Positions 1 to 64,000 of a DNA stretch of 64,000 nt are shown piece after piece (the stretch's first letter is position 1; the number at the start of each line of letters is the position of its first letter). The stretch covers positions 248,001 to 312,000 of the forward strand of contig NZ_BMIK01000001.1 of the NCBI RefSeq assembly GCF_014642075.1, in the 5' to 3' direction. This DNA comes from Parapedobacter defluvii (GTDB taxonomy: Bacteria; Bacteroidota; Bacteroidia; Sphingobacteriales; Sphingobacteriaceae). The translations under genes were made by a program, and so were the position numbers. The notes beneath the pieces are model-generated. The model saw only the letters and a program-made list of their open reading frames with translations, was not told the DNA's origin and did not search any database.

Positions 1-2
1 TC

Positions 3-353
3 AAGCTGTTGACGGTTTATGCGCTGGTCGCGGCGCTGTCTATGGTGCTGGTTATGCTCAACCTTGGGTTTATATCCTTGTATGCATTGATGTTAAGTTG
101 TTTTTGTATGAGTATCATGTTCCCGACCATCTTTGCACTAGGGTTGAAAGGATTAGGTAAAGAGACGAAGAAAGCAGGATCCTATATGATTATGAGCATA
201 GTGGGTGGTGCCTTAATTCCGCCAATGATGGGGCTGCTTGCAGATGCCGTGAATACGTCATCCGCTTTCGCATTACCCTGTCTTAGTTTTGTGGTCGTTT
301 TCTGCTTTGCAAAGTGGGGGTACAAAGAACGTGTAAATGCGAGCGTGAGTTAA
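3..353 (+). CDS. FucP-type sugar MFS transporter, C-terminal part
   Basis: Only the last ~117 residues are present; the reading frame is open to the left edge, so the gene starts outside the window. The fragment holds about four hydrophobic helices and the stretch GGALIPPMMG, typical of the C-terminal half of the L-fucose:proton symporter family, which imports free sugars across the inner membrane. The next gene, a GH78 rhamnosidase, starts 31 bp downstream on the same strand with no terminator between, so the two are probably co-transcribed and the substrate may be rhamnose or another deoxysugar. Substrate assignment is inference. Confidence 0.8.
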   Translation, partial: KLLTVYALVAALSMVLVMLNLGFISLYALMLSCFCMSIMFPTIFALGLKGLGKETKKAGSYMIMSIVGGALIPPMMGLLADAVNTSSAFALPCLSFVVVFCFAKWGYKERVNASVS

Positions 354-384
354 TTGGTTGAAGGTTATAAACGAATAAAAACGA

Positions 385-3111
385 ATGAACAAGTTAGGTA
401 TTGTGGTGGGAGACTTTATAAGGCAGTTTGTGCTATTGATGATTTTATGGAGTGCTCCGGTTTCGTCCGGATGGTGCATGGCCGATTGGCGGGTAGCGGG
501 ATTGAAGGTGGAGTATGCGGAGCATCCCAAGGGCATAGCTATTGCACGGCCCCAATTCAGTTGGCAAGTTTCCGGTGAACAACGGAATATCAAGCAGCAG
601 GCTTATCAAATATGGGTAGCCGATTCGCCGGAAAAATTGGCCAGCTCCGAAGGAAATATCTGGGATAGCGGGGTTGTGCAATCGGCTCAGTCTGTGGGCG
701 TTTTGTTCAATGGTCAAGATTTGGAGAGCCGTAAGGCTTACTACTGGAAAGTGAAAGTATGGGCGGAGCAGGGTGGGGAAGCCGTGGAAAGTGAGGTTGC
801 ATCTTTTGAAACGGCATTGCTGCATGAATCGGACTGGCAGGCAGACTGGGTAGGGTTTCCTTTTGGCTGGGTAGGCAAGGTGCTTTATTTCCGTCATGTC
901 TTTCAGTGCCCTGCTGATGTTGTGTCCGGTAAAGTATACCTGGCGGGAATTGGATACCACGAGTTGTCGATCAATGGGCAAAAAATAGGAAAAAATGTCC
1001 TTGATCCTGCAACAAGCGACTATTCCAAGCGGATTTACTATACCACGCTTGACGTAACGGACCACCTCAAAAAGGAGAATGTAATGCTCATTGCAGTCGC
1101 TCCGGGTTGGTACGGTGTACCTAAGCTCCGGTTGCAGATGGAATTGGCATTTGCCGATGGAACAACCAAGCGAATCACCTCCAACGATATCCGGAATGTA
1201 ACCTTGGGCCCAACCGTTCGCTCGGGCATCCTCGACGGCGAATATTACGATGCCCGGAAGGAACAGGAAAATTGGCTGCTTCCTACCGATACCATCATCA
1301 AGGGACTTCCGAATAAAACCTGGGGAGTCGCTCCCATTGTGGAGCCTCCTGGAGGCAAAATGGTATCGCAGCACATTGAACCCATTCAGGTTGTGGAAGA
1401 ATTTCACCCGGTTGACATGAAGGAAGTGTCCCAGGGGGTCTATGTACTGGATGCCGGCCAGAATCTTGCCGGGTGGGTGAAGCTGCATGCAAAAGGAGAA
1501 CGGGGAGATGTAGTGACCCTGAAATTTGCAGAAACAGTTTATCCGGATGGAACCGTAAACCAGGAGAATCTGCGGACGGCAGAAGCGACCGATACCTATG
1601 TGCTGAAGGGTGACCCAAAAGGAGAATCCTGGGAGCCAGCCTTCACCTATCACGGCTTCCGCTATGTGCAGGTGGAAGGGTATCGATCGCCGCCTGCGGT
1701 AACGGACTTTACCGTCAAACGGGTACGGTCTGCCGTGGCCGATGCGGGCCAATTTGCCAGCAGCAACGACCTGCTGAATGCCATCTGGCTTATGGTCAAA
1801 CGTACGGAAGCGAGCAACCTCCATAGCATTCCAACGGATTGCCCGCAGCGCGATGAACGCATGGGCTGGATGAACGACATGACTGTGCGGATTGAGCAGG
1901 CGATCTATAATTTTGATATGTCCAGGTTCTATCCGAAATACTTGGACGACGTTGCAGATACCCAGGACGAATTGGGTAGAATTACCGATACCGCTCCGTT
2001 TCGATACGGCGGCAGGCCGGCGGATCCGGTTTCCGCGAGTTACCTGCTATTGGCATTGAAAACCTACGAATATTACGGGAATCGGGAGATCCTCCGCCAG
2101 CATTACCCGGGACTCAAAGCATGGGTGGATTATTTGACCACCCGTACCAAAGACGGGATTGTAGATTATAGCTATTACGGCGACTGGGCGCCCCCGGCGG
2201 AGTTCGGTGTGTCGGGAGCCGGTTACGGGGCGATTTCCAAAAACACACCCGGAGACCTGATGTCTACAGGCTTCCTGTATTATTGTGCGGATATCATTTC
2301 CCAGATGGCCACTGTGCTCGGGAATCAATCCGATGCAGAAACCTATAAGCGTTTGGCCACCGAAACCGGGGAGGCATTCAATCGCCAATTTTGGGATGAA
2401 AACGCCGGAGGATATGGTTCTAACAATCAATCCTGCAATTCCTTCGCCCTCTTCCTGGGCCTGGCAGATGGTGACCGCAAGACCCGGACATTGGAGAACC
2501 TGGTGAATGACGTAATTGAAAAAGAATACCACCTGACAACCGGCAATATCTGCACGAAATACGTATTAGAAGTGCTCACCGAAAATGGGCGTATCGATGT
2601 GGCTTATAAAATCGCTACCCAAACCACGTATCCCAGTTGGGGGTATATGTTGGCGAACGGAGCTACCACGCTATGGGAGCGGTGGGAATACGCTACCGGT
2701 GGATCCATGAATTCACACAATCACCCCATGATGGGTTCTGTCGGTTCGTGGCTGTATAAATACCTGCTGGGTATTGTGCCGTCGATCGATAAGCCGGGTT
2801 TCGAAGAATTTGTGATCAAGCCCTACATCCCGGCAGGATTGGATTCCTGCAAAGGGACGTACCAATCGGTACGGGGTGAGGTGGGAAGTGCCTGGCAAAA
2901 AAACCGTGGCAAACTGGCACTGGCGGTCAGCATTCCGGGAAACAGTACGGCAACCGTTTATGTGCCAGCCACGAGTGCAGGTAAATTGACCGTGGATGGT
3001 AAGCCTTACAGCAGGCATGACCAAGTGGTATACCGGGGCCAAGAAGGTACGTATGCGGTATTTACCGTACCTTCGGGTAACTATCGTTTTGAATCCGTTT
3101 GGAAAGATTGA
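385..3111 (+). CDS. GH78 alpha-L-rhamnosidase (copy A)
   Basis: A 908-residue glycoside hydrolase that removes terminal alpha-L-rhamnose from glycans, probably in the periplasm. An N-terminal hydrophobic segment (about residues 10-32) acts as signal peptide. The layout is that of GH78: an FN3-like domain (~35-140), the rhamnosidase N domain (~150-320), a concanavalin-like domain containing LDAGQNLAGW (~330-440), the alpha/alpha barrel, and a C-terminal beta domain. The family's acidic signature DCPQRDER is near residue 485 and GATTLWERWE near 760; these carry the catalytic acids in GH78. It is first in the operon after the sugar transporter and is followed 5 bp later by a GH99-like gene. A second GH78 of similar length begins at 4919. 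Confidence 0.93.
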   Translation: MNKLGIVVGDFIRQFVLLMILWSAPVSSGWCMADWRVAGLKVEYAEHPKGIAIARPQFSWQVSGEQRNIKQQAYQIWVADSPEKLASSEGNIWDSGVVQSAQSVGVLFNGQDLESRKAYYWKVKVWAEQGGEAVESEVASFETALLHESDWQADWVGFPFGWVGKVLYFRHVFQCPADVVSGKVYLAGIGYHELSINGQKIGKNVLDPATSDYSKRIYYTTLDVTDHLKKENVMLIAVAPGWYGVPKLRLQMELAFADGTTKRITSNDIRNVTLGPTVRSGILDGEYYDARKEQENWLLPTDTIIKGLPNKTWGVAPIVEPPGGKMVSQHIEPIQVVEEFHPVDMKEVSQGVYVLDAGQNLAGWVKLHAKGERGDVVTLKFAETVYPDGTVNQENLRTAEATDTYVLKGDPKGESWEPAFTYHGFRYVQVEGYRSPPAVTDFTVKRVRSAVADAGQFASSNDLLNAIWLMVKRTEASNLHSIPTDCPQRDERMGWMNDMTVRIEQAIYNFDMSRFYPKYLDDVADTQDELGRITDTAPFRYGGRPADPVSASYLLLALKTYEYYGNREILRQHYPGLKAWVDYLTTRTKDGIVDYSYYGDWAPPAEFGVSGAGYGAISKNTPGDLMSTGFLYYCADIISQMATVLGNQSDAETYKRLATETGEAFNRQFWDENAGGYGSNNQSCNSFALFLGLADGDRKTRTLENLVNDVIEKEYHLTTGNICTKYVLEVLTENGRIDVAYKIATQTTYPSWGYMLANGATTLWERWEYATGGSMNSHNHPMMGSVGSWLYKYLLGIVPSIDKPGFEEFVIKPYIPAGLDSCKGTYQSVRGEVGSAWQKNRGKLALAVSIPGNSTATVYVPATSAGKLTVDGKPYSRHDQVVYRGQEGTYAVFTVPSGNYRFESVWKD

Positions 3112-3116
3112 CAGCC

Positions 3117-4922
3117 ATGAAAGTCTGGTTACTGCTTCTTCTTTTGTTGTCGGGATGGTTGCCTCCGGTATCGCGGGCACAGGAGCCCGGTACCTTCTAT
3201 ACGTTGAAAAATACCGTAGGCATCGACCAATTTGGCCGGTCTTTCAAACCTTATGGCGAAGAACGGCCCAATAAGCAAGTAGGTATGTTTTTCTGGTTAT
3301 GGATCGGGCAGCCCTATGCCAGCGGGGCCTACGATGCAACGGAAATCCTGAAGCTGCCCGATGGAAAGCGCCTGCTCTTTGATTTCGATCACCAGAATGA
3401 TCGCATCAGCCCGAATGGCCAGGCCCATTTCTGGGGGAAGCCACTTTGGGGATATTATAACTCGGAAGACGAATGGGTGATGCGCAGGCAAATACAGCTC
3501 CTCATACAGGCAGGGGTCGATTACATCGTGTTCGATGCGACCAATGCAGTCACCTATAAACCGGTTTACCTCAAACTGATGTCGGTGATCAGCGAATACC
3601 TGGCGGCAGGATGGCCTGCACCTAAAACGGTGTTCTACACGCATTCCCGGTCGATGCAGACAACCACGCAGCTTTACGAAGAGCTGTACAGCCAGCAACT
3701 GTATCCGGAAACCTGGTATCGGGTCAATGGCAAACCGCTGATTATTGCCTATGAACAGGTGGAAGACGATCATGCCGAAGCCCTGAGCCGGGGAGACACT
3801 GCCTATGTAGCTCCTCCATACCGTGAAGATATACAGGATTTCTTCTCTTTCAAGCGGCCGCAATGGCCTTTTGACCCCTTTCATGCAGACGGCTTTCCGT
3901 GGATTGAATGGTCTTTCCCACAGCCGCTGCATACCGATGTGATGAATGTAACCGTTGCCAGCCATCCCAGTGTACCCATGTCTTATTCGCTTACCCGAGA
4001 CTCCGTCAACTGGGGAAGGGGATGGGATCCGTTTTTGAAAAAGAACGTGGCCGAAAACGTCGATCAAGGTACTTTTTTCCAACACCAATGGAACCACGCA
4101 TTGAATGTGGACCCACCGCATGTCTTTGTGGGCGGCTGGAATGAGTGGATTGCTTATAAGCAACCCTGGGGAGGAGAGTATATGCTGTGCGATGCAACGG
4201 ATAGGGAGTATTCGCGGGATATTGAACCGATGTCCGGTGGCTACGGGGATGCCTTTTATATCCAGCTGATTAAAAATATCAGGCAATATAAAACAACAGC
4301 CTGTGCAGCGGAACGTGTTAGAAATCGGAAGAAAGAGATCGATATTCACGCAGGTGTTGAACAATGGGATGATGCCAAGGCAGCATACCGCATGATCGGT
4401 GAAAAGCAACCGCCGCGGGACGCATATGGTGCGTCACAGACCCTGCGGTATACGCAGCCGGCTCCCCGGAACAATCTACAGCGGATTCAGGTATGTCACG
4501 ACGATCAACATATTTATCTGTTGATCCGCGCGGCAGACGCTATCAAACCCTATAACGGTGACGGTAATTGGATGAACCTGTTTGTGGGCATCGGTCAGCC
4601 ATCGCTCAAGGGATGGGAAGGCTATGAGTTCCTGATTAGCCGGGATTCCGCGGGAAATGACTTACGTATTGCCCGGTTGGCGGCGGATTTCGGCCAAATA
4701 CCGGTGGGCACGGCAAGATTTACCGTTGAGGGGAATACCCTGCAAATGGAAATCCCCAGGGCAGCTTTGGGGATCGACGAGAAAACGGCTTCGCTTTACT
4801 TTAAGGTGGCAGACGGGGTCGATCATCCCGCGGATATCATGGATTATTACGTATCAGGTAGCGTGATGCCTATGGGACGGCTTAGCTACCAGTATGATTT
4901 AGAAGAACACACAACAAGATGA
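3117..4922 (+). CDS. GH99/GH71-like protein with CBM9-like C-terminus (copy A)
   Basis: Secreted protein of 601 residues. I chose the ATG at 3117 because it opens a classic signal peptide (a run of leucines, then SRAQ) and avoids overlap with the previous gene; an in-frame start at 3099 is less likely. The N-terminal two thirds look like a TIM-barrel hydrolase of the GH71/GH99-like group: YIVFDATN, KTVFYTHS and a WNEW motif with Glu at about residue 343, a good catalytic candidate. The last ~170 residues resemble a CBM9/DOMON-like sugar-binding beta-sandwich. No characterised substrate is recognised; an endo-type partner of the adjacent rhamnosidases is plausible. A homologue lies at 7713. 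Confidence 0.7.
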   Translation: MKVWLLLLLLLSGWLPPVSRAQEPGTFYTLKNTVGIDQFGRSFKPYGEERPNKQVGMFFWLWIGQPYASGAYDATEILKLPDGKRLLFDFDHQNDRISPNGQAHFWGKPLWGYYNSEDEWVMRRQIQLLIQAGVDYIVFDATNAVTYKPVYLKLMSVISEYLAAGWPAPKTVFYTHSRSMQTTTQLYEELYSQQLYPETWYRVNGKPLIIAYEQVEDDHAEALSRGDTAYVAPPYREDIQDFFSFKRPQWPFDPFHADGFPWIEWSFPQPLHTDVMNVTVASHPSVPMSYSLTRDSVNWGRGWDPFLKKNVAENVDQGTFFQHQWNHALNVDPPHVFVGGWNEWIAYKQPWGGEYMLCDATDREYSRDIEPMSGGYGDAFYIQLIKNIRQYKTTACAAERVRNRKKEIDIHAGVEQWDDAKAAYRMIGEKQPPRDAYGASQTLRYTQPAPRNNLQRIQVCHDDQHIYLLIRAADAIKPYNGDGNWMNLFVGIGQPSLKGWEGYEFLISRDSAGNDLRIARLAADFGQIPVGTARFTVEGNTLQMEIPRAALGIDEKTASLYFKVADGVDHPADIMDYYVSGSVMPMGRLSYQYDLEEHTTR

Positions 4923-7705
4923 GATTGCAATTTATCGTTATCCTATTCCTATTCGTTGGTTCCTGCGGTTTGAAACAGCCTTCCTTGGAGGTGGTCTCGT
5001 TGACGGTGGAAGGGCGGGAGAATTTTCCGGGTATTGAAGAAAAACAACCACTTTTGAGCTGGGAGATCCGTTCGTCCAGCCGGGCTACGGAACAAACCGC
5101 CTACCAGGTACTGGTTTCATCATCCGGGGAAAAACTGGCGGACAACCAGGCGGATTTATGGGACAGCGGAAAAATTAATACCGATTCGAGTATTCATGTT
5201 GCTTACAAAGGTGTTGCCCTGGAGAGTTACCAGCGTTGTTATTGGAAGGTTAGGGTTTGGACCAATCACGGTGATTCTGTGTGGAGTGCGGTGCATCACT
5301 GGCAAATGGCGATGCTTCATCCGGAAGACTGGAAGGCGCAGTGGATCGGCTTGGATACGTTTAGTGCAGGCGATCGGCCCTACGATCAGGATACCCGGCT
5401 CGCTGCACGCTATTTACGCAAAGAGGCCACGATTGAAAAAGAAATCCAGGCCGCTACCGCCTATATCAGCGGACTGGGTTTGTATGAATGTTATATCAAT
5501 GGCGAGAAGGTGGGCAATGATGTCTTGACGCCTACGTTGACGGACTATGACAAAAGAGTTCCTTACAATGCGTATGACGTGACCGACCGACTGAAAAAAG
5601 GGGCCAACGCAATCGGTGTGATTCTGGGGAACGGCCGGTTTTTCGGTATGCGGGATTTTCACGGCAATCCCAATCCGATGACGGGAAGCAGGCAGGTGAC
5701 CTATGGTTTCCCCCGGCTGCTGCTGCAGATCCGCGTGGAATACCGGGATGGCAGTGTGGAGTACATTCATTCAGACGGGAGTTGGAAGGTTACGGACCAG
5801 GGGCCGATCCGTGCCAATAATGAATACGATGGAGAGGAATACGATGCAACCCTGGAATTTGCCGAATGGGATACACCCGGATTTGATGATCGGACCTGGA
5901 AGGCGGTTGATTTGATGGACGCGCCGAAGGGCGTTCTCTATTCACAGCCGAATGAGAACATAAAGATCAAGGAAACACTTGTTCCAAAAGAAGTATATGC
6001 AACCAATAGGGGAACTTATATGGTGGATATGGGGCAAAACATGGTTGGATGGCTGAAGATCAACCTGAAAGGAAACGCTGGGGATACCATAAAGCTGGTT
6101 TTCGCCGAACGGATGAAAAACCGGGACACATTATATACGGAAAACCTGCGGTATGCGCGGGCAACCGACACGTATGTCATGAAGGGAGAAGGCACGGAGC
6201 AGTGGCATCCCATCTTTACCTACCATGGATTCCGATATGTAGAAGTGTTTGGCCTGTCCACACCGCCAACAGTAGCTGATTTTGAAGGACAGGTCGTTTA
6301 TGACGACGTGCAGACCATCGGTGATTTTACCTCTTCCAATGAAACCCTGAATCAGATTTTCAAGAATGCTTACTGGACGATACGGAGCAACTACCGGGGC
6401 ATTCCGACGGATTGCCCCCAGCGGGACGAGCGGGTGGCATGGCTTGGCGACCGAATCATGAGTTCCTACGGCGAAAGCTTTATCTTCGACAATTCACGGT
6501 TATATGCCAAATGGATGGATGACATACAAGTCGCCCAAAACGAAAACGGCAGTCTTCCGGATGTTGTGCCGGCCTATTGGATCGTCCACAACGACAATGT
6601 AACGTATCCAAGTGCGTATATCATCATTCCCGAGATGCTGCGTAAGCAATTTGCAGACGAAGCTACCTATCGGAAGCACTATCCGGGGATGAAAAAATGG
6701 ATGAATTACATGTGGGATACCTACAGCACCGATGACCTGGTTCTGAAGGATGTTTACGGCGACTGGTGTGTGGCTCCGGAAGAGGGTACGGATGTGATCT
6801 GGACGAATGACCCGAAACGTACAACCGATGGAGGGCTGGTTGCCGCTTCCTACTATTACTATTGTTTGACGCTGATGAAGAATTTTGCTTCGCTGCAAGG
6901 TATGGATGAAGATGCGGCTTATTTTGACACCCGTGCCCAACGTGTAAGAAGCGCATTCAATAAGCGGTTCTTCCATTCCGATAGCCTGTATTATGGCAAC
7001 AATACCACCACGGCCAACCTGCTGCCACTGACGTTCGGTATGGTGGAAGCGGAAAACCGGGATGCGGTCTTTAACCGGATTTTGGAAAAAACAGCGGAAT
7101 ATGGCAATCACATCCATACGGGAATCATGGGGGCCATGTGGTATATGCGCGGGTTGTCCGATCATGGCAGACCGGATCTGGCGTATACCGTCGCGACCCA
7201 AAAAACCTATCCAAGCTGGGGCTATATGATCGAAAACGGAGCCACCACCATCTGGGAGCTTTGGAACGGCAATACCGGGCATCCGCTGATGAATTCCTGG
7301 AATCATCAGATGCTGTTGGGCGATCTGCTGATCTGGTATTACGAATACCTGGCGGGAATAAAGTCAGATCCGGGACAGACCGGATTTAAAGGGGTTGTCA
7401 TGCATCCGATATTCCCGGAAGGACTGGAGTACGTTAACGCATCGTACCGGTCCATTTACGGAATGATCAAAAGCCACTGGCGAAAGGAGAATCAAACGCT
7501 GCGGTGGCAGATTACCATTCCACCGAATGCAACGGCCCGTGTTTCTTTACCGGCGAATACGGAAAAGGCGATTAAGGAAGGCGGAGTTCCCCTCGGGGAA
7601 GTACCCGAAATCAGACTGCTGGATAAAGACGATCGCCAGGTGTGGGTAGAAATCGGTTCCGGAGACTACGATTTTGTTGTGGCAGACGTTAAATGGGGGG
7701 AGTAA
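4919..7705 (+). CDS. GH78 alpha-L-rhamnosidase, lipoprotein (copy B)
   Basis: Second rhamnosidase, 928 residues, overlapping the preceding stop codon by ATGA, which implies translational coupling. The N-terminus is a lipoprotein signal with lipobox VGSC, so unlike copy A the enzyme is probably membrane-anchored. The domain order matches copy A; LYECYINGEKVG marks the N domain and MVDMGQNMVGW the concanavalin-like domain. DCPQRDER (near residue 498) and GATTIWELWNG (near 774) keep the family's catalytic acids. Different anchoring of two otherwise similar enzymes suggests division of labour between surface or periplasmic membrane and soluble fractions. Confidence 0.93.
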   Translation: MRLQFIVILFLFVGSCGLKQPSLEVVSLTVEGRENFPGIEEKQPLLSWEIRSSSRATEQTAYQVLVSSSGEKLADNQADLWDSGKINTDSSIHVAYKGVALESYQRCYWKVRVWTNHGDSVWSAVHHWQMAMLHPEDWKAQWIGLDTFSAGDRPYDQDTRLAARYLRKEATIEKEIQAATAYISGLGLYECYINGEKVGNDVLTPTLTDYDKRVPYNAYDVTDRLKKGANAIGVILGNGRFFGMRDFHGNPNPMTGSRQVTYGFPRLLLQIRVEYRDGSVEYIHSDGSWKVTDQGPIRANNEYDGEEYDATLEFAEWDTPGFDDRTWKAVDLMDAPKGVLYSQPNENIKIKETLVPKEVYATNRGTYMVDMGQNMVGWLKINLKGNAGDTIKLVFAERMKNRDTLYTENLRYARATDTYVMKGEGTEQWHPIFTYHGFRYVEVFGLSTPPTVADFEGQVVYDDVQTIGDFTSSNETLNQIFKNAYWTIRSNYRGIPTDCPQRDERVAWLGDRIMSSYGESFIFDNSRLYAKWMDDIQVAQNENGSLPDVVPAYWIVHNDNVTYPSAYIIIPEMLRKQFADEATYRKHYPGMKKWMNYMWDTYSTDDLVLKDVYGDWCVAPEEGTDVIWTNDPKRTTDGGLVAASYYYYCLTLMKNFASLQGMDEDAAYFDTRAQRVRSAFNKRFFHSDSLYYGNNTTTANLLPLTFGMVEAENRDAVFNRILEKTAEYGNHIHTGIMGAMWYMRGLSDHGRPDLAYTVATQKTYPSWGYMIENGATTIWELWNGNTGHPLMNSWNHQMLLGDLLIWYYEYLAGIKSDPGQTGFKGVVMHPIFPEGLEYVNASYRSIYGMIKSHWRKENQTLRWQITIPPNATARVSLPANTEKAIKEGGVPLGEVPEIRLLDKDDRQVWVEIGSGDYDFVVADVKWGE

Positions 7706-7712
7706 ACTAATC

Positions 7713-9470
7713 ATGAAGCGTTTTCTTTATATCGTTATCGCCTGGCAATCCGTTTTTTGGGTATACGCTCAGGGTAACGTTGATTCACCACCGGAAGCCA
7801 ATCGCTTCTCTGTGATGAGCCTTTCGGGTACGGATGCCCTGGGCAGGCGTATCGAAGCCGCACGCAAAAGGCCGGAGGATGCCAAGTACGTCGGCGTATT
7901 TTATTCCGTTTGGTTGGGGCAACATCGTTCCGGACAGCAAGGGATATACGATATCCAGCAATTGCTGGACACGAATCCATCGGCCCTGAAGAATCCGGAT
8001 GGTACCCCCGAGAGCCCGCTGCATGAATTCCACTTCTGGGGTGAGCCACTGTATGGCTATTATAGTATGAGTGATCCCTGGATTGCAGCCCGTCATATTG
8101 AATTGCTCACCAACGCTGCCATTGATTACCTTTGCATCGATGCGACCAATAATGTGGTTTATGAGTCTTCTACCAAAAACGTATTGGATGCGTTGTTGAA
8201 TTTCCAGCAGCAGGGATTCAACGTTCCGAAGGTTGTATTTTACACCAATTCATATTCCGGGATTACGGTAGATAAACTATATGATCAGTTTTATAAATCG
8301 GGGATATATGAGACGCTGTGGTTTAAACCGGGCGGAAAACCGATGATTATCGGGATTACGGAAAAGAACGGAAATGCTTCCGATCAAACGAAATATGCAC
8401 AGCAGGGTAAACCGTTCACCGAATATATAAAGCCAGCCATGAAGGACTATTTTGACGTTCGGGAATCCCAATGGCCAAACGGCGATTACCATGCGCATTC
8501 CATTCCCTGGATGAGCTGGCAGTATCCACAATGGAATCACCACGGTGCAGTGGCGGTGCCCGTAGCCCAGCATAGCCACTCGGTTATCTATGCCAGCAGC
8601 ATGGATCCCGAGTGCAGTAGGGGTTACAACAACCGCACCAAGGAAGTGGAGACAGACTGGACGGCCGGGGCGAATTTTGAGACCATGTGGGACGCCGTTT
8701 TCGCCAGTAAAGAGAAGATTGATAACGTGCTGGTCACTTCTTTCAACGAATGGATGGCCATTAAGTATGCGAATGATGCACGCGATGTGTTTTTCGTAGA
8801 CGTCTACAACCCTGAATTTTCGCGTGACATCGAAATGATGAAAGGTGGCTATAACGACAATTTCTACCTGCAACTGGTTCGGAATGTACGGAAGTTCAAA
8901 TTTTCGGATGACGGGGATGGCGACGGTAATCCACGGGGAAATGTGCAGGCTACCTATGTCGATTTCAGAGGAGATGCCCGGCCCCGGAATTTTTCGAATG
9001 CAACCGGAACAGGTACCTATACCGATACGAGCAACCGAAATGATATCACGGAAATAAACGTTACCCACGATAACGAGAAGCTGTATTTCAGGATAAAAAC
9101 CGACACCGACATTACGCCATATAATGGAACCGACCTCAATTGGATGAACATTCTGATCCGGTCAACGGGCGAGAAAGATTTTGCCGGATATCATTATATT
9201 ATCAACCGGAAACCCGGATCAACCCATACCTCAATAGAACGGTCTGTAGGTGGGTACGATTGGGTAAAGAGCGGCGAAGCAACCTATGTTATCAACGGAA
9301 ATGTAATGCAGGTGGCTGTATCTTTGGAACAGTTAGGACTGACGCCAGAAAACTGTGCTATCGAATTTAAGGTAGCCGATCACGTTACCCGATACGATGA
9401 CATCATGGATTATTATGTTACCGGTGATAGCGCTCCTTTGGGTCGCCTGAGCTTTAGCTATGGACGGTAA
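7713..9470 (+). CDS. GH99/GH71-like protein with CBM9-like C-terminus (copy B)
   Basis: Homologue of the protein at 3117. The start at 7713 is chosen for its signal peptide (MKRFLYIVIAWQ to YAQG); the upstream in-frame ATG at 7674 lies inside the rhamnosidase gene. Shared landmarks are LCIDATNN, KVVFYTNS, a FNEW motif with Glu near residue 346, FSRDIEMMKGGYNDNFYLQL, and a CBM9-like C-terminal domain ending in DIMDYYVTGDSAPLGRLSF. It differs from copy A in the substrate-facing loops and carries a GDGDGN-rich linker before the C-terminal domain. Function is inferred to be carbohydrate hydrolysis; no substrate is recognised. Confidence 0.7.
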   Translation: MKRFLYIVIAWQSVFWVYAQGNVDSPPEANRFSVMSLSGTDALGRRIEAARKRPEDAKYVGVFYSVWLGQHRSGQQGIYDIQQLLDTNPSALKNPDGTPESPLHEFHFWGEPLYGYYSMSDPWIAARHIELLTNAAIDYLCIDATNNVVYESSTKNVLDALLNFQQQGFNVPKVVFYTNSYSGITVDKLYDQFYKSGIYETLWFKPGGKPMIIGITEKNGNASDQTKYAQQGKPFTEYIKPAMKDYFDVRESQWPNGDYHAHSIPWMSWQYPQWNHHGAVAVPVAQHSHSVIYASSMDPECSRGYNNRTKEVETDWTAGANFETMWDAVFASKEKIDNVLVTSFNEWMAIKYANDARDVFFVDVYNPEFSRDIEMMKGGYNDNFYLQLVRNVRKFKFSDDGDGDGNPRGNVQATYVDFRGDARPRNFSNATGTGTYTDTSNRNDITEINVTHDNEKLYFRIKTDTDITPYNGTDLNWMNILIRSTGEKDFAGYHYIINRKPGSTHTSIERSVGGYDWVKSGEATYVINGNVMQVAVSLEQLGLTPENCAIEFKVADHVTRYDDIMDYYVTGDSAPLGRLSFSYGR

Positions 9471-11574
9471 TATTCGCATCGGCATATTGGCTGTATTGCA
9501 GGCTATTTGGTTGGGGACGACAGCTTTTCATTTACAGGAGAAGCCTTGGTTGCTTCAATTCTGTAAGGAGCGATCGACCGAGATCGAATATTCCGAAGCC
9601 GGCGGCTATTTTTCGTTTATGACCACGGGCAACCATCCGGTTATCTCCACACTTCCATTTACCGGTGATCTTCCCGGAGAATATGCCATACTGAGTTTTG
9701 AGTATTTTGCCACCGATTACCAGGACAAGTTTACGATCGCATTGGTGGATGAAAATGGGGAGAAGCGGGAGTTGGAGACTCAGCTCGGGATCAGGGAGGG
9801 GTGGTCATTCCACTCGATTTCACTGACGGAGATAAGGGGTTTATGGGGAAAAAGGGGAGACTACCTGCAGATTATGCCGGGAGAAAAAAAGGGGTATGTC
9901 ATACATGTCCGAAATTTGCATTTGCGTACCCTTACGGTTGCAGAAAAGAAAAAAGAACAGGAGCGGGAACAGAAAGAGGCGTCAGAGCAACGTTCGCTGA
10001 TGCGCATGAACCGCTATTTATCCGCTTCTTTTGATTCGGAGGTCACAGACGTAGCGTTAGGGAAAAACACCGTTACGGTCAGTGGGAAGGCCGGCAATCA
10101 GGATCACCTCTTCCTGGCCGAAATACCGTTGTGGATGGATGCTTATGCGCTTGGAGAAATTACGCATCTGATCCCCCTTCGATCCGGGGGTACATTTAAA
10201 CAGCAAATCGAACGTTTCAGTCCGACGGGTGATGACTGCGCTCTTTCGCGGTGGATGGTCGTTAGGAAAGTCGGAAATCAGATTTCGGCAGAAAGCAATG
10301 CGAGGTATGCGGATCGTATCTACGCGGTGAATCAGTATGCGGAAGAGCATCCGGCAAATAGAAAGGGTTTGGCAGATTTTGATGCATCTAGGCCAGAAAT
10401 GATCGAAGACCTTGATTCGTTGGGTATTACCAGTGTAAATGTCAATTTTTGGTCGCGGGAAATACTCCGATCCAAGCCGGATAGCGCCACCGTGCCCCAC
10501 TTGTATAACGGTCGCCTGTTTTATATCAATTCGGATTGGTTGAAACGGATGGATGCGACGATTATGGAAGCGACTAAAAGGAATATTATCGTTTCAGCGA
10601 TTATTTTAATCGACCACGCAGCTGTTACCCCCGATGAGCATATTGCGTCGGTACTCCCTCATCCTGATTACGACCCCTCAGGGATCTATACGATGCCCGA
10701 TATGACAACGAAAGAGGGTGTGATACACTATGCAGCGATGCTTGATTTTATCGCCAGCCGATATGGAAGAGCAGACAAAAAATTTGGTAGGATACATCAT
10801 TGGATTGCTCACAATGAAATTAATGCAGGGTGGGTGTGGACAAATATCGGTGAAAAACATCCACTCCGTTATATGGATGTATACCATAAGTCTATGCGGG
10901 TTATTTATAACATCGCCCGGCAATATAATCCACATGCCAACGTGTTTATATCGTTGGATCACCATTGGCATCAGGTATCCGACCCTCAATTTTACCCTGC
11001 GACCACCTTGTTGGAAACATTATTGGAGTTTTGCCGAAAAGAAGGGGATTTTGAGTGGGGAATCGCTTATCATCCATTTCCGGAATCGTTGTTTGAACCC
11101 AAGAGCTGGCTCGATAAGCGAGTGGACTACACCTATGAGAGTCCGCTGATTACGTTTAAGAACATCGAGGTATTAGCTGCATGGACCAAAGATACGGGTA
11201 CCTTTTTCAACGGAAGCAAACGCAGGGTGATACATTTTTCCGAACAAGGACCGAATTCCAAGTCTTATACACCTAACGACTTAACCGAACAGGCTGCCAG
11301 CTTGGCTTACGTTTGGAAAAAGATGAAAGCACTGGATGGCATAGAAACATTCCAGTATCATTTTTGGCGGGATTTCCGGGGCGAAGGAGGATTGCGATTG
11401 GGCTTAAGGCGTTTCCCAGACGATATTGACGCTCCTTCGGGCAAGAAGCCAATATGGAATCTTTATCAATCATTGGATACGCCGAAGGAAAACGAAGCCT
11501 GTGCCTTTGCATTGCCCATTATCGGGATAAAAGACTGGGAAGAAGTGAACTACAAGGGAAAAATCGAAAAATGA
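9460..11574 (+). CDS. DUF5722 protein with GH-A-like acidic pair
   Basis: Protein of 704 residues starting 11 bp inside the previous gene. The N-terminus is hydrophobic (IRIGILAVLQAIWLG). Residues ~60-160 form a beta-rich domain, followed by a charged, coiled-coil-prone stretch (KKKEQEREQKE) and from ~310 a TIM-barrel-like region that I recognise as DUF5722. HNEINAGW places a Glu near residue 453 and HFSEQG one near 595; an NE motif and a second Glu about 140 residues later is the arrangement of catalytic acids in clan GH-A hydrolases. That points to a retaining glycosidase, but activity is inferred. Operon position ties it to the rhamnose glycan system. Confidence 0.65.
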   Translation: MDGNIRIGILAVLQAIWLGTTAFHLQEKPWLLQFCKERSTEIEYSEAGGYFSFMTTGNHPVISTLPFTGDLPGEYAILSFEYFATDYQDKFTIALVDENGEKRELETQLGIREGWSFHSISLTEIRGLWGKRGDYLQIMPGEKKGYVIHVRNLHLRTLTVAEKKKEQEREQKEASEQRSLMRMNRYLSASFDSEVTDVALGKNTVTVSGKAGNQDHLFLAEIPLWMDAYALGEITHLIPLRSGGTFKQQIERFSPTGDDCALSRWMVVRKVGNQISAESNARYADRIYAVNQYAEEHPANRKGLADFDASRPEMIEDLDSLGITSVNVNFWSREILRSKPDSATVPHLYNGRLFYINSDWLKRMDATIMEATKRNIIVSAIILIDHAAVTPDEHIASVLPHPDYDPSGIYTMPDMTTKEGVIHYAAMLDFIASRYGRADKKFGRIHHWIAHNEINAGWVWTNIGEKHPLRYMDVYHKSMRVIYNIARQYNPHANVFISLDHHWHQVSDPQFYPATTLLETLLEFCRKEGDFEWGIAYHPFPESLFEPKSWLDKRVDYTYESPLITFKNIEVLAAWTKDTGTFFNGSKRRVIHFSEQGPNSKSYTPNDLTEQAASLAYVWKKMKALDGIETFQYHFWRDFRGEGGLRLGLRRFPDDIDAPSGKKPIWNLYQSLDTPKENEACAFALPIIGIKDWEEVNYKGKIEK

Positions 11575-12905
11575 AGAAATTGAGAATACGTATGTTTTTT
11601 ATTATCACTTATGCTTTCATGGCATTGTCTTCTCTATGTGAGGCCAATGGAAGGACGGTGACCGTACCGCCTACATCACAGGTAGAAAAAAGGGTGGTAA
11701 GTAGCGGCACGATATATCGTGTGGTTGTGAAGCACGCTGATACGGCTAACTACGCGGTATACAATGTATTCATCCCTGCCGGTGTGGAGAGGGTCCGTGG
11801 GGTGTTTATTCACCAACATGGCTGTGGCATGGAGGGACGAGGCGCATCAACTGCATATGACATACACTATCAGGCATTTGCTAAAAAGTGGGGATTGGCA
11901 ATTGTGGGGCCGGACTTATATTACAGGAACGGATGCAACGTTTGGAAAAATCCCGAATCCGGATCGGGACCGTCTTTGCTGGAAGCTTTAGAAATGATCG
12001 GAAATGCGTCTTGCCATGCTGAATTGAAAGACGCGCCATGGCTCCTCTGGGGGCATTCGGGCGGTGGATATTGGACACTCGCCATGATGAAAAATTATTC
12101 CCAACGGATACTCGCCGCATTTTGCTATTCGCCGGCTTTTGATCCGGTATGGGACTATCCCGATGCAGCGCTGAAGATACCCCTTATGATTCGCCATGCC
12201 GGGGCAGGAGATGCCAATGCGTCTGATGTACGCTGCTGGCAAACAGCGGTAAATACGTTTCATAAACTGAGGGAGAAAGGGGGGCTTGTCAGCATCGCTT
12301 ACACGCCGTATCAAAACCACAATTACAGTTTTGTGCGATACATGGCTATTCCGTTTTACGAATCGGTGCTTTCCAAACGTCTTCCCACAGGGGCACAGGG
12401 TTCATTTAAGGAAATGAAAGATATGGACAAAACCAAGGGATGGCTGGCCGATACCTTGTCACTGAATACGTATGCCTACGACAAATATCCCGGAGATCCA
12501 GCTGCATTGTCATGGTTGCCGGATTCCATAGTTGCAGCCAAATGGAAGGAATTTGTCATTACAGGAACGGTCATTGACCGGACTCCTCCGCCTGTGCCCT
12601 ATGGATTGACAAAAAAACGCCTTCATAACATGGCTGTTGAACTGACCTGGAAAGCGGATGCCGATATCGAATCTGGTATTAAGCAGTTTCATATTTACGA
12701 TGGAGCCCGATTGATTGCGCGGTTTCCCGAGCATGGTGTATACCAGTGGTTTGATACCAACGGGGACGATGCAATCCCCATGTCGGTATTACCGGAAATG
12801 AAAACGGTAGTAATGGTGCCCATGGCTGCGGACTCGACCCTTTCCATCAGTACCGTCAATCATTTTGAATTAGAATCGTCAAAAGTAGCTTTTCAAAGTA
12901 AATAA
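11571..12905 (+). CDS. secreted alpha/beta hydrolase with FN3-like tail
   Basis: Predicted esterase of 444 residues. The ATG at 11571 overlaps the previous stop (ATGA) and opens a signal peptide ending near CEAN. An alpha/beta-hydrolase core follows: IHQHGCGMEG as a candidate oxyanion region and GHSGGGYW with nucleophile Ser near residue 163. Residues from ~345 (PPVPYGLTKKRL to LTWKADADIE) look like an FN3 module. In this context it may remove acetyl or other ester groups from the rhamnose glycan so that the glycosidases can act. The exact esterase family is not recognised. Confidence 0.65.
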   Translation: MKKLRIRMFFIITYAFMALSSLCEANGRTVTVPPTSQVEKRVVSSGTIYRVVVKHADTANYAVYNVFIPAGVERVRGVFIHQHGCGMEGRGASTAYDIHYQAFAKKWGLAIVGPDLYYRNGCNVWKNPESGSGPSLLEALEMIGNASCHAELKDAPWLLWGHSGGGYWTLAMMKNYSQRILAAFCYSPAFDPVWDYPDAALKIPLMIRHAGAGDANASDVRCWQTAVNTFHKLREKGGLVSIAYTPYQNHNYSFVRYMAIPFYESVLSKRLPTGAQGSFKEMKDMDKTKGWLADTLSLNTYAYDKYPGDPAALSWLPDSIVAAKWKEFVITGTVIDRTPPPVPYGLTKKRLHNMAVELTWKADADIESGIKQFHIYDGARLIARFPEHGVYQWFDTNGDDAIPMSVLPEMKTVVMVPMAADSTLSISTVNHFELESSKVAFQSK

Positions 12906-12914
12906 CTGTATTGT

Positions 12915-14102
12915 ATGAATGATACCTCACGCTTGAAATATACCTCATTAGGTTTGGTGATGATGGGCTTCTCGGCATTCCTTTATGCCAAGAAACCCAC
13001 ACCCGTATTATATAACCGGATCATTACCGGCCCAGGGGACTACCCAGAATTGGTAACTGACGGGGGGGATGCTCAATTTACGAGGGATGGATTGCGTATT
13101 GCCGGAAAAGATCGCATCGTTAAACTTAATTATTATTATGCGTTGGCCGAAAGGCTGGTACGGTACCATGTCCGGTTTTCTGAAGATGCGGTAGGTGTCT
13201 TCCAAAGTGACAAGGGAGATTTTAAGGCCTTCGTCGATATGCGTCATAAACGTATTTCCCTTGGTACGGATCCCGTTAGTGAAAAGGAGACTGACTTTTT
13301 GGACGCTAACCATGACTACATTGTGGAAGTGCACCGTGATTACCAAACTTCGAAATTGCGGATAGTAGACCTTTTTACGGGTGATTTTGCCGAAGTCTCC
13401 GCTACGATGGACGGGGCCGGAGGTGTGGGCGAGGGAGCCTTAGGAACTGGATTTTTTGTAGGACGCCAATACGATTACTACTGCTTTGGACTCGCGGAAG
13501 GAACCGCGTTATTCGTCAAACAAATCTGTGTGTTGGCGAAAGAATCCGATTTGACATTGTTGATCTATGGAGATTCCATTACCGAACCGGAAGGATACTT
13601 CCCAACAGCGGACTTCCCGTGTGCCTGGACACAGCTTATTATGGAACATATATCCGGAAAAGCGATGTCCAGTGGCCGTGGCGGTACCACCATTCATGAA
13701 TTACTTGAGCGCATTAAAAACGAACTTCCTTATGTCCAGGCTAAGTATGTCATGATCACCATCGGTACCAATGGAGGAAATACGGAGGAAAACTTAAGTG
13801 AGCTGGTGGAATATATCCTAGCTCAGGGTTCGATTCCAATCCTGAATAACATTCCCTGCAACGAGAGCGGCACTCAGATTCCGGTAAATGCAATGATCGA
13901 AAAGGTACGCCAAAAGTACGGAATCAATGGGTGTAAGTTTGATTTAGCAACATCTTTAAACCACGACGGTCGGGAAGTGGATCAAACGACGATGTATTTT
14001 GAGGACTACGACTGGGGGAAAATTTACCATCATCCCAATGTAAAAGGGTCGCTGCAAATGTATACCCGGACGTTGATTGATGTCCCGGAAATCTACGAAT
14101 AG
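12915..14102 (+). CDS. two-domain SGNH/GDSL hydrolase
   Basis: Protein of 395 residues: a hydrophobic N-terminus, a beta-sandwich-like N-terminal domain (~30-210) and a C-terminal SGNH hydrolase domain. The block I motif GDSIT places the nucleophile Ser near residue 221; TIGTNGG corresponds to the Asn block and HHPN near the end supplies the His. SGNH enzymes in glycan operons are usually carbohydrate O-acetylesterases. It lies 9 bp after the alpha/beta hydrolase and ends the first tightly packed operon, since a promoter follows it. Substrate not identified. Confidence 0.75.
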   Translation: MNDTSRLKYTSLGLVMMGFSAFLYAKKPTPVLYNRIITGPGDYPELVTDGGDAQFTRDGLRIAGKDRIVKLNYYYALAERLVRYHVRFSEDAVGVFQSDKGDFKAFVDMRHKRISLGTDPVSEKETDFLDANHDYIVEVHRDYQTSKLRIVDLFTGDFAEVSATMDGAGGVGEGALGTGFFVGRQYDYYCFGLAEGTALFVKQICVLAKESDLTLLIYGDSITEPEGYFPTADFPCAWTQLIMEHISGKAMSSGRGGTTIHELLERIKNELPYVQAKYVMITIGTNGGNTEENLSELVEYILAQGSIPILNNIPCNESGTQIPVNAMIEKVRQKYGINGCKFDLATSLNHDGREVDQTTMYFEDYDWGKIYHHPNVKGSLQMYTRTLIDVPEIYE

Positions 14103-14112
14103 CAGGTGTTCG

Positions 14113-14143
14113 TTTGTTGGTTGAATAAATTCTTGTACTTTGG
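14113..14143 (+). promoter_or_regulatory. Bacteroidota-type promoter upstream of the esterase at 14147
   Basis: TTTG at 14113-14116, a 19-bp spacer, then TACTTTGG at 14136-14143 (7 of 8 matches to TAnnTTTG). The box ends 3 nt before the ATG at 14147, so the predicted transcript start falls on or within a base or two of the start codon. Confidence 0.55.
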
Positions 14144-14146
14144 CGT

Positions 14147-15076
14147 ATGGAATCTGTAAAATCTCGCAATTTCAAATCGGCAATATTTTTTATCTTATCC
14201 CTTCTTGCGGTTACCTATTGCCCGGCACAGCAGCGTATACCGCTTTATGAAGGGGCCGTGCCCAATTCCAAACCGACAGCTGACCGGGAACGGGACGAAC
14301 CGAATGCGGCGGTGGATACGCTGACCTTTCAGGTTTCTGTGCCCAGCTTGACCGTTTTTTTACCTCCTCCTGAAAGGGCCAATGGCACGGCCGTGATTAT
14401 TTGCCCGGGCGGTGGATATCACGTATTGTTGACGAAGCGGGAGGGTTCGGATATTGCCCGGGAGTTTACTAAACTTGGCGTCGCTGCATTTGTGCTTCGG
14501 TACCGTTTGCCCGATGATGAAATCCTGGTTGATAAATCCATCGGCCCTTTGCAGGATGCCCAGCAGGCCATCCGCCTGGTGCGGGAAAGGGCCGGCGTTT
14601 GGGGGATAAATCCAGCCAAAATCGGTATCATGGGGTTTTCGGCGGGCGGACATCTGGCTGCTACTGCTGGCACTCATTTTGAAAAGGCTGCTATTGAGAA
14701 CGTGCGGAATACAAGTTTGCGTCCGGATTTTATGCTGTTAATCAACCCGGTGATCAGTATGACGGATCGTGTCGGGCATACGGGATCACGGGATAACCTG
14801 TTGGGTGCCGCGCCACCCCTTGATCAGATCCAGGTCTTTTCAAATGAATTGCACGTGGATTCACTGACTCCACCCACTTTTTTGGTGCATTCGGATGCAG
14901 ATGTAGTAGTACCGGTAGCGAATAGCTTTATTTTTTATGAGGCCCTCCACAAGAATAAGGTTACTGCGGGATTGTATATTTATCCTACCGGAGAGCATGG
15001 CTTTTTAACCGCTCCGACATTTGATGAGTGGTTTGGAAGGTGTATGTATTGGATGAAAGAACTGGCCTTACTGTAG
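14147..15076 (+). CDS. acetyl-xylan-esterase-like alpha/beta hydrolase
   Basis: Secreted esterase of 309 residues with a signal peptide ending near CPAQQ. The fold is that of BD-FAE/acetyl-xylan-esterase-like hydrolases: IICPGGGYH is the oxyanion HGGG-type loop, MGFSAGGHLA gives nucleophile Ser near residue 165, VHSDADVVVP supplies the acid and GEHGF the His. It probably deacetylates hemicellulose or pectin-type sugars in the periplasm. It lies 44 bp after the SGNH gene with its own promoter, so it can be expressed apart from the rhamnosidase operon. Confidence 0.8.
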   Translation: MESVKSRNFKSAIFFILSLLAVTYCPAQQRIPLYEGAVPNSKPTADRERDEPNAAVDTLTFQVSVPSLTVFLPPPERANGTAVIICPGGGYHVLLTKREGSDIAREFTKLGVAAFVLRYRLPDDEILVDKSIGPLQDAQQAIRLVRERAGVWGINPAKIGIMGFSAGGHLAATAGTHFEKAAIENVRNTSLRPDFMLLINPVISMTDRVGHTGSRDNLLGAAPPLDQIQVFSNELHVDSLTPPTFLVHSDADVVVPVANSFIFYEALHKNKVTAGLYIYPTGEHGFLTAPTFDEWFGRCMYWMKELALL

Positions 15077-15167
15077 TATCAGACGACGCGGATCCGGCAG
15101 CTGCGGGTGTTGAAAAATAATACTATAAATAAACATAAATGTAATAGACCTCCCAACGCTATTCCGC

Positions 15168-15175
15168 TACCTTTG
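15168..15175 (+). promoter_or_regulatory. -7 box of the RidA operon
   Basis: TACCTTTG is a perfect match to the Bacteroidota -7 element TAnnTTTG, 37 nt before the ATG at 15213. No TTTG is found 19 bp upstream; the region there is AT-rich. It would drive the compact operon from RidA onward. Confidence 0.5.
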
Positions 15176-15212
15176 TTTACAAGTAATTACCAGCGATAAA
15201 AACGTAGTGGAT

Positions 15213-15599
15213 ATGAGTAAACAAAAAATTGTGCACCCTAACCGGGATGCAAACTTTGTAACGGGAGCTTATTCCGATGGAGTCATTGCAGGAGGTTTTC
15301 TTTTTGTAAGCGGCCAGGCCTCTGTTGATTTCAAAACCTCCAAATTCGTATTAGGTACGATCGAAGAAGAAACCCAACGTACCCTTGATAATATTCAGGC
15401 CATTTTAGGGGCAGCCGGAGTTTCCCTAGATGACGTGGTAAAAACTACGGTACATCTGAAAGATATCGCCGAATTTGACCGTTTCAATGCGGTATATGCA
15501 ACGTATTTCACCGGCGTCCGGCCTGCACGTACAACGGTGCAGTCGGTTTTGGCCGAAGGCATCCGTGTAGAGATTGATTGCATCGCGAAACTGCCGTAA
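15213..15599 (+). CDS. RidA/YjgF family enamine deaminase
   Basis: Small cytoplasmic protein of 128 residues with the RidA fold (GAYSDGVIAGGFLFVSGQ at the start, VEIDCIAKLP at the end). RidA enzymes hydrolyse reactive enamine/imine intermediates released by PLP enzymes to keto acids and ammonia. The conserved Arg that binds the substrate carboxylate is in RPARTTVQ. The ATG at 15213 is preferred over a GTG at 15207. It opens a run of genes with 6-nt gaps that includes an aminotransferase and a PLP aldolase-family enzyme, a fitting partner for RidA. Confidence 0.88.
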   Translation: MSKQKIVHPNRDANFVTGAYSDGVIAGGFLFVSGQASVDFKTSKFVLGTIEEETQRTLDNIQAILGAAGVSLDDVVKTTVHLKDIAEFDRFNAVYATYFTGVRPARTTVQSVLAEGIRVEIDCIAKLP

Positions 15600-15605
15600 C
15601 GGGTT

Positions 15606-16595
15606 ATGGACAACAGACAAATTAAACCCATACAGGTCGGTGTGGTGGGACTGGGACTGATGGGTAGTAGTATCGTCGTGTCTTTATTGGCTTCCGGTTA
15701 TCCGGTGATTGCGCTGGCACCGGTGCCGGGTGAGAAAGAAAAAGCTGCCAAGCATATCGGCGATTTACTGCGCCATGCGAACGGGGCGGGTATTTTACCA
15801 AAAGGTATCTCGTCATGCGTCGACGCGTTGAAGCTGGTGGAAGATTATCAGCAATTGGCGGATTGCCGGGTGGTGCTGGAATGTGTGGTAGAAAATCAGG
15901 AAATAAAAAGAAGGGTTTATGAGCAGATCGCGGATTCGGTGGATAACAGCGCTGTGATCGCTTCCAATACGTCGGCCATCCCGATCAGTGAATTACAGCG
16001 GTTGGTGCCGAATCCAGGTCGTTTTTTAGGAATTCATTGGGCGGAGCCGGCCTATATGACCCGTTTTTTAGAGGTAACGTGTGGTCAGGATACCGATCTG
16101 CAGGTTGCAGAATATATAGTGTCATTGGGGCTGAGGTGGGGAAAAGAACCGACACTGCTCAAAAAGGATATCCGGGGGTTTATTACCAATCGGTTGATGT
16201 ATGCGGTTTACCGGGAAGCGTTGTCATTGGTTGAAGCGGGGCATACTACCCTGACGGATGCCGATAAAGCTTTCCGCTACGATGCAGGCGCCTGGGTTAC
16301 GCTGATGGGGATTTTCAGACGCATGAGTTTTATGGGGCTGGAGGATTCCCTGAATACATTCAAACGGTTATTCAGCCAACTCAACAATCGGGAAGATGTG
16401 CCCGCTATTATGCAACAACTGGTGGCGAATGAAGCCAAAGGAATACATAATCGATCCGGATTATACACGTATACGGAAGAAAACGCAAAAAAATGGGAGG
16501 CAGCGTTCGCGCAATTCAACCGGGATATCTATGAACTGGCCTCGCGGTATAACGAACGGCAATTGCCCCTGACAAGGAAAGAACATATATTGTAA
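15606..16595 (+). CDS. 3-hydroxyacyl-CoA-dehydrogenase-family oxidoreductase
   Basis: NAD-dependent beta-hydroxy acid dehydrogenase of 329 residues. The N-terminal Rossmann motif is GLGLMGSS, followed by the acidic catalytic loop LECVVENQE, SNTSAIPISEL and GIHWAEP, whose His (near residue 144) matches the family's catalytic His in GxHxxxP. The C-terminal helical domain begins with DIRGFITNRL. This family includes carnitine and gulonate dehydrogenases as well as acyl-CoA enzymes, so the substrate need not be a CoA ester; the amino-acid setting argues for a free beta-hydroxy acid. A divergent paralogue lies two genes downstream. Confidence 0.82.
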   Translation: MDNRQIKPIQVGVVGLGLMGSSIVVSLLASGYPVIALAPVPGEKEKAAKHIGDLLRHANGAGILPKGISSCVDALKLVEDYQQLADCRVVLECVVENQEIKRRVYEQIADSVDNSAVIASNTSAIPISELQRLVPNPGRFLGIHWAEPAYMTRFLEVTCGQDTDLQVAEYIVSLGLRWGKEPTLLKKDIRGFITNRLMYAVYREALSLVEAGHTTLTDADKAFRYDAGAWVTLMGIFRRMSFMGLEDSLNTFKRLFSQLNNREDVPAIMQQLVANEAKGIHNRSGLYTYTEENAKKWEAAFAQFNRDIYELASRYNERQLPLTRKEHIL

Positions 16596-16601
16596 GAAAG
16601 C

Positions 16602-17909
16602 ATGGCGACAAATCGTTACCAGGAATCCGCCCGGTTATTGGGCCGGGCAAAACAGGTATTGGCAAGTGGGGTTTCTTCTGAATTCCGGAAATATAACCAC
16701 CCGCATGCTATTTTTTATACACACGGCCAAGGAAGCCGCATTTACGACGTAGATGGAAATGAATACCTCGACTTTACCTTAAGTCAGGGCCCTTTGATCG
16801 TGGGGCATTCCCACCCCGCCGTGTTGGCTGCTATACAGGAATATTCCACACAAGGGCAATTGTTTGCAGGGCAACACCTGAAAGAAATCGAACTTGCGGA
16901 GAAACTCCACCAACTCATCCCCTCGGCTGAGTTGATGCGCTTCTGCCTGGATGGTTCCGAGGCGGTACAGACCGCTTTCCGTGTAGCACGGGCCAAAACC
17001 GGTAAACCAAAATTCCTCCGATTTGAAGGTCATTACCACGGTTGGCTGGATAATGTAGCGTGGGGCATCAGTGCACCTTCCATAGATGCGCTGGGCAGCC
17101 GGGAACATCCGCAGGCTTATCCCTGGTCAGGTGGTTTATCGGCCTACAGCCGGGAGGAATTTATGATACTACCCTGGAACGATATCGAGTTGGTACGCCG
17201 GACGGTGGCGGAGCATTGTGGTGAACTGGCGGCAATCATCACCGAACCGGTGATGTGTAATAACGGTTGCATCGTCCCGCAACCTGGATTTTTAGAGGGA
17301 CTGCGTGAGCTATGTGACACGTATGGTATTGCCTTGATTTTTGATGAGGTGATCACGGGATTCCGGCTGGGTCTCGGAGGGGCGCAGCAATATTTCGGGG
17401 TTACGCCAGACCTGTCCATTTTTGCGAAAGCGATCGCAAGTGGATATCCCATCAGCGCCATTGTGGGAAAGCGGGAATGGATGGAAGAAATCGAGACAGC
17501 CCGTGTTATCCACGCCGGTACCATGAACGCCAGTAATGCGACCGTGGCCGCAGCGTTGGCTACCATCGACGTATTGGAGCAGGACCCTGATACGTATGCC
17601 CGTATGTTCCGATTGGGCAGAAAGTTGATGCAGGGCTTGCGAGAGGCCGCAGACAAAACAGGCCAATCCCTGTTGGTGCAGGGGATGGGTCCGATGTTCA
17701 ATACTTCCTTTACACCGTTGCAACAGATACGTGATTACCGCGATACGCTTTCGAACGATAAGGCCAAATTGAATGCATTTATTGCCGGACTACACGACCG
17801 GGGTATCCGTGTAATCGGCAGAGGATTGTGGTATATCAGTGCGATACATACCGATGAAGAAATTGAACAGGCTGTTGCTGTCGCCACCGAAGTATTGAAA
17901 TCCTTGTAA
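16602..17909 (+). CDS. class III aminotransferase, GSA-aminomutase-like
   Basis: PLP enzyme of 435 residues resembling glutamate-1-semialdehyde aminomutase. GHYHGW, FDEVITGFR and the Schiff-base Lys in IFAKAIASGYP (near residue 276) are clear. It is unlikely to be HemL, because it is embedded between two dehydrogenase-like genes with 6-nt gaps rather than in a heme setting. Several characterised GSA-like transaminases act on beta-amino acids, which would mesh with a beta-hydroxy acid dehydrogenase through a shared beta-keto intermediate. That link is inference. Confidence 0.85.
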   Translation: MATNRYQESARLLGRAKQVLASGVSSEFRKYNHPHAIFYTHGQGSRIYDVDGNEYLDFTLSQGPLIVGHSHPAVLAAIQEYSTQGQLFAGQHLKEIELAEKLHQLIPSAELMRFCLDGSEAVQTAFRVARAKTGKPKFLRFEGHYHGWLDNVAWGISAPSIDALGSREHPQAYPWSGGLSAYSREEFMILPWNDIELVRRTVAEHCGELAAIITEPVMCNNGCIVPQPGFLEGLRELCDTYGIALIFDEVITGFRLGLGGAQQYFGVTPDLSIFAKAIASGYPISAIVGKREWMEEIETARVIHAGTMNASNATVAAALATIDVLEQDPDTYARMFRLGRKLMQGLREAADKTGQSLLVQGMGPMFNTSFTPLQQIRDYRDTLSNDKAKLNAFIAGLHDRGIRVIGRGLWYISAIHTDEEIEQAVAVATEVLKSL

Positions 17910-17915
17910 CTACCT

Positions 17916-18797
17916 ATGGCGCAGATGATAGAAGAAACGAATAAACCGCTCCCTCCCTTATTGATCGTCGGCGATGGAAAGCTGGCATACAGCGTCGTGG
18001 GTAATGCGCTACGCGCAGGTCATGAAACAACGCTATTGACATCGGATGCGGATGCGGCTTACCGGGCGGTGGCACAAGCGATACCGGAACGTATGAAAAA
18101 ACTGATTTTATGGGAAGATTGGCCGGTTGCGTTGCCGCACGAATGGGTAGTTGCCGTTACGGAAGAGTGTAGCGATATCAAGCAACGACTCATCCGGCGA
18201 CTGGAGGATTGCGTGAGCGACCACGCCATCATCGCGATTAACATGGAAGGTATCCCTTTGGAGGAGTTGCAGGCTTCCGGCCGGCATCCGGAGCGGATTC
18301 TGGGGTTGAACTGGTGCTACCCTGCGGATCTGACTTTTTTCCTGGAAATCATTTGCAATGAAGAGACGGATCCGGAACACGTACGTACACTGGAGGCAAT
18401 GGCGAAAACAGCATGGGAAAAAGATCCCTATACTGTAAAATCTGGATTCAGTGTGCGTGCACGGATGATGGCAGCTTGGGCCAGGGAAGCATTTTACCTG
18501 GTGGAAAATAACTATGCTTCGATGGAGAGCATCGACCGCGCCTGTCGGAACGACGCCGGATATTACCTGCCTTTTGCGGGCAATTTCAGGTACATGGATC
18601 TGATGGGTACCTACGCGTACGGTGTGGTAATGAAGGACCTCAATCCGGAGCTTTCCAAGGCAACTGTTTTACCCGCATCCGTAGTGGATGACTTTCCCGA
18701 CTATGGCGTCGATCATCCGGAGCATTGGGAAAAAATAGTTCGTAAATTTAGTGAGGAAATCAGGGAACTGATCTTAAAATATCCGCATGAAACCTGA
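17916..18797 (+). CDS. divergent 3-hydroxyacyl-CoA-dehydrogenase-like protein, possibly inactive
   Basis: Protein of 293 residues homologous to the dehydrogenase at 15606 over its whole length, but altered at key sites. The nucleotide loop reads GDGKLAYS instead of GLGLMGSS. The catalytic His of GIHWAEP is replaced by Asn in GLNWCYP (near residue 132), and the SNTS loop reads INMEGIP. The C-terminal helical domain (SGFSVRARMM, RNDAGYYLPFAG) is kept. It could be a regulatory or scaffolding pseudoenzyme, a partner subunit, or an enzyme with changed chemistry. It lies 6 nt after the aminotransferase and a 72-bp gap follows it. Confidence 0.7.
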   Translation: MAQMIEETNKPLPPLLIVGDGKLAYSVVGNALRAGHETTLLTSDADAAYRAVAQAIPERMKKLILWEDWPVALPHEWVVAVTEECSDIKQRLIRRLEDCVSDHAIIAINMEGIPLEELQASGRHPERILGLNWCYPADLTFFLEIICNEETDPEHVRTLEAMAKTAWEKDPYTVKSGFSVRARMMAAWAREAFYLVENNYASMESIDRACRNDAGYYLPFAGNFRYMDLMGTYAYGVVMKDLNPELSKATVLPASVVDDFPDYGVDHPEHWEKIVRKFSEEIRELILKYPHET

Positions 18798-18869
18798 CAT
18801 GCCAGCGCCTGACCAAAGGCGATGAAAATTCAGGTTCCATGAGGCCATTGAAAAATAAATTATTTTCGA

Positions 18870-19952
18870 ATGACTCGATTGATCATTGATGCTCACCTGG
18901 ACCTGGCGATGAACGCCATGGAATGGAACCGGGATCTGTCCCGTCCATTGGATGAGATACGTAACGGTGAATTGAACCTTCACGACCGGCCGGACCGGGG
19001 AAAGGGAACCGTCTGCCTGCCGGAATTGCGCAAGGGAAAGGTCGGCATCGTGGTTGCCACCCAGTTGGCGCGTGTCCGTCCATCCAGTTATACACCTACC
19101 GCATGGAATTCCCCGCAACAGGCGTGGGCCATGACCCAGGCGCAACTTAGCTGGTATCGGGAAATGGAGACCCTTGGGGAAATGGTGCAGATCGTGGATT
19201 TAGCGGGGTTGGAAAAACAGGTCGAACTGTGGAATGATGGCCAACAGGCAGATGAAGGCAAACCGGTCGGCTATATCCTAAGCTTGGAAGGGGCCGATTC
19301 ATTGGTGGATATTGACTACCTTTATCGGGCGCACAGCTATGGCTTACGGGCAATGGGGCTGTCGCACTTCGGGCCCGGGCGATATGCCGATGGTACGAAG
19401 ACCGCCGGTCGGATCCATCCGCAGGGGTTGGAACTGATGAAGGCAATGGGCGAGTTGAATCTGATTTTGGATGTCACCCACCTCACGGATGAAGGGTTTG
19501 ACCAAGCGCTGGACCTATACGAAGGGCCGATATGGGCGAGTCATCATAACGTGCGGAAATTCGTGCCCAACCAACGGCAACTGACTGATGTACAGATCAA
19601 AAAGCTGATCGGAAGAGGAGCGGTTATCGGCGGGATGCTGGATTGCTGGGCAATGGACATCCGGTTTATCGATACGGTATCGGATCCATGGCAACTGGAT
19701 ATCCGGCTGGAACAATTGGTGGATCATTGGGATCACATCTGCCAGTTGGCCGGAAATCCCCATCACATTGGCATCGGCAGCGACCTGGATGGTATTTTTG
19801 GCACCGAACAAAGTCCATGGGATCTGAATTCCATTGCAGATTTGCAGAAATTTGAAGCTATTTTGCAGCGGCGTGGATACAGCGAGTCGGACATTGATCA
19901 TATTTTTCACGGCAATTGGCTGCGGTTTCTGCGGAACGCGTGGAAGAAATAA
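18870..19952 (+). CDS. membrane dipeptidase, peptidase M19 family (copy A)
   Basis: Zinc peptidase of 360 residues of the renal-dipeptidase family, which cleaves L-X and often L-D dipeptides and some beta-lactam or amide substrates. Metal ligands are in order: HLD in IDAHLDLAMN, Glu in LSLEGADSL, His in LDVTHLTDEG, His in WASHHN and Asp in IGSDLDGIFG. No signal peptide is seen, so it is probably cytoplasmic. Acceptance of D-residues in this family fits the D-amino-acid-type enzyme two genes later. A close paralogue is at 48027. Confidence 0.88.
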   Translation: MTRLIIDAHLDLAMNAMEWNRDLSRPLDEIRNGELNLHDRPDRGKGTVCLPELRKGKVGIVVATQLARVRPSSYTPTAWNSPQQAWAMTQAQLSWYREMETLGEMVQIVDLAGLEKQVELWNDGQQADEGKPVGYILSLEGADSLVDIDYLYRAHSYGLRAMGLSHFGPGRYADGTKTAGRIHPQGLELMKAMGELNLILDVTHLTDEGFDQALDLYEGPIWASHHNVRKFVPNQRQLTDVQIKKLIGRGAVIGGMLDCWAMDIRFIDTVSDPWQLDIRLEQLVDHWDHICQLAGNPHHIGIGSDLDGIFGTEQSPWDLNSIADLQKFEAILQRRGYSESDIDHIFHGNWLRFLRNAWKK

Positions 19953-19960
19953 GTAGTACT

Positions 19961-21322
19961 ATGCAACAACATTCCTTTAAAGCCGGGACTGCACGGGTGG
20001 ATATCACACCACCGTTGGGGACCGTAATCAATGGTGAATTTACGAGCCGCTATGCGAACCATATTGCCGATCCGCTTTATGCCAAGGCGATGGTCATGCA
20101 GGATGATGGGACCACCTTACTTTTCCTGATCGTGGATATCTGTGTCATGCAACGGGATTTTCTCGATGAGGTGAAGCATATCATTGCAGAAGAGACCGGC
20201 ATCCCGTTAGAAAATCAGTTGATTTCCAGTACGCATACGCATTCGGCCGGTTCCGTTGCCGACTTACTGATGGGACATGTAGACTGGGGATACCGAAAGA
20301 AATTACCTGCCTTGCTTGTCGAGGCGGCCGTGATGGCGCAACGGAGCCTGATGCCTGCAAAAGTTGCCTATGGTTGGTTTGACGAGCCCAGGCATATGGT
20401 ATGCCGGCGTTACCGCATGAAATCCGGCTACCAGCCGTTTAATCCGGTGAGCGGTGGAGTAGATGCGGTGAAAACCAATCCCTTCGGCGACGAGCGTGAT
20501 ATTGTCGAACGTACGTCTAAACCGGATACGGAATTGCGGTATTTGGCGGTGAAGGGTATAGACGATCAATGGATCGGTTTACTTGCCAATTATTCCCTGC
20601 ACTACGTGGGCGATTGCGAGCGGGGTACGATCAGCGCGGATTATTTCGGATGCTTCGCCAAAGCACTGGCTGAATCCTTGGGTGCGGGTTCTGCATTCGT
20701 GGGCATGATGAGCAACGGAACCAGCGGCGAAGTAAATATCTGGGATTTCCTCGATCCCGACCGCTATCCGTCGGGGAATCATGAGAAAAGCCGGTTGATC
20801 GGCAGGGCGCTTGCCGCCGGCGTGGTGGAATCCCTAAACGATGTCGTTTGGGAAGCCCAACCCGTATTGGACAGCCGCTACGCCGAAATAACGGTGGGCC
20901 TGCGCAAACCGACGCCGACGGAATTGGAGCGTGCCAAAGAACTAGTAGAACAAACCGACTACGAAAACATCCATTTTGACCGGAAGGGATATCAGCAGGT
21001 GTATGCACGGGAGCAGGTATTACTAGCCGAATATCCGGATGAAAAGCAGGTACCGGTACAGGCATTCCGAATCGGTTCGGGCCTGATCGGTGCACTTCCG
21101 GGTGAGTTTTTCGCTGAAACAGGTTTGCGTATCAAAGTTGGGCGACCCGACAAAAAGTATTTTACAATTTGTTTAGCCAATGATTATGTAGGCTATGTGC
21201 CCCCGGCACATGAATTGAAACAGGGTGGCTACGAATGCTGGCGCTGCCGTTCAAGTCATTTGGCCGAAAATGCCGAAGATATCCTTAGGAATACCCTGGT
21301 GGCACAAATCAATAGTCTTTGA
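19961..21322 (+). CDS. neutral ceramidase-like hydrolase
   Basis: Protein of 453 residues related to the catalytic N-terminal domain of neutral/alkaline ceramidases, zinc amidases that split N-acyl bonds. The start at 19961, 8 nt after the dipeptidase stop, opens directly into FKAGTARVDITPPLG, typical of the family. Candidate zinc ligands are in STHTHSAGS, and SNGTSGEVN corresponds to the serine-containing motif. It is shorter than true ceramidases (about 650 residues) and lacks the C-terminal Ig-like domain and a signal peptide, so the natural substrate is probably a small intracellular N-acyl or amide compound. Confidence 0.75.
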   Translation: MQQHSFKAGTARVDITPPLGTVINGEFTSRYANHIADPLYAKAMVMQDDGTTLLFLIVDICVMQRDFLDEVKHIIAEETGIPLENQLISSTHTHSAGSVADLLMGHVDWGYRKKLPALLVEAAVMAQRSLMPAKVAYGWFDEPRHMVCRRYRMKSGYQPFNPVSGGVDAVKTNPFGDERDIVERTSKPDTELRYLAVKGIDDQWIGLLANYSLHYVGDCERGTISADYFGCFAKALAESLGAGSAFVGMMSNGTSGEVNIWDFLDPDRYPSGNHEKSRLIGRALAAGVVESLNDVVWEAQPVLDSRYAEITVGLRKPTPTELERAKELVEQTDYENIHFDRKGYQQVYAREQVLLAEYPDEKQVPVQAFRIGSGLIGALPGEFFAETGLRIKVGRPDKKYFTICLANDYVGYVPPAHELKQGGYECWRCRSSHLAENAEDILRNTLVAQINSL

Positions 21323-21337
21323 CAAAAACGTTATCCT

Positions 21338-22465
21338 ATGCAACCCATCGATACTTGGTACAGGATTCGCAAGGAGTCGGATGTCGATTCGCCGGCCTTG
21401 TTGGTGTTTCCGGAACGTATTAAACAGAACATCGCGCTCCTGAAAAGCATGATTGATGATCCAAAACGTTTACGGCCGCATGTAAAGACCCATAAGACCA
21501 AGGAGATTCTCCAGCTTCAACTCGACGCAGGGATTACCAAGTTCAAGTGTGCCACCCTGGCTGAAGCAGAAATGCTAGGCGAGTGCGGAACCCCGGATGT
21601 ACTATTGGCATATCCATTGTATGGTCCGAAGCTATCCCTTTTTCTGTCGTTGAAGCAAAAATTCCCAAAAACCAAATTTTCGGCTATTGTAGACCATCCG
21701 GAAGCTGCGGATGCATTGTCAGCGGCCGCCGTACAGGAAGGAACGCTTGTTGACGTTTATGTGGACCTGAATATCGGAATGGGCCGTACCGGTATCAAAC
21801 CCGGAGCGGAGGCGCTTGCCTTGTATCGACAATGCGGGCAATTGGAAGGACTGGCTATTCAAGGCTTCCATGCGTACGATGGCCACGTACACGAACGGGA
21901 TATTGAAAAGCGGAAGGTGATCTGTGCGCGGAATTTTGAAGCAGTGGACCAGCTCATGCAACAGGTACAGCAGGCCGGGTTCCCAAAGCCACGCGTGGTT
22001 ATCGGAGGCTCGCCGTCATTTCCGGTTTATGCGGCGTACCCCGATGTGGAATGCAGTCCGGGTACGTTTGTGCTATGGGATAAAGGATATGCCGACGGCC
22101 TACCGGACCAGCCGTTTCTTCCTGCAGCGGTATTGTTGACGCGTATCGTGTCTATGCCCGATGTGAACCGGCTGTGTGTGGACCTGGGGCACAAGGCCGT
22201 CGCGGCTGAAAATCCATTGGAGCGGAGGGTGTATTTCCTGAATGCCCCCGATCTGAAACCCATTAGCCAAAGTGAGGAACATCTGGTATTGGAAGCACCG
22301 TCGGGACATTCGTGGAAAGTGGGCGATGTGCTGTATGGATTGCCCTATCATATTTGCCCCACCGTGGCGCTATACAACTACCTCATGGTAATCGAACAAG
22401 GTACCTATGTTGGGCGCTGGGCCGTAGCGAGCAGAAACCGGTTGTCTAAGGTAAACGATTTGTGA
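21338..22465 (+). CDS. D-threonine aldolase / D-serine dehydratase-family PLP enzyme
   Basis: Fold-type III PLP enzyme of 375 residues. The Schiff-base Lys is in LRPHVKTHKT near the N-terminus. The alanine-racemase-like barrel follows, and the C-terminal domain contains LGHKAVAAENP and YHICPTVALYN. The H-x-C pair resembles the metal ligands of D-serine dehydratases; D-threonine aldolases characterised so far use a His/Asp pair as I recall, so dehydratase or another D-beta-hydroxy amino acid activity is possible. It closes the RidA-aminotransferase-dipeptidase set and would act on D-3-hydroxy amino acids. Confidence 0.82.
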   Translation: MQPIDTWYRIRKESDVDSPALLVFPERIKQNIALLKSMIDDPKRLRPHVKTHKTKEILQLQLDAGITKFKCATLAEAEMLGECGTPDVLLAYPLYGPKLSLFLSLKQKFPKTKFSAIVDHPEAADALSAAAVQEGTLVDVYVDLNIGMGRTGIKPGAEALALYRQCGQLEGLAIQGFHAYDGHVHERDIEKRKVICARNFEAVDQLMQQVQQAGFPKPRVVIGGSPSFPVYAAYPDVECSPGTFVLWDKGYADGLPDQPFLPAAVLLTRIVSMPDVNRLCVDLGHKAVAAENPLERRVYFLNAPDLKPISQSEEHLVLEAPSGHSWKVGDVLYGLPYHICPTVALYNYLMVIEQGTYVGRWAVASRNRLSKVNDL

Positions 22466-22473
22466 ATTGTTGC

Positions 22474-22481
22474 TATTTTTG
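22474..22481 (+). promoter_or_regulatory. -7 box directly before the GH43 start
   Basis: TATTTTTG matches TAnnTTTG exactly and ends 4 nt before the ATG at 22486. No TTTG lies 19 bp upstream. It probably separates transcription of the glycosidases from the amino-acid module and predicts a leaderless mRNA. Confidence 0.4.
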
Positions 22482-22485
22482 AGCC

Positions 22486-23502
22486 ATGCAGAAGAAAAGA
22501 CAGTTTATTCCGTTGGTTATTTTCATGGTTTCCTACCTGTTGGGCGGGCTGTATGCAAGCGCGCAGGAGCAGGTTTCAAAAATACACATAAAGGATCTAT
22601 CTATACGTGATCCGTATATCTTAGCGGATCAACAAAGTCAGTCCTATATCCTTTATAAATCAGCACCGGTCAAGAATAAACAAGGTGCGGATGCAAGCGG
22701 AGTGGTTGCCTACCGGAGTACGGACCTGGAATATTGGGAAGGCCCTTATGTGGTATACACGACGCCGCCGGACAACTGGATCAAGGGTGCGGTATGGGCG
22801 CCCGAAGTGCATTCCTATCAAGGAAAATATTACTTGTTTGCTACGCTTAATTCCGATATTGAATGGAAACTGCAACGGGAAGGTTTTCCAAAATACACCT
22901 TCAGGGGGACGCAGCTGTTTTATGCAGATAATCCCATGGGACCGTTTCTGCCGTTTGAGGAAAAGTTGCCGCATACGCCGATGGACCGCATGGCATTGGA
23001 CGGAACGCTGTGGGTTGAAAATGGGATTCCTTATCTGATTTACTGCCACGAATGGGTGCAGATAGAAGATGGTACCCTAGAGTTGGTGCAACTGGAGCGG
23101 GACCTTTCAAAAACAGTGGGGCCTTCATTGACACTTTTCCATGCGTCAAGTGCTCCCTGGTCTACCGGAAGCCGTCACGCGGACGGTACGCTCACCTACG
23201 TTACAGATGGTTGTTTTCTCTATCGGACCCGGACGGGTAAGCTCTTGATGATCTGGTCCAGCTTCAAAGCGGGAAGTTACGCGATCGGTATTGCGGAGTC
23301 TACCACCGGAAAACTGACAGGACCGTGGATACAACAAGAAAAGTTGCTTTTTGATCAGAATGGCGGACATGGTATGTTATTCAAGACATTTGATGGGCGG
23401 CTTATGCTGACGTTCCATAGCCCCAATTCACCTTCGGGCGAAGAGCGTGCCAAAATTTACGAAGTGGTTGATACCGGAAATACGTTGGTTTTGAAAGATT
23501 AA
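22486..23502 (+). CDS. GH43-family glycoside hydrolase
   Basis: Secreted five-bladed beta-propeller hydrolase of 338 residues with a signal peptide ending near ASAQE. The family's three acids are visible: the base Asp in SIRDPYIL, the pKa-modulating Asp probably in MALDGTLWVE, and the general acid Glu in IPYLIYCHEW. WAPEVHSYQGKYYL is also typical. GH43 enzymes act on beta-xylosides, alpha-L-arabinosides or galactans; no linkage can be assigned from sequence alone. No carbohydrate-binding module is attached. Confidence 0.85.
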   Translation: MQKKRQFIPLVIFMVSYLLGGLYASAQEQVSKIHIKDLSIRDPYILADQQSQSYILYKSAPVKNKQGADASGVVAYRSTDLEYWEGPYVVYTTPPDNWIKGAVWAPEVHSYQGKYYLFATLNSDIEWKLQREGFPKYTFRGTQLFYADNPMGPFLPFEEKLPHTPMDRMALDGTLWVENGIPYLIYCHEWVQIEDGTLELVQLERDLSKTVGPSLTLFHASSAPWSTGSRHADGTLTYVTDGCFLYRTRTGKLLMIWSSFKAGSYAIGIAESTTGKLTGPWIQQEKLLFDQNGGHGMLFKTFDGRLMLTFHSPNSPSGEERAKIYEVVDTGNTLVLKD

Positions 23503-23515
23503 CCGGATGTAACTG

Positions 23516-25849
23516 ATGAATTTTAACCGTAGACAGTTTATTGCTGCTAATGCGGCACTAGGTGGACTCTTATGGCTGAACCAACTGCCTTTTCCCGCTG
23601 CGGCCCGCACCATTTCGACCGATAAAGCTGCGTTGCAGGTAAGTCATTTTCCAAATGCGCTATATGCCTTCGTTTGGCGGAATTGGGGGTTGGTGCCGCT
23701 GGATCGGATGGCCAATACGGTGGGTGCCACACCCGCGCAGTTGCAATCGATCGCTTCGTTCATGGGGTTGGGGGATGCACCGAAAGTCACGGCTGAACAG
23801 TGGGAACGGAGCTACCTTACGGTTATTCGCCGTAATTGGCATCTCTTACCTAAAAGCCAACTTCAGGTATTGATGGGTTGGGATGAAGCCCAGTTGGAAT
23901 TCACGTTAAAAGAAGACGATTTCTTCTACATCAAGTTAGGAAGCCTAAAACCAGCCTGCCCGCCTGTATACTACAATCAATTATCGGTGCTCGACGAAAA
24001 AACTAAAATTTCCTTTATGCAGTTGCTGAAAGCATCGTTTCCGGAAGGGTTGCCAACCGAACAGATGCCTTATTTTCAGTTTGTGAACGAATTGTCGGCA
24101 CCGTTTACCGATGCGAAAGGAAAATCAACTGAGTCCATTCAGGCCGGTTTCAGCCCCCGGATTGCCTATCCGTATTTTGCGCTCTTTGGCGATCCCTTAC
24201 TTGATCCGGAGATTGATTCCTATCCAGACGCGTACTTAGAGCGACTGGCTGCGTCGGGGGTAGATAGTATCTGGATGCACATTGTGTTGAGTAAACTTAC
24301 ACCCTTTCCCTGGGATCCTTCCATTAGTACCCACTGGGAACACCGCTTGACCAACCTCAAAGCCCTTACCGAACGGGTGCGGAAACACGGTATCGGCATT
24401 TACCTTTACCTGAATGAACCGAGGCATCAGCCGGAAGCCTTTTTTGAGAAATACCCTGATCTTCGTGGCCAAGGCACGGCATTATGTACCTCCCATCCGG
24501 CCGTACAGCAATACCTGGAAGGCTCCATCGCGTTGATTGTTGAGCGGGCGCCGCAGCTCGCGGGGTTCTTTTCGATCACAGCGTCCGAAAACCCGACCCA
24601 CTGCTGGTCGCACGGACAGGGAGATAAATGCCCTAGATGTGCGTTACTGGGCCCGGAAAAAGTAATCAGTACATTAAACAACCTATATACGAAAGGAATT
24701 AACCGCGGTTATGCGTCCGCAGTTGCATCGGGAAAAGGTGACGTTGCGGACGGACGTCCGAAGTTGATTATTTGGGATTGGGGTTGGCGGGATGATTGGG
24801 CCGCAGGTATCATTCCGGAGTTAACCACCGACCATACCTTACTAATGAGTGTCAGCGAGTGGGAATTGGAGATTGAGCGAGGGGGCGTAAGGAGCAAGGT
24901 TGGAGAATATTCCATTTCCGCTATCGGACCCGGTCCCAGAGCCCGGCGGCATTGGGAGATTGCCAAACGGCATGGCCTGAAGACCATGGCCAAGATACAA
25001 GCCAATAATTCATGGGAGATCGGAGCGGTTCCCTACATACCCGCTGTGTATAACGTGGCCAAGCATATTGATCAACTCCGGAAGGAGGGCATAGCAGGCA
25101 TCATGTTGAGCTGGACGCTCGGTGGGTATCCATCGCCTAATCTTGAAGTCGTTTCACTCATGGGGAGCGATCGGAATCTCCCGGCAGATGATGCGATCCG
25201 GACGGTCGCTAGGCGTCGTTTCGGAAGTGCAGCAGACGCGATTGTCGGCGCCTGGCGAGACGTTAGCACACATTTCAGCAAATTTCCATACCATATCAGT
25301 GTGGTTTATAATGCTCCGCTACAATGTGGGCCGGCTAACTTACTGTGGTCTGAACCGACGGACTACAAAGCCACGATGGTGGGGCTGCCTTATGACGATG
25401 TAACCAGTTGGCGGGCCATCTATCCCCCATCTGTTTTCGCGGGATTGCTTCGTGAAATCGGAGAGGCTTTTGCCGAGATTATACGTCGGTTAGACGATGA
25501 TTGTACAAAGCTGAATTTAAACCAGACGGAGCAAAAAGCCGTACGGCTGGAACGAAATATTATCGAAACGATTTCCATTCATTATCAGAGTATTGCCAAT
25601 CAAGTTGACTTTATTACCTTAAGAGACCAATTGCCTGACGCGGAATCAGATCGGGCAAGGGTTAAGCGAGCGCTTTCCGAGGTATTGAGCCGCGAAATCA
25701 GGCTTGCCCGGCGGATGGCGGCGCTGCAAACCAGCGATTCGCGACTGGGTTACGAAGCCTCCAATCAGTACTTTTATACATCAGCTGATTTATATGAGAA
25801 GGTTTTGAATTGTACAGAATTACTGAATAAGTGGGCAGCTGAAATGTAA
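23516..25849 (+). CDS. Tat-exported GH-like TIM-barrel protein, unknown family
   Basis: Protein of 777 residues with a twin-arginine signal (NRRQFIA then a hydrophobic stretch to AAAR), so it is exported folded. Residues ~230-560 look like a TIM barrel: VDSIWMHIVLS, IGIYLYLNEPRH, GFFSITASENPTHCW, CPRCA, LIIWDWGWRDDW and GIMLSWTLGGYPSPN. The S-E-N segment followed by the Cys-x-x-Cys loop resembles GH20/GH163-like barrels, where the acid follows the fourth strand. The C-terminal ~200 residues are helical and charged. I do not recognise a named family; hexosaminidase-like activity is only a guess. Confidence 0.6.
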   Translation: MNFNRRQFIAANAALGGLLWLNQLPFPAAARTISTDKAALQVSHFPNALYAFVWRNWGLVPLDRMANTVGATPAQLQSIASFMGLGDAPKVTAEQWERSYLTVIRRNWHLLPKSQLQVLMGWDEAQLEFTLKEDDFFYIKLGSLKPACPPVYYNQLSVLDEKTKISFMQLLKASFPEGLPTEQMPYFQFVNELSAPFTDAKGKSTESIQAGFSPRIAYPYFALFGDPLLDPEIDSYPDAYLERLAASGVDSIWMHIVLSKLTPFPWDPSISTHWEHRLTNLKALTERVRKHGIGIYLYLNEPRHQPEAFFEKYPDLRGQGTALCTSHPAVQQYLEGSIALIVERAPQLAGFFSITASENPTHCWSHGQGDKCPRCALLGPEKVISTLNNLYTKGINRGYASAVASGKGDVADGRPKLIIWDWGWRDDWAAGIIPELTTDHTLLMSVSEWELEIERGGVRSKVGEYSISAIGPGPRARRHWEIAKRHGLKTMAKIQANNSWEIGAVPYIPAVYNVAKHIDQLRKEGIAGIMLSWTLGGYPSPNLEVVSLMGSDRNLPADDAIRTVARRRFGSAADAIVGAWRDVSTHFSKFPYHISVVYNAPLQCGPANLLWSEPTDYKATMVGLPYDDVTSWRAIYPPSVFAGLLREIGEAFAEIIRRLDDDCTKLNLNQTEQKAVRLERNIIETISIHYQSIANQVDFITLRDQLPDAESDRARVKRALSEVLSREIRLARRMAALQTSDSRLGYEASNQYFYTSADLYEKVLNCTELLNKWAAEM

Positions 25850-25908
25850 TCAGTCATTTGTTTCTGCCGTGAGTCCTCATGCATACCTAACCTAATAAAA
25901 CCCTTATA

Positions 25909-25944
25909 GTACTATTTTTTATAATCAGTGGTACTATTTTTTAT
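25909..25944. repeat. 14-bp direct repeat pair, putative operator of the susCD locus
   Basis: GTACTATTTTTTAT occurs at 25909-25922 and again at 25931-25944, without mismatch and with a period of 22 bp, about two helical turns. The pair sits about 70-110 bp upstream of the -7 box. This is the geometry expected for an activator dimer binding one DNA face. A partial third copy (GTACTA) begins at 25968. Confidence 0.6.
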
Positions 25945-25968
25945 CTGTGATTTTAGTGCGAAATATTG

Positions 25969-25994
25969 TACTACTAATGTAAAGAAAAGTAGTA
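25969..25994. repeat. inverted repeat TACTACT-N12-AGTAGTA
   Basis: Perfect 7-bp arms at 25969-25975 and 25988-25994, lying between the direct repeats and the -7 box, in the position of a regulator site covering or just upstream of the -33 region. It may be a second operator for the same locus. Confidence 0.4.
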
Positions 25995-26015
25995 GGGTAC
26001 GGTAAATAGCTCCGC

Positions 26016-26023
26016 TATATTTG
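26016..26023 (+). promoter_or_regulatory. -7 box of the susCD operon
   Basis: TATATTTG matches TAnnTTTG. The position 19 bp upstream (25993-25996, TAGG) has no TTTG, so the promoter looks activator-dependent, in keeping with the repeats upstream. Confidence 0.5.
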
Positions 26024-26149
26024 AAATGTAATAACCAGTTATAGTGTATCAACTTGTGGGCGAGGGAAGGATGAATGGTAACAGAAATTGCCATACAGGT
26101 AAAATGTTAATATATGGTTCAATCATACTTTTATTTATCTAACGATGTT

Positions 26150-29100
26150 ATGAAGAGTGGCTTTATTCAAAAAGGTGGCATTGTCTGTCTTATGTTGTTC
26201 TTGTTTTTCCAGATAACTGCGGTGCAAGCTCAATCACAGGTAAGTGGCCGGGTGACAAATACTGCTGGCGAGCCGTTATCAGGTGTCAATGTTACTATGG
26301 CAGGAACTGCAGTAGCGACCAATGATCAAGGAGAATATGTGATCAAGGTGCCACCGGGTGCCGAATCGATTGTGTTTTCGTATTTAGGTATGAAAACTCA
26401 GGAATTGGCTTTTACAGGTCAGCGTACTATTAATGTCACATTAGAGGCTGATGGGACTAATCTAGACGAGGTTGTCGTTGTGGGCTATGGAACGCAATCG
26501 AGAGAAACGTTGACAACGGCCGTTTCAAAAATGGATACCCGGGCATTGGAAAACATCCCTTATTCAAACGCCGCTTCGGCATTGCAGGGGACCGTGTCTG
26601 GCGTAAGGGTGCAGAGCACTTCGGGTCAGCCTGGAGCAGCGCCCCGCATTATTGTTCGAGGAGGGACATCCATAAATAACCCCAATGGTGCAGCACCTCT
26701 GTATATTATCGATGGAGTTATCAGATCAAATATGAATGATATCAATTCGGATGATATAGAATCCTTGCAAGTTTTAAAAGATGCTGCGTCAACTGCGATA
26801 TACGGTGCCAGGGGCTCGAATGGTGTTGTAATCATCACTACCAAATCAGGTACCTCAAATAAGACCCGGGTGACTTATTCATATAACTTGACTTCATCAG
26901 AAGTTGGTAAGACCTATGATATGGCATCTGCAAGAGATTATATCTATTACAGTAGGATTGGGGCTGTCGCTGCTAACCGGAAAGTGCCCGGTTCTGATCA
27001 AGCGTTAGGGCAGCCATCAGCTTGGGGTACGGGGAATGATTTAACTAAAAATACGGGGTTCACCACACAATACCTGACTTCTGAAAATGAGCATAAATTA
27101 AACGAAGGCTGGCAAAGTATGCCGGATCCTGTTGATCCTTCGAAGACTATTATTTTTAAGGAAACAGACTGGCAGGATGTTCTGTTTCAACGTGCTATGT
27201 CCCATGATCATTATTTGTCCGTTTCAGGCGGGACGGACAAAGCACAGATTAGCGGCAGCGTAGGGTATCTTAAAAGCACCGGCGTGGCAATCACAACGGC
27301 TTATGATAGACTATCGGCCAACTTAAGTGGCGATTTGAAGATCAATGATAAACTCACCTTCAATAGTAAATTATTATATACCTACTCTGGCAACAATACG
27401 GTGTACAGTGATACGGAACTCTTTTTCCGGTCAGCTGGGTTAGCACCTACTGCCAAATATACCTTTGAAGATGGAACATTGGCTCCGGGTAATGCCAGAA
27501 ATATGGGGAATCCTGCTTATTATTTGAATAACCGGGATAATAAAAATAGCATAGAGAATCTGAGTGTACTGGCTGGGGCGGAGTGGAGGCCCATTGATGG
27601 TTTGACGATATCTCCTCAAGCTTCTTTATATAAAGTTGCCAACGACAATTATGCATTTATTCACTCTTATCTCAATGGTGTGGGCAACTACAATGAAACA
27701 CGTCCTGCCTCGTCGGCCTATAACAAAACCATGCAGACCCAAGCGGATCTTGTGGCTGCCTATAACAAAGTTTTCGATAAACACGGGATAGACGCGACTG
27801 CCGGTTTTTCATTTTTTAGGCGTTATGTTTTTGGATTATCTGCCTCCGGCCAGGGTGCAGCAACGAACTTGATTCCCACGTTGAATGCTTCTTCAACGCC
27901 AGTTGCTGTATCAGGTAATGAAAGTAACTTTGCGATGCTCGGTTATTTTGGACGCTTAAACTACAATTATGACCAAAAATACCTTGTGTCCATCACGGGG
28001 CGGTACGACGGTGCGTCTAACTTAGGCCAAAATCATAAGTGGGGGTTTTTCCCCGGAGTATCGTTAGGGTGGAATGTACATCGGGAAGATTTCTTTGAAC
28101 TCATTTCGCCTGTTGTCTCCCAATTGAAGCTGCGTGGAAGCTATGGGGTAAACGGCAACATCAGTGGCTTATCAGATTTCCATGCACAAGGAGCTTATTC
28201 GGTTGGAAATCGATATTTGGGAGAATCGGCAATTGAGAATACCGTACTTGCCAATTCTGATTTACGATGGGAACAATCCAAGACATTTGACGTAGGGGTT
28301 GATCTTGGATTATTTGATAACCGGATTAGTGTATTGTTTGATTATTACAATCGTACTACCGATGATTTAATCACCAGTTTGACACTGCCTCCATCGACAG
28401 GATTTTCGAGTATAACAACTAACCTCGGCAGTTTGCAAAACAGAGGCATCGAAGTTGAATTTACGGCTGCATTAACCCGCAGTGATTCACCATTAGCATG
28501 GGATATTTCTTTCAATGCGTCCACTACTAAATCAAAGATATTGAAATTGCCCGAAAACGGAGCCGAGAATAATCGGGTAGGAGGTGTATATGTTTGGGAC
28601 CCCAGCATCAATGGATATAACTGGTTAGGAGGATTGCAGGAAGGAGGACGAATAGGTGATTTCTTTGCGTGGCAACAAGTTGGAATTTATTCGACTGATG
28701 AGGAAGCAAAATCGGCACCAATTGATCAAACTATGCCTTTCGCTGACAAAACCAAATATGGTGGAGACGTTAACTATTTAGATTTGGATAGGAATGACAC
28801 ACTTGATACACGCGACTTGGTTTATCAGGGGAATCCATATCCAACCCTGACCGGTGGATTTTCAACTTCGCTGTCTTACAAGGGAATTGGCCTGTATATC
28901 AGAATGGATTATACTAAGGGGCACACCATTTATAATTATGCTAAGATATTTCAAAGCGGAACATGGGCGGGAAATCTGAATATCCCGCAAGAAATGGTTG
29001 ACAAGGCCTGGAAGCAAGAAGGAGATATCGCTACCCGATCTCAATATATCCCCGGCACCGCAAATTATAGTTACTGGCGAGGCAGCGCCTATCATTTGAC

Positions 29101-29347
29101 TTCCACCAATTCCGAATTTTATGAACGGGGGGATTTCCTTTGTCTACGTGAAATTACACTTAGCTACAATTTACCCCAATGGATCGCCAATAAAATAAAA
29201 TTAAACGATATACGCTTAAATCTAACAGCGAACAACCTTTTTTATTTCACGGACTATACAGGAATGAACCCTGAAGATGGGGGACTAGACCAAGGTCGAT
29301 ATCCGATGCCGCGAAGCCTGATTTTTGGAATTAAACTAGGGTTATAA
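26150..29347 (+). CDS. SusC/RagA-family TonB-dependent outer membrane transporter
   Basis: Outer-membrane beta-barrel of about 1065 residues that imports oligosaccharides with SusD as lid. I start at 26150, where MKSGFIQKGG opens a standard signal peptide ending VQAQS; an ATG at 26114 would add 12 residues. Order: carboxypeptidase-regulatory-like domain (~25-110), TonB-box-like DEVVVVGYGTQ, plug with the SusC signature PLYIIDGV and GARGSNGVVIITTKSG, then the barrel ending in MPRSLIFGIKLGL. There is no STN domain, so it is not of the sigma-signalling class. It is the first gene of the central locus, 1 bp before susD. Confidence 0.95.
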   Translation: MKSGFIQKGGIVCLMLFLFFQITAVQAQSQVSGRVTNTAGEPLSGVNVTMAGTAVATNDQGEYVIKVPPGAESIVFSYLGMKTQELAFTGQRTINVTLEADGTNLDEVVVVGYGTQSRETLTTAVSKMDTRALENIPYSNAASALQGTVSGVRVQSTSGQPGAAPRIIVRGGTSINNPNGAAPLYIIDGVIRSNMNDINSDDIESLQVLKDAASTAIYGARGSNGVVIITTKSGTSNKTRVTYSYNLTSSEVGKTYDMASARDYIYYSRIGAVAANRKVPGSDQALGQPSAWGTGNDLTKNTGFTTQYLTSENEHKLNEGWQSMPDPVDPSKTIIFKETDWQDVLFQRAMSHDHYLSVSGGTDKAQISGSVGYLKSTGVAITTAYDRLSANLSGDLKINDKLTFNSKLLYTYSGNNTVYSDTELFFRSAGLAPTAKYTFEDGTLAPGNARNMGNPAYYLNNRDNKNSIENLSVLAGAEWRPIDGLTISPQASLYKVANDNYAFIHSYLNGVGNYNETRPASSAYNKTMQTQADLVAAYNKVFDKHGIDATAGFSFFRRYVFGLSASGQGAATNLIPTLNASSTPVAVSGNESNFAMLGYFGRLNYNYDQKYLVSITGRYDGASNLGQNHKWGFFPGVSLGWNVHREDFFELISPVVSQLKLRGSYGVNGNISGLSDFHAQGAYSVGNRYLGESAIENTVLANSDLRWEQSKTFDVGVDLGLFDNRISVLFDYYNRTTDDLITSLTLPPSTGFSSITTNLGSLQNRGIEVEFTAALTRSDSPLAWDISFNASTTKSKILKLPENGAENNRVGGVYVWDPSINGYNWLGGLQEGGRIGDFFAWQQVGIYSTDEEAKSAPIDQTMPFADKTKYGGDVNYLDLDRNDTLDTRDLVYQGNPYPTLTGGFSTSLSYKGIGLYIRMDYTKGHTIYNYAKIFQSGTWAGNLNIPQEMVDKAWKQEGDIATRSQYIPGTANYSYWRGSAYHLTSTNSEFYERGDFLCLREITLSYNLPQWIANKIKLNDIRLNLTANNLFYFTDYTGMNPEDGGLDQGRYPMPRSLIFGIKLGL

Positions 29348-30826
29348 ATGACAAGAACGATGAAAAAGAGTCTAAAAATAATTATAGTTGGCATACATAT
29401 AGGCCTCTTAGGTGGGTTGAGTTCATGCGAAACTGCATTATCGCCCGATCCAACAAGCGTCATTACGAATGCATCTTTTTGGAAGACAGAAGATGATGCG
29501 AACGGTGCACTCACCGGCTTGTATGTAAAATTAAGGAGCCTGGCTAATCTCAATCTGTTTATCTGGGGTGAAGCACGTAGCGAGGTAATGGAATGGGGGC
29601 GGTTAAGTGGCACGTTGGATTATGACCGTTATTATAATAATACCTTGAATCCGACATCGGCGGGGCCAACTTGGCAAACGATTTATAGTGCGATTAATGA
29701 CTGTAATTTAATTCTTCAGTATGTTCCGGGAATCAGTTTTGCCTCGGAGCAAAGTCGCAATACTATCATTGCACAGGCTTATACTGCGCGGGCTTTTCTG
29801 TACTTTGTTTTAGCACGTACATGGGGTGAAGTTCCCATTCGTACCGAACCATTGGAGGGATATTCGCCAGATGATATACATAAAGCACGCGCTAGCTTGG
29901 TGGATGTATTTCAGCTTATCAAACAAGATATCCAAACTGCTGAATCACTATATGCAGACAATTCCTTCCCCGGGGGAAGTAGAAATTACTGGACCAAGCC
30001 AGGGCTTTACGCGTTGAAAGCAGACGTATACCTTTGGACGGGAAAAAAGCTGGATGGAGGCGAAACTGATTTTAATGTGGCTATCGAGGCTTGCAATCAG
30101 GTTGGACAGGCAGATGTAGCGTTACTTCCCAATTTTGGTGATTTGTTTAAATACGATAATAAGAATAACAAGGAAATAATCATGGCTATTGGAAACAAGG
30201 AGTTTGAGGTTGGCAACAATTATTTCTATAACATGTATTCTGCCCGTCTTCCCAACGATCTGGATCCGATAACAGGAGAAGTGATAGGACAGACATCGGG
30301 TGGTGTAGTTTGGACAGTCACCGACTTGGTAAAGGATCAATTTACTGATGAGGATACGCGAAAGGATGCATCATTTATCGAATGGCAATCTGAAACGTTT
30401 TATCCTACCCTTATTGTCAAGGGGCGGGGTGTGTTGATATCGGGAGTTAGGTATTTTACGAGCGATTTTATTGTCTATCGTTATGCTGATGTTTTATTAA
30501 TGAAAGCGGAAGCCAAGAATGCGATTGGACAGAATCCGGAGGAAGAAATCAATCAGATCAGACAACGAGCATTCCAGACTAATTTTGAAGATTATCGGTT
30601 TGTCAATGGATCTCCATCGGCTAATGACGACGCCATTTTGAAGGAACGGCTTCTTGAGCTTGTTTTCGAAGGCAAACGTTGGTGGGATTTAAACCGTTTT
30701 GATAAGGCTTTTGAAATAGTTCCTTCCCTTCAGTCACGTCAACAAGACCGATATTTAGAATATTTCCCGATTTCAGAGCAAGTGCTAAGCCTTGAACCAA
30801 TGGTTAAACAAACAGCTGGATATTAA
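29348..30826 (+). CDS. SusD/RagB-family glycan-binding lipoprotein
   Basis: Surface lipoprotein of 492 residues with lipobox LSSC near residue 27. TPR-like helices typical of SusD (AQAYTARAFLYFVLARTWGEVPI; EEEINQIRQRAF) and the C-terminal signature ERLLELVFEGKRWWDLNRF are present; the protein ends FPISEQVL to QTAGY as in the family. It pairs with SusC to capture oligosaccharides. The start may instead be the ATG at 29360 (MKKSLK). Confidence 0.94.
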   Translation: MTRTMKKSLKIIIVGIHIGLLGGLSSCETALSPDPTSVITNASFWKTEDDANGALTGLYVKLRSLANLNLFIWGEARSEVMEWGRLSGTLDYDRYYNNTLNPTSAGPTWQTIYSAINDCNLILQYVPGISFASEQSRNTIIAQAYTARAFLYFVLARTWGEVPIRTEPLEGYSPDDIHKARASLVDVFQLIKQDIQTAESLYADNSFPGGSRNYWTKPGLYALKADVYLWTGKKLDGGETDFNVAIEACNQVGQADVALLPNFGDLFKYDNKNNKEIIMAIGNKEFEVGNNYFYNMYSARLPNDLDPITGEVIGQTSGGVVWTVTDLVKDQFTDEDTRKDASFIEWQSETFYPTLIVKGRGVLISGVRYFTSDFIVYRYADVLLMKAEAKNAIGQNPEEEINQIRQRAFQTNFEDYRFVNGSPSANDDAILKERLLELVFEGKRWWDLNRFDKAFEIVPSLQSRQQDRYLEYFPISEQVLSLEPMVKQTAGY

Positions 30827-30837
30827 AACCAAATTAG

Positions 30838-32181
30838 ATGAAAGCTTTATTCACAAACGCGATGCTGGGACTTGTGGCACTCAGCTGCCATCAATCCTCC
30901 GATGTCCCGATGACAGAATGGCAGGAGCAGGGAATTGCTTCTTATGCAGAAATTCAGCATGGTTTACCAACCTATGAGGGTGTGACAGGTGTTTATAAAC
31001 GAAAAAATGAGGCCAACTTAACAGTTTCATTAGCGGAACCGTCTGTTGTAAGCGTGGCCGATCAGGAATATGGTTGGGGTTACTTTCAGTTTCCTAACAT
31101 ATATCGGGCACTGGATGGACGGTTGGTAGCGTCTTGGAACATGGGGGCAGATGCGGCCGAAAGCTATGGAAAGGGGCTTAATAGCTTTGCTGTTTCGAGT
31201 GATGAAGGAAAAACGTGGGAAGAAGTGGAAGGAGAGATGCCTTTGGGTGGGGGGCTCGTGTTGAAAGATGGCACATCCATTAAAAACCATACGCCAGTAG
31301 CGTTGAAAGTGTCTGAGCTGGATTTGCCCAAACCTGTTGATTCCAACAAGGAAGCCTACGGTAGGAGCTTTGCGTATTATCGTATGTCCGAGCTTCCAGA
31401 TACCTTGCGTGGCGTATACATCGCTCGGCTCAGTCCTGGCAACAGCCGTTGGAATGTGGAACACAATGTGCTGAATGATCCAGAGGCATTGCGATATACG
31501 GATGGTAACTTATTTCCTGTAGTTTGGTGGGGCGATATGCGCATAGAGGCCGACGGTAGTGTTGCAACTGTTACGTATCCCAGCTTCTATGAGGTGTCAG
31601 GTAAGGTACCTGCGGCCGGAGTCAGTTTCTACCGTTCAAAGGATGGGGGTAAGTCTTGGGATATCGTGAGCAAAATTCCTTATCAACCCGACTTGAAGCT
31701 TGATTCCAATGGAGGTAAACGGCTTTCCTTAGGATTTACGGAACCTGCTTTTGAGATTCTCAAAGACAGTACTTATCTGTGTGTCATGCGTACTACGGAT
31801 GGTTTGGGAAATAGTCCGATGTATTTGAGTAGTTCGGATGATCGTGGAAGAACATGGACCAAACCGCAAGTTTTTACCAGCTCTGGTGTATTACCCAAAT
31901 TGTTGCAGTTGGACAATGGCGTATTGGTATTGGCTTCCGGTAGACCGGGGATGCAGCTTCGGTTTTCCACCGATGGCAAGGGCCACAAGTGGACAGACCC
32001 ATTTGAAATGCTTCCGTTTGAAGGACAGAAGGAGCAGGTTTCATGTGGATATCCAGACTTGCTGCCCTTGGGGCCTAATCGTTTCTTAGTGATCTATTCT
32101 GATTTTTCCCATAAAAATGAAAAAGGGGAAATTAGAAAGGCTATAAAAGTGAGAGAGGTAACGGTGGAGCAAGTCGAATAA
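30838..32181 (+). CDS. Asp-box (BNR) beta-propeller lipoprotein, sialidase-like
   Basis: Protein of 447 residues with lipobox ALSC near the N-terminus. Asp-box motifs S-x-D-x-G-x-x-W recur: SSDEGKTW, SKDGGKSW and SSDDRGRTW, defining a sialidase-type six-bladed propeller. I do not see the FRIP/YRIP arginine motif of true GH33 sialidases, so neuraminidase activity should not be assumed. It follows susD by 11 bp and is the first of three propeller proteins in the operon. It is likely a surface hydrolase or binder of the locus glycan. Confidence 0.7.
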   Translation: MKALFTNAMLGLVALSCHQSSDVPMTEWQEQGIASYAEIQHGLPTYEGVTGVYKRKNEANLTVSLAEPSVVSVADQEYGWGYFQFPNIYRALDGRLVASWNMGADAAESYGKGLNSFAVSSDEGKTWEEVEGEMPLGGGLVLKDGTSIKNHTPVALKVSELDLPKPVDSNKEAYGRSFAYYRMSELPDTLRGVYIARLSPGNSRWNVEHNVLNDPEALRYTDGNLFPVVWWGDMRIEADGSVATVTYPSFYEVSGKVPAAGVSFYRSKDGGKSWDIVSKIPYQPDLKLDSNGGKRLSLGFTEPAFEILKDSTYLCVMRTTDGLGNSPMYLSSSDDRGRTWTKPQVFTSSGVLPKLLQLDNGVLVLASGRPGMQLRFSTDGKGHKWTDPFEMLPFEGQKEQVSCGYPDLLPLGPNRFLVIYSDFSHKNEKGEIRKAIKVREVTVEQVE

Positions 32182-32185
32182 CGGC

Positions 32186-33964
32186 ATGATGCAAAAAGGA
32201 AATATAAATATAGTTCGGTGGCTTCGAATTGGTTTGATTTGGTTATCTTGCTTATCGATAACCCTTAGCTATGCTAAATGGTCTCAATCCATTCAAATGG
32301 GAGGGGATAGTGTGTTATGGTTCAATCCTCATTCATCTGAACGGACGCGATTACTTTTCGACTATTATCATCACGGGTTGCCCAATACCAAAGTAGGTAA
32401 CCACCTAATTACCGGAAGTTGGGTGGATAATGACGGGCGTTATGGATGGGATGACTTCGTGCATACCAATACTTTTGATCATGCCTATACGATATTGGAA
32501 GAGGAATTTACCATTGGTGCAAATCGGCAACCCTACAAAGAAAACCTGTTGCAAACGACGGATGGAGTGGTGATTATTGCTGCAGATAATCCAAAGTTGA
32601 TTCCTCGTTCGAAACTGATCAGTGATGAGGAAATCACGGCCTTGCGAAACTTCGTCAACCGGGGAGGGAGTCTGATGTTGATGTTGAATGGTGGTGGAGC
32701 AGGGAGGTTTTCGGAATCATTTGAATCAAAACAAGTCCGGAAACTTGTTAATGGCTTTGGGTTGGATTGGAATGATGATGATACGCATTATTCGGATAAT
32801 GTGTTGCCTAAGGGACATCCTTATTTTTATGATGTACCAACGTTTCATTATGGGGCAGGTTGCACATTGAAAATTTTACCTGAAGCAAGCCGACCCGAGG
32901 TATTACTTAATGTTTATGCTGATGAAGGGTATCCAGATCGTTCGGTTAATGGACCAGGAATTGTAATGACGAGACCTGGCCGTGGTAAATTCATTTTGGT
33001 TGGCGATGCTGGCTCATGGACGGGAAACCTATCCAGACCTTGGGCAGAGAATGAGCGCGTGCTGAAGCAACTTTTCCGGTATATGAAACCTGATCAAGGA
33101 GTGCAAGCAGCAACCTATGAACTAGGTAAGCCGCTAATCTATGATGTTACCGTAGCGGGAATGCAGGCAATACCATTAGCTAATACACTTTCAGGGGTAT
33201 CCCGGCCCCTGTATAAGTCCTTTTCTCCAAGGCCCATTACTGATATGCCGTTCATTGAATCAACTGCTTCGATAACGCTCATTCCGCGTGCTGAAACCGA
33301 CTTAAAATCGATTCGTGCAGAAGGAATAGTTTCCGATTTTCAATGGTTTGACAGGCCAACTACATCTAGTGAGGAACAAACGTTTTCCTTGATGATCAGT
33401 AAACAGGGTAAAGTTTCAGATTTGGAGGCGAGTGGTGAACATGCACGGTGGCTCGCTCCAGACCTTCCGGCATTGATCGCATTGCTTCCTGTTGACGGGA
33501 TACGTCCCGGCGATTCTTGGGAATCTATTGAAAATTTACGTATTCCTAATTTACGTGGCACGGATCTTCCAACAGTTAAGCTAACGAATATCGATATACA
33601 CTATGTGAAAAATGACGTATGTGGCGACAAGGATTGCAGGCTTTTACAATCATCCGGCGAGATGTGGCTCGACGATTTAGGTATAAAAGTAACCGATCTT
33701 CTTCCGGAAGAAGAGGTAAAACGCGTAGGGGGTAGTAACTATCGCTATTTCAATAAGCGCGGCGGCAAACTCCTATTCAAGCGAGAACAATGGGTCGATA
33801 TGCAATCGGGTATGGTAGTTAAGGCACGACTGCAGACGAGAGTGATCGCATGGATTCAGGATACGAGAAAGCCCGTAGCGACGAATAACGCGGATAAAGA
33901 TAATGAGATGATCGTTTCATTGGCTAATATAACGACATTTAGTTTAAATGAAGCCCATAGATAG
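32186..33964 (+). CDS. secreted DUF4350-like two-domain protein, unknown function
   Basis: Protein of 592 residues with an uncleaved or cleaved signal (RIGLIWLSCLSITLSYA). Residues ~40-300 look like a Rossmann-type glutamine-amidotransferase-like domain (DUF4350/ThuA-like): DGVVIIAADNP, LRNFVNRGGSLMLML, GPGIVMTRPGRGKFILVGD. The nucleophile Cys of active amidotransferases is not seen in the corresponding loop. The C-terminal half (~330-590) is beta-rich and resembles nothing I recognise. Such domains act as binding modules in some glycan loci. It is 4 bp after the propeller gene. Confidence 0.55.
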   Translation: MMQKGNINIVRWLRIGLIWLSCLSITLSYAKWSQSIQMGGDSVLWFNPHSSERTRLLFDYYHHGLPNTKVGNHLITGSWVDNDGRYGWDDFVHTNTFDHAYTILEEEFTIGANRQPYKENLLQTTDGVVIIAADNPKLIPRSKLISDEEITALRNFVNRGGSLMLMLNGGGAGRFSESFESKQVRKLVNGFGLDWNDDDTHYSDNVLPKGHPYFYDVPTFHYGAGCTLKILPEASRPEVLLNVYADEGYPDRSVNGPGIVMTRPGRGKFILVGDAGSWTGNLSRPWAENERVLKQLFRYMKPDQGVQAATYELGKPLIYDVTVAGMQAIPLANTLSGVSRPLYKSFSPRPITDMPFIESTASITLIPRAETDLKSIRAEGIVSDFQWFDRPTTSSEEQTFSLMISKQGKVSDLEASGEHARWLAPDLPALIALLPVDGIRPGDSWESIENLRIPNLRGTDLPTVKLTNIDIHYVKNDVCGDKDCRLLQSSGEMWLDDLGIKVTDLLPEEEVKRVGGSNYRYFNKRGGKLLFKREQWVDMQSGMVVKARLQTRVIAWIQDTRKPVATNNADKDNEMIVSLANITTFSLNEAHR

Positions 33965-34023
33965 TATTTTTAGTCGAGAAGAATTGTTCAATATTTTAGG
34001 TTTTGGTTTAATAGGTCAACGAT

Positions 34024-35214
34024 ATGTTTATTAAAAGGATGCGATTAGTAGTCACTTTGATTGGATTAATTTGGTTGCAATGTGCTTATAGCAACATTCA
34101 GCGGGACACAATTCCTGTAGTACGAAAGGTCAAAGATGTGTTGATATATAAAGATACAATGTATCATAATGCTTTCCCTTCCATTATCAAGCAACCGGAC
34201 GGGGAACTCCTTGTTGCTTTTCGTCGGGCTCCTGACAGGAAGGTATTTGGAGAATCGATAACCAGTCATGTTGATCCAAACAGTTATTTGGTGGCCGTGC
34301 GGTCACGGGATGGGGAACACTGGTCTCCGGAACCGGAACTGATTTATGCGCACCCATTTGGTGGGTCTCAAGATCCCTGTCTATTACAACTCCGTGACGG
34401 GAGTATTCTCTGCGCCAGTTATGGATGGGCTTTCCTGCGCCCTGAAGGAATGTCTAATCTGAAGCAGCCTTATTTTGAGGCTGGGGGCGCGATATTTTTA
34501 GGTGGCTATCTACTACGGTCGACCGATGGTGCAAAAACTTGGCAGGGGCCTATATATCCGCCGCACATTGAGCCGGAAATTAATTACAATGCAATGGGCA
34601 AGCCGCTTCCTGCTTATAACCGGGGCGCGCTATATGAGGGAAAGGACGGTCGTATCTTTTGGGTGGTTGCTGCTAGTGACGCAAACAAACCCAATAAAAA
34701 GACATCCAATTATCTGCTTATATCTGAAGATAAAGGACTCACCTGGAAATACAGCAGCGTGGTTGCTACTGACAGTCAAGCCTCATTTAATGAGACATCT
34801 GTATATGAAACTCCTAAAGGTGATATCGTCGCTTTTCTCCGCACAGCCAATATGGACGATCAGGCTTGTATTGCGCGATCAACGGATGGAGGTAAGAGTT
34901 TCGGGAATTGGGAAAAAATGGGTTTTCAGGGGCATCCCTTGCAGGCCATGCGATTACCCGATAATCGGGTGCTTTTAGTGTACGGATATCGACATAAACC
35001 TTATGGTATCCGGGCAAGGATTCTCAATCCGGAATGTACCGATTATGCAACGGCACCGGAAATCATACTGAGGGAAGATGGCGGGGGTACGGATTTAGGA
35101 TATCCCTGGTCCGTACAATTAGATACGAATCATGTGTTGGTTGTTTATTACTACAATATAAATAACGGACCACGGCATATAGCAGGTACCCTTCTTGAGA
35201 TACCAAGTAAGTAG
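34024..35214 (+). CDS. sialidase-fold (BNR) exo-hydrolase candidate
   Basis: Secreted protein of 396 residues. The signal peptide ends near CAYSN. Propeller repeats include PSIIKQPDGELLVAFRR, VRSRDGEHW, RSTDGAKTW, SEDKGLTW and STDGGKSF. The first blade contains Arg residues (AFRRAPD) but not a clean RIP motif. SQDPCLLQLRDGSILCASYGW is characteristic of the sialidase-superfamily exo-hydrolases common in Planctomycetes and Bacteroidota. It lies 5 bp before the sulfatase, so it may act on the desulfated glycan. Confidence 0.72.
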   Translation: MFIKRMRLVVTLIGLIWLQCAYSNIQRDTIPVVRKVKDVLIYKDTMYHNAFPSIIKQPDGELLVAFRRAPDRKVFGESITSHVDPNSYLVAVRSRDGEHWSPEPELIYAHPFGGSQDPCLLQLRDGSILCASYGWAFLRPEGMSNLKQPYFEAGGAIFLGGYLLRSTDGAKTWQGPIYPPHIEPEINYNAMGKPLPAYNRGALYEGKDGRIFWVVAASDANKPNKKTSNYLLISEDKGLTWKYSSVVATDSQASFNETSVYETPKGDIVAFLRTANMDDQACIARSTDGGKSFGNWEKMGFQGHPLQAMRLPDNRVLLVYGYRHKPYGIRARILNPECTDYATAPEIILREDGGGTDLGYPWSVQLDTNHVLVVYYYNINNGPRHIAGTLLEIPSK

Positions 35215-35219
35215 TTCAC

Positions 35220-36719
35220 ATGAAGTGCAGCAGAAGTATATTTTATTTAAAGAGTATTATCATATTTCTGCTTTTCTGCGGTTATAGGCCGGTTGAGCGC
35301 AAACCAAACATATTACTTATCATCTCGGAGGACCACGGTCAACATTTATCCTGCTACGGAGACTCTGTTATCCAGACCCCTCATTTGGATGCGCTTGCAG
35401 ATGAGGGTGTCTTATTTTACAATGCTTATGTAACACAATCCGTCTGTAGCCCCTCCCGCAGCTCAATATTATCTGGCTTATACCCACATCAAAATGGGCA
35501 TTTGGGATTGGCCACGCATGGATATCATTATGTAGGAGCTGTTGAGAATATCTACCGGATTCTAAAACGAGAAGGGTATAGAACAGGAATGATCGGAAAA
35601 TTACACGTGAATCCAGAAAGTGATTTTCCAATTGATTATCATCCAATTAAGGATTCGAATTTTGAAAAACGTTCATTGAAAAGATATAGCGAATATGCAC
35701 GTGACTTTATCAATGCATCCGATGCGCCCTTTTTTCTGATGGTAAACTTCCCCGATGCCCATTGGCCGTTTCAAGCGCAGGTGGAACAACGACCCTTAAA
35801 AACGGTATCACCAGATGATATATCGGTTTTTCCATATATCGGATGGGACAATAAAACCATAAGAACCTATGTTGCGAATATTTACAACTGTATTTTACGA
35901 TTGGACCAATGCATCGGAGAACTTGTACAAATGCTGACAGAATCGGGAAAGGAAGATAACACATTGGTGATTTATTTGTCTGATCATGGAGACCAGATGG
36001 CGCGGGGAAAATACGATGTCTATGAGGCTTCCAATCGTATACCCTTCATTGTTAAATGGCCCGGTGAAACCCAACGAGGCATGGTTTCTGAATCTTTGGT
36101 GTCCACTGTAGATATTGTTCCAACAATATTAGACGCACTTGATTTAGAGAAATCGGATGCCATGACAGGATCAAGTTTACTGCCTCTTCTGAAGAATCCC
36201 AATCATCGATTTAGAAAATACCTATTCACGGAAAAAAATTGTGATTATAAAGAATCTTACTTTCCGCGTAGAGCCGTCCGCGATCATCGCTTTAAGTTAA
36301 TCTATACGCTTCTATCCGATAGGACTAATCCATTAGCAACTTCTTATTTATCAGACCTGTCAAATCCCGTGTTTATGGGTGGCCCCAAGCGGAAGGAGCT
36401 GATAGGTTCACCCGATATTATAAAAAAAATGTATGACGACTGGGAAAGACCTGCTCAAATTCAACTATATGATCTCCAAAACGATCCGTGGGAATATAAC
36501 AATGTTTCTGAAGATCCACGTTTTTTAAAAGAAAAAGAGCGACTATTTAGAGCACTGAAGCAATGGCAAAAAGATACTGACGATCCGTTGCGCTTTCCGG
36601 ATAAGTTGAAATTGCTCACTATAGAACACGATACAATCTCGACTTCCAGTAACAAAAAGAACTGGAATTATCCGAGTTATCTATATGGCCAGAAAGGAGA
36701 AAATAGCAGAGGGTATTGA
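35220..36719 (+). CDS. Cys-type sulfatase (S1 family)
   Basis: Sulfatase of 499 residues. The N-terminal hydrophobic segment (SIIIFLLFCGY) gives export. The S1 signature VCSPSRSSILSGLYPHQNG places the formylglycine Cys at about residue 76. Metal-binding segments ISEDHG and LSDHGDQMARGKYDVYEASNRIPFIVKWPG are intact. The overall look is closest to N-sulfoglucosamine-sulfohydrolase-type members. Maturation needs an anaerobic sulfatase-maturating enzyme or FGE, and neither is in the window. It shows that the central locus handles a sulfated glycan. Confidence 0.88.
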   Translation: MKCSRSIFYLKSIIIFLLFCGYRPVERKPNILLIISEDHGQHLSCYGDSVIQTPHLDALADEGVLFYNAYVTQSVCSPSRSSILSGLYPHQNGHLGLATHGYHYVGAVENIYRILKREGYRTGMIGKLHVNPESDFPIDYHPIKDSNFEKRSLKRYSEYARDFINASDAPFFLMVNFPDAHWPFQAQVEQRPLKTVSPDDISVFPYIGWDNKTIRTYVANIYNCILRLDQCIGELVQMLTESGKEDNTLVIYLSDHGDQMARGKYDVYEASNRIPFIVKWPGETQRGMVSESLVSTVDIVPTILDALDLEKSDAMTGSSLLPLLKNPNHRFRKYLFTEKNCDYKESYFPRRAVRDHRFKLIYTLLSDRTNPLATSYLSDLSNPVFMGGPKRKELIGSPDIIKKMYDDWERPAQIQLYDLQNDPWEYNNVSEDPRFLKEKERLFRALKQWQKDTDDPLRFPDKLKLLTIEHDTISTSSNKKNWNYPSYLYGQKGENSRGY

Positions 36720-36768
36720 AAGAAGGTTTGAGTGCTTTAAATAATGTTTCAAGACAACAATTAAATCG

Positions 36769-37866
36769 ATGATTGCTACAATTTGTACTTTTTTATTGGG
36801 CGGCCTGTTGTTGGTTGACCCAATTGCTCATCTTAGCAATGTAGAGCCCCCTATTTATCGTGCGGAAATTAAAGAAAGGTATATTTCTGTAGACAGTGTA
36901 TGTGCTTGGCCCAATTTAACCATGTTGGGTGATAGTACAATCATTGCCACCATTTTTAATAAACCTTCTCATGGCTTGGTGGAAGGTGATGTGGAATGCT
37001 GGGCAAGTAAGGATGGGACCGACTGGAAAAAACATGGAACTCCTGCACTGCACGATGCAACAGCGACCACCCGGACGAATGTGGCTGCTGGATTAACAAA
37101 GCATGGTGATTTGCTGGTTTTGTCATCCGGCTGGTTACTTAAGCCTGCAGAGGCACCTAACCCTTCAAGAGGAGCTATTATCAAAGCATGGATTTCCCGG
37201 TCTTCAGACGGAGGGAAAACTTGGACGGTTGATAAACACTCATTTCCCCCGGCAGAGAAAGGAAGGACGGAATATATTCCATTTGGTGATATTTTCATTG
37301 CGGATGATGGATCATTGCGGACAACGTGCTATTCAATTACAAGGGACCGGAGGGAAGATAAGGTGACTTTATTTCGAAGTGACGACGATGGATATACTTG
37401 GAAAAAGATGGTTGATATCATTGAACAACATAACGAAACAGCCCTTTTTCGGGTAAAAGATAACGTTTGGCTAGCTGCTGCAAGGAGCTCAACCGAAGCA
37501 CATGTCAACTTGTTCCGTTCCGAAGACGACGGTTATACATGGCAAAAAATTAGGGCAATAACGGAATTGCGGCAGATCCCAGCGCATATTATGTTGTTGA
37601 AAGGGGGGCAGTTATTGCTGACCTACGGTAACCGTAATGCTGGCAGATTCGGTATTAAAGCCAAAGTAAGTGACGATAATGGAATCACGTGGAGTCAAGA
37701 AATAACGTTGATAGATGACCTATCAAGCGGAGATTCAGGATATCCATCCAGCGTGCAGCTTGCTTCCGGAGAAATCGTGACGGCATATTATGCCGCCGGA
37801 ACCACCGCCCACCATCGTTATCACATGGGAACAGTCAAGTGGATATTGGAAAAAGCTGAAAAATAA
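36769..37866 (+). CDS. sialidase-fold (BNR) protein, third propeller
   Basis: Secreted propeller protein of 365 residues with an N-terminal hydrophobic stretch (TFLLGGLLLV). Asp-boxes: SSDGGKTW, RSDDDGYTW and RSEDDGYTW; the C-terminus GDSGYPSSVQLASGEIVTAYY corresponds to the last blade of sialidase-superfamily exo-hydrolases. As in its two neighbours, no clear RIP motif is seen. Only about 50 bp separate it from the sulfatase, and the DHDPS-like lyase follows 25 bp later. Confidence 0.7.
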   Translation: MIATICTFLLGGLLLVDPIAHLSNVEPPIYRAEIKERYISVDSVCAWPNLTMLGDSTIIATIFNKPSHGLVEGDVECWASKDGTDWKKHGTPALHDATATTRTNVAAGLTKHGDLLVLSSGWLLKPAEAPNPSRGAIIKAWISRSSDGGKTWTVDKHSFPPAEKGRTEYIPFGDIFIADDGSLRTTCYSITRDRREDKVTLFRSDDDGYTWKKMVDIIEQHNETALFRVKDNVWLAAARSSTEAHVNLFRSEDDGYTWQKIRAITELRQIPAHIMLLKGGQLLLTYGNRNAGRFGIKAKVSDDNGITWSQEITLIDDLSSGDSGYPSSVQLASGEIVTAYYAAGTTAHHRYHMGTVKWILEKAEK

Positions 37867-37891
37867 TAAAAGCATATTTATCGTAATCCAT

Positions 37892-38833
37892 ATGTTCGCA
37901 AATCCATTACAACCCAATACGCTGAAAGGAGTTTGGGGAACGTTGCAGATTCCTTTTAACACCGATGATACCATTGATTACCCGCTTCTGAATGAAGGGA
38001 TCGATTTTTTGGTGAGAACATCACTACATGGTATCTATTCCAATGGCACGGCTGGAGAATTTTATAATCAGACGGAAGTGGAGTTTGATAAAATCAATGA
38101 AATGCTGGCAGAACGGTGTAAAAGAACGGAGCGTGCATTTCAGATCGGTGCTAGTCATATGAGCCCCATTATTTCCCTAGAACGAATCAGACGTGCCAAG
38201 GCGCTGAATCCACAGGCATTTCAGGTAATTTTTCCCGATTGGCTACCGATGACAATTGAAGAACAAATTCTTTTTATGATCAAAATAGCTGAGGAGGCGA
38301 ATCCAATACCCATTGTACTTTATTTACCCGGGCATGCGAAGACAAAGTTAAGTGTGAAGGATTTGGAATACCTTTCCGATCATATTCCTGGTCTTATAGG
38401 CATTAAGATCGCAATGATTACTCCGGACCGATATGCGGATATGAGAAAACTGAATCAAAGGATGTCCGTGTTCATTCCTGGACATCATCTAGCAACCGGA
38501 ATAAAGGAGAAGATTGGATCTGGTTCTTATTCCAATGTAGCTTGCATTAATCCAGACGCTGCCCGAAAATGGTATGACATCATGCTATCTGATGTGGAAA
38601 GAGGCATGCTGATTGAAAATATGGTAAGGAAATTCTTTGATGAGGAAATCATCCCGTTAGCCTCAAGGGGGTACTCCGACCCCGCTTTGGATAAATTGTT
38701 AGCTGCTGTGGGAGGTAAAATACCGGCAAATACCCGATTACGCTGGCCATATAAGAGCGCTGATGATAAACAAGTCGTTGCAGTGCGTGCTGCTGCAAGA
38801 AAGATATTACCCGATTTTTTTGATATACAGTAG
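37892..38833 (+). CDS. DHDPS/N-acetylneuraminate-lyase-family aldolase
   Basis: Cytoplasmic class I aldolase of 313 residues. The start at 37892 (MFANPL) is chosen because it precedes the standard opening LKGVWGTLQIPF; upstream in-frame codons lie inside the propeller gene. The family Tyr is in VLYLPG (~144) and the Schiff-base Lys in IGIKIA (~172), 28 residues apart as in DHDPS. The region TSLHGIYSNGTAGEFYNQT matches the GTTGE loop. The family covers neuraminate lyase, KDG aldolase and dihydrodipicolinate synthase. Its place after three propeller proteins and before an SGNH hydrolase suggests cleavage of a keto-deoxy sugar acid. Confidence 0.82.
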   Translation: MFANPLQPNTLKGVWGTLQIPFNTDDTIDYPLLNEGIDFLVRTSLHGIYSNGTAGEFYNQTEVEFDKINEMLAERCKRTERAFQIGASHMSPIISLERIRRAKALNPQAFQVIFPDWLPMTIEEQILFMIKIAEEANPIPIVLYLPGHAKTKLSVKDLEYLSDHIPGLIGIKIAMITPDRYADMRKLNQRMSVFIPGHHLATGIKEKIGSGSYSNVACINPDAARKWYDIMLSDVERGMLIENMVRKFFDEEIIPLASRGYSDPALDKLLAAVGGKIPANTRLRWPYKSADDKQVVAVRAAARKILPDFFDIQ

Positions 38834-38835
38834 CG

Positions 38836-39549
38836 ATGCAATATAATATGCTGAAATCTATATCATTTGTTGTGTTTCTGCTTTATGTGGCCAACGCTGC
38901 TGCCCAATCGACATGGGATAGCCTATATAGGCCGGATATTTATCCGTTTCTTGTGGAGCAATCCCGACAATATTCACGATCCGAAAATGACATTATTTTC
39001 TTGGGGAACAGTATTACGTTTTGGGGGAATTGGACAGAAATGTTGAATAATCGATATGTCAGGAATCGGGGGATACCCGGAGATATAACCTATGGTGTGT
39101 TGGAAAGACTGCCATACATTGCGGAAGGTCATCCCGACCGTATTTTTATTATGATCGGAATTAATGATCTTGCACGTAATATTCCAGATCGTGTTATCTT
39201 AACTAATTATCGACGTATGATTAGAATAATTAAGGAAATTTCACCAAAAACAAAAATCTATTTTCATACGCTGCTTCCAACAAATGAGTCATTTGAAAAA
39301 TTGAAAAGTCACTATGGTAAGGCAAAACACATACTGGATATCAATGCCGAATTGAAAATGCTGGGTACGAATGAATCGATACAAGTAATCGATCTATATA
39401 AGTACTTCGTCGGTTCCGATGGAAGGCTAAAATCTGTTTACACCTGGGATGGTGTGCACTTGACAGCGGCAGGTTATCGTTTGTGGCTCGACATTCTCAA
39501 AGAAAATGGATGTTTGCCTTCCGGTCAAAAGTTAACATCAACAAATTGA
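38836..39549 (+). CDS. SGNH/GDSL hydrolase
   Basis: Secreted hydrolase of 237 residues with a signal peptide ending NAAAQS; the start may be the ATG at 38848. All four SGNH blocks are visible: FLGNSIT (Ser), RGIPGD (Gly), IGINDL (Asn) and [11 protein letters not shown] (Asp/His). It resembles the PAF-acetylhydrolase/sialate-O-acetylesterase-like group often found with glycan hydrolases. It sits 2 bp after the aldolase and probably removes O-acetyl groups from the sugar before cleavage. Confidence 0.82.
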
Positions 39550-39550
39550 T

Positions 39551-40339
39551 ATGATTGCCGCAAATTCATTGTTTGACTTAGAAAATAGAACCATCTGGGT
39601 ATTAGGTGGGGCAGGATATTTAGGTACTGCTGTTACGCTGTTATTAGCAAAAATGGGAAGCAATGTGGTATGCATAGACATGGGAGGTAAAGCTGAAAAA
39701 CTGATCCAAGAAACCACATTATCGACAAAGATTACCGGGATCAGTTTAGATGCTAACAAGTTGGATGCAGTATCTTCTTTTATTGAAAATGAGTTAATGC
39801 ATCAAAAGTGCCCCCATGGGTTTGTTAATCTAACCTATGCATCCAGTAACCGGCGATTTGAGGAATTGACTTACGCTGAATTTGATGAAGTAAACCACAG
39901 TGGAATCACAGCCCCTTTTTTCATCAGCAGGCTTATTGGTCAAAAAATGGCTGCAAATGGTGGCGGCAGTATTGTACTTTTTTCCAGTATGTATGGTATC
40001 GTGGCGCCTTACCCTTCGGTGTATCGTCAGCCCATGAATAAAAATCCGATAGAATACGGTATTGGGAAAGCGGCAATCAGTCAGATGGCCAAATATATGG
40101 CAGTCCATTGGGCGAGTCAACATGTACGGTGCAATTGCGTCGCTCCCGGACCTTTCCCGAACCCAATGGTGCAAAGTCAGCATCCGGATTTCGTTGAACG
40201 ATTAAAGGACAAGGTGCCGATGCAACGCGTTGGTAGACCAGATGAAATAGCCGGGGTCGTAGCTTTCTTATTAGCCGATGCTTCCTCCTATATGACGGGG
40301 CAGACACTTGTTGTAGATGGGGGGTGGACATGTTGGTAA
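39551..40339 (+). CDS. short-chain dehydrogenase/reductase
   Basis: Classical SDR of 262 residues. The nucleotide motif is GGAGYLG; the catalytic Ser is in VLFSSMYG, and Y-x-x-x-K is intact in [10 protein letters not shown]. The C-terminus GQTLVVDGG is typical. The ATG lies 1 bp after the previous stop. The segment [11 protein letters not shown] before the catalytic Tyr is longer than usual, as in SDRs working on larger sugar or nucleotide substrates. It is likely a sugar or sugar-acid dehydrogenase of this locus. Confidence 0.85.
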
Positions 40340-41316
40340 TCGAATGTAAAAAGGTTAAGTTTTTATCAATATTGATAGTGGGTGGGTTTATACTGCTTTC
40401 AACTGTAGTACTTGCTGATCCGAAAATAATTCCAGATATGAGAAACGACGAACCATTGTCTGATTTGCGTTCCCTGTTACACACAGAAAAAGAATGGATT
40501 AAAGTACATGTAGCCGAATTCCTCATTTGGGAAAACGAATATACGGATGAGGTAAAAAATGTGTTTTTGGAGGAAGAACGTCAATTTAGAAATACGCCGA
40601 AATATAGAATTGGCATTTGGCGGGTACTGGCGCAGGTGGCCCAAACCAAGCAAGAACGTTGGAAATGGGAAAATAAAATTGTTGAAGTCTACTCTAACCC
40701 CACCAGCCCCGATCGCCCTCATGCCATTGAAACGTTGGCCAAGTTGAAACATGCCGCGCCGGGAATTTCACCCGATTGGGTAAGACAAATTAAGGATTCG
40801 GTTATTGACCCATTTGCAATCTATCGGCTTTGGAACGCTGCTTATAATCAGGAAGTAGGGATGGACTCGGTCAGAGCAACTTGCATTTCCTTGTTGGCCA
40901 CATCTATACGGGAGGAACGTGACGAGCTTATTCCGGTTATTTCATATGTATTTCGTTATCTAAAGCCTTTTGAGATCGCGGACTGGGATAAAATCAAAAC
41001 GGTTGCAATGGGATTTCAGGGAGATGAATCGGTTTATGCCAATTTGTTAGCTACTGCTTGGTTGACGGTGCCGGATTCAGCAGTCGGAGAGCTACAGCCT
41101 ATAAAGAACAGGTTAACAGTGTTTTTAGATGAGAAAATACATTTATTGCAGGTTTTTAGTGCTTTTGCTGAAAAAGGAGGCGCTAACGAATTGAATCAAT
41201 TGATAAGGATATATACCGAAATATCGGATAGAAATTTGCAAGAATATGATGCCGATGTCCATGCGATGGCAGCTTATGCGATTGTAAAAATAAAGGGAAG
41301 GTTGATTAATGACTAA
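40330..41316 (+). CDS. exported HEAT-like helical-repeat protein, unknown
   Basis: Protein of 328 residues overlapping the end of the SDR gene by 10 bp. I chose the ATG at 40330 over a GTG at 40324. A hydrophobic segment ([19 protein letters not shown]) serves as signal. The rest is helical with Trp-rich pairs ([28 protein letters not shown]) and looks like HEAT/armadillo-type repeats ([24 protein letters not shown]). I do not recognise it. Its place between an SDR and a transporter in the same operon suggests a periplasmic accessory role. Confidence 0.55.
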
Positions 41317-42541
41317 TCGAAAATTTTACCCCTGGTTTTTAGTAGCACTTCTGTGCATAGTTGGGGCGCTTAATTATCTCGACCGTATGACGATTACCAC
41401 CATGCGGTCAAGCATCGTTGAAGCCATCCCCATGACGGATGCTGAATTCGGTTTGTTAACATCTGTCTTTCTTTGGGTATACGGGTTTGCCAGTCCGTTT
41501 GCGGGCTATCTTGCCGATCGATTTAATCGAAGTAAGGTCATTATCGGTAGTTTATTCTTTTGGTCGTTGGTTACGTGGTTGACCTCGATGGCAACTTCCT
41601 TTGAACAATTATTGGCGGCGAGGGCGTTAATGGGAATCAGTGAGGCATGCTATATTCCCGCTGCGATGGCATTGATTATGGATTGGCATACCGGCAGTAC
41701 AAGGTCTACAGCTACCGGTATCCATGTGGCTGGAGTCATGGTTGGTCAAAGCCTCGGTTTTATCGGCGGATGGTTGGCGGAAGCGCATAGTTGGAATCAC
41801 GCTTTCAGTATTTTCGGTATTGTTGGCATTGGGTATGCCTTTGTCTTAGTGTTTTTCCTGCACGACCGGAAAGCTGAAATCAAGGCAGGGGATTTGGATA
41901 CCCATCAGCAAGAAGCTCAAACAGATCTTAGGGAGGCACTGAAGCGATTATTCGGTGATACTTCTTTCATCATGGTTTTGATCATCTGGGGAATAGCCGG
42001 AGCGATCAGTTGGATGGTAAGCGGCTGGTTGCCCACTTTCTACAAGGAAAGATTTAACCTTTCCCAAACGGAGGCAGGTATTTATTCCACGGCCTATTTT
42101 TTCCCGGCTATGCTGGTCGGCGTCATTGGCGGTGGGGCGTTGGCCGACTGGTGGTCTAAGACGAATTCCAGGGCACGGATGTGGTTGCCTGCCATCGGGT
42201 TCCTCATTGCAGTACCTGCTGTTTTTGTAGCCAGCTACACGATGCTGCTATGGGTAACAGTTATCGGTTTCTTGGTGTATGCATTAACACGGCCATTTAT
42301 TGACGCCAACATGATGCCCATCTTGGGTATGATTGCAGATAAACGCTATCTTGCAACGGGTTACGGCTTTTTGAATCTGTGTAGTTGCGTTATTGGTGGG
42401 ATCGGGATTTATATTGCCGGAGCTTTGCGGGATGAACAAGTAAATCTTACGCTGATATTTCAGTTAGCCGCGTTAAGCATGGTAGTCTGCGCACTGTTAT
42501 TATTCCGGCTAAAACCTAAAGCCAAGCCAATCGATGAATAA
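41309..42541 (+). CDS. MFS transporter, anion:cation symporter type
   Basis: Inner-membrane carrier of 410 residues with about 12 helices, overlapping the previous gene by 8 bp. GALNYLDRMTITTMRSSI in helix 1 and GYLADRFNRSKVI in loop 2-3 are typical of the ACS family, which imports hexuronates, sugar acids and other organic anions with protons. That fits an acidic monosaccharide released by the sulfatase/propeller enzymes. The central cytoplasmic loop (~190-215) is charged, as expected. Confidence 0.82.
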   Translation: MTNRKFYPWFLVALLCIVGALNYLDRMTITTMRSSIVEAIPMTDAEFGLLTSVFLWVYGFASPFAGYLADRFNRSKVIIGSLFFWSLVTWLTSMATSFEQLLAARALMGISEACYIPAAMALIMDWHTGSTRSTATGIHVAGVMVGQSLGFIGGWLAEAHSWNHAFSIFGIVGIGYAFVLVFFLHDRKAEIKAGDLDTHQQEAQTDLREALKRLFGDTSFIMVLIIWGIAGAISWMVSGWLPTFYKERFNLSQTEAGIYSTAYFFPAMLVGVIGGGALADWWSKTNSRARMWLPAIGFLIAVPAVFVASYTMLLWVTVIGFLVYALTRPFIDANMMPILGMIADKRYLATGYGFLNLCSCVIGGIGIYIAGALRDEQVNLTLIFQLAALSMVVCALLLFRLKPKAKPIDE

Positions 42542-42604
42542 TGTAAGCCTCATCACCGATAAAGAACAAACCGAGTATAACGAGCGCATAAATAATTTAA
42601 TAAG

Positions 42605-43399
42605 ATGAGAAAAAGCAGGGTATTAAATAAATTACGATCGGGGGGCATCGCCAGCTGTTTTAAAGTTAACCTGAAAGATGCTCAGGTTTCCGAGATCGCC
42701 GCGATTGCCGGTTTCGATTGTGTGTGGGTAGATTTAGAGCACATTGGTCAGGATTGGTCGGTCATCGCTTCCCATGTATGGGCAACCAAAGCACATAATG
42801 CCGATCTGATGGTGCGTGTGCCGCGTGGTTCGTACAGTGACTACGTCAAGCCATTGGAAATGGACGCAACAGGTATACTGGTGCCCCATATAATGGGCCT
42901 AGAAGATGCTAAAAAGGTGATACATATGACCCGTTTTCATCCCGTTGGTCGGCGGCCGATAGATGGAGGCAATGCGGATGGAGCGTATACCGCACTGGAT
43001 TTCAACGATTATTTAGTGTCAGCCAATCGTGAGCGCTTCATTGTATTGCAGATTGAAGATCCTGAGCCGTTGGATGAATTGGAGGAAATTGCTCAATTAG
43101 ATGGATTTGATATGTTGTTCTTCGGTCCCGGTGATTTCAGCCAAGGCATCGGCGCTCCGGGACAATGGGATCATCCGCTGCTATTGGAGACACGGAGGCG
43201 TGTGGCCGAAGTAGCCAATCGGTATGGGAAATATGCAGCTACCGTCGGTTCATCAGCAAACCTGCAGGATTTGACGGATATGGGCTATCATTTTGTGAGT
43301 GTGGGAGCCGATGTAGTCGGATTGAGGGATTACTGCCGAAATATCGTTGGGACGTTTGGCCAAAAAGGAACACAGGGCAAATCGTATTTGGAACAATAA
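42605..43399 (+). CDS. HpcH/HpaI-family aldolase (KDR-aldolase-like)
   Basis: Class II, metal-dependent aldolase of 264 residues. Family landmarks: FDCVWVDLEH, the Arg in MVRVPRGSY, and the metal ligands Glu in LQIEDPEPL and Asp in FFGPGDFSQ. The closest functions I know are 2-keto-3-deoxy-L-rhamnonate aldolase and HpaI, which yield pyruvate plus an aldehyde such as lactaldehyde. With the rhamnosidases upstream and the aldo/keto reductase 10 bp downstream, this could be the last step of a non-phosphorylated deoxysugar pathway. That assignment is inference. Confidence 0.8.
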   Translation: MRKSRVLNKLRSGGIASCFKVNLKDAQVSEIAAIAGFDCVWVDLEHIGQDWSVIASHVWATKAHNADLMVRVPRGSYSDYVKPLEMDATGILVPHIMGLEDAKKVIHMTRFHPVGRRPIDGGNADGAYTALDFNDYLVSANRERFIVLQIEDPEPLDELEEIAQLDGFDMLFFGPGDFSQGIGAPGQWDHPLLLETRRRVAEVANRYGKYAATVGSSANLQDLTDMGYHFVSVGADVVGLRDYCRNIVGTFGQKGTQGKSYLEQ

Positions 43400-43409
43400 A
43401 TAAACGGAA

Positions 43410-44363
43410 ATGAAGAAACGAGCGTTGGGAAATACCGGTATACAGATTTCCGAGATTGCATTTGGGGGAGTCGAAATCGGCATTCCCTATGGGATTGGCG
43501 TAAAAAGTGAGGCAGATATGCTGACCGAGGCGGACGCCATTAAACTGCTGCACAATGCGCTGGGCCACGGAATCAATTTTTTCGATACGGCGAGGCTCTA
43601 TGGCGAAAGTGAGCGCATCATGGGGAACGCTTTTTTCGGTAGGCGGCAGGAAACGATTCTAGCAACCAAATGCCGGCATCTCAGAGATTCCGAAGGGAAA
43701 ATCCCCCCGTATGCGGCGCTTAATGAGCTGGTACGTACGTCTCTGAAGGAGAGTTTACGGGCACTGCGCACGGACTACATCGATCTGTACATGGTTCATT
43801 ATGCAGATATAGACTTGCTGGCCAATGAAGACGTTCTCAACCTATTCACGAAATTGCGAGAAGAGGGTACAGTGAGGGCCATCGGAGTATCCGTTTATAA
43901 AACCGAAGAAACGAGGCAGGCGATTCAAGCCCACGTGTGGAACGCCATCCAATTGCCCTTCAACCTAATGGATCAAAGCCAGGGGCAATACTTTAACGAT
44001 GCTGCCCAAAACGGAATCGGTATCATCGTCCGGTCCGTGCTGATGCGGGGCATGCTGAGCGACCGGAGGGCCAAATTACATCCAGCTCTCAAAGACGTCG
44101 AAACACACCTTGCCAAATATCGAGAGTTGTTGCGTGCAGGGTTTACCGATTTGCCTCAGTTGGCAACAAAATTTGCATTGGCTCATCCGGAGGTATCTGC
44201 CGTGTTGGTAGGGATTGACAAACAGGCCTATCTCGAAGATGCGCTGAACGCTGTCAAAGGTGTATACATGGACGATGACTTGTTGAAGGAGGCTCAGGCG
44301 TTAGCCTATCCGGACCCAGCGTTTTTGAATTTAGCAGAATGGGATAAAAACGGATGGTTATGA
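43410..44363 (+). CDS. aldo/keto reductase
   Basis: NAD(P)H-dependent reductase of 317 residues. Catalytic residues sit in FDTARLYGESE (Asp and Tyr), with the Lys in ILATKCRH and the His in DLYMVHYAD. The C-terminal GIIVRSVLMRGMLSD segment is family-typical. It probably reduces the aldehyde released by the preceding aldolase, or oxidises a sugar aldehyde as L-fucose/galactose-type members do. Confidence 0.85.
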   Translation: MKKRALGNTGIQISEIAFGGVEIGIPYGIGVKSEADMLTEADAIKLLHNALGHGINFFDTARLYGESERIMGNAFFGRRQETILATKCRHLRDSEGKIPPYAALNELVRTSLKESLRALRTDYIDLYMVHYADIDLLANEDVLNLFTKLREEGTVRAIGVSVYKTEETRQAIQAHVWNAIQLPFNLMDQSQGQYFNDAAQNGIGIIVRSVLMRGMLSDRRAKLHPALKDVETHLAKYRELLRAGFTDLPQLATKFALAHPEVSAVLVGIDKQAYLEDALNAVKGVYMDDDLLKEAQALAYPDPAFLNLAEWDKNGWL

Positions 44364-45280
44364 TTCGTATCGGTATAATCGGCATGAGCGAAGGGAATGC
44401 ACATCCCTACTCTTGGTCTTCCATCATTAATGGACGCTTTGACGGGAACGAAATCAGTCGGTTGGGGTACCCGGCTGTAACCGCTTATTTGGAAGCTAAC
44501 CGGGATACATTGGGTATTCCGGATGCAACCGTGACCCATGTGTGGTGCCAGGAACGTACCCTGGCGGAAAGCATTGCACATTCGTCGGGCATTGCGTCCG
44601 TAGTAGCGCAATTGGATGAGATGGTGGGCCAGGTAGATGCGGTGATTTTGGGACGGGATGATCCCGAAAATCATGTGGCAATGGCTAAGCCGTTTATTGA
44701 AGCAAAAATTCCTGTTTTTATTGATAAGCCCCTGGCTTATTCGCGCGAAGATCTGGAATGGTTTGCAGACCAGGTTCGGAATGGACGATTCATTATGTCG
44801 TGTTCTTCCATGCGCTATGCCAACGAATGCCGTGTTGCCAAACAGGAGTTGTCCAGCCTGGGAAGCATCGAATTAATTACGGCGGTGGGAAAAAAAGACT
44901 GGAAGAAATACGGTATTCATCTGCTGGAGGCCATATTTGCAGTGATGCAAGATTTGAAGCCGTTGAGTGTGCAGCATATCGGCGAATTAGATCGGGAAAT
45001 TGTCCATGTGCAGACGGCTGATGGTCCGGATATCATGCTTCATCTGTTTAATTCCATTTCTGGTACCTTTCAAGTATCTTTTTTTGGAACCAACCATTGG
45101 AAGCTGGTTGATATCCGGAATTCCTATTCGATGTTCCGCGATAACATGATCGAATTTGTCCGATCCGTACAGGAAGGAAAACCGCGTTTGCGTTTCGAAG
45201 ATACCTATCAGCTCATCAACGTGATCCTAGCGGCGAATGAAAGTCGTTTGGAAAACGGAAAACGTATTTTACTATCCTAA
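44360..45280 (+). CDS. Gfo/Idh/MocA-like oxidoreductase
   Basis: Protein of 306 residues whose ATG at 44360 overlaps the reductase stop (ATGA). A Rossmann domain begins IRIGIIGMSEGNAHP, which deviates from the usual GxGxxG, then VDAVILGRDDPENH and IPVFIDKPLA, where DKP replaces the usual EKP. The second domain covers ~135-270. Members oxidise or epimerise sugars with NAD(P). The altered cofactor loop suggests a divergent subfamily. Inferred role: a dehydrogenase step in catabolism of the imported sugar. Confidence 0.75.
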   Translation: MIRIGIIGMSEGNAHPYSWSSIINGRFDGNEISRLGYPAVTAYLEANRDTLGIPDATVTHVWCQERTLAESIAHSSGIASVVAQLDEMVGQVDAVILGRDDPENHVAMAKPFIEAKIPVFIDKPLAYSREDLEWFADQVRNGRFIMSCSSMRYANECRVAKQELSSLGSIELITAVGKKDWKKYGIHLLEAIFAVMQDLKPLSVQHIGELDREIVHVQTADGPDIMLHLFNSISGTFQVSFFGTNHWKLVDIRNSYSMFRDNMIEFVRSVQEGKPRLRFEDTYQLINVILAANESRLENGKRILLS

Positions 45281-45289
45281 GAAATTGCC

Positions 45290-46066
45290 ATGAATGTAAA
45301 GGAACTATTGAGTTTAAAAAATAAAGTGATTGTGGTTACCGGAGGCTCGGGTAAATACGGCAAGTGCATTGTAGAAGGGCTCGCTGAAGCCGATGCTACC
45401 GTGATCACCACCTCCCGTGATCCAAAGAGTGCGGAGGGTACAGCGGAATCCTTCCGTCAGGTTGGCTATGACGTGCACGCTTTGGTGGTGGATCAGGCAA
45501 TTCCCGATTCTGTAAATACATTAAAGCAGCAGATTACGGAAAGGTTTGGTAGGCTGGATGGTTTTGTGAACAATGCCGTATCACGCCCGATGAAAGGGTA
45601 TGGCGCGCCTTTGGAACAATTTGAGTTATCCATGCGGGACAACGCTACGGGGATGTTTCACCTGCTCAGGGAAATGACGGATTTAATTGTTCGCTCGGGC
45701 GGAGGCAGCGTGATTAACATCGCCTCCATGATGGGGATGAAGGGACCCGATTTGTCCAATTATGAGGGTACCGACATGGGTGACCTACCTCCGGATTATT
45801 TCTTCCATAATGCGGGTTTGATTAACCTGACCCGGTACATGGCCAAAATGCATGCAGGCAAAAATGTACGTTTCAATTGCATCAGCCCCGGAGGATTGTT
45901 TAATGACCAGCCGGAGCAGTTTCTGAAAAACTATTGCAAAAAGGTTCCCTTGGGCCGGATGGCAAACCGGGATGATATCAAAGGACTGGTTGTTTTGTTA
46001 GCATCTGATGCGGGGGCGTATATAAACGGAGAGAATATCCTAATGGATGGCGGATTGAATGCCTAA
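45290..46066 (+). CDS. SDR-family protein with catalytic Lys replaced by Asn
   Basis: SDR of 258 residues. The cofactor loop VTGGSGKYGKC, the NNAV motif, and the catalytic Ser in INIASMMG are present. The catalytic Y-x-x-x-K has become YFFHN (Tyr ~170, Asn ~174), while the following AGLINLTRYMAK continues the usual helix. The Lys lowers the Tyr pKa and holds the ribose, so loss of it predicts reduced or changed activity. A long insertion (GPDLSNYEGTDMGDLPPDYF) precedes the Tyr. Such insert-bearing members occur in sugar and neuraminic-acid operons. It lies 9 bp after the Gfo/Idh/MocA gene. Confidence 0.78.
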   Translation: MNVKELLSLKNKVIVVTGGSGKYGKCIVEGLAEADATVITTSRDPKSAEGTAESFRQVGYDVHALVVDQAIPDSVNTLKQQITERFGRLDGFVNNAVSRPMKGYGAPLEQFELSMRDNATGMFHLLREMTDLIVRSGGGSVINIASMMGMKGPDLSNYEGTDMGDLPPDYFFHNAGLINLTRYMAKMHAGKNVRFNCISPGGLFNDQPEQFLKNYCKKVPLGRMANRDDIKGLVVLLASDAGAYINGENILMDGGLNA

Positions 46067-46077
46067 TTGTGAAGGAT

Positions 46078-46851
46078 ATGAATAACAGGGTAGTACTCAT
46101 TACAGGAAGCGCAGGAGGCATCGGCCTTGAAATTGCAAAAGCAATGGCTGAGAATGGCTATACGGTATGTCTTACGGACTTGAATGGGGCTGCTGTGACA
46201 TTGCAGGCAAATCTGCTAGTCGAGCAGGGTCATCTGGCCATAGGAATCGGTTGCGATGTGACGGACGAAAACCAATTGAAGTCAGCTATTCAGCACGTTG
46301 TTGCTGCATATGGTCGATTGGATGTGCTCATCAATAATGCTGGGGTGCAATATGTTTCAATGATCGAGGATTTTCCTTCCGAACGGTTTGAGCAGTTAGT
46401 AAAAATCATGCTTACCGCACCATTTTATTCCATAAAACATGCTTTTCCGATTATGAAAGCACAGCGATTTGGCCGGATTATCAACATGGCTTCCATTAAT
46501 GGCTTGGTGGGATTTGTAGGCAAAGCGGCTTATAACAGTGCCAAACATGGTGTCATAGGGTTGACAAAAGTTGCCGCGTTGGAAGGGGCATTACACGGAA
46601 TCACGGTAATTGCCCTTTGTCCAGGTTATGTGGATACTGACCTGGTCAGGAATCAATTGGGAGATATAGCCAAGCAACGTAATATTGAGGTTGAACATGT
46701 TTTAGAAGAAGTGATTTATCCGTTGGTACCGCAAAGGCGATTGCTTGACGTTTGTGAAATTGCGGATTATGTTATCTTTTTAGCCAGTGATCGGGCCAAA
46801 GGAATCACAGGACAAGCTGTAGTGATTGATGGGGGATATACTGCACAGTGA
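46078..46851 (+). CDS. 3-hydroxybutyrate-dehydrogenase-like SDR
   Basis: Classical SDR of 257 residues. I chose the ATG at 46078 (purine-rich GAAGGA just upstream) over a GTG at 46069. Intact features: ITGSAGGIG, INNAGVQYV, INMASINGLVG (Ser), YNSAKHGVIG (Y-x-x-x-K) and GQAVVIDGGY. The C-terminal part with CPGYVDTDLVRNQ resembles D-3-hydroxybutyrate dehydrogenases, but sugar-acid dehydrogenases share it. It is the last gene of the central operon, converging on the YdjC gene 27 bp away. Confidence 0.85.
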   Translation: MNNRVVLITGSAGGIGLEIAKAMAENGYTVCLTDLNGAAVTLQANLLVEQGHLAIGIGCDVTDENQLKSAIQHVVAAYGRLDVLINNAGVQYVSMIEDFPSERFEQLVKIMLTAPFYSIKHAFPIMKAQRFGRIINMASINGLVGFVGKAAYNSAKHGVIGLTKVAALEGALHGITVIALCPGYVDTDLVRNQLGDIAKQRNIEVEHVLEEVIYPLVPQRRLLDVCEIADYVIFLASDRAKGITGQAVVIDGGYTAQ

Positions 46852-46878
46852 TGGATATAGGGGGGATGGATTAAATGT

Positions 46879-47832
46879 TCAGGGGTTTGACGCCCGTTGT
46901 AATTCCAGCAATGGCCGGTAACTGATGAGCTGTACATTTTTTCTAGCTAAGGCTTCTCTGATCTTGCTGCTCTCGGTAAAAGCTTTTAATTCATCGGCAC
47001 GTTTACGGGCCGTTCCGGTAATGGCTTCCAGCTCCGGGGTCAGCTCGGAAGCATGCAGATACAATTCAGTCACACCCGGTTTCAGGTTATCGATGATGTT
47101 TACCCAAAAATCTTCGACTTCTCCATAGTTCTGCAGCTCTTCGTAGATCAGATAATCGGGAAACACCAATCCCAGTTGGATGCATTTTTCGCGCATGCCA
47201 CCCTGGCCATATTTTTCCAACGTAGATTGGGAGGCCATGCGTAGGGGAAGATTGAATGTTTTGGCTAAACGCGCATATTGTTCAAAATAGGCGGGATCCA
47301 ATTGAAAAGTTCCCATATGCGAATCAATATGTGTGATGGGCAATCCATACGACAATGCTTTTTCAATCTGTGCTTTACCCTCTTCATACGCTTGTTCGGC
47401 ATTGCCATGTTGGTAAACTTCTTGCACTCCTTTCCAGAAATACCCATTGCTATCAACCAGTGAGCGGACACGGTCGATCGGCGCAACCGGCCCCCATTTG
47501 TAGTGCTTCCATTCCGATGTTAGGGTAAGGTGCACTCCGAAATCCTTATCCGGATGGGTTTTCGCGAAATCCACAATTTCCGTTGCCCAAGGGCAGGTAA
47601 ACATGATGGTGGAAGAAGAAATCAGCCCTTCCTGGAGGCCTTTGATGGTTCCTGTATTGGCTGCATGGCACATCCCCGCATCATCGTTATTGACGATGAG
47701 GAGTATGGCGTTTTTGGGATAGCCCAATCGTTCTACCAATGTTTGACTTGTTACGGTGGCCGCGTATCCGAGTAATAGGGAGAGTGTTAACGTCAGACGC
47801 GACCTGTTGTGGAGTGACCATTTTTTCATCAT
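46879..47832 (-). CDS. YdjC/ChbG-family carbohydrate deacetylase, exported
   Basis: Protein of about 317 residues with signal peptide (LTLTLSLLLGYAATVTSQ). Metal-site motifs of the YdjC family are clear: VNNDDAGMCHAAN, FGVHLTLTSEW and THIDSHMGTF. ChbG-type enzymes remove N-acetyl groups from chitooligosaccharides; exported Bacteroidota versions act on unknown acetylated sugars. The likely start is the ATG at 47832 or 47829. A TTG at 47838 is in frame, but it forms part of the promoter -7 box. Transcribed away from the dipeptidase at 48027. Confidence 0.8.
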   Translation of the reverse strand: MMKKWSLHNRSRLTLTLSLLLGYAATVTSQTLVERLGYPKNAILLIVNNDDAGMCHAANTGTIKGLQEGLISSSTIMFTCPWATEIVDFAKTHPDKDFGVHLTLTSEWKHYKWGPVAPIDRVRSLVDSNGYFWKGVQEVYQHGNAEQAYEEGKAQIEKALSYGLPITHIDSHMGTFQLDPAYFEQYARLAKTFNLPLRMASQSTLEKYGQGGMREKCIQLGLVFPDYLIYEELQNYGEVEDFWVNIIDNLKPGVTELYLHASELTPELEAITGTARKRADELKAFTESSKIREALARKNVQLISYRPLLELQRASNP

Positions 47833-47835
47833 TCC

Positions 47836-47843
47836 CAAAGATA
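47836..47843 (-). promoter_or_regulatory. -7 box directly before the YdjC start
   Basis: On the minus strand, TATCTTTG matches TAnnTTTG and is followed by GGA and then the ATG at 47832. It excludes the TTG at 47838 as start and predicts a leaderless or nearly leaderless transcript. Confidence 0.45.
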
Positions 47844-47922
47844 TGGATTATGTTTAATGAATTTTATGGATGGTTTAGAAGAAAACAGTCGTATTGTATT
47901 AGCATCGAATGCCGATAGGCGT

Positions 47923-47930
47923 TAATTTTG
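47923..47930 (+). promoter_or_regulatory. possible -7 box of the second M19 dipeptidase
   Basis: TAATTTTG matches TAnnTTTG, about 96 nt before the ATG at 48027. No TTTG at the proper distance upstream, so support is moderate. It lies in the 194-bp divergent gap between the YdjC and dipeptidase genes. Confidence 0.35.
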
Positions 47931-48026
47931 TTTAAGGAAGCCCGGATGTGGGAAGAGACATTTGCTACTGAAGTATCCGGTTGACATTGTAAAAGAGAAA
48001 CTGGAATCAGAAAAAAATAATCCATC

Positions 48027-49103
48027 ATGTTACTGATCGACGCCCATTTGGATTTGGCAATGAATGCCCTGGAGTGGAACAGGGATTTGAAAAAGCCTGT
48101 ACAAGCGATCCGCCAACGCGAAGCGGGGCTGAATGACAAGCCTGACCGTGGTAAAGGGACCGTGTCATTGCCAGACCTGAGAAGAGGGGAAATCGGGCTG
48201 GTGGTCGCCACGCAGATTGCACGGTATGTAGCACCCGGGAGTCCACTGAGTGGTTGGAATTCGCCCGAGCAAGCCTGGGCTCAAACACAGGGCCAACTGG
48301 CCTGGTACCGGGCAATGGAAGAAGCGGGCGAGATGGTACAAATTGCCGATTGTGTTGCGCTTGAGGAGCATATCGCACGATGGAACGATAAGTCGGTACC
48401 TAACGAGCATAAACCCATCGGATACATACTGAGTCTGGAAGGAGCTGATTCGCTGGTCGACCTCTCCTATTTGGAAAAAGCCTATGCCTATGGTCTACGA
48501 GCGATTGGGCCGGCGCACTACGGTGATGGACGATATGCACCCGGAACGGGTAGTTCCGGACCGCTTAAAGCTGCCGGAAGGGAATTGCTTCGCGAAATGG
48601 ATCGGTTGAATATGGTGCTGGATGTGACGCATCTTACCGACGAGGGATTTAAGCAGGCACTCGATATTTTTCAAGGGCCAGTTTGGGCAAGTCATCACAA
48701 TTGCCGGGCGCTCGTAAACCACCAACGACAGCTTACCGACGAGCAGATCCGTGAGCTCATTCGCCGGGATGCAGTGATTGGGGGTGTTTTTGATGCGTGG
48801 ATGCTTCACAATCGTTGGGAAAGAGGGGTTTCAGATCCGGAAACAGCAGGCGTCTGTTTGGAGCGTATCGTCGATCATTTTGATCACATCTGTGAATTGG
48901 CGGGAAATACCCATCACATCGCAATCGGGAGTGATCTGGACGGTGGTTACGGAAAGGAGCAATCTCCATATGACCTTGATCGCATCAGTGATCTGCAACG
49001 GTTGGTGGAAATATTAGTGGCTCGCGGTTACTCCGAGGCGGATATTCAGCGGATTTTTCACGGTAATTGGCTACGATTCTTGCGCAAGAATTTGAAAGGA
49101 TAG
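48027..49103 (+). CDS. membrane dipeptidase, peptidase M19 family (copy B)
   Basis: Zinc dipeptidase of 358 residues, a close paralogue of the one at 18870 (compare IDAHLDLAMNALEWNRDL and YILSLEGADSLVDLSYL). All metal ligands are kept: HLD, the Glu in SLEGADS, His in VTHLTDEG, His in WASHHN, Asp in GSDLDGGYG. No signal peptide. It stands alone, ending 9 bp from the convergent AraC gene. Two intracellular M19 enzymes 29 kb apart suggest recurrent use of D-residue-containing or modified dipeptides. Confidence 0.87.
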   Translation: MLLIDAHLDLAMNALEWNRDLKKPVQAIRQREAGLNDKPDRGKGTVSLPDLRRGEIGLVVATQIARYVAPGSPLSGWNSPEQAWAQTQGQLAWYRAMEEAGEMVQIADCVALEEHIARWNDKSVPNEHKPIGYILSLEGADSLVDLSYLEKAYAYGLRAIGPAHYGDGRYAPGTGSSGPLKAAGRELLREMDRLNMVLDVTHLTDEGFKQALDIFQGPVWASHHNCRALVNHQRQLTDEQIRELIRRDAVIGGVFDAWMLHNRWERGVSDPETAGVCLERIVDHFDHICELAGNTHHIAIGSDLDGGYGKEQSPYDLDRISDLQRLVEILVARGYSEADIQRIFHGNWLRFLRKNLKG

Positions 49104-49112
49104 CACCAAGGT

Positions 49113-49988
49113 CTAAGCGGACTTCAACTCCAGCATGCGTCTGTATTCACTCGGCGACATCCCTTTCAGCCGCTTAAACTGCCGGTTAAAATTGGCTAAA
49201 TTGTTGAATCCACACTCATACGCAATGTTTACCACGTTTTCATCGCTGTCTGCCAGCAATTTGCATACATGGCCGATGCGGATGGTGTTCAGGTATTCCA
49301 CAAACGTCATCCGGTAGTGTTCTTTGAAGAAATTGCAGAAAGTGGTGGTGGCCATACTGGCTTCGGATGCTACCTCGTTCAACGTGATTTCGCGGTGGAA
49401 ATTGCGCAGGATATAATCTGTGATTTTGCTGTACCGATCTGAATAATATCCCTGGGTATGCTGCATGTAATTGGGGCTGGCCAATGGTTCGTAATCGGTG
49501 CTGTGGGCAAGAATGTCAAATATAGCAAAAAGCGAGGATAGGCGCTTTAGTCCGCTTTCGCCGATCATCGCATTCATCAAGCAATTGATTTGCAACCGTG
49601 TCCTGCCATTGATGACTAAGCCACGTTTTGATAAATCAAGCACTTTTTTGAGCGGTTCCATTTCAGGTAGGCAGAGGAAATTTTCACCCAGGAAATCTTC
49701 CACGAAATGCACGACTACCGCACTGGCTTCCTGCTTGGCCTGACCCTGTACGTAGGCGGCATCATTCACCCATACATGGGGGAGTGCAGGGCCCATAAAG
49801 ACCAGATCGCCCTCATCAAAATGCCCGATGTGATCACCTACCATTCGTCTGCCCGTGCTTCTATTCACCAAGACAAACTCATATTCGGGATGATAGTGCC
49901 AGGGACAGGGAAAATAAGTGCCCTGTTCGGTAAATACGATAAAGGATTTGTCAAACTCCTTGGGCAAACGGTATTCTACAGCTTTCAT
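49113..49988 (-). CDS. AraC-family regulator with cupin sensor domain
   Basis: Transcription factor of 291 residues. The N-terminal ~150 residues form a cupin-type ligand-binding domain (YFPCPWHYHPEYEFVLV, GDLVFMGPALPHVW). The C-terminal ~100 residues hold the double helix-turn-helix (ITLNEVASEASMATTTFCNFFKEH; VVNIAYECGFNNLANFNRQFKRLKGMSPSEYR). This architecture usually responds to a sugar and activates carbohydrate genes, so it is a candidate regulator of the neighbouring loci, although its targets are not visible. Confidence 0.88.
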   Translation of the reverse strand: MKAVEYRLPKEFDKSFIVFTEQGTYFPCPWHYHPEYEFVLVNRSTGRRMVGDHIGHFDEGDLVFMGPALPHVWVNDAAYVQGQAKQEASAVVVHFVEDFLGENFLCLPEMEPLKKVLDLSKRGLVINGRTRLQINCLMNAMIGESGLKRLSSLFAIFDILAHSTDYEPLASPNYMQHTQGYYSDRYSKITDYILRNFHREITLNEVASEASMATTTFCNFFKEHYRMTFVEYLNTIRIGHVCKLLADSDENVVNIAYECGFNNLANFNRQFKRLKGMSPSEYRRMLELKSA

Positions 49989-50109
49989 AGCCTGGTCAGT
50001 AAGTTAGTGATGCTAATTTACTGATTTCGGATATGGAATCCAATGGGTTGGCGTGATAATGGTAAAATAGTATTAGAATTGAGAAATAATATAGAAATGG
50101 AGCTGCCGG

Positions 50110-51156
50110 TCAATTCAACCCAAACAAAGGCCTTAGGAATCTTAATCGCCGGATAATCAGCTCGTACGATAAAAAGCATCCTGCTGTGGTAAACAACAAA
50201 ACCAAGAGGAACTGGATCGGCACGGGGATGGGAAGTGGAAAGATAAGCAGCGACCCCAAGTAGAGGAAGATCATGTGTACGATATAGATCGGATACGCAG
50301 CTTTACTTAGGTAACTTAACACCTTGCTGGGGTGATTGAGGTACCGATAGCCCAATGCAAAGACAGTGAGGATCCAACAGTTGGACTCTATGGATAGCAA
50401 ATAGAGGGGAGCCATCGGTTGAAAAAAGATCAGTCGCAAAACGAAGAGACCAACAGCAGCTGTAAAAAATAGCCACCACCAGCGGAGTAGCATATTCCAA
50501 AATGGGCTGCCGCACCACACGAAAAAGAAACCGAAGAAAAAAGCCAGCAATCCCAGGAAAAATCCGTGCCAGGTCATTGCATACAGTTCGAATGGTATCG
50601 GATGAAGGATCAATGCCTCCGCGATAAATAGGGCAAACACGGGGAGCAACCCCAATGGCGTACGCAATACATTTGCTGCCCAACGGGCAAACCGTTGACC
50701 TTCCTGCCGTTTTAGATAGAGAAAGGCCGGGGATAAGAGGACGACATAGCTAAACAGGTTGCCCAAAAACCAGAGGTGACCCGGGCCGGGAGTATAACCT
50801 GGGTCAAAATGGTAGTAACGTTGCCAAAGGTATATATGAACCGGCACGATCGCCACCATGCCAAATAGGAATGGTAGCAGGATCCGTCTGGCGCGTTCCC
50901 GTACAAGCTGACTCCAGGTGCGGTTGCGCAGGGCAAAATAAACTCCCATGCCGGATACGAAGAATAACAACGGAATCCGCCATACATTCAGCAGGGTCAT
51001 GGGGATCCAAAGGGATAACCAGGGTTGGTCATTACCGATGAACCCAATCGCAATACCCCAGGGCTGGAAACCGATGGCTACATGGTATATTAACAGCAGA
51101 CCGATGGCTATAACCCGGATCCAATCGATGTCATACCTTCTTTCTAATGTACGCAT
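50110..51156 (-). CDS. acyltransferase 3 family membrane protein
   Basis: Polytopic membrane protein of 348 residues with about 10 helices. The N-terminus RRYDIDWIRVIAIGLLLIYHVAIG carries the family's Arg and His. Related proteins (OpgC/MdoC-like) transfer acyl groups, such as succinyl or acetyl, to periplasmic or surface glycans. It lies 16 bp downstream of the ankyrin gene on the same strand, so the two may be co-transcribed. Substrate unknown. Confidence 0.8.
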   Translation of the reverse strand: MRTLERRYDIDWIRVIAIGLLLIYHVAIGFQPWGIAIGFIGNDQPWLSLWIPMTLLNVWRIPLLFFVSGMGVYFALRNRTWSQLVRERARRILLPFLFGMVAIVPVHIYLWQRYYHFDPGYTPGPGHLWFLGNLFSYVVLLSPAFLYLKRQEGQRFARWAANVLRTPLGLLPVFALFIAEALILHPIPFELYAMTWHGFFLGLLAFFFGFFFVWCGSPFWNMLLRWWWLFFTAAVGLFVLRLIFFQPMAPLYLLSIESNCWILTVFALGYRYLNHPSKVLSYLSKAAYPIYIVHMIFLYLGSLLIFPLPIPVPIQFLLVLLFTTAGCFLSYELIIRRLRFLRPLFGLN

Positions 51157-51172
51157 GGGAAGGATTGTTTGG

Positions 51173-51733
51173 TTACTTTAACAGATTTGCGATTTCCGGC
51201 CTGACTTTTTCGAGGTGGGGATAGTCAAGTTTCAATCCCATTGGTGCCAACACCTTACCCACCATATCGTACGTACTTTTTACTTCCTTAAAAGGCGCAG
51301 CGACAGATTCGTATGCGGTTGCACCGTATTTATTCTTAATGGTTTTATCTGCCCCGGCATTTAACAGCAGTTGGACAATTTCACGCCGACCAAAGAAAGC
51401 GGCACTGATGAGGGCGGTAGAACCTTCGCTATTCCGGAAATTGAGGTCGGCACCTGCATCAATAAGAAGCTTAGCCATCTCAGGTTGCCCGAACACTGCT
51501 GCGGTGATGAGCGGACTTGATCCGCCGAAAGGATCCTTAACGTTGATATCCTTGCCCGCGGCGAGGTATTGCCGAAGTGCTGCTTCATCGCCGGTGGCTA
51601 CGGCCGTATGAATGTCGTTTGCGGATGCGTTTTGTTGTGTGGAACGATTGTCGCCTGTGCAGGCCGCTATAAAGGCGACACAAAGGAACAGGATCCAGTT
51701 GGCAGTTTGGTGAAATGTGTGTGGAATGTGCAT
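51173..51733 (-). CDS. ankyrin-repeat lipoprotein
   Basis: Protein of 186 residues with lipobox IAAC near residue 29. Three ankyrin repeats follow: AVATGDEAALRQYLAAGKDINVKD, SPLITAAVFGQPEMAKLLIDAGAD and TALISAAFFGRREIVQLLLNAGAD (each partly quoted). Ankyrins mediate protein-protein contacts; periplasmic single-domain forms often protect or inhibit an enzyme partner. Divergent from the AraC-TPR regulator, sharing a 207-bp gap with a direct-repeat operator. Confidence 0.85.
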   Translation of the reverse strand: MHIPHTFHQTANWILFLCVAFIAACTGDNRSTQQNASANDIHTAVATGDEAALRQYLAAGKDINVKDPFGGSSPLITAAVFGQPEMAKLLIDAGADLNFRNSEGSTALISAAFFGRREIVQLLLNAGADKTIKNKYGATAYESVAAPFKEVKSTYDMVGKVLAPMGLKLDYPHLEKVRPEIANLLK

Positions 51734-51856
51734 GATCGTGTGAATTTAACAGATACAATTACGGATTGATTTGTGAACGAAACAAAGGTCTGCTACCTCA
51801 CGGTTTTGGAACAGCAGCTATGCGGAAAAATGTGTCAAGTTTGATAACGTGGATGA

Positions 51857-51889
51857 AAATTATGGCGCATTCCTATAAATTATGGCGCA
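51857..51889. repeat. 13-bp direct repeat, putative operator
   Basis: AAATTATGGCGCA occurs at 51857-51869 and 51877-51889 without mismatch, period 20 bp. The second copy covers the place where the -33 element of the downstream promoter would be (51884-51887). Tandem half-sites about two turns apart are the usual binding arrangement of AraC-family proteins, and the next gene encodes one. Confidence 0.65.
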
Positions 51890-51906
51890 AGTACTCCCGC
51901 AACTGT

Positions 51907-51914
51907 TATCTTTG
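51907..51914 (+). promoter_or_regulatory. -7 box of the membrane AraC-TPR gene
   Basis: TATCTTTG matches TAnnTTTG, 26 nt before the ATG at 51941. The -33 position is occupied by GGCG within the direct repeat, so activation by a protein bound at the repeat is likely. Confidence 0.5.
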
Positions 51915-51940
51915 TTTGTTGATGCAATGCGCAGTGAACC

Positions 51941-54007
51941 ATGTCTGATTCTTCTCCCATTGATAACCAATTCATTGCCCAGGTAGCCGCTACGGTTATG
52001 GAAAACCTGTCAGACGAGCACTTCGGCGTGTCTGAATTGGCGGCTAAGATGCATATGAGTCGGTCCAATCTGCTTCGGCGGATTAAGCATGCTACCCATC
52101 AATCTGCGAGTCAACTGATCCGGGAAATCCGGTTGAAGCGTAGCATGGAGTTACTGGGTAGCGGCGATTTCACCGTTTCGGAGGTAGCCCACCGGGTGGG
52201 ATTCAGCGGAACCTCTTATTTCATCAAATGTTTCCGTGAGTATTACGGTTATCCACCGGGAGAGGCAGGGAAGCGGCGGGGAGCCGGACAGCCTGTTGCA
52301 GATAACGGAACACCGGGACAAAGGCGCTTCGGATCCCGGCTCTTACTTGCAGGCGCTTTGATCGCGGTGGTTGCGGTCGGCATCGGTATCTACCTCGCGA
52401 CCCGTCCGGCATCCCAAGAGCCGCTCGAAAAATCCCTCGTCGTTTTGCCTTTCAAAAATGACAGCAGTGACTCAACCAATCGGTATCTGATCAATGGATT
52501 GATGGAAGCCACATTAAACCACCTGCAGCAGATAAAAGATTTGCGGGTGGTCAGCCGGACTTCGGCCGAGAAGTACCGGCATACTGCCAAGTCTATTCCC
52601 GAATTGGCCGACGAGCTGCACGTCAGCTATGTAGTGGAGGGGAGCGGACAGAAAATCGGCAACCGCATCGTGCTCAACATCCAGTTGATAGACGCGCAGA
52701 AAGACAACCACCTATGGGCAAGGCAATATGAACGGGAGGTGACCGATATCTTCCGGCTCCAGCAAGAAATTGCCAAAGATATCGCCGGCGAGGTTCGCGC
52801 GATTGTAACGTGGGAAGAACAGAAACGGATTGAGCGGATACCGACCACGGATCTGGTGGCCTACGACCTGTTTTTGAAGGCAACGGAACGGACGCGTCAG
52901 GGAGGGCGGGAGAATCTGCAAACCGCTGTTTCACTGCTCGACAAGGCGATTGAACGTGACCCTGAATTTGCACTCGCCTATGCCGTGAAGGCAATTGCGT
53001 ACTACTACCTGGATGTATTTCAGGTGCAACGGCAGTATGGCGAGGTAATCGGCATAAACGCAGACAAGGCATTGTTATACGATCCATCTTCGGCTGAATG
53101 TTTGTTTGCCAAGGGATTATATTACGTCAACCAGAAGGCGTATGAGTCAGCGATTCCCTACCTGGAAAAAGCACTGGAGTACAAACCCAATTCGGCGTTG
53201 GTCATCCATTTCCTCTCCGATTTCTACAATAGCTATGTGCCCAATACCGCCAAATACCTGGAATACGCCCTTCAGGGAATCCGGTTGGATCCGGCTGCGA
53301 ATGACAGTGCCACCACGAGTTTTAACTACCTGCACCTGAGTAACGCGTTAGCCCAGACGGGCTTTATCGACGAGTCACTGCGGTATATCGAGCAATCGTT
53401 AGCCTACAATCCGGACAATTCTTTTGCGCAATGGGTCCGGGCAGTGGTCGTATATGCAAAATACCGGGATCCTGCCCGGACAGAAAAGCTGTTGCAGACC
53501 CAATTGGCGAAAGATTCGAATCAGATGCACATCCTGCAGGAGCTGGGCAAGTTGTATTTTCATACCGGAAAGGATAAGGCTGCGTTTCGCTATTACCAGC
53601 GTTTTTTGCAATTGCGCGAAGCACAGCAGCTGGATTTTTTCCCGACGGTCGATTTAGACATGGCCATCCTTTGGTCCAGACGGGGCGACCGGGAGAAATC
53701 CGAACGTTGTTTTGCCCGCTTCAAAGCTTTTGCCGATGCCGATCAATCGATTTATAAACACATGAACCTAGCGATGTACGCCGCATACCGGGGCAATGTT
53801 CCCGATGTGATCAATCACCTTCGTTTATTTTCAAAGGAAGACAATTACCAATATTGGGTCCTCTTATTTAAGGACGATATCATGGTTGCACGTTTTAAGG
53901 ATGAGCCGGCTTTTAAGGCAGCGTTTGGCGAGATCGAAACGAAATTCTGGAATAAAAACACCGAAATCAGGGAGACATTGGAAGAGAAGGGATTGTTGCA
54001 CGATTAA
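51941..54007 (+). CDS. membrane-tethered AraC-type regulator with TolB-like and TPR domains
   Basis: Protein of 688 residues with an unusual order. An N-terminal AraC-type double helix-turn-helix spans ~10-108 (FGVSELAAKMHMSRSNLLRRI; FTVSEVAHRVGFSGTSYFIKCFREYYGYPP). Then come a basic linker, one transmembrane helix (~133-154), a TolB-like beta domain (~165-300; SLVVLPFKND, SYVVEGSGQKIGNRIVLNIQLID) and about eight TPRs to ~640. The DNA-binding part would lie in the cytoplasm and the TPR part in the periplasm, making it a one-component transmembrane sensor, CadC-like in logic but with AraC DNA-binding. It is probably autoregulated through the repeat upstream. A Gfo/Idh/MocA gene follows 26 bp later. 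Confidence 0.85.
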   Translation: MSDSSPIDNQFIAQVAATVMENLSDEHFGVSELAAKMHMSRSNLLRRIKHATHQSASQLIREIRLKRSMELLGSGDFTVSEVAHRVGFSGTSYFIKCFREYYGYPPGEAGKRRGAGQPVADNGTPGQRRFGSRLLLAGALIAVVAVGIGIYLATRPASQEPLEKSLVVLPFKNDSSDSTNRYLINGLMEATLNHLQQIKDLRVVSRTSAEKYRHTAKSIPELADELHVSYVVEGSGQKIGNRIVLNIQLIDAQKDNHLWARQYEREVTDIFRLQQEIAKDIAGEVRAIVTWEEQKRIERIPTTDLVAYDLFLKATERTRQGGRENLQTAVSLLDKAIERDPEFALAYAVKAIAYYYLDVFQVQRQYGEVIGINADKALLYDPSSAECLFAKGLYYVNQKAYESAIPYLEKALEYKPNSALVIHFLSDFYNSYVPNTAKYLEYALQGIRLDPAANDSATTSFNYLHLSNALAQTGFIDESLRYIEQSLAYNPDNSFAQWVRAVVVYAKYRDPARTEKLLQTQLAKDSNQMHILQELGKLYFHTGKDKAAFRYYQRFLQLREAQQLDFFPTVDLDMAILWSRRGDREKSERCFARFKAFADADQSIYKHMNLAMYAAYRGNVPDVINHLRLFSKEDNYQYWVLLFKDDIMVARFKDEPAFKAAFGEIETKFWNKNTEIRETLEEKGLLHD

Positions 54008-54025
54008 ATGTTGTACGATTAAATT
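53996..54025. repeat. 15-bp tandem duplication over a stop codon
   Basis: TTGCACGATTAAATG (53996-54010) is followed at once by TTGTACGATTAAATT (54011-54025), 13 of 15 bases identical. The first copy encodes the last residues and TAA of the AraC-TPR gene; the second carries an in-frame backup TAA at 54020-54022. Looks like a slippage or unequal-repair event. Confidence 0.7.
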
Positions 54026-54033
54026 TAGAACAT

Positions 54034-55005
54034 ATGGAAATAAACTGGGGAATTATCGGCGTAGGAGATGTAACGGAAGTGAAGAGCGGCCCTGCATTCC
54101 AAAAAATCGAACACTCCGATTTGGTGGCTGTTATGCGCCGGGATGCCGCCAAAGCAAAGGACTATGCGGAAAGACATGGGGTGCCCAGGTGGTATTCTGA
54201 TGCACAACAGCTTATTGACGACCCGGAAGTGAATGCAATTTACATTGCAACGCCACCGGATTCACATGTGTTTTATGCGTCGGCGGCTCTTCGGGCCGGA
54301 AAGCCGGTATACCTCGAAAAGCCGATGACGTTGAACGCAACCGAAGCAGACGAACTGTTGCGGTTGCAGCAAACCCATCGGGGCAAACTGACGGTTGCCC
54401 ATTACCGGCGGGAACAGCTCTATTTCAAAAAGGTAAAAGAACTTATTGATTCGCATATCGGTGTACCGAGGATCGCCAGCCTACGCTACCATCAGCAGCC
54501 GCTTTCTGCAGAAACCATGCAATCTCCCCGTATGCAATGGCGATTGAATCCAACGCAATCGGGCGGGGGGCTGTTTCACGATCTGGCCCCGCACCAGATC
54601 GACCTGATGTATTATTTTTTTGGAAACATTGCGTTCAGCAAGGGTATTGCACATAATCAAGCGGGGCTATACCGTGCTGCCGATGTCGTATCCGGACAGA
54701 TTTTATTTGAAAATAACGTGCTTTTCAATGGGCAATGGGCATTTAACGTAGCCGAAGATTCGGATGTCTGTGAAGTGATCGGTTCGGAAGGACGGATATC
54801 GTTCTCCGTATTCAACTATCAGCCGATCGAACTGGTCAACGAACAGGGAGTCCGGCGTTTTGCATTTGAACCGCCTGCCCACGTACAGCAGCCGATGATT
54901 GCTGCCGTTGTTGCCTATTTCCGGGAAGAAGGTCCCAACCCCTGCAGTGCACAAGAGGGTCGCGAAGTGATGCGTGTCATGGACAGTTTTGCCGGCGGAT
55001 TTTAG
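54034..55005 (+). CDS. Gfo/Idh/MocA-family oxidoreductase
   Basis: NAD(P)-dependent sugar dehydrogenase-like protein of 323 residues. It has the Rossmann motif GIIGVGDVTEVKSGP, the acceptor-binding AIYIATPPDSH, the catalytic YLEKPM, and HDLAPHQIDLMYYFFG in the C-terminal domain, all typical. It follows the AraC-TPR regulator by 26 bp and may be its immediate target. Its 3' end overlaps the convergent PepSY gene by 29 bp, with no terminator between. Confidence 0.87.
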   Translation: MEINWGIIGVGDVTEVKSGPAFQKIEHSDLVAVMRRDAAKAKDYAERHGVPRWYSDAQQLIDDPEVNAIYIATPPDSHVFYASAALRAGKPVYLEKPMTLNATEADELLRLQQTHRGKLTVAHYRREQLYFKKVKELIDSHIGVPRIASLRYHQQPLSAETMQSPRMQWRLNPTQSGGGLFHDLAPHQIDLMYYFFGNIAFSKGIAHNQAGLYRAADVVSGQILFENNVLFNGQWAFNVAEDSDVCEVIGSEGRISFSVFNYQPIELVNEQGVRRFAFEPPAHVQQPMIAAVVAYFREEGPNPCSAQEGREVMRVMDSFAGGF

Positions 55006-56146
55006 TGGTTTGGCTCTTTTTACCCCATTTTTGGTTATACCAGATGAGAAAACCGGTGATGGGTAGCGACGCGCAAACAAGCGAGGCGAGGAAGGCGAGT
55101 ATCTTACCGGGTAATCCGAGGAATGATCCCACGTGGAGGTCGAAGTTCATGGCCCGTATTCTTTCAGCCCCGTTGAGACCGTCTGTTCCGTAACTGCTTA
55201 ACAATTTACCCGTATGCCGATCGTAATAAGACCATTCAAAATAATAAGTACGGCTTTTTAGTTGTCGGATCTGAAAATCATAGGGTGCAGTGGGCTTATC
55301 CCGGACGCGCATGGACACCATATCGGCTTTGGGGTATTTTTGCAATACATCGTTCAATGCCCGATCCAGTGATGAGGTTGAGGTAGTGGACGGAGGCATA
55401 GTCACCGGAACTACCCGCTCTACTTTTCGCTGCCCTCCGCTGAACAGGAAGTATAGCGATTGATCAACCCAGGTGAAGGAAAAAACCAATCCCGTTCCGG
55501 CCAATACCAGAGCGGGAATGAGGGTATAAAATCCCAGGACATTGTGCAGGTCGTAATTGACCCGTTTGAATTTAGCGCGCCATTTGATTTGAAAACTTTG
55601 TTTGAGCGCCTTTCGCGTCCATTTTTTTGGCCACCAGAGGATGAGTCCGCTGAGGAGTAAAAAAACAAAAATCAACACGGAATACGCGACGATAGGTTGA
55701 CCGATTTTATGCCCAAGCAATAAGTGGGTGTGCACGGCAAGTACAAGCTGGAAAAATTCGTTGTTGGTATTTTCCACATGGATGACTTCAGCCGTATAGG
55801 GATTCACGTATACACGGAAATTATAGCGGAAATAACCCCAATGGCCGAAGCCATCAGGGTTGATATCCAGCGCCCGGAAGGTCCAGCTGCGATTGGGCGC
55901 GGGATGGATATCGCATCGGCTGATTTCATATTCGTTGCCAAGGGCTTCTTGGACGTTTGCCAGCATAACGGACAGCGGCTGCACCGTATGGTTCGTCGGC
56001 GTTACGAATAGGCGATCGGGGTAACATATTGCCTTAAGTTCATCGGTAAATACGTAGATACATCCCGTGATGCTCACGATAAAGACCACCAGGCCCGTAA
56101 CGATACCCAGCCACAGGTGCAACCATCCATTTAACCGGCTAAGCAT
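54977..56146 (-). CDS. PepSY-domain inner-membrane protein
   Basis: Protein of 389 residues with about four transmembrane helices (GWLHLWLGIVTGLVVFIVSITGCIYVF at the start; SVLIFVFLLLSGLILWW; NVLGFYTLIPALVLAGTGLVFSF; LAFLASLVCASLPITGFLIWY) and PepSY segments between. Such proteins accompany siderophore or heme receptors and are thought to reduce ferric complexes or pass on electrons. It starts 4 bp after the TonB receptor, so the two are surely co-transcribed. Confidence 0.85.
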   Translation of the reverse strand: MLSRLNGWLHLWLGIVTGLVVFIVSITGCIYVFTDELKAICYPDRLFVTPTNHTVQPLSVMLANVQEALGNEYEISRCDIHPAPNRSWTFRALDINPDGFGHWGYFRYNFRVYVNPYTAEVIHVENTNNEFFQLVLAVHTHLLLGHKIGQPIVAYSVLIFVFLLLSGLILWWPKKWTRKALKQSFQIKWRAKFKRVNYDLHNVLGFYTLIPALVLAGTGLVFSFTWVDQSLYFLFSGGQRKVERVVPVTMPPSTTSTSSLDRALNDVLQKYPKADMVSMRVRDKPTAPYDFQIRQLKSRTYYFEWSYYDRHTGKLLSSYGTDGLNGAERIRAMNFDLHVGSFLGLPGKILAFLASLVCASLPITGFLIWYNQKWGKKSQTTKIRRQNCP

Positions 56147-56150
56147 GGTG

Positions 56151-58772
56151 TTAAAAAGAATAGCTAATACTTAGATTAGCCTTCGCACCGTTGCCCATGT
56201 AGTACTGTTCGTTCCGTGCATTATATTGGCTGTAAAAGGGAAAATATGCATTGTTGAACAGGTTTTCCACACCGAGGCTTGCACGCAAGGCCCGGTTAAA
56301 CTGATAGGAAGCATTCAGGTTAACCAGGTTGACCGCCTTGGTAGGCCCCTCTGCATTCCGGTATTTACCGTTGTCTTGGGGAGCAAAGCGGTCGCGGTTG
56401 CCTGTGTGTGCCCAAAAGAGTTGTAGTTCAAGCTTTTCAGCCGGAGCATAGTACACATAGGCCGTCGCTTTGGGAGGTGCTATGCGTGCGCCGGTAAGGT
56501 ATTGCTTGGTACCATTCTCCAATTCGGCTTTACCTTCTACATAAGCATAGGTTGCTCCTATTGATAGGTTCGGTAGCAGATAGGCGTCTGCAGTCAATTC
56601 ATACCCGTAGACACGTTCCGGAGCCCGTTGTGGAATCATGTGGCCATCGCCGCGATCCACCAAATTGGCTCCCAATTCAGACGTGCTGATATAATAAGCA
56701 GCGGTGAGATGGAATTTGCCGAATCGGCTGCTAACACCCGCTTCGTAATTGTTGGTAATGATCGGGTCAGTCTGTACCTGTGAGAGCGTACTTTCTTCGG
56801 CACTTCGTACAATACGTCCCAGTTCGTTAAGTCCAAACCCCTGTGAAAAACTCACAAACGGATTGAGTGCATCGAACTTGGTGTAGCGGAACCCCGCATT
56901 GAACATGGTAGCGCGGTAAGAAATGGTCCCTCCGGTCACGGCAATAACCCCTTCTCCATTCGGCCCCTTGGCCAAGGTATTGAAGTCGGCTATCTTCACT
57001 TGGGCGTTTTCGTATCGGATACCTCCCTTGAAGATCAGGTACTGGGCAATATCTGCCTTCAGCTGCGCATAGGGTGCAAAGTTTGTCATGTTCATATCAG
57101 GTACATAAATCCGGCCATCGAGCAGGGGTTGGCTGGTTACATCGCCAAGCAGATCCAGTCCGTAGACCACATTTCCCTTCAACACGTTCCCGCCCCATGG
57201 GGTGCTCAGGTTTAAACGTACTCCCCGCTTTTTGGAGCTGATCTGGGTCTGTCCGGGGCCGTACCAGCCTGACGAACTCGCTACGTATCGATTGGTTGAA
57301 AGAAACCGGTGGTAGTAGCCCGTCAGTTCCAGCGACGTATGCAGGGGAAGTGCTTCGTGGCGATAGGTGAGGTACGCATTGTGGTTCTGCGGAGTACCTG
57401 CCGGTGCACCGGGGTACTCGCCTTTGACGCCGATCGCGGGTCGTTCACCGTACACACCATCCTGGTTGATGTAGTCGGTTTCCTGCAGGCTTTTGAATGT
57501 GTTGTAAGAAAGCGTCAGATTGCTCACCTCGTTGAGTTGGTAAGCAGCTTTTGCAAAGATGTTGTAAGAATAAGTCTGACTCAGTCCGTCGTCTTGTGCA
57601 AGTACATTGCCGTCGGCATCCTTGAATACACCGTTGTAGTTATAGGTACCGCCCACTACGTACGAAAATTTATTAAGTGTGCCGTGGAGCGTTTGCGATA
57701 GCCGGTAACCAACCGTATTGGCTAAATACGCCGGATGGCCATTGGTACCCACGGTGGTTTGTCCGGCAATTTTCTTGTTCCCATCGGGTTTTTTGGTAAT
57801 GTAGTTGATGATACCGCCTCCCGATCCGTTACCGTAAATGGAGGTAGCTCCCTTGATTACTTCCACACGCTCGATGACCGCAGGGTCGATGGAGCGGATA
57901 TCGCGGTTGCCATTCATCAGTGGCGTAGACTGGGGAATACCGTCAATGAGCACCAACACGCTGCGCCCACGGAGTGTCTGGCCGGAGTTGGTCGCCTTAT
58001 TGGTTGACGGGCCGAGGCCCGGGACAGTAAAACCGAGTATTTCGCTGATCGAGTTGTTGATGGTCGCCTGCTTTTCGATCTGCGCGGTGTTGAGTATCGT
58101 CACGGAGGAAGGCACTTCGTCGATGCTTTCCTGCACGCGGCTAGCGGTTACCACCACTTCAGATAGCTGCCCCATCTGCTGAAGGGTGAAGCCTACTTCC
58201 TGGGTTTGGTTGGCCGCCACTTCGATCGCATGCAGTTCGTTGCCGTATCCAACCGAAGTTGCTTTTAATTGATAGGATCCGGGTTCCACATTTTCGAGCC
58301 TGAAATGGCCCCGTTCATCGGTACGTGTGCTGCGGTACCCCTGGATACCCACGGTTACGTAAGGCGCGGGTTTGCCGTCGGAGGTCTGCACGGTTCCGAC
58401 GATGGTGCTTTTGCCTTGTGACGCCTGAATAAGAATTTGATTGCCCTTGGTACGGGCAGCTTTGATACCATCGCCCAGGAGCTGCACGAGTATGTCAGAG
58501 ACCGTTGCATTCGTAAACTGCAGATTTACTCGCCGGTCTAAATCCAACAATGTGTTGCTGTAAGAAAAGGTACAATGGGCAACTTCCCCAATGCGTTCAA
58601 ATGCTTCCGTCAACGTAATTCCCGTAGCCTGGACAGAAATACGCCGTTGCAGGGGATCATTTTGTGCATGGGAAAGCAGGGGGGCGAATACCATGCAAAA
58701 GAAGGTGAATAAAAAGGGAAGCAGGTATCGAAGGCCCGCTGGACTTAGGTCAAATTTCATACTTTTGTACAT
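56151..58772 (-). CDS. STN-domain TonB-dependent receptor (ferric siderophore type)
   Basis: Outer-membrane receptor of 873 residues. After the signal peptide (ending SHAQ) come an STN signalling domain (~42-100, ISVQATGITLTEAFERIG), a carboxypeptidase-regulatory-like domain (~112-190, VGTVQTSDGKPAPYV), the plug (~210-320, LSEVVVTASRVQES; GSGGGIINYITKKP) and the barrel ending in Phe. The STN domain contacts a FecR-type anti-sigma factor, and fecR and sigma genes lie directly upstream. The plug and PepSY neighbour point to iron-siderophore or heme uptake rather than glycans. A start at 58760 is possible. Confidence 0.92.
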   Translation of the reverse strand: MYKSMKFDLSPAGLRYLLPFLFTFFCMVFAPLLSHAQNDPLQRRISVQATGITLTEAFERIGEVAHCTFSYSNTLLDLDRRVNLQFTNATVSDILVQLLGDGIKAARTKGNQILIQASQGKSTIVGTVQTSDGKPAPYVTVGIQGYRSTRTDERGHFRLENVEPGSYQLKATSVGYGNELHAIEVAANQTQEVGFTLQQMGQLSEVVVTASRVQESIDEVPSSVTILNTAQIEKQATINNSISEILGFTVPGLGPSTNKATNSGQTLRGRSVLVLIDGIPQSTPLMNGNRDIRSIDPAVIERVEVIKGATSIYGNGSGGGIINYITKKPDGNKKIAGQTTVGTNGHPAYLANTVGYRLSQTLHGTLNKFSYVVGGTYNYNGVFKDADGNVLAQDDGLSQTYSYNIFAKAAYQLNEVSNLTLSYNTFKSLQETDYINQDGVYGERPAIGVKGEYPGAPAGTPQNHNAYLTYRHEALPLHTSLELTGYYHRFLSTNRYVASSSGWYGPGQTQISSKKRGVRLNLSTPWGGNVLKGNVVYGLDLLGDVTSQPLLDGRIYVPDMNMTNFAPYAQLKADIAQYLIFKGGIRYENAQVKIADFNTLAKGPNGEGVIAVTGGTISYRATMFNAGFRYTKFDALNPFVSFSQGFGLNELGRIVRSAEESTLSQVQTDPIITNNYEAGVSSRFGKFHLTAAYYISTSELGANLVDRGDGHMIPQRAPERVYGYELTADAYLLPNLSIGATYAYVEGKAELENGTKQYLTGARIAPPKATAYVYYAPAEKLELQLFWAHTGNRDRFAPQDNGKYRNAEGPTKAVNLVNLNASYQFNRALRASLGVENLFNNAYFPFYSQYNARNEQYYMGNGAKANLSISYSF

Positions 58773-58810
58773 ATGCTGATTGAGTTAAACAATTAGTGTA
58801 TTTCAAATTT

Positions 58811-58845
58811 GGCCGGGTATTGGTTTGCGAGACGGATGCCCGGCC
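58811..58845 (-). terminator. strong hairpin between fecR and the receptor gene
   Basis: Arms 58811-58820 (GGCCGGGTAT) and 58836-58845 (ATGCCCGGCC) pair over 10 bp with one G-T wobble around a 15-nt loop. The T-rich flank (TTTATTTTC) lies on the plus-strand side, so for the minus-strand operon it is an imperfect terminator. It more likely attenuates read-through from sigma/fecR into the receptor, or stabilises the mRNA. Confidence 0.45.
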
Positions 58846-58899
58846 TTTATTTTCGGAATGTGTTTTTATCGTATTCTTAGGAAGGATCTTTCATGTTAC

Positions 58900-59886
58900 T
58901 TAGTATATCGTGATGTGTTGATTAATTATCTGATAACGGAATTGCATGACAAATGAGAGGTCATCCATAAGTTCCTTTAAAGCGGCATTGTCAAAAGAGC
59001 CTGTGAACGTCATGGTGTTAAGTTCTTCACGTTTAATCTCGACGGTTACACCGTACCATCGCTGGATACGCTTGGCAATATCAGCGAGGCGATGGTTGTT
59101 GAATACCAAGTTATTGGTTTTCCAAGCCAGCCTATCTGTGGGTATGTTGTCAATGGAGGTGAGGGAACCCCCGGTTTGGTACCTGGCACCCTCGCCTGCA
59201 TGAACAACGAGCTCTTTGGATGCATGCAGTGACGCAAAGCGGACCGAACCCTGTTCGACAAGCACAGTTTGTTGTTCGTCGGGATAAGCGGTGAGATTGA
59301 ATGCCGTTCCCAGCACCTCGGTGACGGTTTGATCCGTTGTAATGCGAAAAGGTCGTTTGCTATCAGCAGTTACATCAAAATAGGCTTCTCCCACGAGATA
59401 TACCTCGCGGCTGTCGGCCGGGAAGCGGTCCGGATAACGTAACGTACTGCCTGCATTGAGGTATACCACCGTTCCGTCCGGCAAGGTAAGCTGCCCCTTT
59501 TTTCCATTGGGGATTTCCACTGTCCGGGTGATTTGTGCGGCGGGTGCATCCACCGGATTTTTATTCTTTTTCAAGAATAGCAGCAGCGTTCCCACACTCA
59601 GTACCGCGAGGAAGATCGCTGCGACGCGGATGATTGGTTTAAATTTTATGCTGCGAGGCCCGGTGGTAACACTTTCTTTTGGTGATTGATGTTGTTGCAA
59701 TCCCTGATTGTCCTGTATGCGTTGCCATATTCGGTCTCCGATGTCTGGGTCATCGTCTTCAGCAGGAGACGGATGAGACGTTGCCGATGGAGTCGTTTCA
59801 TTAAGCCAGGCGATTACGGCGTCCCGTTCCTCCGGGCTACACAACCCTTCGTGATATCTCTGAAGCATTTCAGGCGTAACCTCCAT
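58900..59886 (-). CDS. FecR-family anti-sigma factor
   Basis: Membrane protein of 328 residues. The cytoplasmic N-terminus (MEVTPEMLQRYHEGLCSPEE) binds the sigma factor; a transmembrane helix follows at ~84-106, then the periplasmic FecR domain (IPNGKKGQLTLPDGTVVYLNAGS; VYLVGEAYFDVT) and the C-terminal DUF4974 domain (LVFNNHRLADIAKRIQRWYGV). It holds the sigma factor inactive until the STN domain of the receptor signals substrate binding. It lies about 100 bp after the sigma gene. Confidence 0.93.
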   Translation of the reverse strand: MEVTPEMLQRYHEGLCSPEERDAVIAWLNETTPSATSHPSPAEDDDPDIGDRIWQRIQDNQGLQQHQSPKESVTTGPRSIKFKPIIRVAAIFLAVLSVGTLLLFLKKNKNPVDAPAAQITRTVEIPNGKKGQLTLPDGTVVYLNAGSTLRYPDRFPADSREVYLVGEAYFDVTADSKRPFRITTDQTVTEVLGTAFNLTAYPDEQQTVLVEQGSVRFASLHASKELVVHAGEGARYQTGGSLTSIDNIPTDRLAWKTNNLVFNNHRLADIAKRIQRWYGVTVEIKREELNTMTFTGSFDNAALKELMDDLSFVMQFRYQIINQHITIY

Positions 59887-59989
59887 ATATTTCCTGCCAT
59901 TTGTTATTGGTTATTCGGATGACAGGAAGAAACGGAGGGATTCGCTGGATAGGTTTTTTATAAATTACTGACTCAGTGATTGTTAATTT

Positions 59990-60568
59990 CTATCTATTTT
60001 GGAGGTAGAACGTTTCGCCATATTGTTTTCTCAGTTTTCTTGAGAGAAAATGACGTGCCCGTATCAGGTGTTCCTTTACGGTGTGTACGGATATATCCAT
60101 CGTGTTGGCTACTTCGCGGTAGCTGTAGCCTTCTTCAATATTGAGTTTGTAGACTTGCTGACATCGATCGGGTAGTTGATCTACCAATGCTTCAACATGA
60201 GCAGATAGTTCACGGAAATAGCAGTGCTCTTCTGTGTCGTTGCGGTCGTTACTGGGAGTCGCTGTAAGGCTATCTTCGTGTTTCTTACGGGAAGCAAGCT
60301 GCCGGTGGTAATCGAATATTTTTAATTTCACAGCCCGGAACAGATAGCCTTCAACAGTTGCGGTGTCGATGGCCATTTTATCTTTTCTTTGCCAAAGGCT
60401 CTCAAACACACTTTGGATGATTTCTTCGGCAACGGCTTGATTACGCACGTACGATAGGCAGTAGCGGTATAACTTGCTCCAATGTGCCCGATAAAGCGAT
60501 TCAAAATAGGCTGCGTCCAATTCCTTGGAAGGTTGTTGAGCGGTTATGGTATTGCCTGATGTTGCCAC
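59990..60568 (-). CDS. ECF RNA polymerase sigma factor
   Basis: Sigma-70-family ECF factor of 192 residues. Region 2 is FESLYRAHWSKLYRYCLSYV to IIQSVFESLWQR; region 4 is LPDRCQQVYKLNIEEGYSYREVANTMDISVHTVKEHLIRAR. The start codon is GTG at 60568, because no ATG exists upstream in frame and the promoter lies 8 nt before it. It controls the fecR-receptor-PepSY genes downstream by family logic. Confidence 0.93.
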   Translation of the reverse strand: MATSGNTITAQQPSKELDAAYFESLYRAHWSKLYRYCLSYVRNQAVAEEIIQSVFESLWQRKDKMAIDTATVEGYLFRAVKLKIFDYHRQLASRKKHEDSLTATPSNDRNDTEEHCYFRELSAHVEALVDQLPDRCQQVYKLNIEEGYSYREVANTMDISVHTVKEHLIRARHFLSRKLRKQYGETFYLQNR

Positions 60569-60576
60569 AGTTGGTG

Positions 60577-60607
60577 CAAAATTAATCTTATTCAGAATAA
60601 ATCCAAA
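60577..60607 (-). promoter_or_regulatory. full Bacteroidota promoter of the ECF sigma gene
   Basis: On the minus strand: TTTG at 60607-60604, a spacer of exactly 19 nt, and TAATTTTG at 60584-60577, both perfect. It ends 8 nt before the GTG start, so the leader would be only about 4-5 nt. It shows the sigma gene is expressed from a housekeeping-type promoter. Confidence 0.7.
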
Positions 60608-60630
60608 TAATTGATTAAATACACGCTGGA

Positions 60631-61662
60631 TTATTGTGCGGCGGCTGAATGATTTTCAATAGGGAGTGAAACAATAAACTGGGAGCCACTTTGTCCGTCG
60701 CTTTCCACCCTGATGGTACCTCCGTGTGATTCAATAATCATTTTTGTGAGGTAAAGCCCCAGTCCGGTTGTAGGTTCTCCCGCAGTGCCCGGTCGTTTTG
60801 CTTTGGTAAATTTATCAAATATCCGTTTCTGCATGGCTTTCGGGATGCCGATCCCGGTATCATGAACCACAACCTGGGCTCCACCGTCGGGCGCTTCGCG
60901 GGTGGATACGGTAATTACCCCTCCCGGGTGGGTAAACTTGATGCTATTCCAAAGTATATTATTGATGGCCCGTGTCAGTTTCGGACGGTCTGCTTTAATC
61001 ACTTTATTAGACCGCAGTTGTTTGGTTAAAACAAGTTGTTTTATCTCAAATTTATCAGAAAGCGAATCTGCGCATGTATCTACCAGTTCGTCTAGATTCT
61101 CGTCCGCAAGCATCAGTGCTTCGTCTTGGGATTGTTCGATGATGAGGATATCCTGAATGAGTACCTGTGCATAATCACACGTTTCACTTAGCTTATCAAT
61201 CAGGTATTGGTGTTTGTTCAATGCAGGGTCTGCCTTCAATATGGTTCCCAACATGCTTATGGTGGCGATGGGACTACGTAGGTCGTGTGCTACCGCCAGC
61301 AAAGCAACTTTTTGCTTTTCATGATATGCGTGAAGGTGGAATAGGATGTCAGACTGTTTGATGATACCGAAGAAGCTGTTTTGATAATTGACCGGAAGTA
61401 CATTATTTCCGGTTGTTCTCATGAGGTTGAGTACTGTATTTATTGAGTCAGAATAATTCACTGTGGGGCGGTAAAGCAAGCAGTCGATAACCAACTGGTG
61501 CGGCTTCATGGCGAGGTCGGCAGCTGTCAGGATTCCAATGGGTTTTTTATGATCCAGTACAACCACGGCATCCTGTTGCTGCAATAGCTTCTTCGCAACG
61601 CTAACCCCCGTATAGGCATCGAGCGTTACATATTGCTTGGTTATCAATGCCGTTATATTCAT
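60631..61662 (-). CDS. histidine kinase with N-terminal CBS pair
   Basis: Soluble sensor kinase of 343 residues with no transmembrane helix. Two CBS motifs occupy ~1-110 (VVVLDHKKPIGILTAADLA; NVLPVNYQNSFFGIIKQSDIL) and probably bind adenosine nucleotides. The HisKA H-box AVAHDLRSPIATI has the phospho-His at ~126; the ATP-binding domain shows NILWNSIKF (N box), DTGIGIP (G1) and GEPTTGLGLYL (G2). It is encoded just after a stand-alone receiver and may phosphorylate it. It could read energy status. Confidence 0.88.
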   Translation of the reverse strand: MNITALITKQYVTLDAYTGVSVAKKLLQQQDAVVVLDHKKPIGILTAADLAMKPHQLVIDCLLYRPTVNYSDSINTVLNLMRTTGNNVLPVNYQNSFFGIIKQSDILFHLHAYHEKQKVALLAVAHDLRSPIATISMLGTILKADPALNKHQYLIDKLSETCDYAQVLIQDILIIEQSQDEALMLADENLDELVDTCADSLSDKFEIKQLVLTKQLRSNKVIKADRPKLTRAINNILWNSIKFTHPGGVITVSTREAPDGGAQVVVHDTGIGIPKAMQKRIFDKFTKAKRPGTAGEPTTGLGLYLTKMIIESHGGTIRVESDGQSGSQFIVSLPIENHSAAAQ

Positions 61663-61682
61663 ACTTCAGATGTATCTGGGTT

Positions 61683-62024
61683 TTATTCGTTAATATTATA
61701 CATCGATATCCGTACCTTCACATCCACTTGTATGAGTTCACCTTCCCCTACATGCCTGAATACATGACGCTGCAATACCTGAATGAGCCGTTCTGCCGGA
61801 ATTTTGGTCAGCAGTTTCCGGTTTATGAATACGGCTTCTATGTGTTCAGCCTCAGCACCGGTATCTACAGCTTGAAATACACCGGGAGCGAGCAGGTCCA
61901 GGGATTTCCCCAACCCGTGCTTACCCTGTACCGCATTTTTGGCTAACACCAGTACATCGTTTGATAGCGGTAGCTTAAGCTCTTCAAAGCTGATGTCAAT
62001 TCCGTATGTTTTGCCTGCGTTCAA
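61683..62024 (-). CDS. small protein of unknown function between receiver and kinase
   Basis: About 113 residues, starting at a TTG (62024) since no ATG is available, 7 nt after the receiver gene and 20 nt before the kinase. The sequence is soluble, mixed alpha/beta (SNDVLVLAKNAVQGKHGLGK; AVFINRKLLTKIPAERLIQVL) and matches no family I know. Operon position argues that it is real and takes part in the same signalling unit. The TTG start and lack of homology make it uncertain. Confidence 0.5.
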   Translation of the reverse strand: MNAGKTYGIDISFEELKLPLSNDVLVLAKNAVQGKHGLGKSLDLLAPGVFQAVDTGAEAEHIEAVFINRKLLTKIPAERLIQVLQRHVFRHVGEGELIQVDVKVRISMYNINE

Positions 62025-62031
62025 GAGAATA

Positions 62032-62433
62032 CTATTTAAAGAATAATACCAACGGCTCCTGCGTCATCAACTTGCACAAGGTTTCTCTGGTCAGCGGTTT
62101 TTTGTTGAAAGCAATTACCTGATCATATGATTTTGATTTTACTTCATCGAACACTTCTTCAGAGGCTGTATTGACAATGACCCACACATCTTTTCCGTAG
62201 GGTTTTGTGCAAATGGAATCCAGCACCCCCCATCCGTCTATGTGAGGCATATGGATGTCAAGCAGAATTAGTATTTTTTTGCCGGCTAAAGCTTCCCGTT
62301 CAATGTGTTCAAGCGCGCTGAGTCCATCGTAGCACACCGTGGGTTCATCGAGTGGCCACACTGATTTAACCAATGTCTTTTGTATTTTCCCCAGCATCAC
62401 GTCATCGTCTACAATAAATATACTCAGATCCAT
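62032..62433 (-). CDS. stand-alone receiver-domain response regulator
   Basis: CheY-like protein of 133 residues from the ATG at 62433, which has AAAAGG upstream; an ATG at 62448 would add five residues. The acidic pocket is DDD (~9-11), phospho-Asp is in LLDIHMPHIDGW (~59), Thr/Ser in VNTAS and Lys in NKKPLT. There is no output domain, so it signals through protein contact or a phosphorelay with the CBS-kinase two genes on. Confidence 0.88.
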   Translation of the reverse strand: MDLSIFIVDDDVMLGKIQKTLVKSVWPLDEPTVCYDGLSALEHIEREALAGKKILILLDIHMPHIDGWGVLDSICTKPYGKDVWVIVNTASEEVFDEVKSKSYDQVIAFNKKPLTRETLCKLMTQEPLVLFFK

Positions 62434-62462
62434 ATAACCTTTTCCCATCTCATAACAGACGG

Positions 62463-62493
62463 CAAAGGTAGGAACGTGTATTAATTATACAAG
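62463..62493 (-). promoter_or_regulatory. promoter of the receiver-kinase operon
   Basis: On the minus strand: CTTG at 62493-62490 (3 of 4), a 19-nt spacer, and a perfect -7 box TACCTTTG at 62470-62463, 29 nt before the ATG at 62433. Confidence 0.6.
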
Positions 62494-62506
62494 TTTAAAC
62501 TACTTG
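62490..62506. repeat. inverted repeat CAAGT-N7-ACTTG over the -33 element
   Basis: Perfect 5-bp arms at 62490-62494 and 62502-62506. One arm contains the -33 element of the receiver operon promoter, a position suited to repression. Short arms make chance possible. Confidence 0.35.
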
Positions 62507-62587
62507 ATAATCAGATATTGTAGCGGATTTCTGACACGGGAAGGCTTAAGAGACCTTGTTGTTCAGATCTGATGGAATGAAGAAGGG

Positions 62588-63598
62588 TTACCGTAATTTC
62601 AGTCTCAGTACATACCCATCATTGGTGATATAGATGGTCTTTTCATCGGCTGATAAAGCGACGTTCGATGCCGCCTCGTCCAGCTTTATTTTTCCCAGCA
62701 CATTGCCTTCCTGGTTGAATATCCATATTCCCCCCGGACCGCTGGCAAATACATTTCCGTTTTTATCGATTTTCAGCCCATCGGGTAAGCCTTTTAGGCC
62801 ATCGCGCTCGTCTGTGGCACTGTAAAATAAGGTCGGAGTCGACAGCGTATCCCCCACGTTCAGCATGTACCAGTTGGCGGCATTGGGATCCGAGCTGGCT
62901 ATCAATACTTTTTTCTCACCCGGGAAGAATGCAATGCCATTGGGTCTGGTGATGCTGTTAGCCAGCAAGGTAACCTCGCCGTTTGGTGTTACTTTGTATA
63001 CGCCGTTGAAGGGGATTTCCTTGGTAGGATCGTCGTCATTTTGTGCAGGCAGTCCATAAGGCGGATCGGTAAAAAACAGGTCGCCGGCGCTGTTATACAC
63101 GGCATCGTTCGGACTGTTGAAACGCTTACCGTTGTATTGGTTTACCAACGTAACATACGTTGCGTTGGGCTGGTTTAAGGATGCATCCATTCTGGCCATC
63201 TGCCGGTTGCCATGCTGGCAGAGAACGAGGTTGCCCGACCCGTCTAACACAAGCCCGTTGCTGCCGGGCTCTTTGCTATTGCTGGGTGTGGTATCGGTGT
63301 AGCCGCTCGGCCGCAGGTAAACTTCCATTCCCTTTTTTTCCGTCCATTTATAGACGGTATTGGTCGGAACATCCGAAAACAGGAGCATCTGTTCACTTTC
63401 TATCCACAGCGGGCCTTCACTCCATTCAAAACCTTCTGCAATAATTTCAGCCCTGGCATTTGTGTCGAGAATGGCATCCAACGCCGGATCGAGGCGCTCA
63501 ATGCTGCCGGTGCGTTTATACTTTGTCTGCTGGGAGTGCTGTGTGTTGTTACAGGCCATTGCCGCAACCAAAACGAAAGGGATTGAAAGCCACTTCAT
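62588..63598 (-). CDS. SMP-30/gluconolactonase-like lipoprotein
   Basis: Six-bladed propeller lactonase-like protein of 336 residues. The ATG at 63598 overlaps the stop of the preceding gene (ATGA) and begins a lipoprotein signal with lipobox AMAC. SMP-30 metal-site segments are present: EGFEWSEGPLWIE (Glu), NSPNDAVYNSAGDLFFTDPPYG (Asn), RPNGIAFFPGEKKVLIAS and LPDGLKIDKNGNVFASGPGG (Asp). The family opens sugar lactones such as gluconolactone or rhamnonolactone in the periplasm. Confidence 0.87.
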   Translation of the reverse strand: MKWLSIPFVLVAAMACNNTQHSQQTKYKRTGSIERLDPALDAILDTNARAEIIAEGFEWSEGPLWIESEQMLLFSDVPTNTVYKWTEKKGMEVYLRPSGYTDTTPSNSKEPGSNGLVLDGSGNLVLCQHGNRQMARMDASLNQPNATYVTLVNQYNGKRFNSPNDAVYNSAGDLFFTDPPYGLPAQNDDDPTKEIPFNGVYKVTPNGEVTLLANSITRPNGIAFFPGEKKVLIASSDPNAANWYMLNVGDTLSTPTLFYSATDERDGLKGLPDGLKIDKNGNVFASGPGGIWIFNQEGNVLGKIKLDEAASNVALSADEKTIYITNDGYVLRLKLR

Positions 63599-63846
63599 AA
63601 GCCCTCCGCATCTTCGTCGCGTTCCACCGTGATGGAACATTCGGTAACCAGGGCAGCGAGTGCACCGACAGCCGCAAAGAGCGGAGCCAGCAAGGCGCCC
63701 ACCACACCTACGGTTACCGGGAAGCTCATGATTTCCTTGCCGGATTTGTCGGATATGATGATTTTCCGTACGTTGCCCTCGGCAATGATATCTTTGATCT
63801 TTTTTAGTAATTCCTCACCTTTTACGAAAAATGATTCTTTGTTCAT
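63595..63846 (-). CDS. DUF4342-like small membrane-associated protein
   Basis: Protein of 83 residues; the ATG at 63846 is preferred to an upstream start at 63891 that lies before the promoter box. N-terminal half charged (GEELLKKIKDIIAEGNVRKIIISDKSG), C-terminal half with a Gly/Ala-rich hydrophobic segment (VGVVGALLAPLFAAVGALAALV) as in DUF4342. Function unknown. Translationally coupled to the SMP-30 gene. Confidence 0.7.
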   Translation of the reverse strand: MNKESFFVKGEELLKKIKDIIAEGNVRKIIISDKSGKEIMSFPVTVGVVGALLAPLFAAVGALAALVTECSITVERDEDAEGL

Positions 63847-63868
63847 GGCCTTTCCTGTTATCCAGAAA

Positions 63869-63876
63869 CAAAGATA
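63869..63876 (-). promoter_or_regulatory. -7 box of the DUF4342-SMP-30 pair
   Basis: TATCTTTG on the minus strand matches TAnnTTTG, 22 nt before the ATG at 63846. No TTTG 19 nt upstream. Confidence 0.45.
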
Positions 63877-63924
63877 ACATTCTCGGCTCAACTTATTGCA
63901 GCGAATCTCTTATTGGTCCATCCG

Positions 63925-64000
63925 TTAGAAATAACCGGGATTTTGAATGATTTGTGGATTGATATCAACTTCCGATTGGGGAATGGGAAACAACAGGTGG
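63925..64000 (-). CDS. SusD/RagB-family lipoprotein, C-terminal end only
   Basis: The minus strand reads HLLFPIPQSEVDINP and then QIIQNPGYF before a TAA at 63927-63925. This is the standard C-terminus of SusD-like proteins (FPIPxxExxxNPxLxQNPGY). The gene continues beyond the right edge. It shows that another SusC/SusD locus on the minus strand lies next to the SMP-30 pair. Confidence 0.85.
   Translation of the reverse strand, partial: HLLFPIPQSEVDINPQIIQNPGYF

Follow-up and report, generated by a model that had tools for sequence, protein, structure and literature searches.

A seven-gene enzyme set, apparently undescribed, in Bacteroidota and its candidate role in the catabolism of N-acylated amino-sugar acids

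The window is a stretch of 64,000 nucleotides from Parapedobacter defluvii (contig NZ_BMIK01000001.1, positions 248,001 to 312,000). Within it, seven open reading frames follow one another on a single strand:

15213..15599, + strand: RidA, of the enamine/imine deaminase family (Pfam Ribonuc_L-PSP, 1.2e-30; NCBIfam TIGR00004, 117 bits, above the cut-off of 106)
15606..16595, + strand: DH1, a dehydrogenase of the 3HCDH fold (Pfam 3HCDH_N, 5.9e-39, plus 3HCDH)
16602..17909, + strand: AT, a class-III aminotransferase of the glutamate-1-semialdehyde-aminomutase (GSA) branch (Pfam Aminotran_3, 2.5e-64)
17916..18797, + strand: DH2, a degenerate DH1 paralogue and proposed non-catalytic partner (Pfam 3HCDH_N, 5e-17, plus 3HCDH)
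18870..19952, + strand: M19, an M19-family metallo-amidase, proposed to be an N-deacylase or a dipeptidase (Pfam Peptidase_M19, 2.2e-46)
19961..21322, + strand: CER, a zinc amidase of the neutral-ceramidase fold (Pfam Ceramidase_alk, 2e-10, residues 6-135 only)
21338..22465, + strand: DTA, a fold-type-III PLP enzyme (Pfam Ala_racemase_N, 2.6e-24; D-ser_dehydrat, 4.6e-17)

The successive intergenic gaps are 6, 6, 6, 72, 8 and 15 nt. The CER start is placed at the ATG at 19961; the TTG at 19916 given by the ORF caller would overlap M19. The layout in the original prediction, seven same-strand frames with their families and gaps, is borne out by the ORF coordinates and by Pfam matches for each family.

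The seven-gene enzyme set is conserved in Bacteroidota and appears to be undescribed so far. AT occurs with DH2 at 21 other loci; DH1, AT and DH2 are uninterrupted in 19 of these, the complete seven-gene run is unbroken in 6, and the gene order is kept across several Bacteroidota families. Since the order recurs in other genomes, the grouping goes beyond chance. The original prediction had staked itself on gene order being conserved in relatives, and the set does recur across Bacteroidota. What stands of it is a conserved compact module that combines RidA, a PLP enzyme for D-3-hydroxy amino acids and two hydrolases of the amidase type. The seven genes do not always go together. DTA varies most, lying inside the gene run in 7 of the 21 module loci, and AT is found without DH2 in 16 of 37 tabulated AT loci. 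Three Cyclobacteriaceae loci (L052, L061, L064) have DH1-AT-DH2, and their fetched stretches contain no M19, DTA or RidA; RidA is likewise absent from the fetched stretch of L038, and in that of L071 DH2 is present and DH1 absent.

This conserved order contradicts the null reading, in which housekeeping genes of tetrapyrrole or acyl-CoA metabolism are grouped by chance and to which we give almost no credence. The sequence families do overlap HemL and FadB, but among the matches listed (for AT, the best 25 of 71) HemL- and FadB-type NCBIfam models fall under their curated cut-offs. The top matches of AT within those 25 are GntE (388 bits, cut-off 525) and PRK00062 (353, cut-off 398), both below; with TIGR00713 at 334 against 527 bits, AT does not reach the curated score of these HemL models.

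DH2 had been described as a second dehydrogenase-like protein. It does match 3HCDH_N and 3HCDH, but it no longer has the catalytic residues of that family. S123, H144, E156 and N195, which we take to be the catalytic Ser, His, Glu and Asn of the 3HCDH family, are each conserved in 21 of 21 DH1 sequences of the partner clade. In DH2, H144 has become Asn, S123 has become Glu or Asp, and N195 is lost, in each case in 21/21; the catalytic His or Asn of 3-hydroxyacyl-CoA dehydrogenase is found in 0 of 21 copies, and the third Gly of the GxGxxG NAD motif in just 1. In a midpoint-rooted tree, DH2 forms one clade and partner DH1 another (100/100 each); the DH2 branch is long, and the tree does not fix the date of the DH2 split. 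DH2 keeps C-terminal residues that partner DH1 altered: positions 223/225 are Cys/Asn in single-gene dehydrogenases (12/12) and in DH2 (21/21), and Phe/Tyr in partner DH1 (21/21). All 20 other loci with a partner-type DH1 also have DH2, counting a fused copy in L061, and among the loci read the DH2 lineage was met only with the module. The L061 fusion, in which AT and DH2 form one open frame, comes from one genome and a single assembly, where a stop-codon error is possible. Single-gene dehydrogenases sit with a RidA-DTA-M19 triad, AT being absent, in L039 and L041-L045.

From these sequence patterns we propose that DH1 and DH2 form an obligate heteromer in which DH1 would be catalytic and DH2 non-catalytic, possibly docked to AT. 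DH1 resembles the 3-hydroxyacyl-CoA dehydrogenase family in retaining its catalytic residues (top match 4om8, an FHMPC dehydrogenase) and differs in being encoded with a degenerate partner of a single lineage. Lambda-crystallin (3ado), an L-gulonate 3-dehydrogenase, offers a precedent for C3 oxidation of an aldonate. If this reading is true, DH1 and DH2 would offer a clear example from nature of two related proteins that split the parts of one enzyme and became an obligate pair.

The last gene had been named a D-threonine-aldolase-family enzyme. The family name is right; the metal motif is of the dehydratase type. Metal is bound by His and Cys in D-serine dehydratase and by His and Asp in D-threonine aldolase (His347 and Asp349 in AxDTA; PMC4401734). 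DTA has His338-x-Cys340 in 48 of 48 aligned homologues, the pair by which fold-type-III dehydratases bind metal. Because the pair is His-x-Cys and not His-x-Asp, DTA reads as a dehydratase, and its assignment as a D-threonine aldolase was rejected. The chicken D-serine dehydratase (3anu) and D-threonine aldolase (4v15) share with DTA the fold family, the RPHVKTHK region and the C-terminal metal site; 4v15 differs in its His-x-Asp.

Both hydrolases carry the signatures of metal-dependent amidases. M19 belongs to the Peptidase_M19 family by sequence and metal ligands: H9, D11, E140, H204, H225, R236 and D305 are kept in at least 17 of 18 M19a and at least 45 of 47 M19b sequences, the latter named for a second M19 in the window that is 61% to the module copy. 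By analogy with human dipeptidase, H9, D11, E140, H204 and H225 are presumably the metal ligands; dipeptides and N-acyl-D-amino acids are substrate classes that the sequence does not separate. The predicted CER model (pLDDT 83) has the neutral-ceramidase catalytic-domain fold with its zinc site. Foldseek matches it to 4wgk and 2zws/2zxc (E 2e-23 to 2e-21, TM 0.69-0.70, rmsd 7.4-7.8), and H92, H94, H214, E382 and Y412 are invariant in 10 sequences; we take the ceramidase zinc site to be His, His, Glu and Tyr and matched CER residues to it. The CER fold, with the 3-hydroxyacyl-CoA dehydrogenase fold of DH1, would suit lipid catabolism, in which CER cuts a ceramide or serine lipid to free its 3-hydroxy-acyl chain, DH1 oxidises that chain and DTA degrades the amino-acid head. 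We find this very improbable. CER scores 25 against 1200 bits on the full NCBIfam ceramidase model, below cut-off, has 453 residues against 630-672 in solved ceramidases and, by eye, lacks a signal peptide. Among the 29 Pfam-scanned window proteins, a subset of the window ORFs, there is no thiolase, CoA ligase or enoyl-CoA hydratase, and DH2 and AT are left without explanation.

The module lies among genes for glycan and sugar-acid handling:

22486..23502, + strand: GH43 glycosidase, 20 nt after DTA (Pfam Glyco_hydro_43, 4.6e-24)
23516..25849, + strand: 777-aa protein with no Pfam match, 69% to L051, also kept beside AT in another cluster type
26114..30826, + strand: SusC-like and SusD-like genes, assigned by eye
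37880..38833, + strand: DHDPS-family lyase/aldolase, nearest, weakly, to N-acetylneuraminate lyase (Pfam DHDPS, 1e-12; PRK04147, 49 against 281 bits)
41309..42541, + strand: MFS transporter, for which the nearest model is that of D-galactonate transporters (NCBIfam TIGR00893, 144 bits, below the cut-off of 395)
42605..43399, + strand: HpcH/HpaI-family aldolase, a candidate 2-keto-3-deoxy-acid aldolase (Pfam, 3.6e-24; HpaI, 111 against 369 bits; GarL, 110 against 407)
43410..46851, + strand: genes for an aldo/keto reductase and a Gfo/Idh/MocA protein, with two SDR-like genes assigned by eye (Aldo_ket_red, 1.8e-46; GFO_IDH_MocA, 5.1e-9)
48027..49103, + strand: M19b, the second M19, of the type that occurs in the widespread RidA-DTA-M19 triad (Pfam, 2.2e-55)
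49113..49988, - strand: AraC-type regulator (Pfam HTH_18, 8.3e-24)

Several of these neighbours recur. SusC/SusD homologues lie in the stretches fetched around module loci (SusC-like in 14 of 21; in L050, SusC 54% and SusD 51%), the HpcH/HpaI aldolase in the fetched stretch of 7/21, AraC-type regulators near the module in 9/21, and a homologue of the gene at 45290 in 7/21; the genes at 43410..46851 travel with the module. A low-confidence model of the 777-aa protein has structural matches to GH138, GH20, GH67 and GH84. The earlier statement that no transporter is included is right for the seven genes themselves, but the MFS gene lies outside them in the same window.

The triad has its own neighbours elsewhere. 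It is frequent in the family, where M19b has 48 places. In the 38 of these that were read, DTA adjoins M19b 36 times and is at most 6 genes away 37 times; a Rid-family gene lies at most 6 genes away in 37, and a GntP permease does so in 13. Of eight marker genes for sugar acids, at least one is present in 20 of the 38 loci and none in 18. In two genomes (L136, L159) GntP, Rid, a KDG-kinase-like gene, KDPG aldolase, DTA and M19b are consecutive; in L134 and L135 the triad is near DgoK, galactonate dehydratase (DgoD) and a KDPG/KDPGal aldolase. Neighbours were identified by Pfam/NCBIfam in L136 and L134 and by BLAST label in L159 and L135. The triad is also present on a Parabacteroides distasonis replicon.

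We propose, with moderate confidence, that the seven genes encode the cytoplasmic part of a catabolic route for N-acylated amino-sugar acids (2-amino-2-deoxy-aldonates or close relatives). The surrounding glycan-degrading genes would release the substrates, and M19 and CER, as two metal-dependent amidases, would take off N-acyl groups. DTA, to judge from its family and metal ligands a PLP- and metal-dependent D-3-hydroxy-amino-acid dehydratase, would then eliminate water at C2/C3; RidA would hydrolyse the enamine/imine to a 2-keto-3-deoxy acid, and an aldolase, here probably of the HpcH/HpaI type, would cleave it. AT with DH1/DH2 may act on the same sugar acid by swapping or removing one more amino or hydroxyl group. 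With acyl and amino groups stripped, the carbon skeleton would be usable as an ordinary sugar acid. We prefer an amino-sugar acid as substrate because GntP permeases accompany the triad, as do KDG-kinase-like, KDPG-aldolase and galactonate-pathway genes in a few genomes.

Two other accounts start from the same enzymes. In the original prediction, a non-sugar conjugate of a beta-amino or beta-hydroxy acid is hydrolysed and interconverted via a beta-keto acid by AT and DH1/DH2. A beta-keto-acid route for DH1/AT is possible: beta-amino-acid transaminases (2yku, 4ao9) are among the best 60 of 199 structure matches of AT, and the DH family, including the lambda-crystallin homologues 3ado and 3f3s, acts on beta-hydroxy acids. 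We nevertheless judge the whole scheme quite improbable, as in those best 60 the nearest solved relatives of AT are GSA aminomutases (E 4e-82), and the neighbours are of sugar-acid type: the galactonate-type MFS in the window, GntP in the 13 triad loci and a GntP homologue adjoining AT in L048. HemL, the GSA 2,1-aminomutase, is likewise closest to AT in solved structure within those 60; AT differs in scoring under HemL cut-offs and in sitting in catabolic-looking clusters. As substrate, an amino-sugar acid fits better than a free beta-amino-acid conjugate.

The second account, possible though unlikely, is catabolism of D-Ser/D-Thr dipeptides. M19 would be a dipeptidase on X-D-Ser from cell-wall or other D-peptides, DTA a D-serine dehydratase and RidA the enzyme that clears 2-aminoacrylate, with AT and DH serving another amino acid. 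M19 enzymes are dipeptidases by name, DTA has the D-serine-dehydratase metal pair, and OngC likewise accepts D-Ser and D-Thr (PMC9537276). GntP permeases include the D-serine transporter DsdX, though the L136 permease scores only 227 against 618 bits on the DsdX model and 449 on the general gntP model (cut-off 293). Against this account, the DTA and Rid genes of L136 and L159 are separated by KDG-kinase-like and KDPG-aldolase genes, and L134 and L135 have DgoK/DgoD close to the triad; we know of no role for any of these in the breakdown of D-Ser. The account would also leave CER and the glycan surroundings without explanation.

The amino-sugar-acid reading has a parallel in ong, a characterised route for N-acetylglucosaminate (GlcNAc1A) in the oxidative use of chitin by Pseudoalteromonas prydzensis ACAM 620 (PMC9537276; OngB structure, PMC12017989). 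OngC, a PLP enzyme of fold type III, acts as a deaminase on 2-amino-2-deoxy-gluconate, D-Ser and D-Thr; growth on GlcNAc1A requires the RidA protein OngD, and KdgK acts next (PMC9537276). A cluster of the same make-up is found in a Photobacterium genome. The ong substrate is an N-acyl D-amino-acid-like sugar acid, as proposed for the module, and the likeness extends to a PLP deaminase (OngC, DTA), RidA (OngD) and a metal amidase (OngB, M19), joined in L136 and L159 by a KDG-kinase-like gene, so that all four kinds are together there. The window has the fold-type-III PLP enzyme, RidA and amidase; its 29 scanned proteins include no KDG kinase, and it has the HpcH/HpaI-family aldolase instead. 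A fetched OngC homologue, by eye, and DTA each have His-x-Cys near the C-terminus.

The parallel is one of analogy, not orthology, because identity between DTA and the OngC homologue is just 23% and M19 belongs to another family than OngB. The module amidase is M19 (plus CER), whereas OngB is D-aminoacylase-like; no OngB-labelled gene lies within 6 genes of M19b in the 38 triad loci or among the 29 scanned window proteins. The module also has the extra AT, DH1 and DH2, an MFS (window) or GntP (13/38 triad loci) transporter where ong has an SSS transporter, and an AraC regulator in the window where ong has MurR/RpiR. The complete ong pathway is reported only for Gammaproteobacteria and one Achromobacter (PMC9537276). 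If our reading is true, aminoaldonate catabolism, which that study reports as complete from Proteobacteria only, would extend to environmental and gut Bacteroidota with another deacylase family. It would also suggest functions that can be tested for three groups annotated by family only: M19 'dipeptidases', short amidases of the ceramidase fold and enzymes of the 'D-TA family'.

A more novel reading, which we hold tentatively and think rather unlikely, is catabolism of di-amino sugars of the bacillosamine or pseudaminic-acid type. The two amidases would free two amines, AT would remove the second (e.g., at C4), a heteromeric DH1/DH2 aldonate dehydrogenase docked to AT would deal with the keto or hydroxyl group left behind, and the D-configured C2 amine would be eliminated by DTA with RidA; sister AT clusters would treat L-configured (legionaminic-type) counterparts. 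The stereochemical argument, D- against L-configured amine, draws on general chemistry. No catabolic route for bacillosamine-, pseudaminic- or legionaminic-type sugars was found in a limited literature search. The sister AT clusters L051, L059 and L144 have neuraminate-lyase-like (L051, L059) and neuraminate-mutarotase-like (L059, L144) genes, together with BNR, DoeB-like deacetylase and threonine-synthase-like genes (scanned in L051), though not every gene is present at each locus.

Seven open reading frames form the module, all in the same direction and with the spacing originally described; Pfam agrees with each of the seven family assignments.

15213-22465, plus strand: the module, in order RidA; DH1, a 3HCDH-fold dehydrogenase; AT, a class-III aminotransferase; DH2, a degenerate paralogue of DH1; M19; CER, a ceramidase-like amidase; DTA, a fold-type-III PLP enzyme
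48027-49103: M19b, the second M19 form of the window

The proposed glycan setting also held. A GH43 gene lies directly downstream of the module. The region also encodes three proteins with BNR repeats, a sulfatase, hydrolases of the GDSL and alpha/beta types, an aldolase of the HpcH/HpaI family, oxidoreductases of the AKR, SDR, and Gfo/Idh/MocA groups, the second M19, and an AraC regulator. An MFS transporter was assigned by NCBIfam comparison, and genes resembling SusC/SusD were recognized by eye; the window's DHDPS gene bears a weak likeness to neuraminate lyases. SDR1, SDR2, GH78, and GH99 are presumptive labels, and the "FHS" transporter label, read by eye from one protein in L055, was left out of the evidence. 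The genome measures 5.8 Mb, and no paper on this gene set was found in the literature searched.

Gene order is kept in relatives, as the original prediction demanded. We drew 80 loci, chosen by AT similarity and hence carrying AT by construction, from at least 590 stretches (575 confirmed). The tabulation covered L031-L075 (45 loci, 37 with AT above 55% identity); L076-L125, labelled and mostly without other module genes, were kept out of the counts, and L053 and L056 are truncated by contig ends. AT occurs with DH2 in 21 tabulated loci apart from the window. DH1-AT-DH2 is unbroken in 19 of these, counting the fused genes of L061; a transporter-like gene separates DH1 from AT in L054, and the L071 stretch holds no DH1. 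RidA-DH1-AT-DH2-M19-CER is contiguous in 12 of the 21, and the full set of seven in 6 (L031, L033, L034, L040, L065, and L075). RidA is absent from the L038 stretch; M19, DTA, and RidA are all absent from the stretches of three Cyclobacteriaceae loci with DH1-AT-DH2 (L052, L061, and L064), and a fourth Cyclobacteriaceae locus is the truncated L056. Across 151 genomes of the window's family, 24 have a DH2-like match at 1e-10 and 8 a match of 1e-60 or better (G000, G003, G052, G068, G093, G108, G111, and G150). In all 8, AT and the module-type M19 adjoin DH2, and DTA is encoded somewhere in the genome, against 53/151 family genomes overall. Within the module, DH1-AT-DH2 holds together most firmly and is generally accompanied by M19 and CER, and the link to DTA is the weakest. 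Two comparisons were uninformative: a PF14031 match in one of two genomes, a sample too small to speak on distribution, and a plasmid collection in which the best AT and DH1 matches all fell below 60% identity.

The best solved relatives of DTA are D-threonine aldolases and D-serine dehydratase, which differ at the metal site. According to PMC4401734, the Alcaligenes D-threonine aldolase binds metal through His347 and Asp349, and the dehydratase through a histidine and a cysteine. In DTA, His338-x-Cys340 is invariant in 48/48 gathered sequences, the window's copy counted; given this ligand contrast, DTA is by predicted metal site a dehydratase-type enzyme. A dehydratase-type reaction yields an enamine, which explains a RidA next to DTA. 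D-glucosaminate and D-galactosaminate are D at C2 and carry the C3 hydroxyl in a D-threonine-like relation, and therefore fit a D-3-hydroxy-amino-acid dehydratase.

In the window's family, M19b is often grouped with DTA and a Rid-family gene as a triad. Neighbors were read for 38 of 48 M19b places: DTA immediately adjoins M19b in 36 and lies within six genes in 37, and a Rid gene lies within six genes in 37. The other ten comprise the window, L032, and L035, where no DTA stands beside M19b; six places where the coordinates of M19b and DTA are adjacent; and G118, where M19b sits at a contig end. Two M19 matches in the plasmid collection also led to triads (L126 and L127; five records opened). 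A GntP permease lies within six genes of M19b in 13/38 places. Any of eight sugar-acid marker genes is present in 20/38, 5 of them counted solely by virtue of a GMC oxidoreductase plus a subunit of gluconate dehydrogenase; the remaining 18 have none of the eight. In G004 and G058 (L136 and L159), a single row comprises GntP, Rid, a PfkB resembling KDG kinase, KDPG aldolase, DTA, and M19b; in L134 and L135 the triad lies near DgoK, galactonate dehydratase, and KDPG/KDPGal aldolase; and Parabacteroides distasonis has a gluconate:H+ symporter, DUF4833, RidA, D-TA, and membrane dipeptidase. The natural reading of such neighbors is that the product of DTA would be a 2-keto-3-deoxy-aldonate. A protein of roughly 865-885 aa also recurs, adjoining the triad M19b or lying one gene off, in L131, L132, L139, L147-L149, L153, L155, L158, and L160.

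A characterized pathway for N-acetylglucosaminate (GlcNAc1A), the ong pathway of Pseudoalteromonas, offers a comparison. According to PMC9537276, it comprises the deacetylase OngB, the fold-type-III PLP deaminase OngC, which also accepts D-Ser and D-Thr, the RidA protein OngD, required for growth on GlcNAc1A, and KdgK; that paper reports complete ong clusters only in Gammaproteobacteria and one Achromobacter. PMC12017989 describes the OngB fold as D-aminoacylase-like. A cluster of ong make-up is present in a Photobacterium genome, and its OngC-like protein ends, by eye, in His-x-Cys, as DTA does. However, that protein and DTA share 23% identity over the aligned part, and OngB is not an M19 enzyme, whereas the Bacteroidota triad has M19. 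Because the make-up is similar and the proteins differ in this way, the triad may operate in the manner of ong, M19 standing in as the amidase, and is not an ong orthologue.

Together, these features point to catabolism of N-acylated amino-sugar acids, a pathway and substrate to which we give about an even chance. Counting against it are the Cyclobacteriaceae loci without M19, DTA, and RidA, the marker-free triads, the occurrence of DH without AT, and the weak DHDPS likeness.

The two candidate amidases are compatible with such a substrate to different degrees. The CER model (pLDDT 83) matches neutral ceramidases at TM 0.69-0.70 and rmsd 7.4-7.8, and the expected zinc ligands are invariant in ten sequences. 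Since no signal peptide is evident in CER and the solved ceramidases are longer, a soluble N-acyl compound is a more likely substrate than a lipid. M19 conserves its metal ligands and one arginine, which presumably binds the substrate C-terminal carboxylate as in other M19 enzymes. These residues would fit either an N-acyl-D-amino-acid-like sugar acid or a dipeptide and make no choice between them.

AT groups with GSA aminomutases and scores under their cut-offs. A related AT (above 55% identity) stands without DH2 in 16/37 loci. One kind of AT cluster, in L051, L059, and L144, varies in content by locus, and its scores fall below curated cut-offs, so that gene names denote nearest relatives only: neuraminate-lyase-like genes (L051, 175, and L059, 168, of 281 bits), neuraminate-mutarotase-like genes (L059 and L144), a DoeB-like gene (88 of 403 bits) and a threonine-synthase-like gene in L051, and BNR, M81, RidA, AKR, SDR, and MFS genes, not each in every locus. 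In L048, a GntP homologue adjoins AT. These settings look like those of sugar-acid genes, which suggests, from gene context, that AT may remove a second amino group; on that suggestion, a bolder and less likely reading would make the substrate a di-amino sugar. An exchange of beta-amino for beta-hydroxy at C3, by AT and then DH, would be chemically neat for all seven genes. Because a single-gene DH accompanies the same triad where AT is absent (L039 and L041-L045), our explanation is not built on it.

The dehydrogenase pair appears to divide its labor. In a tree of 54 DH proteins, midpoint-rooted and with a long DH2 branch, DH2 forms one clade (100/100), and partner DH1 forms a separate clade (100/100) nested among single-gene DH; the DH2-DH1 split may date from the origin of the partner clade or be older. 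Named relatives come from Sphingobacteriaceae, Spirosomataceae, Cytophagaceae, Chitinophagaceae, Cyclobacteriaceae, and one flavobacterium. In all 21 DH2 sequences the catalytic His is Asn, the catalytic Ser is Glu or Asp, and the catalytic Asn is lost, with Glu156 retained throughout. Positions 223/225 are Cys/Asn in single-gene DH (12/12) and DH2 (21/21), and Phe/Tyr in partner DH1 (21/21). As these changes are complementary, DH1 and DH2 quite probably form an obligate heteromer, in which DH1 would retain catalysis and DH2 the C-terminal surface. In Cyclobacterium qasimii (L061, 10001-12232), AT and the degenerate DH2 share one open frame of 743 codons, possibly through an assembly error at the stop codon; this frame suggests that DH2 contacts AT too.

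Several further proteins lie around these genes. In Cyclobacteriaceae, a protein of 774-787 aa lies downstream of DH1-AT-DH2 (L052, 16673-19036; L061, 15698-18031; L064, 16755-19079); part of it matches AT at 32-34%, and its N-terminal part is metal-dependent-hydrolase-like by eye. A 777-aa protein of the window (23516-25849), without a Pfam match, is 69% conserved next to the related aminotransferase in L051; weak fold matches of its model (mean pLDDT 55) to GH138, GH20, GH67, and GH84 are a hint at most. The BNR-repeat protein at 34024-35214 closely matches the uncharacterized solved structure 5hx0 (Dfer_1899; E 1e-203), the sole further match at E 0.01 being the sialidase 1eur (E 0.001), and has a homologue in the fetched stretch of 5/21 module loci. 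Two proteins of about 600 aa (3135-4922, no match in the Pfam scan, and 7713-9470) adjoin genes that are rhamnosidase-like by eye, and a DUF5722 protein (9460-11574; E 6e-113), of a family without assigned function, lies within the glycan locus.
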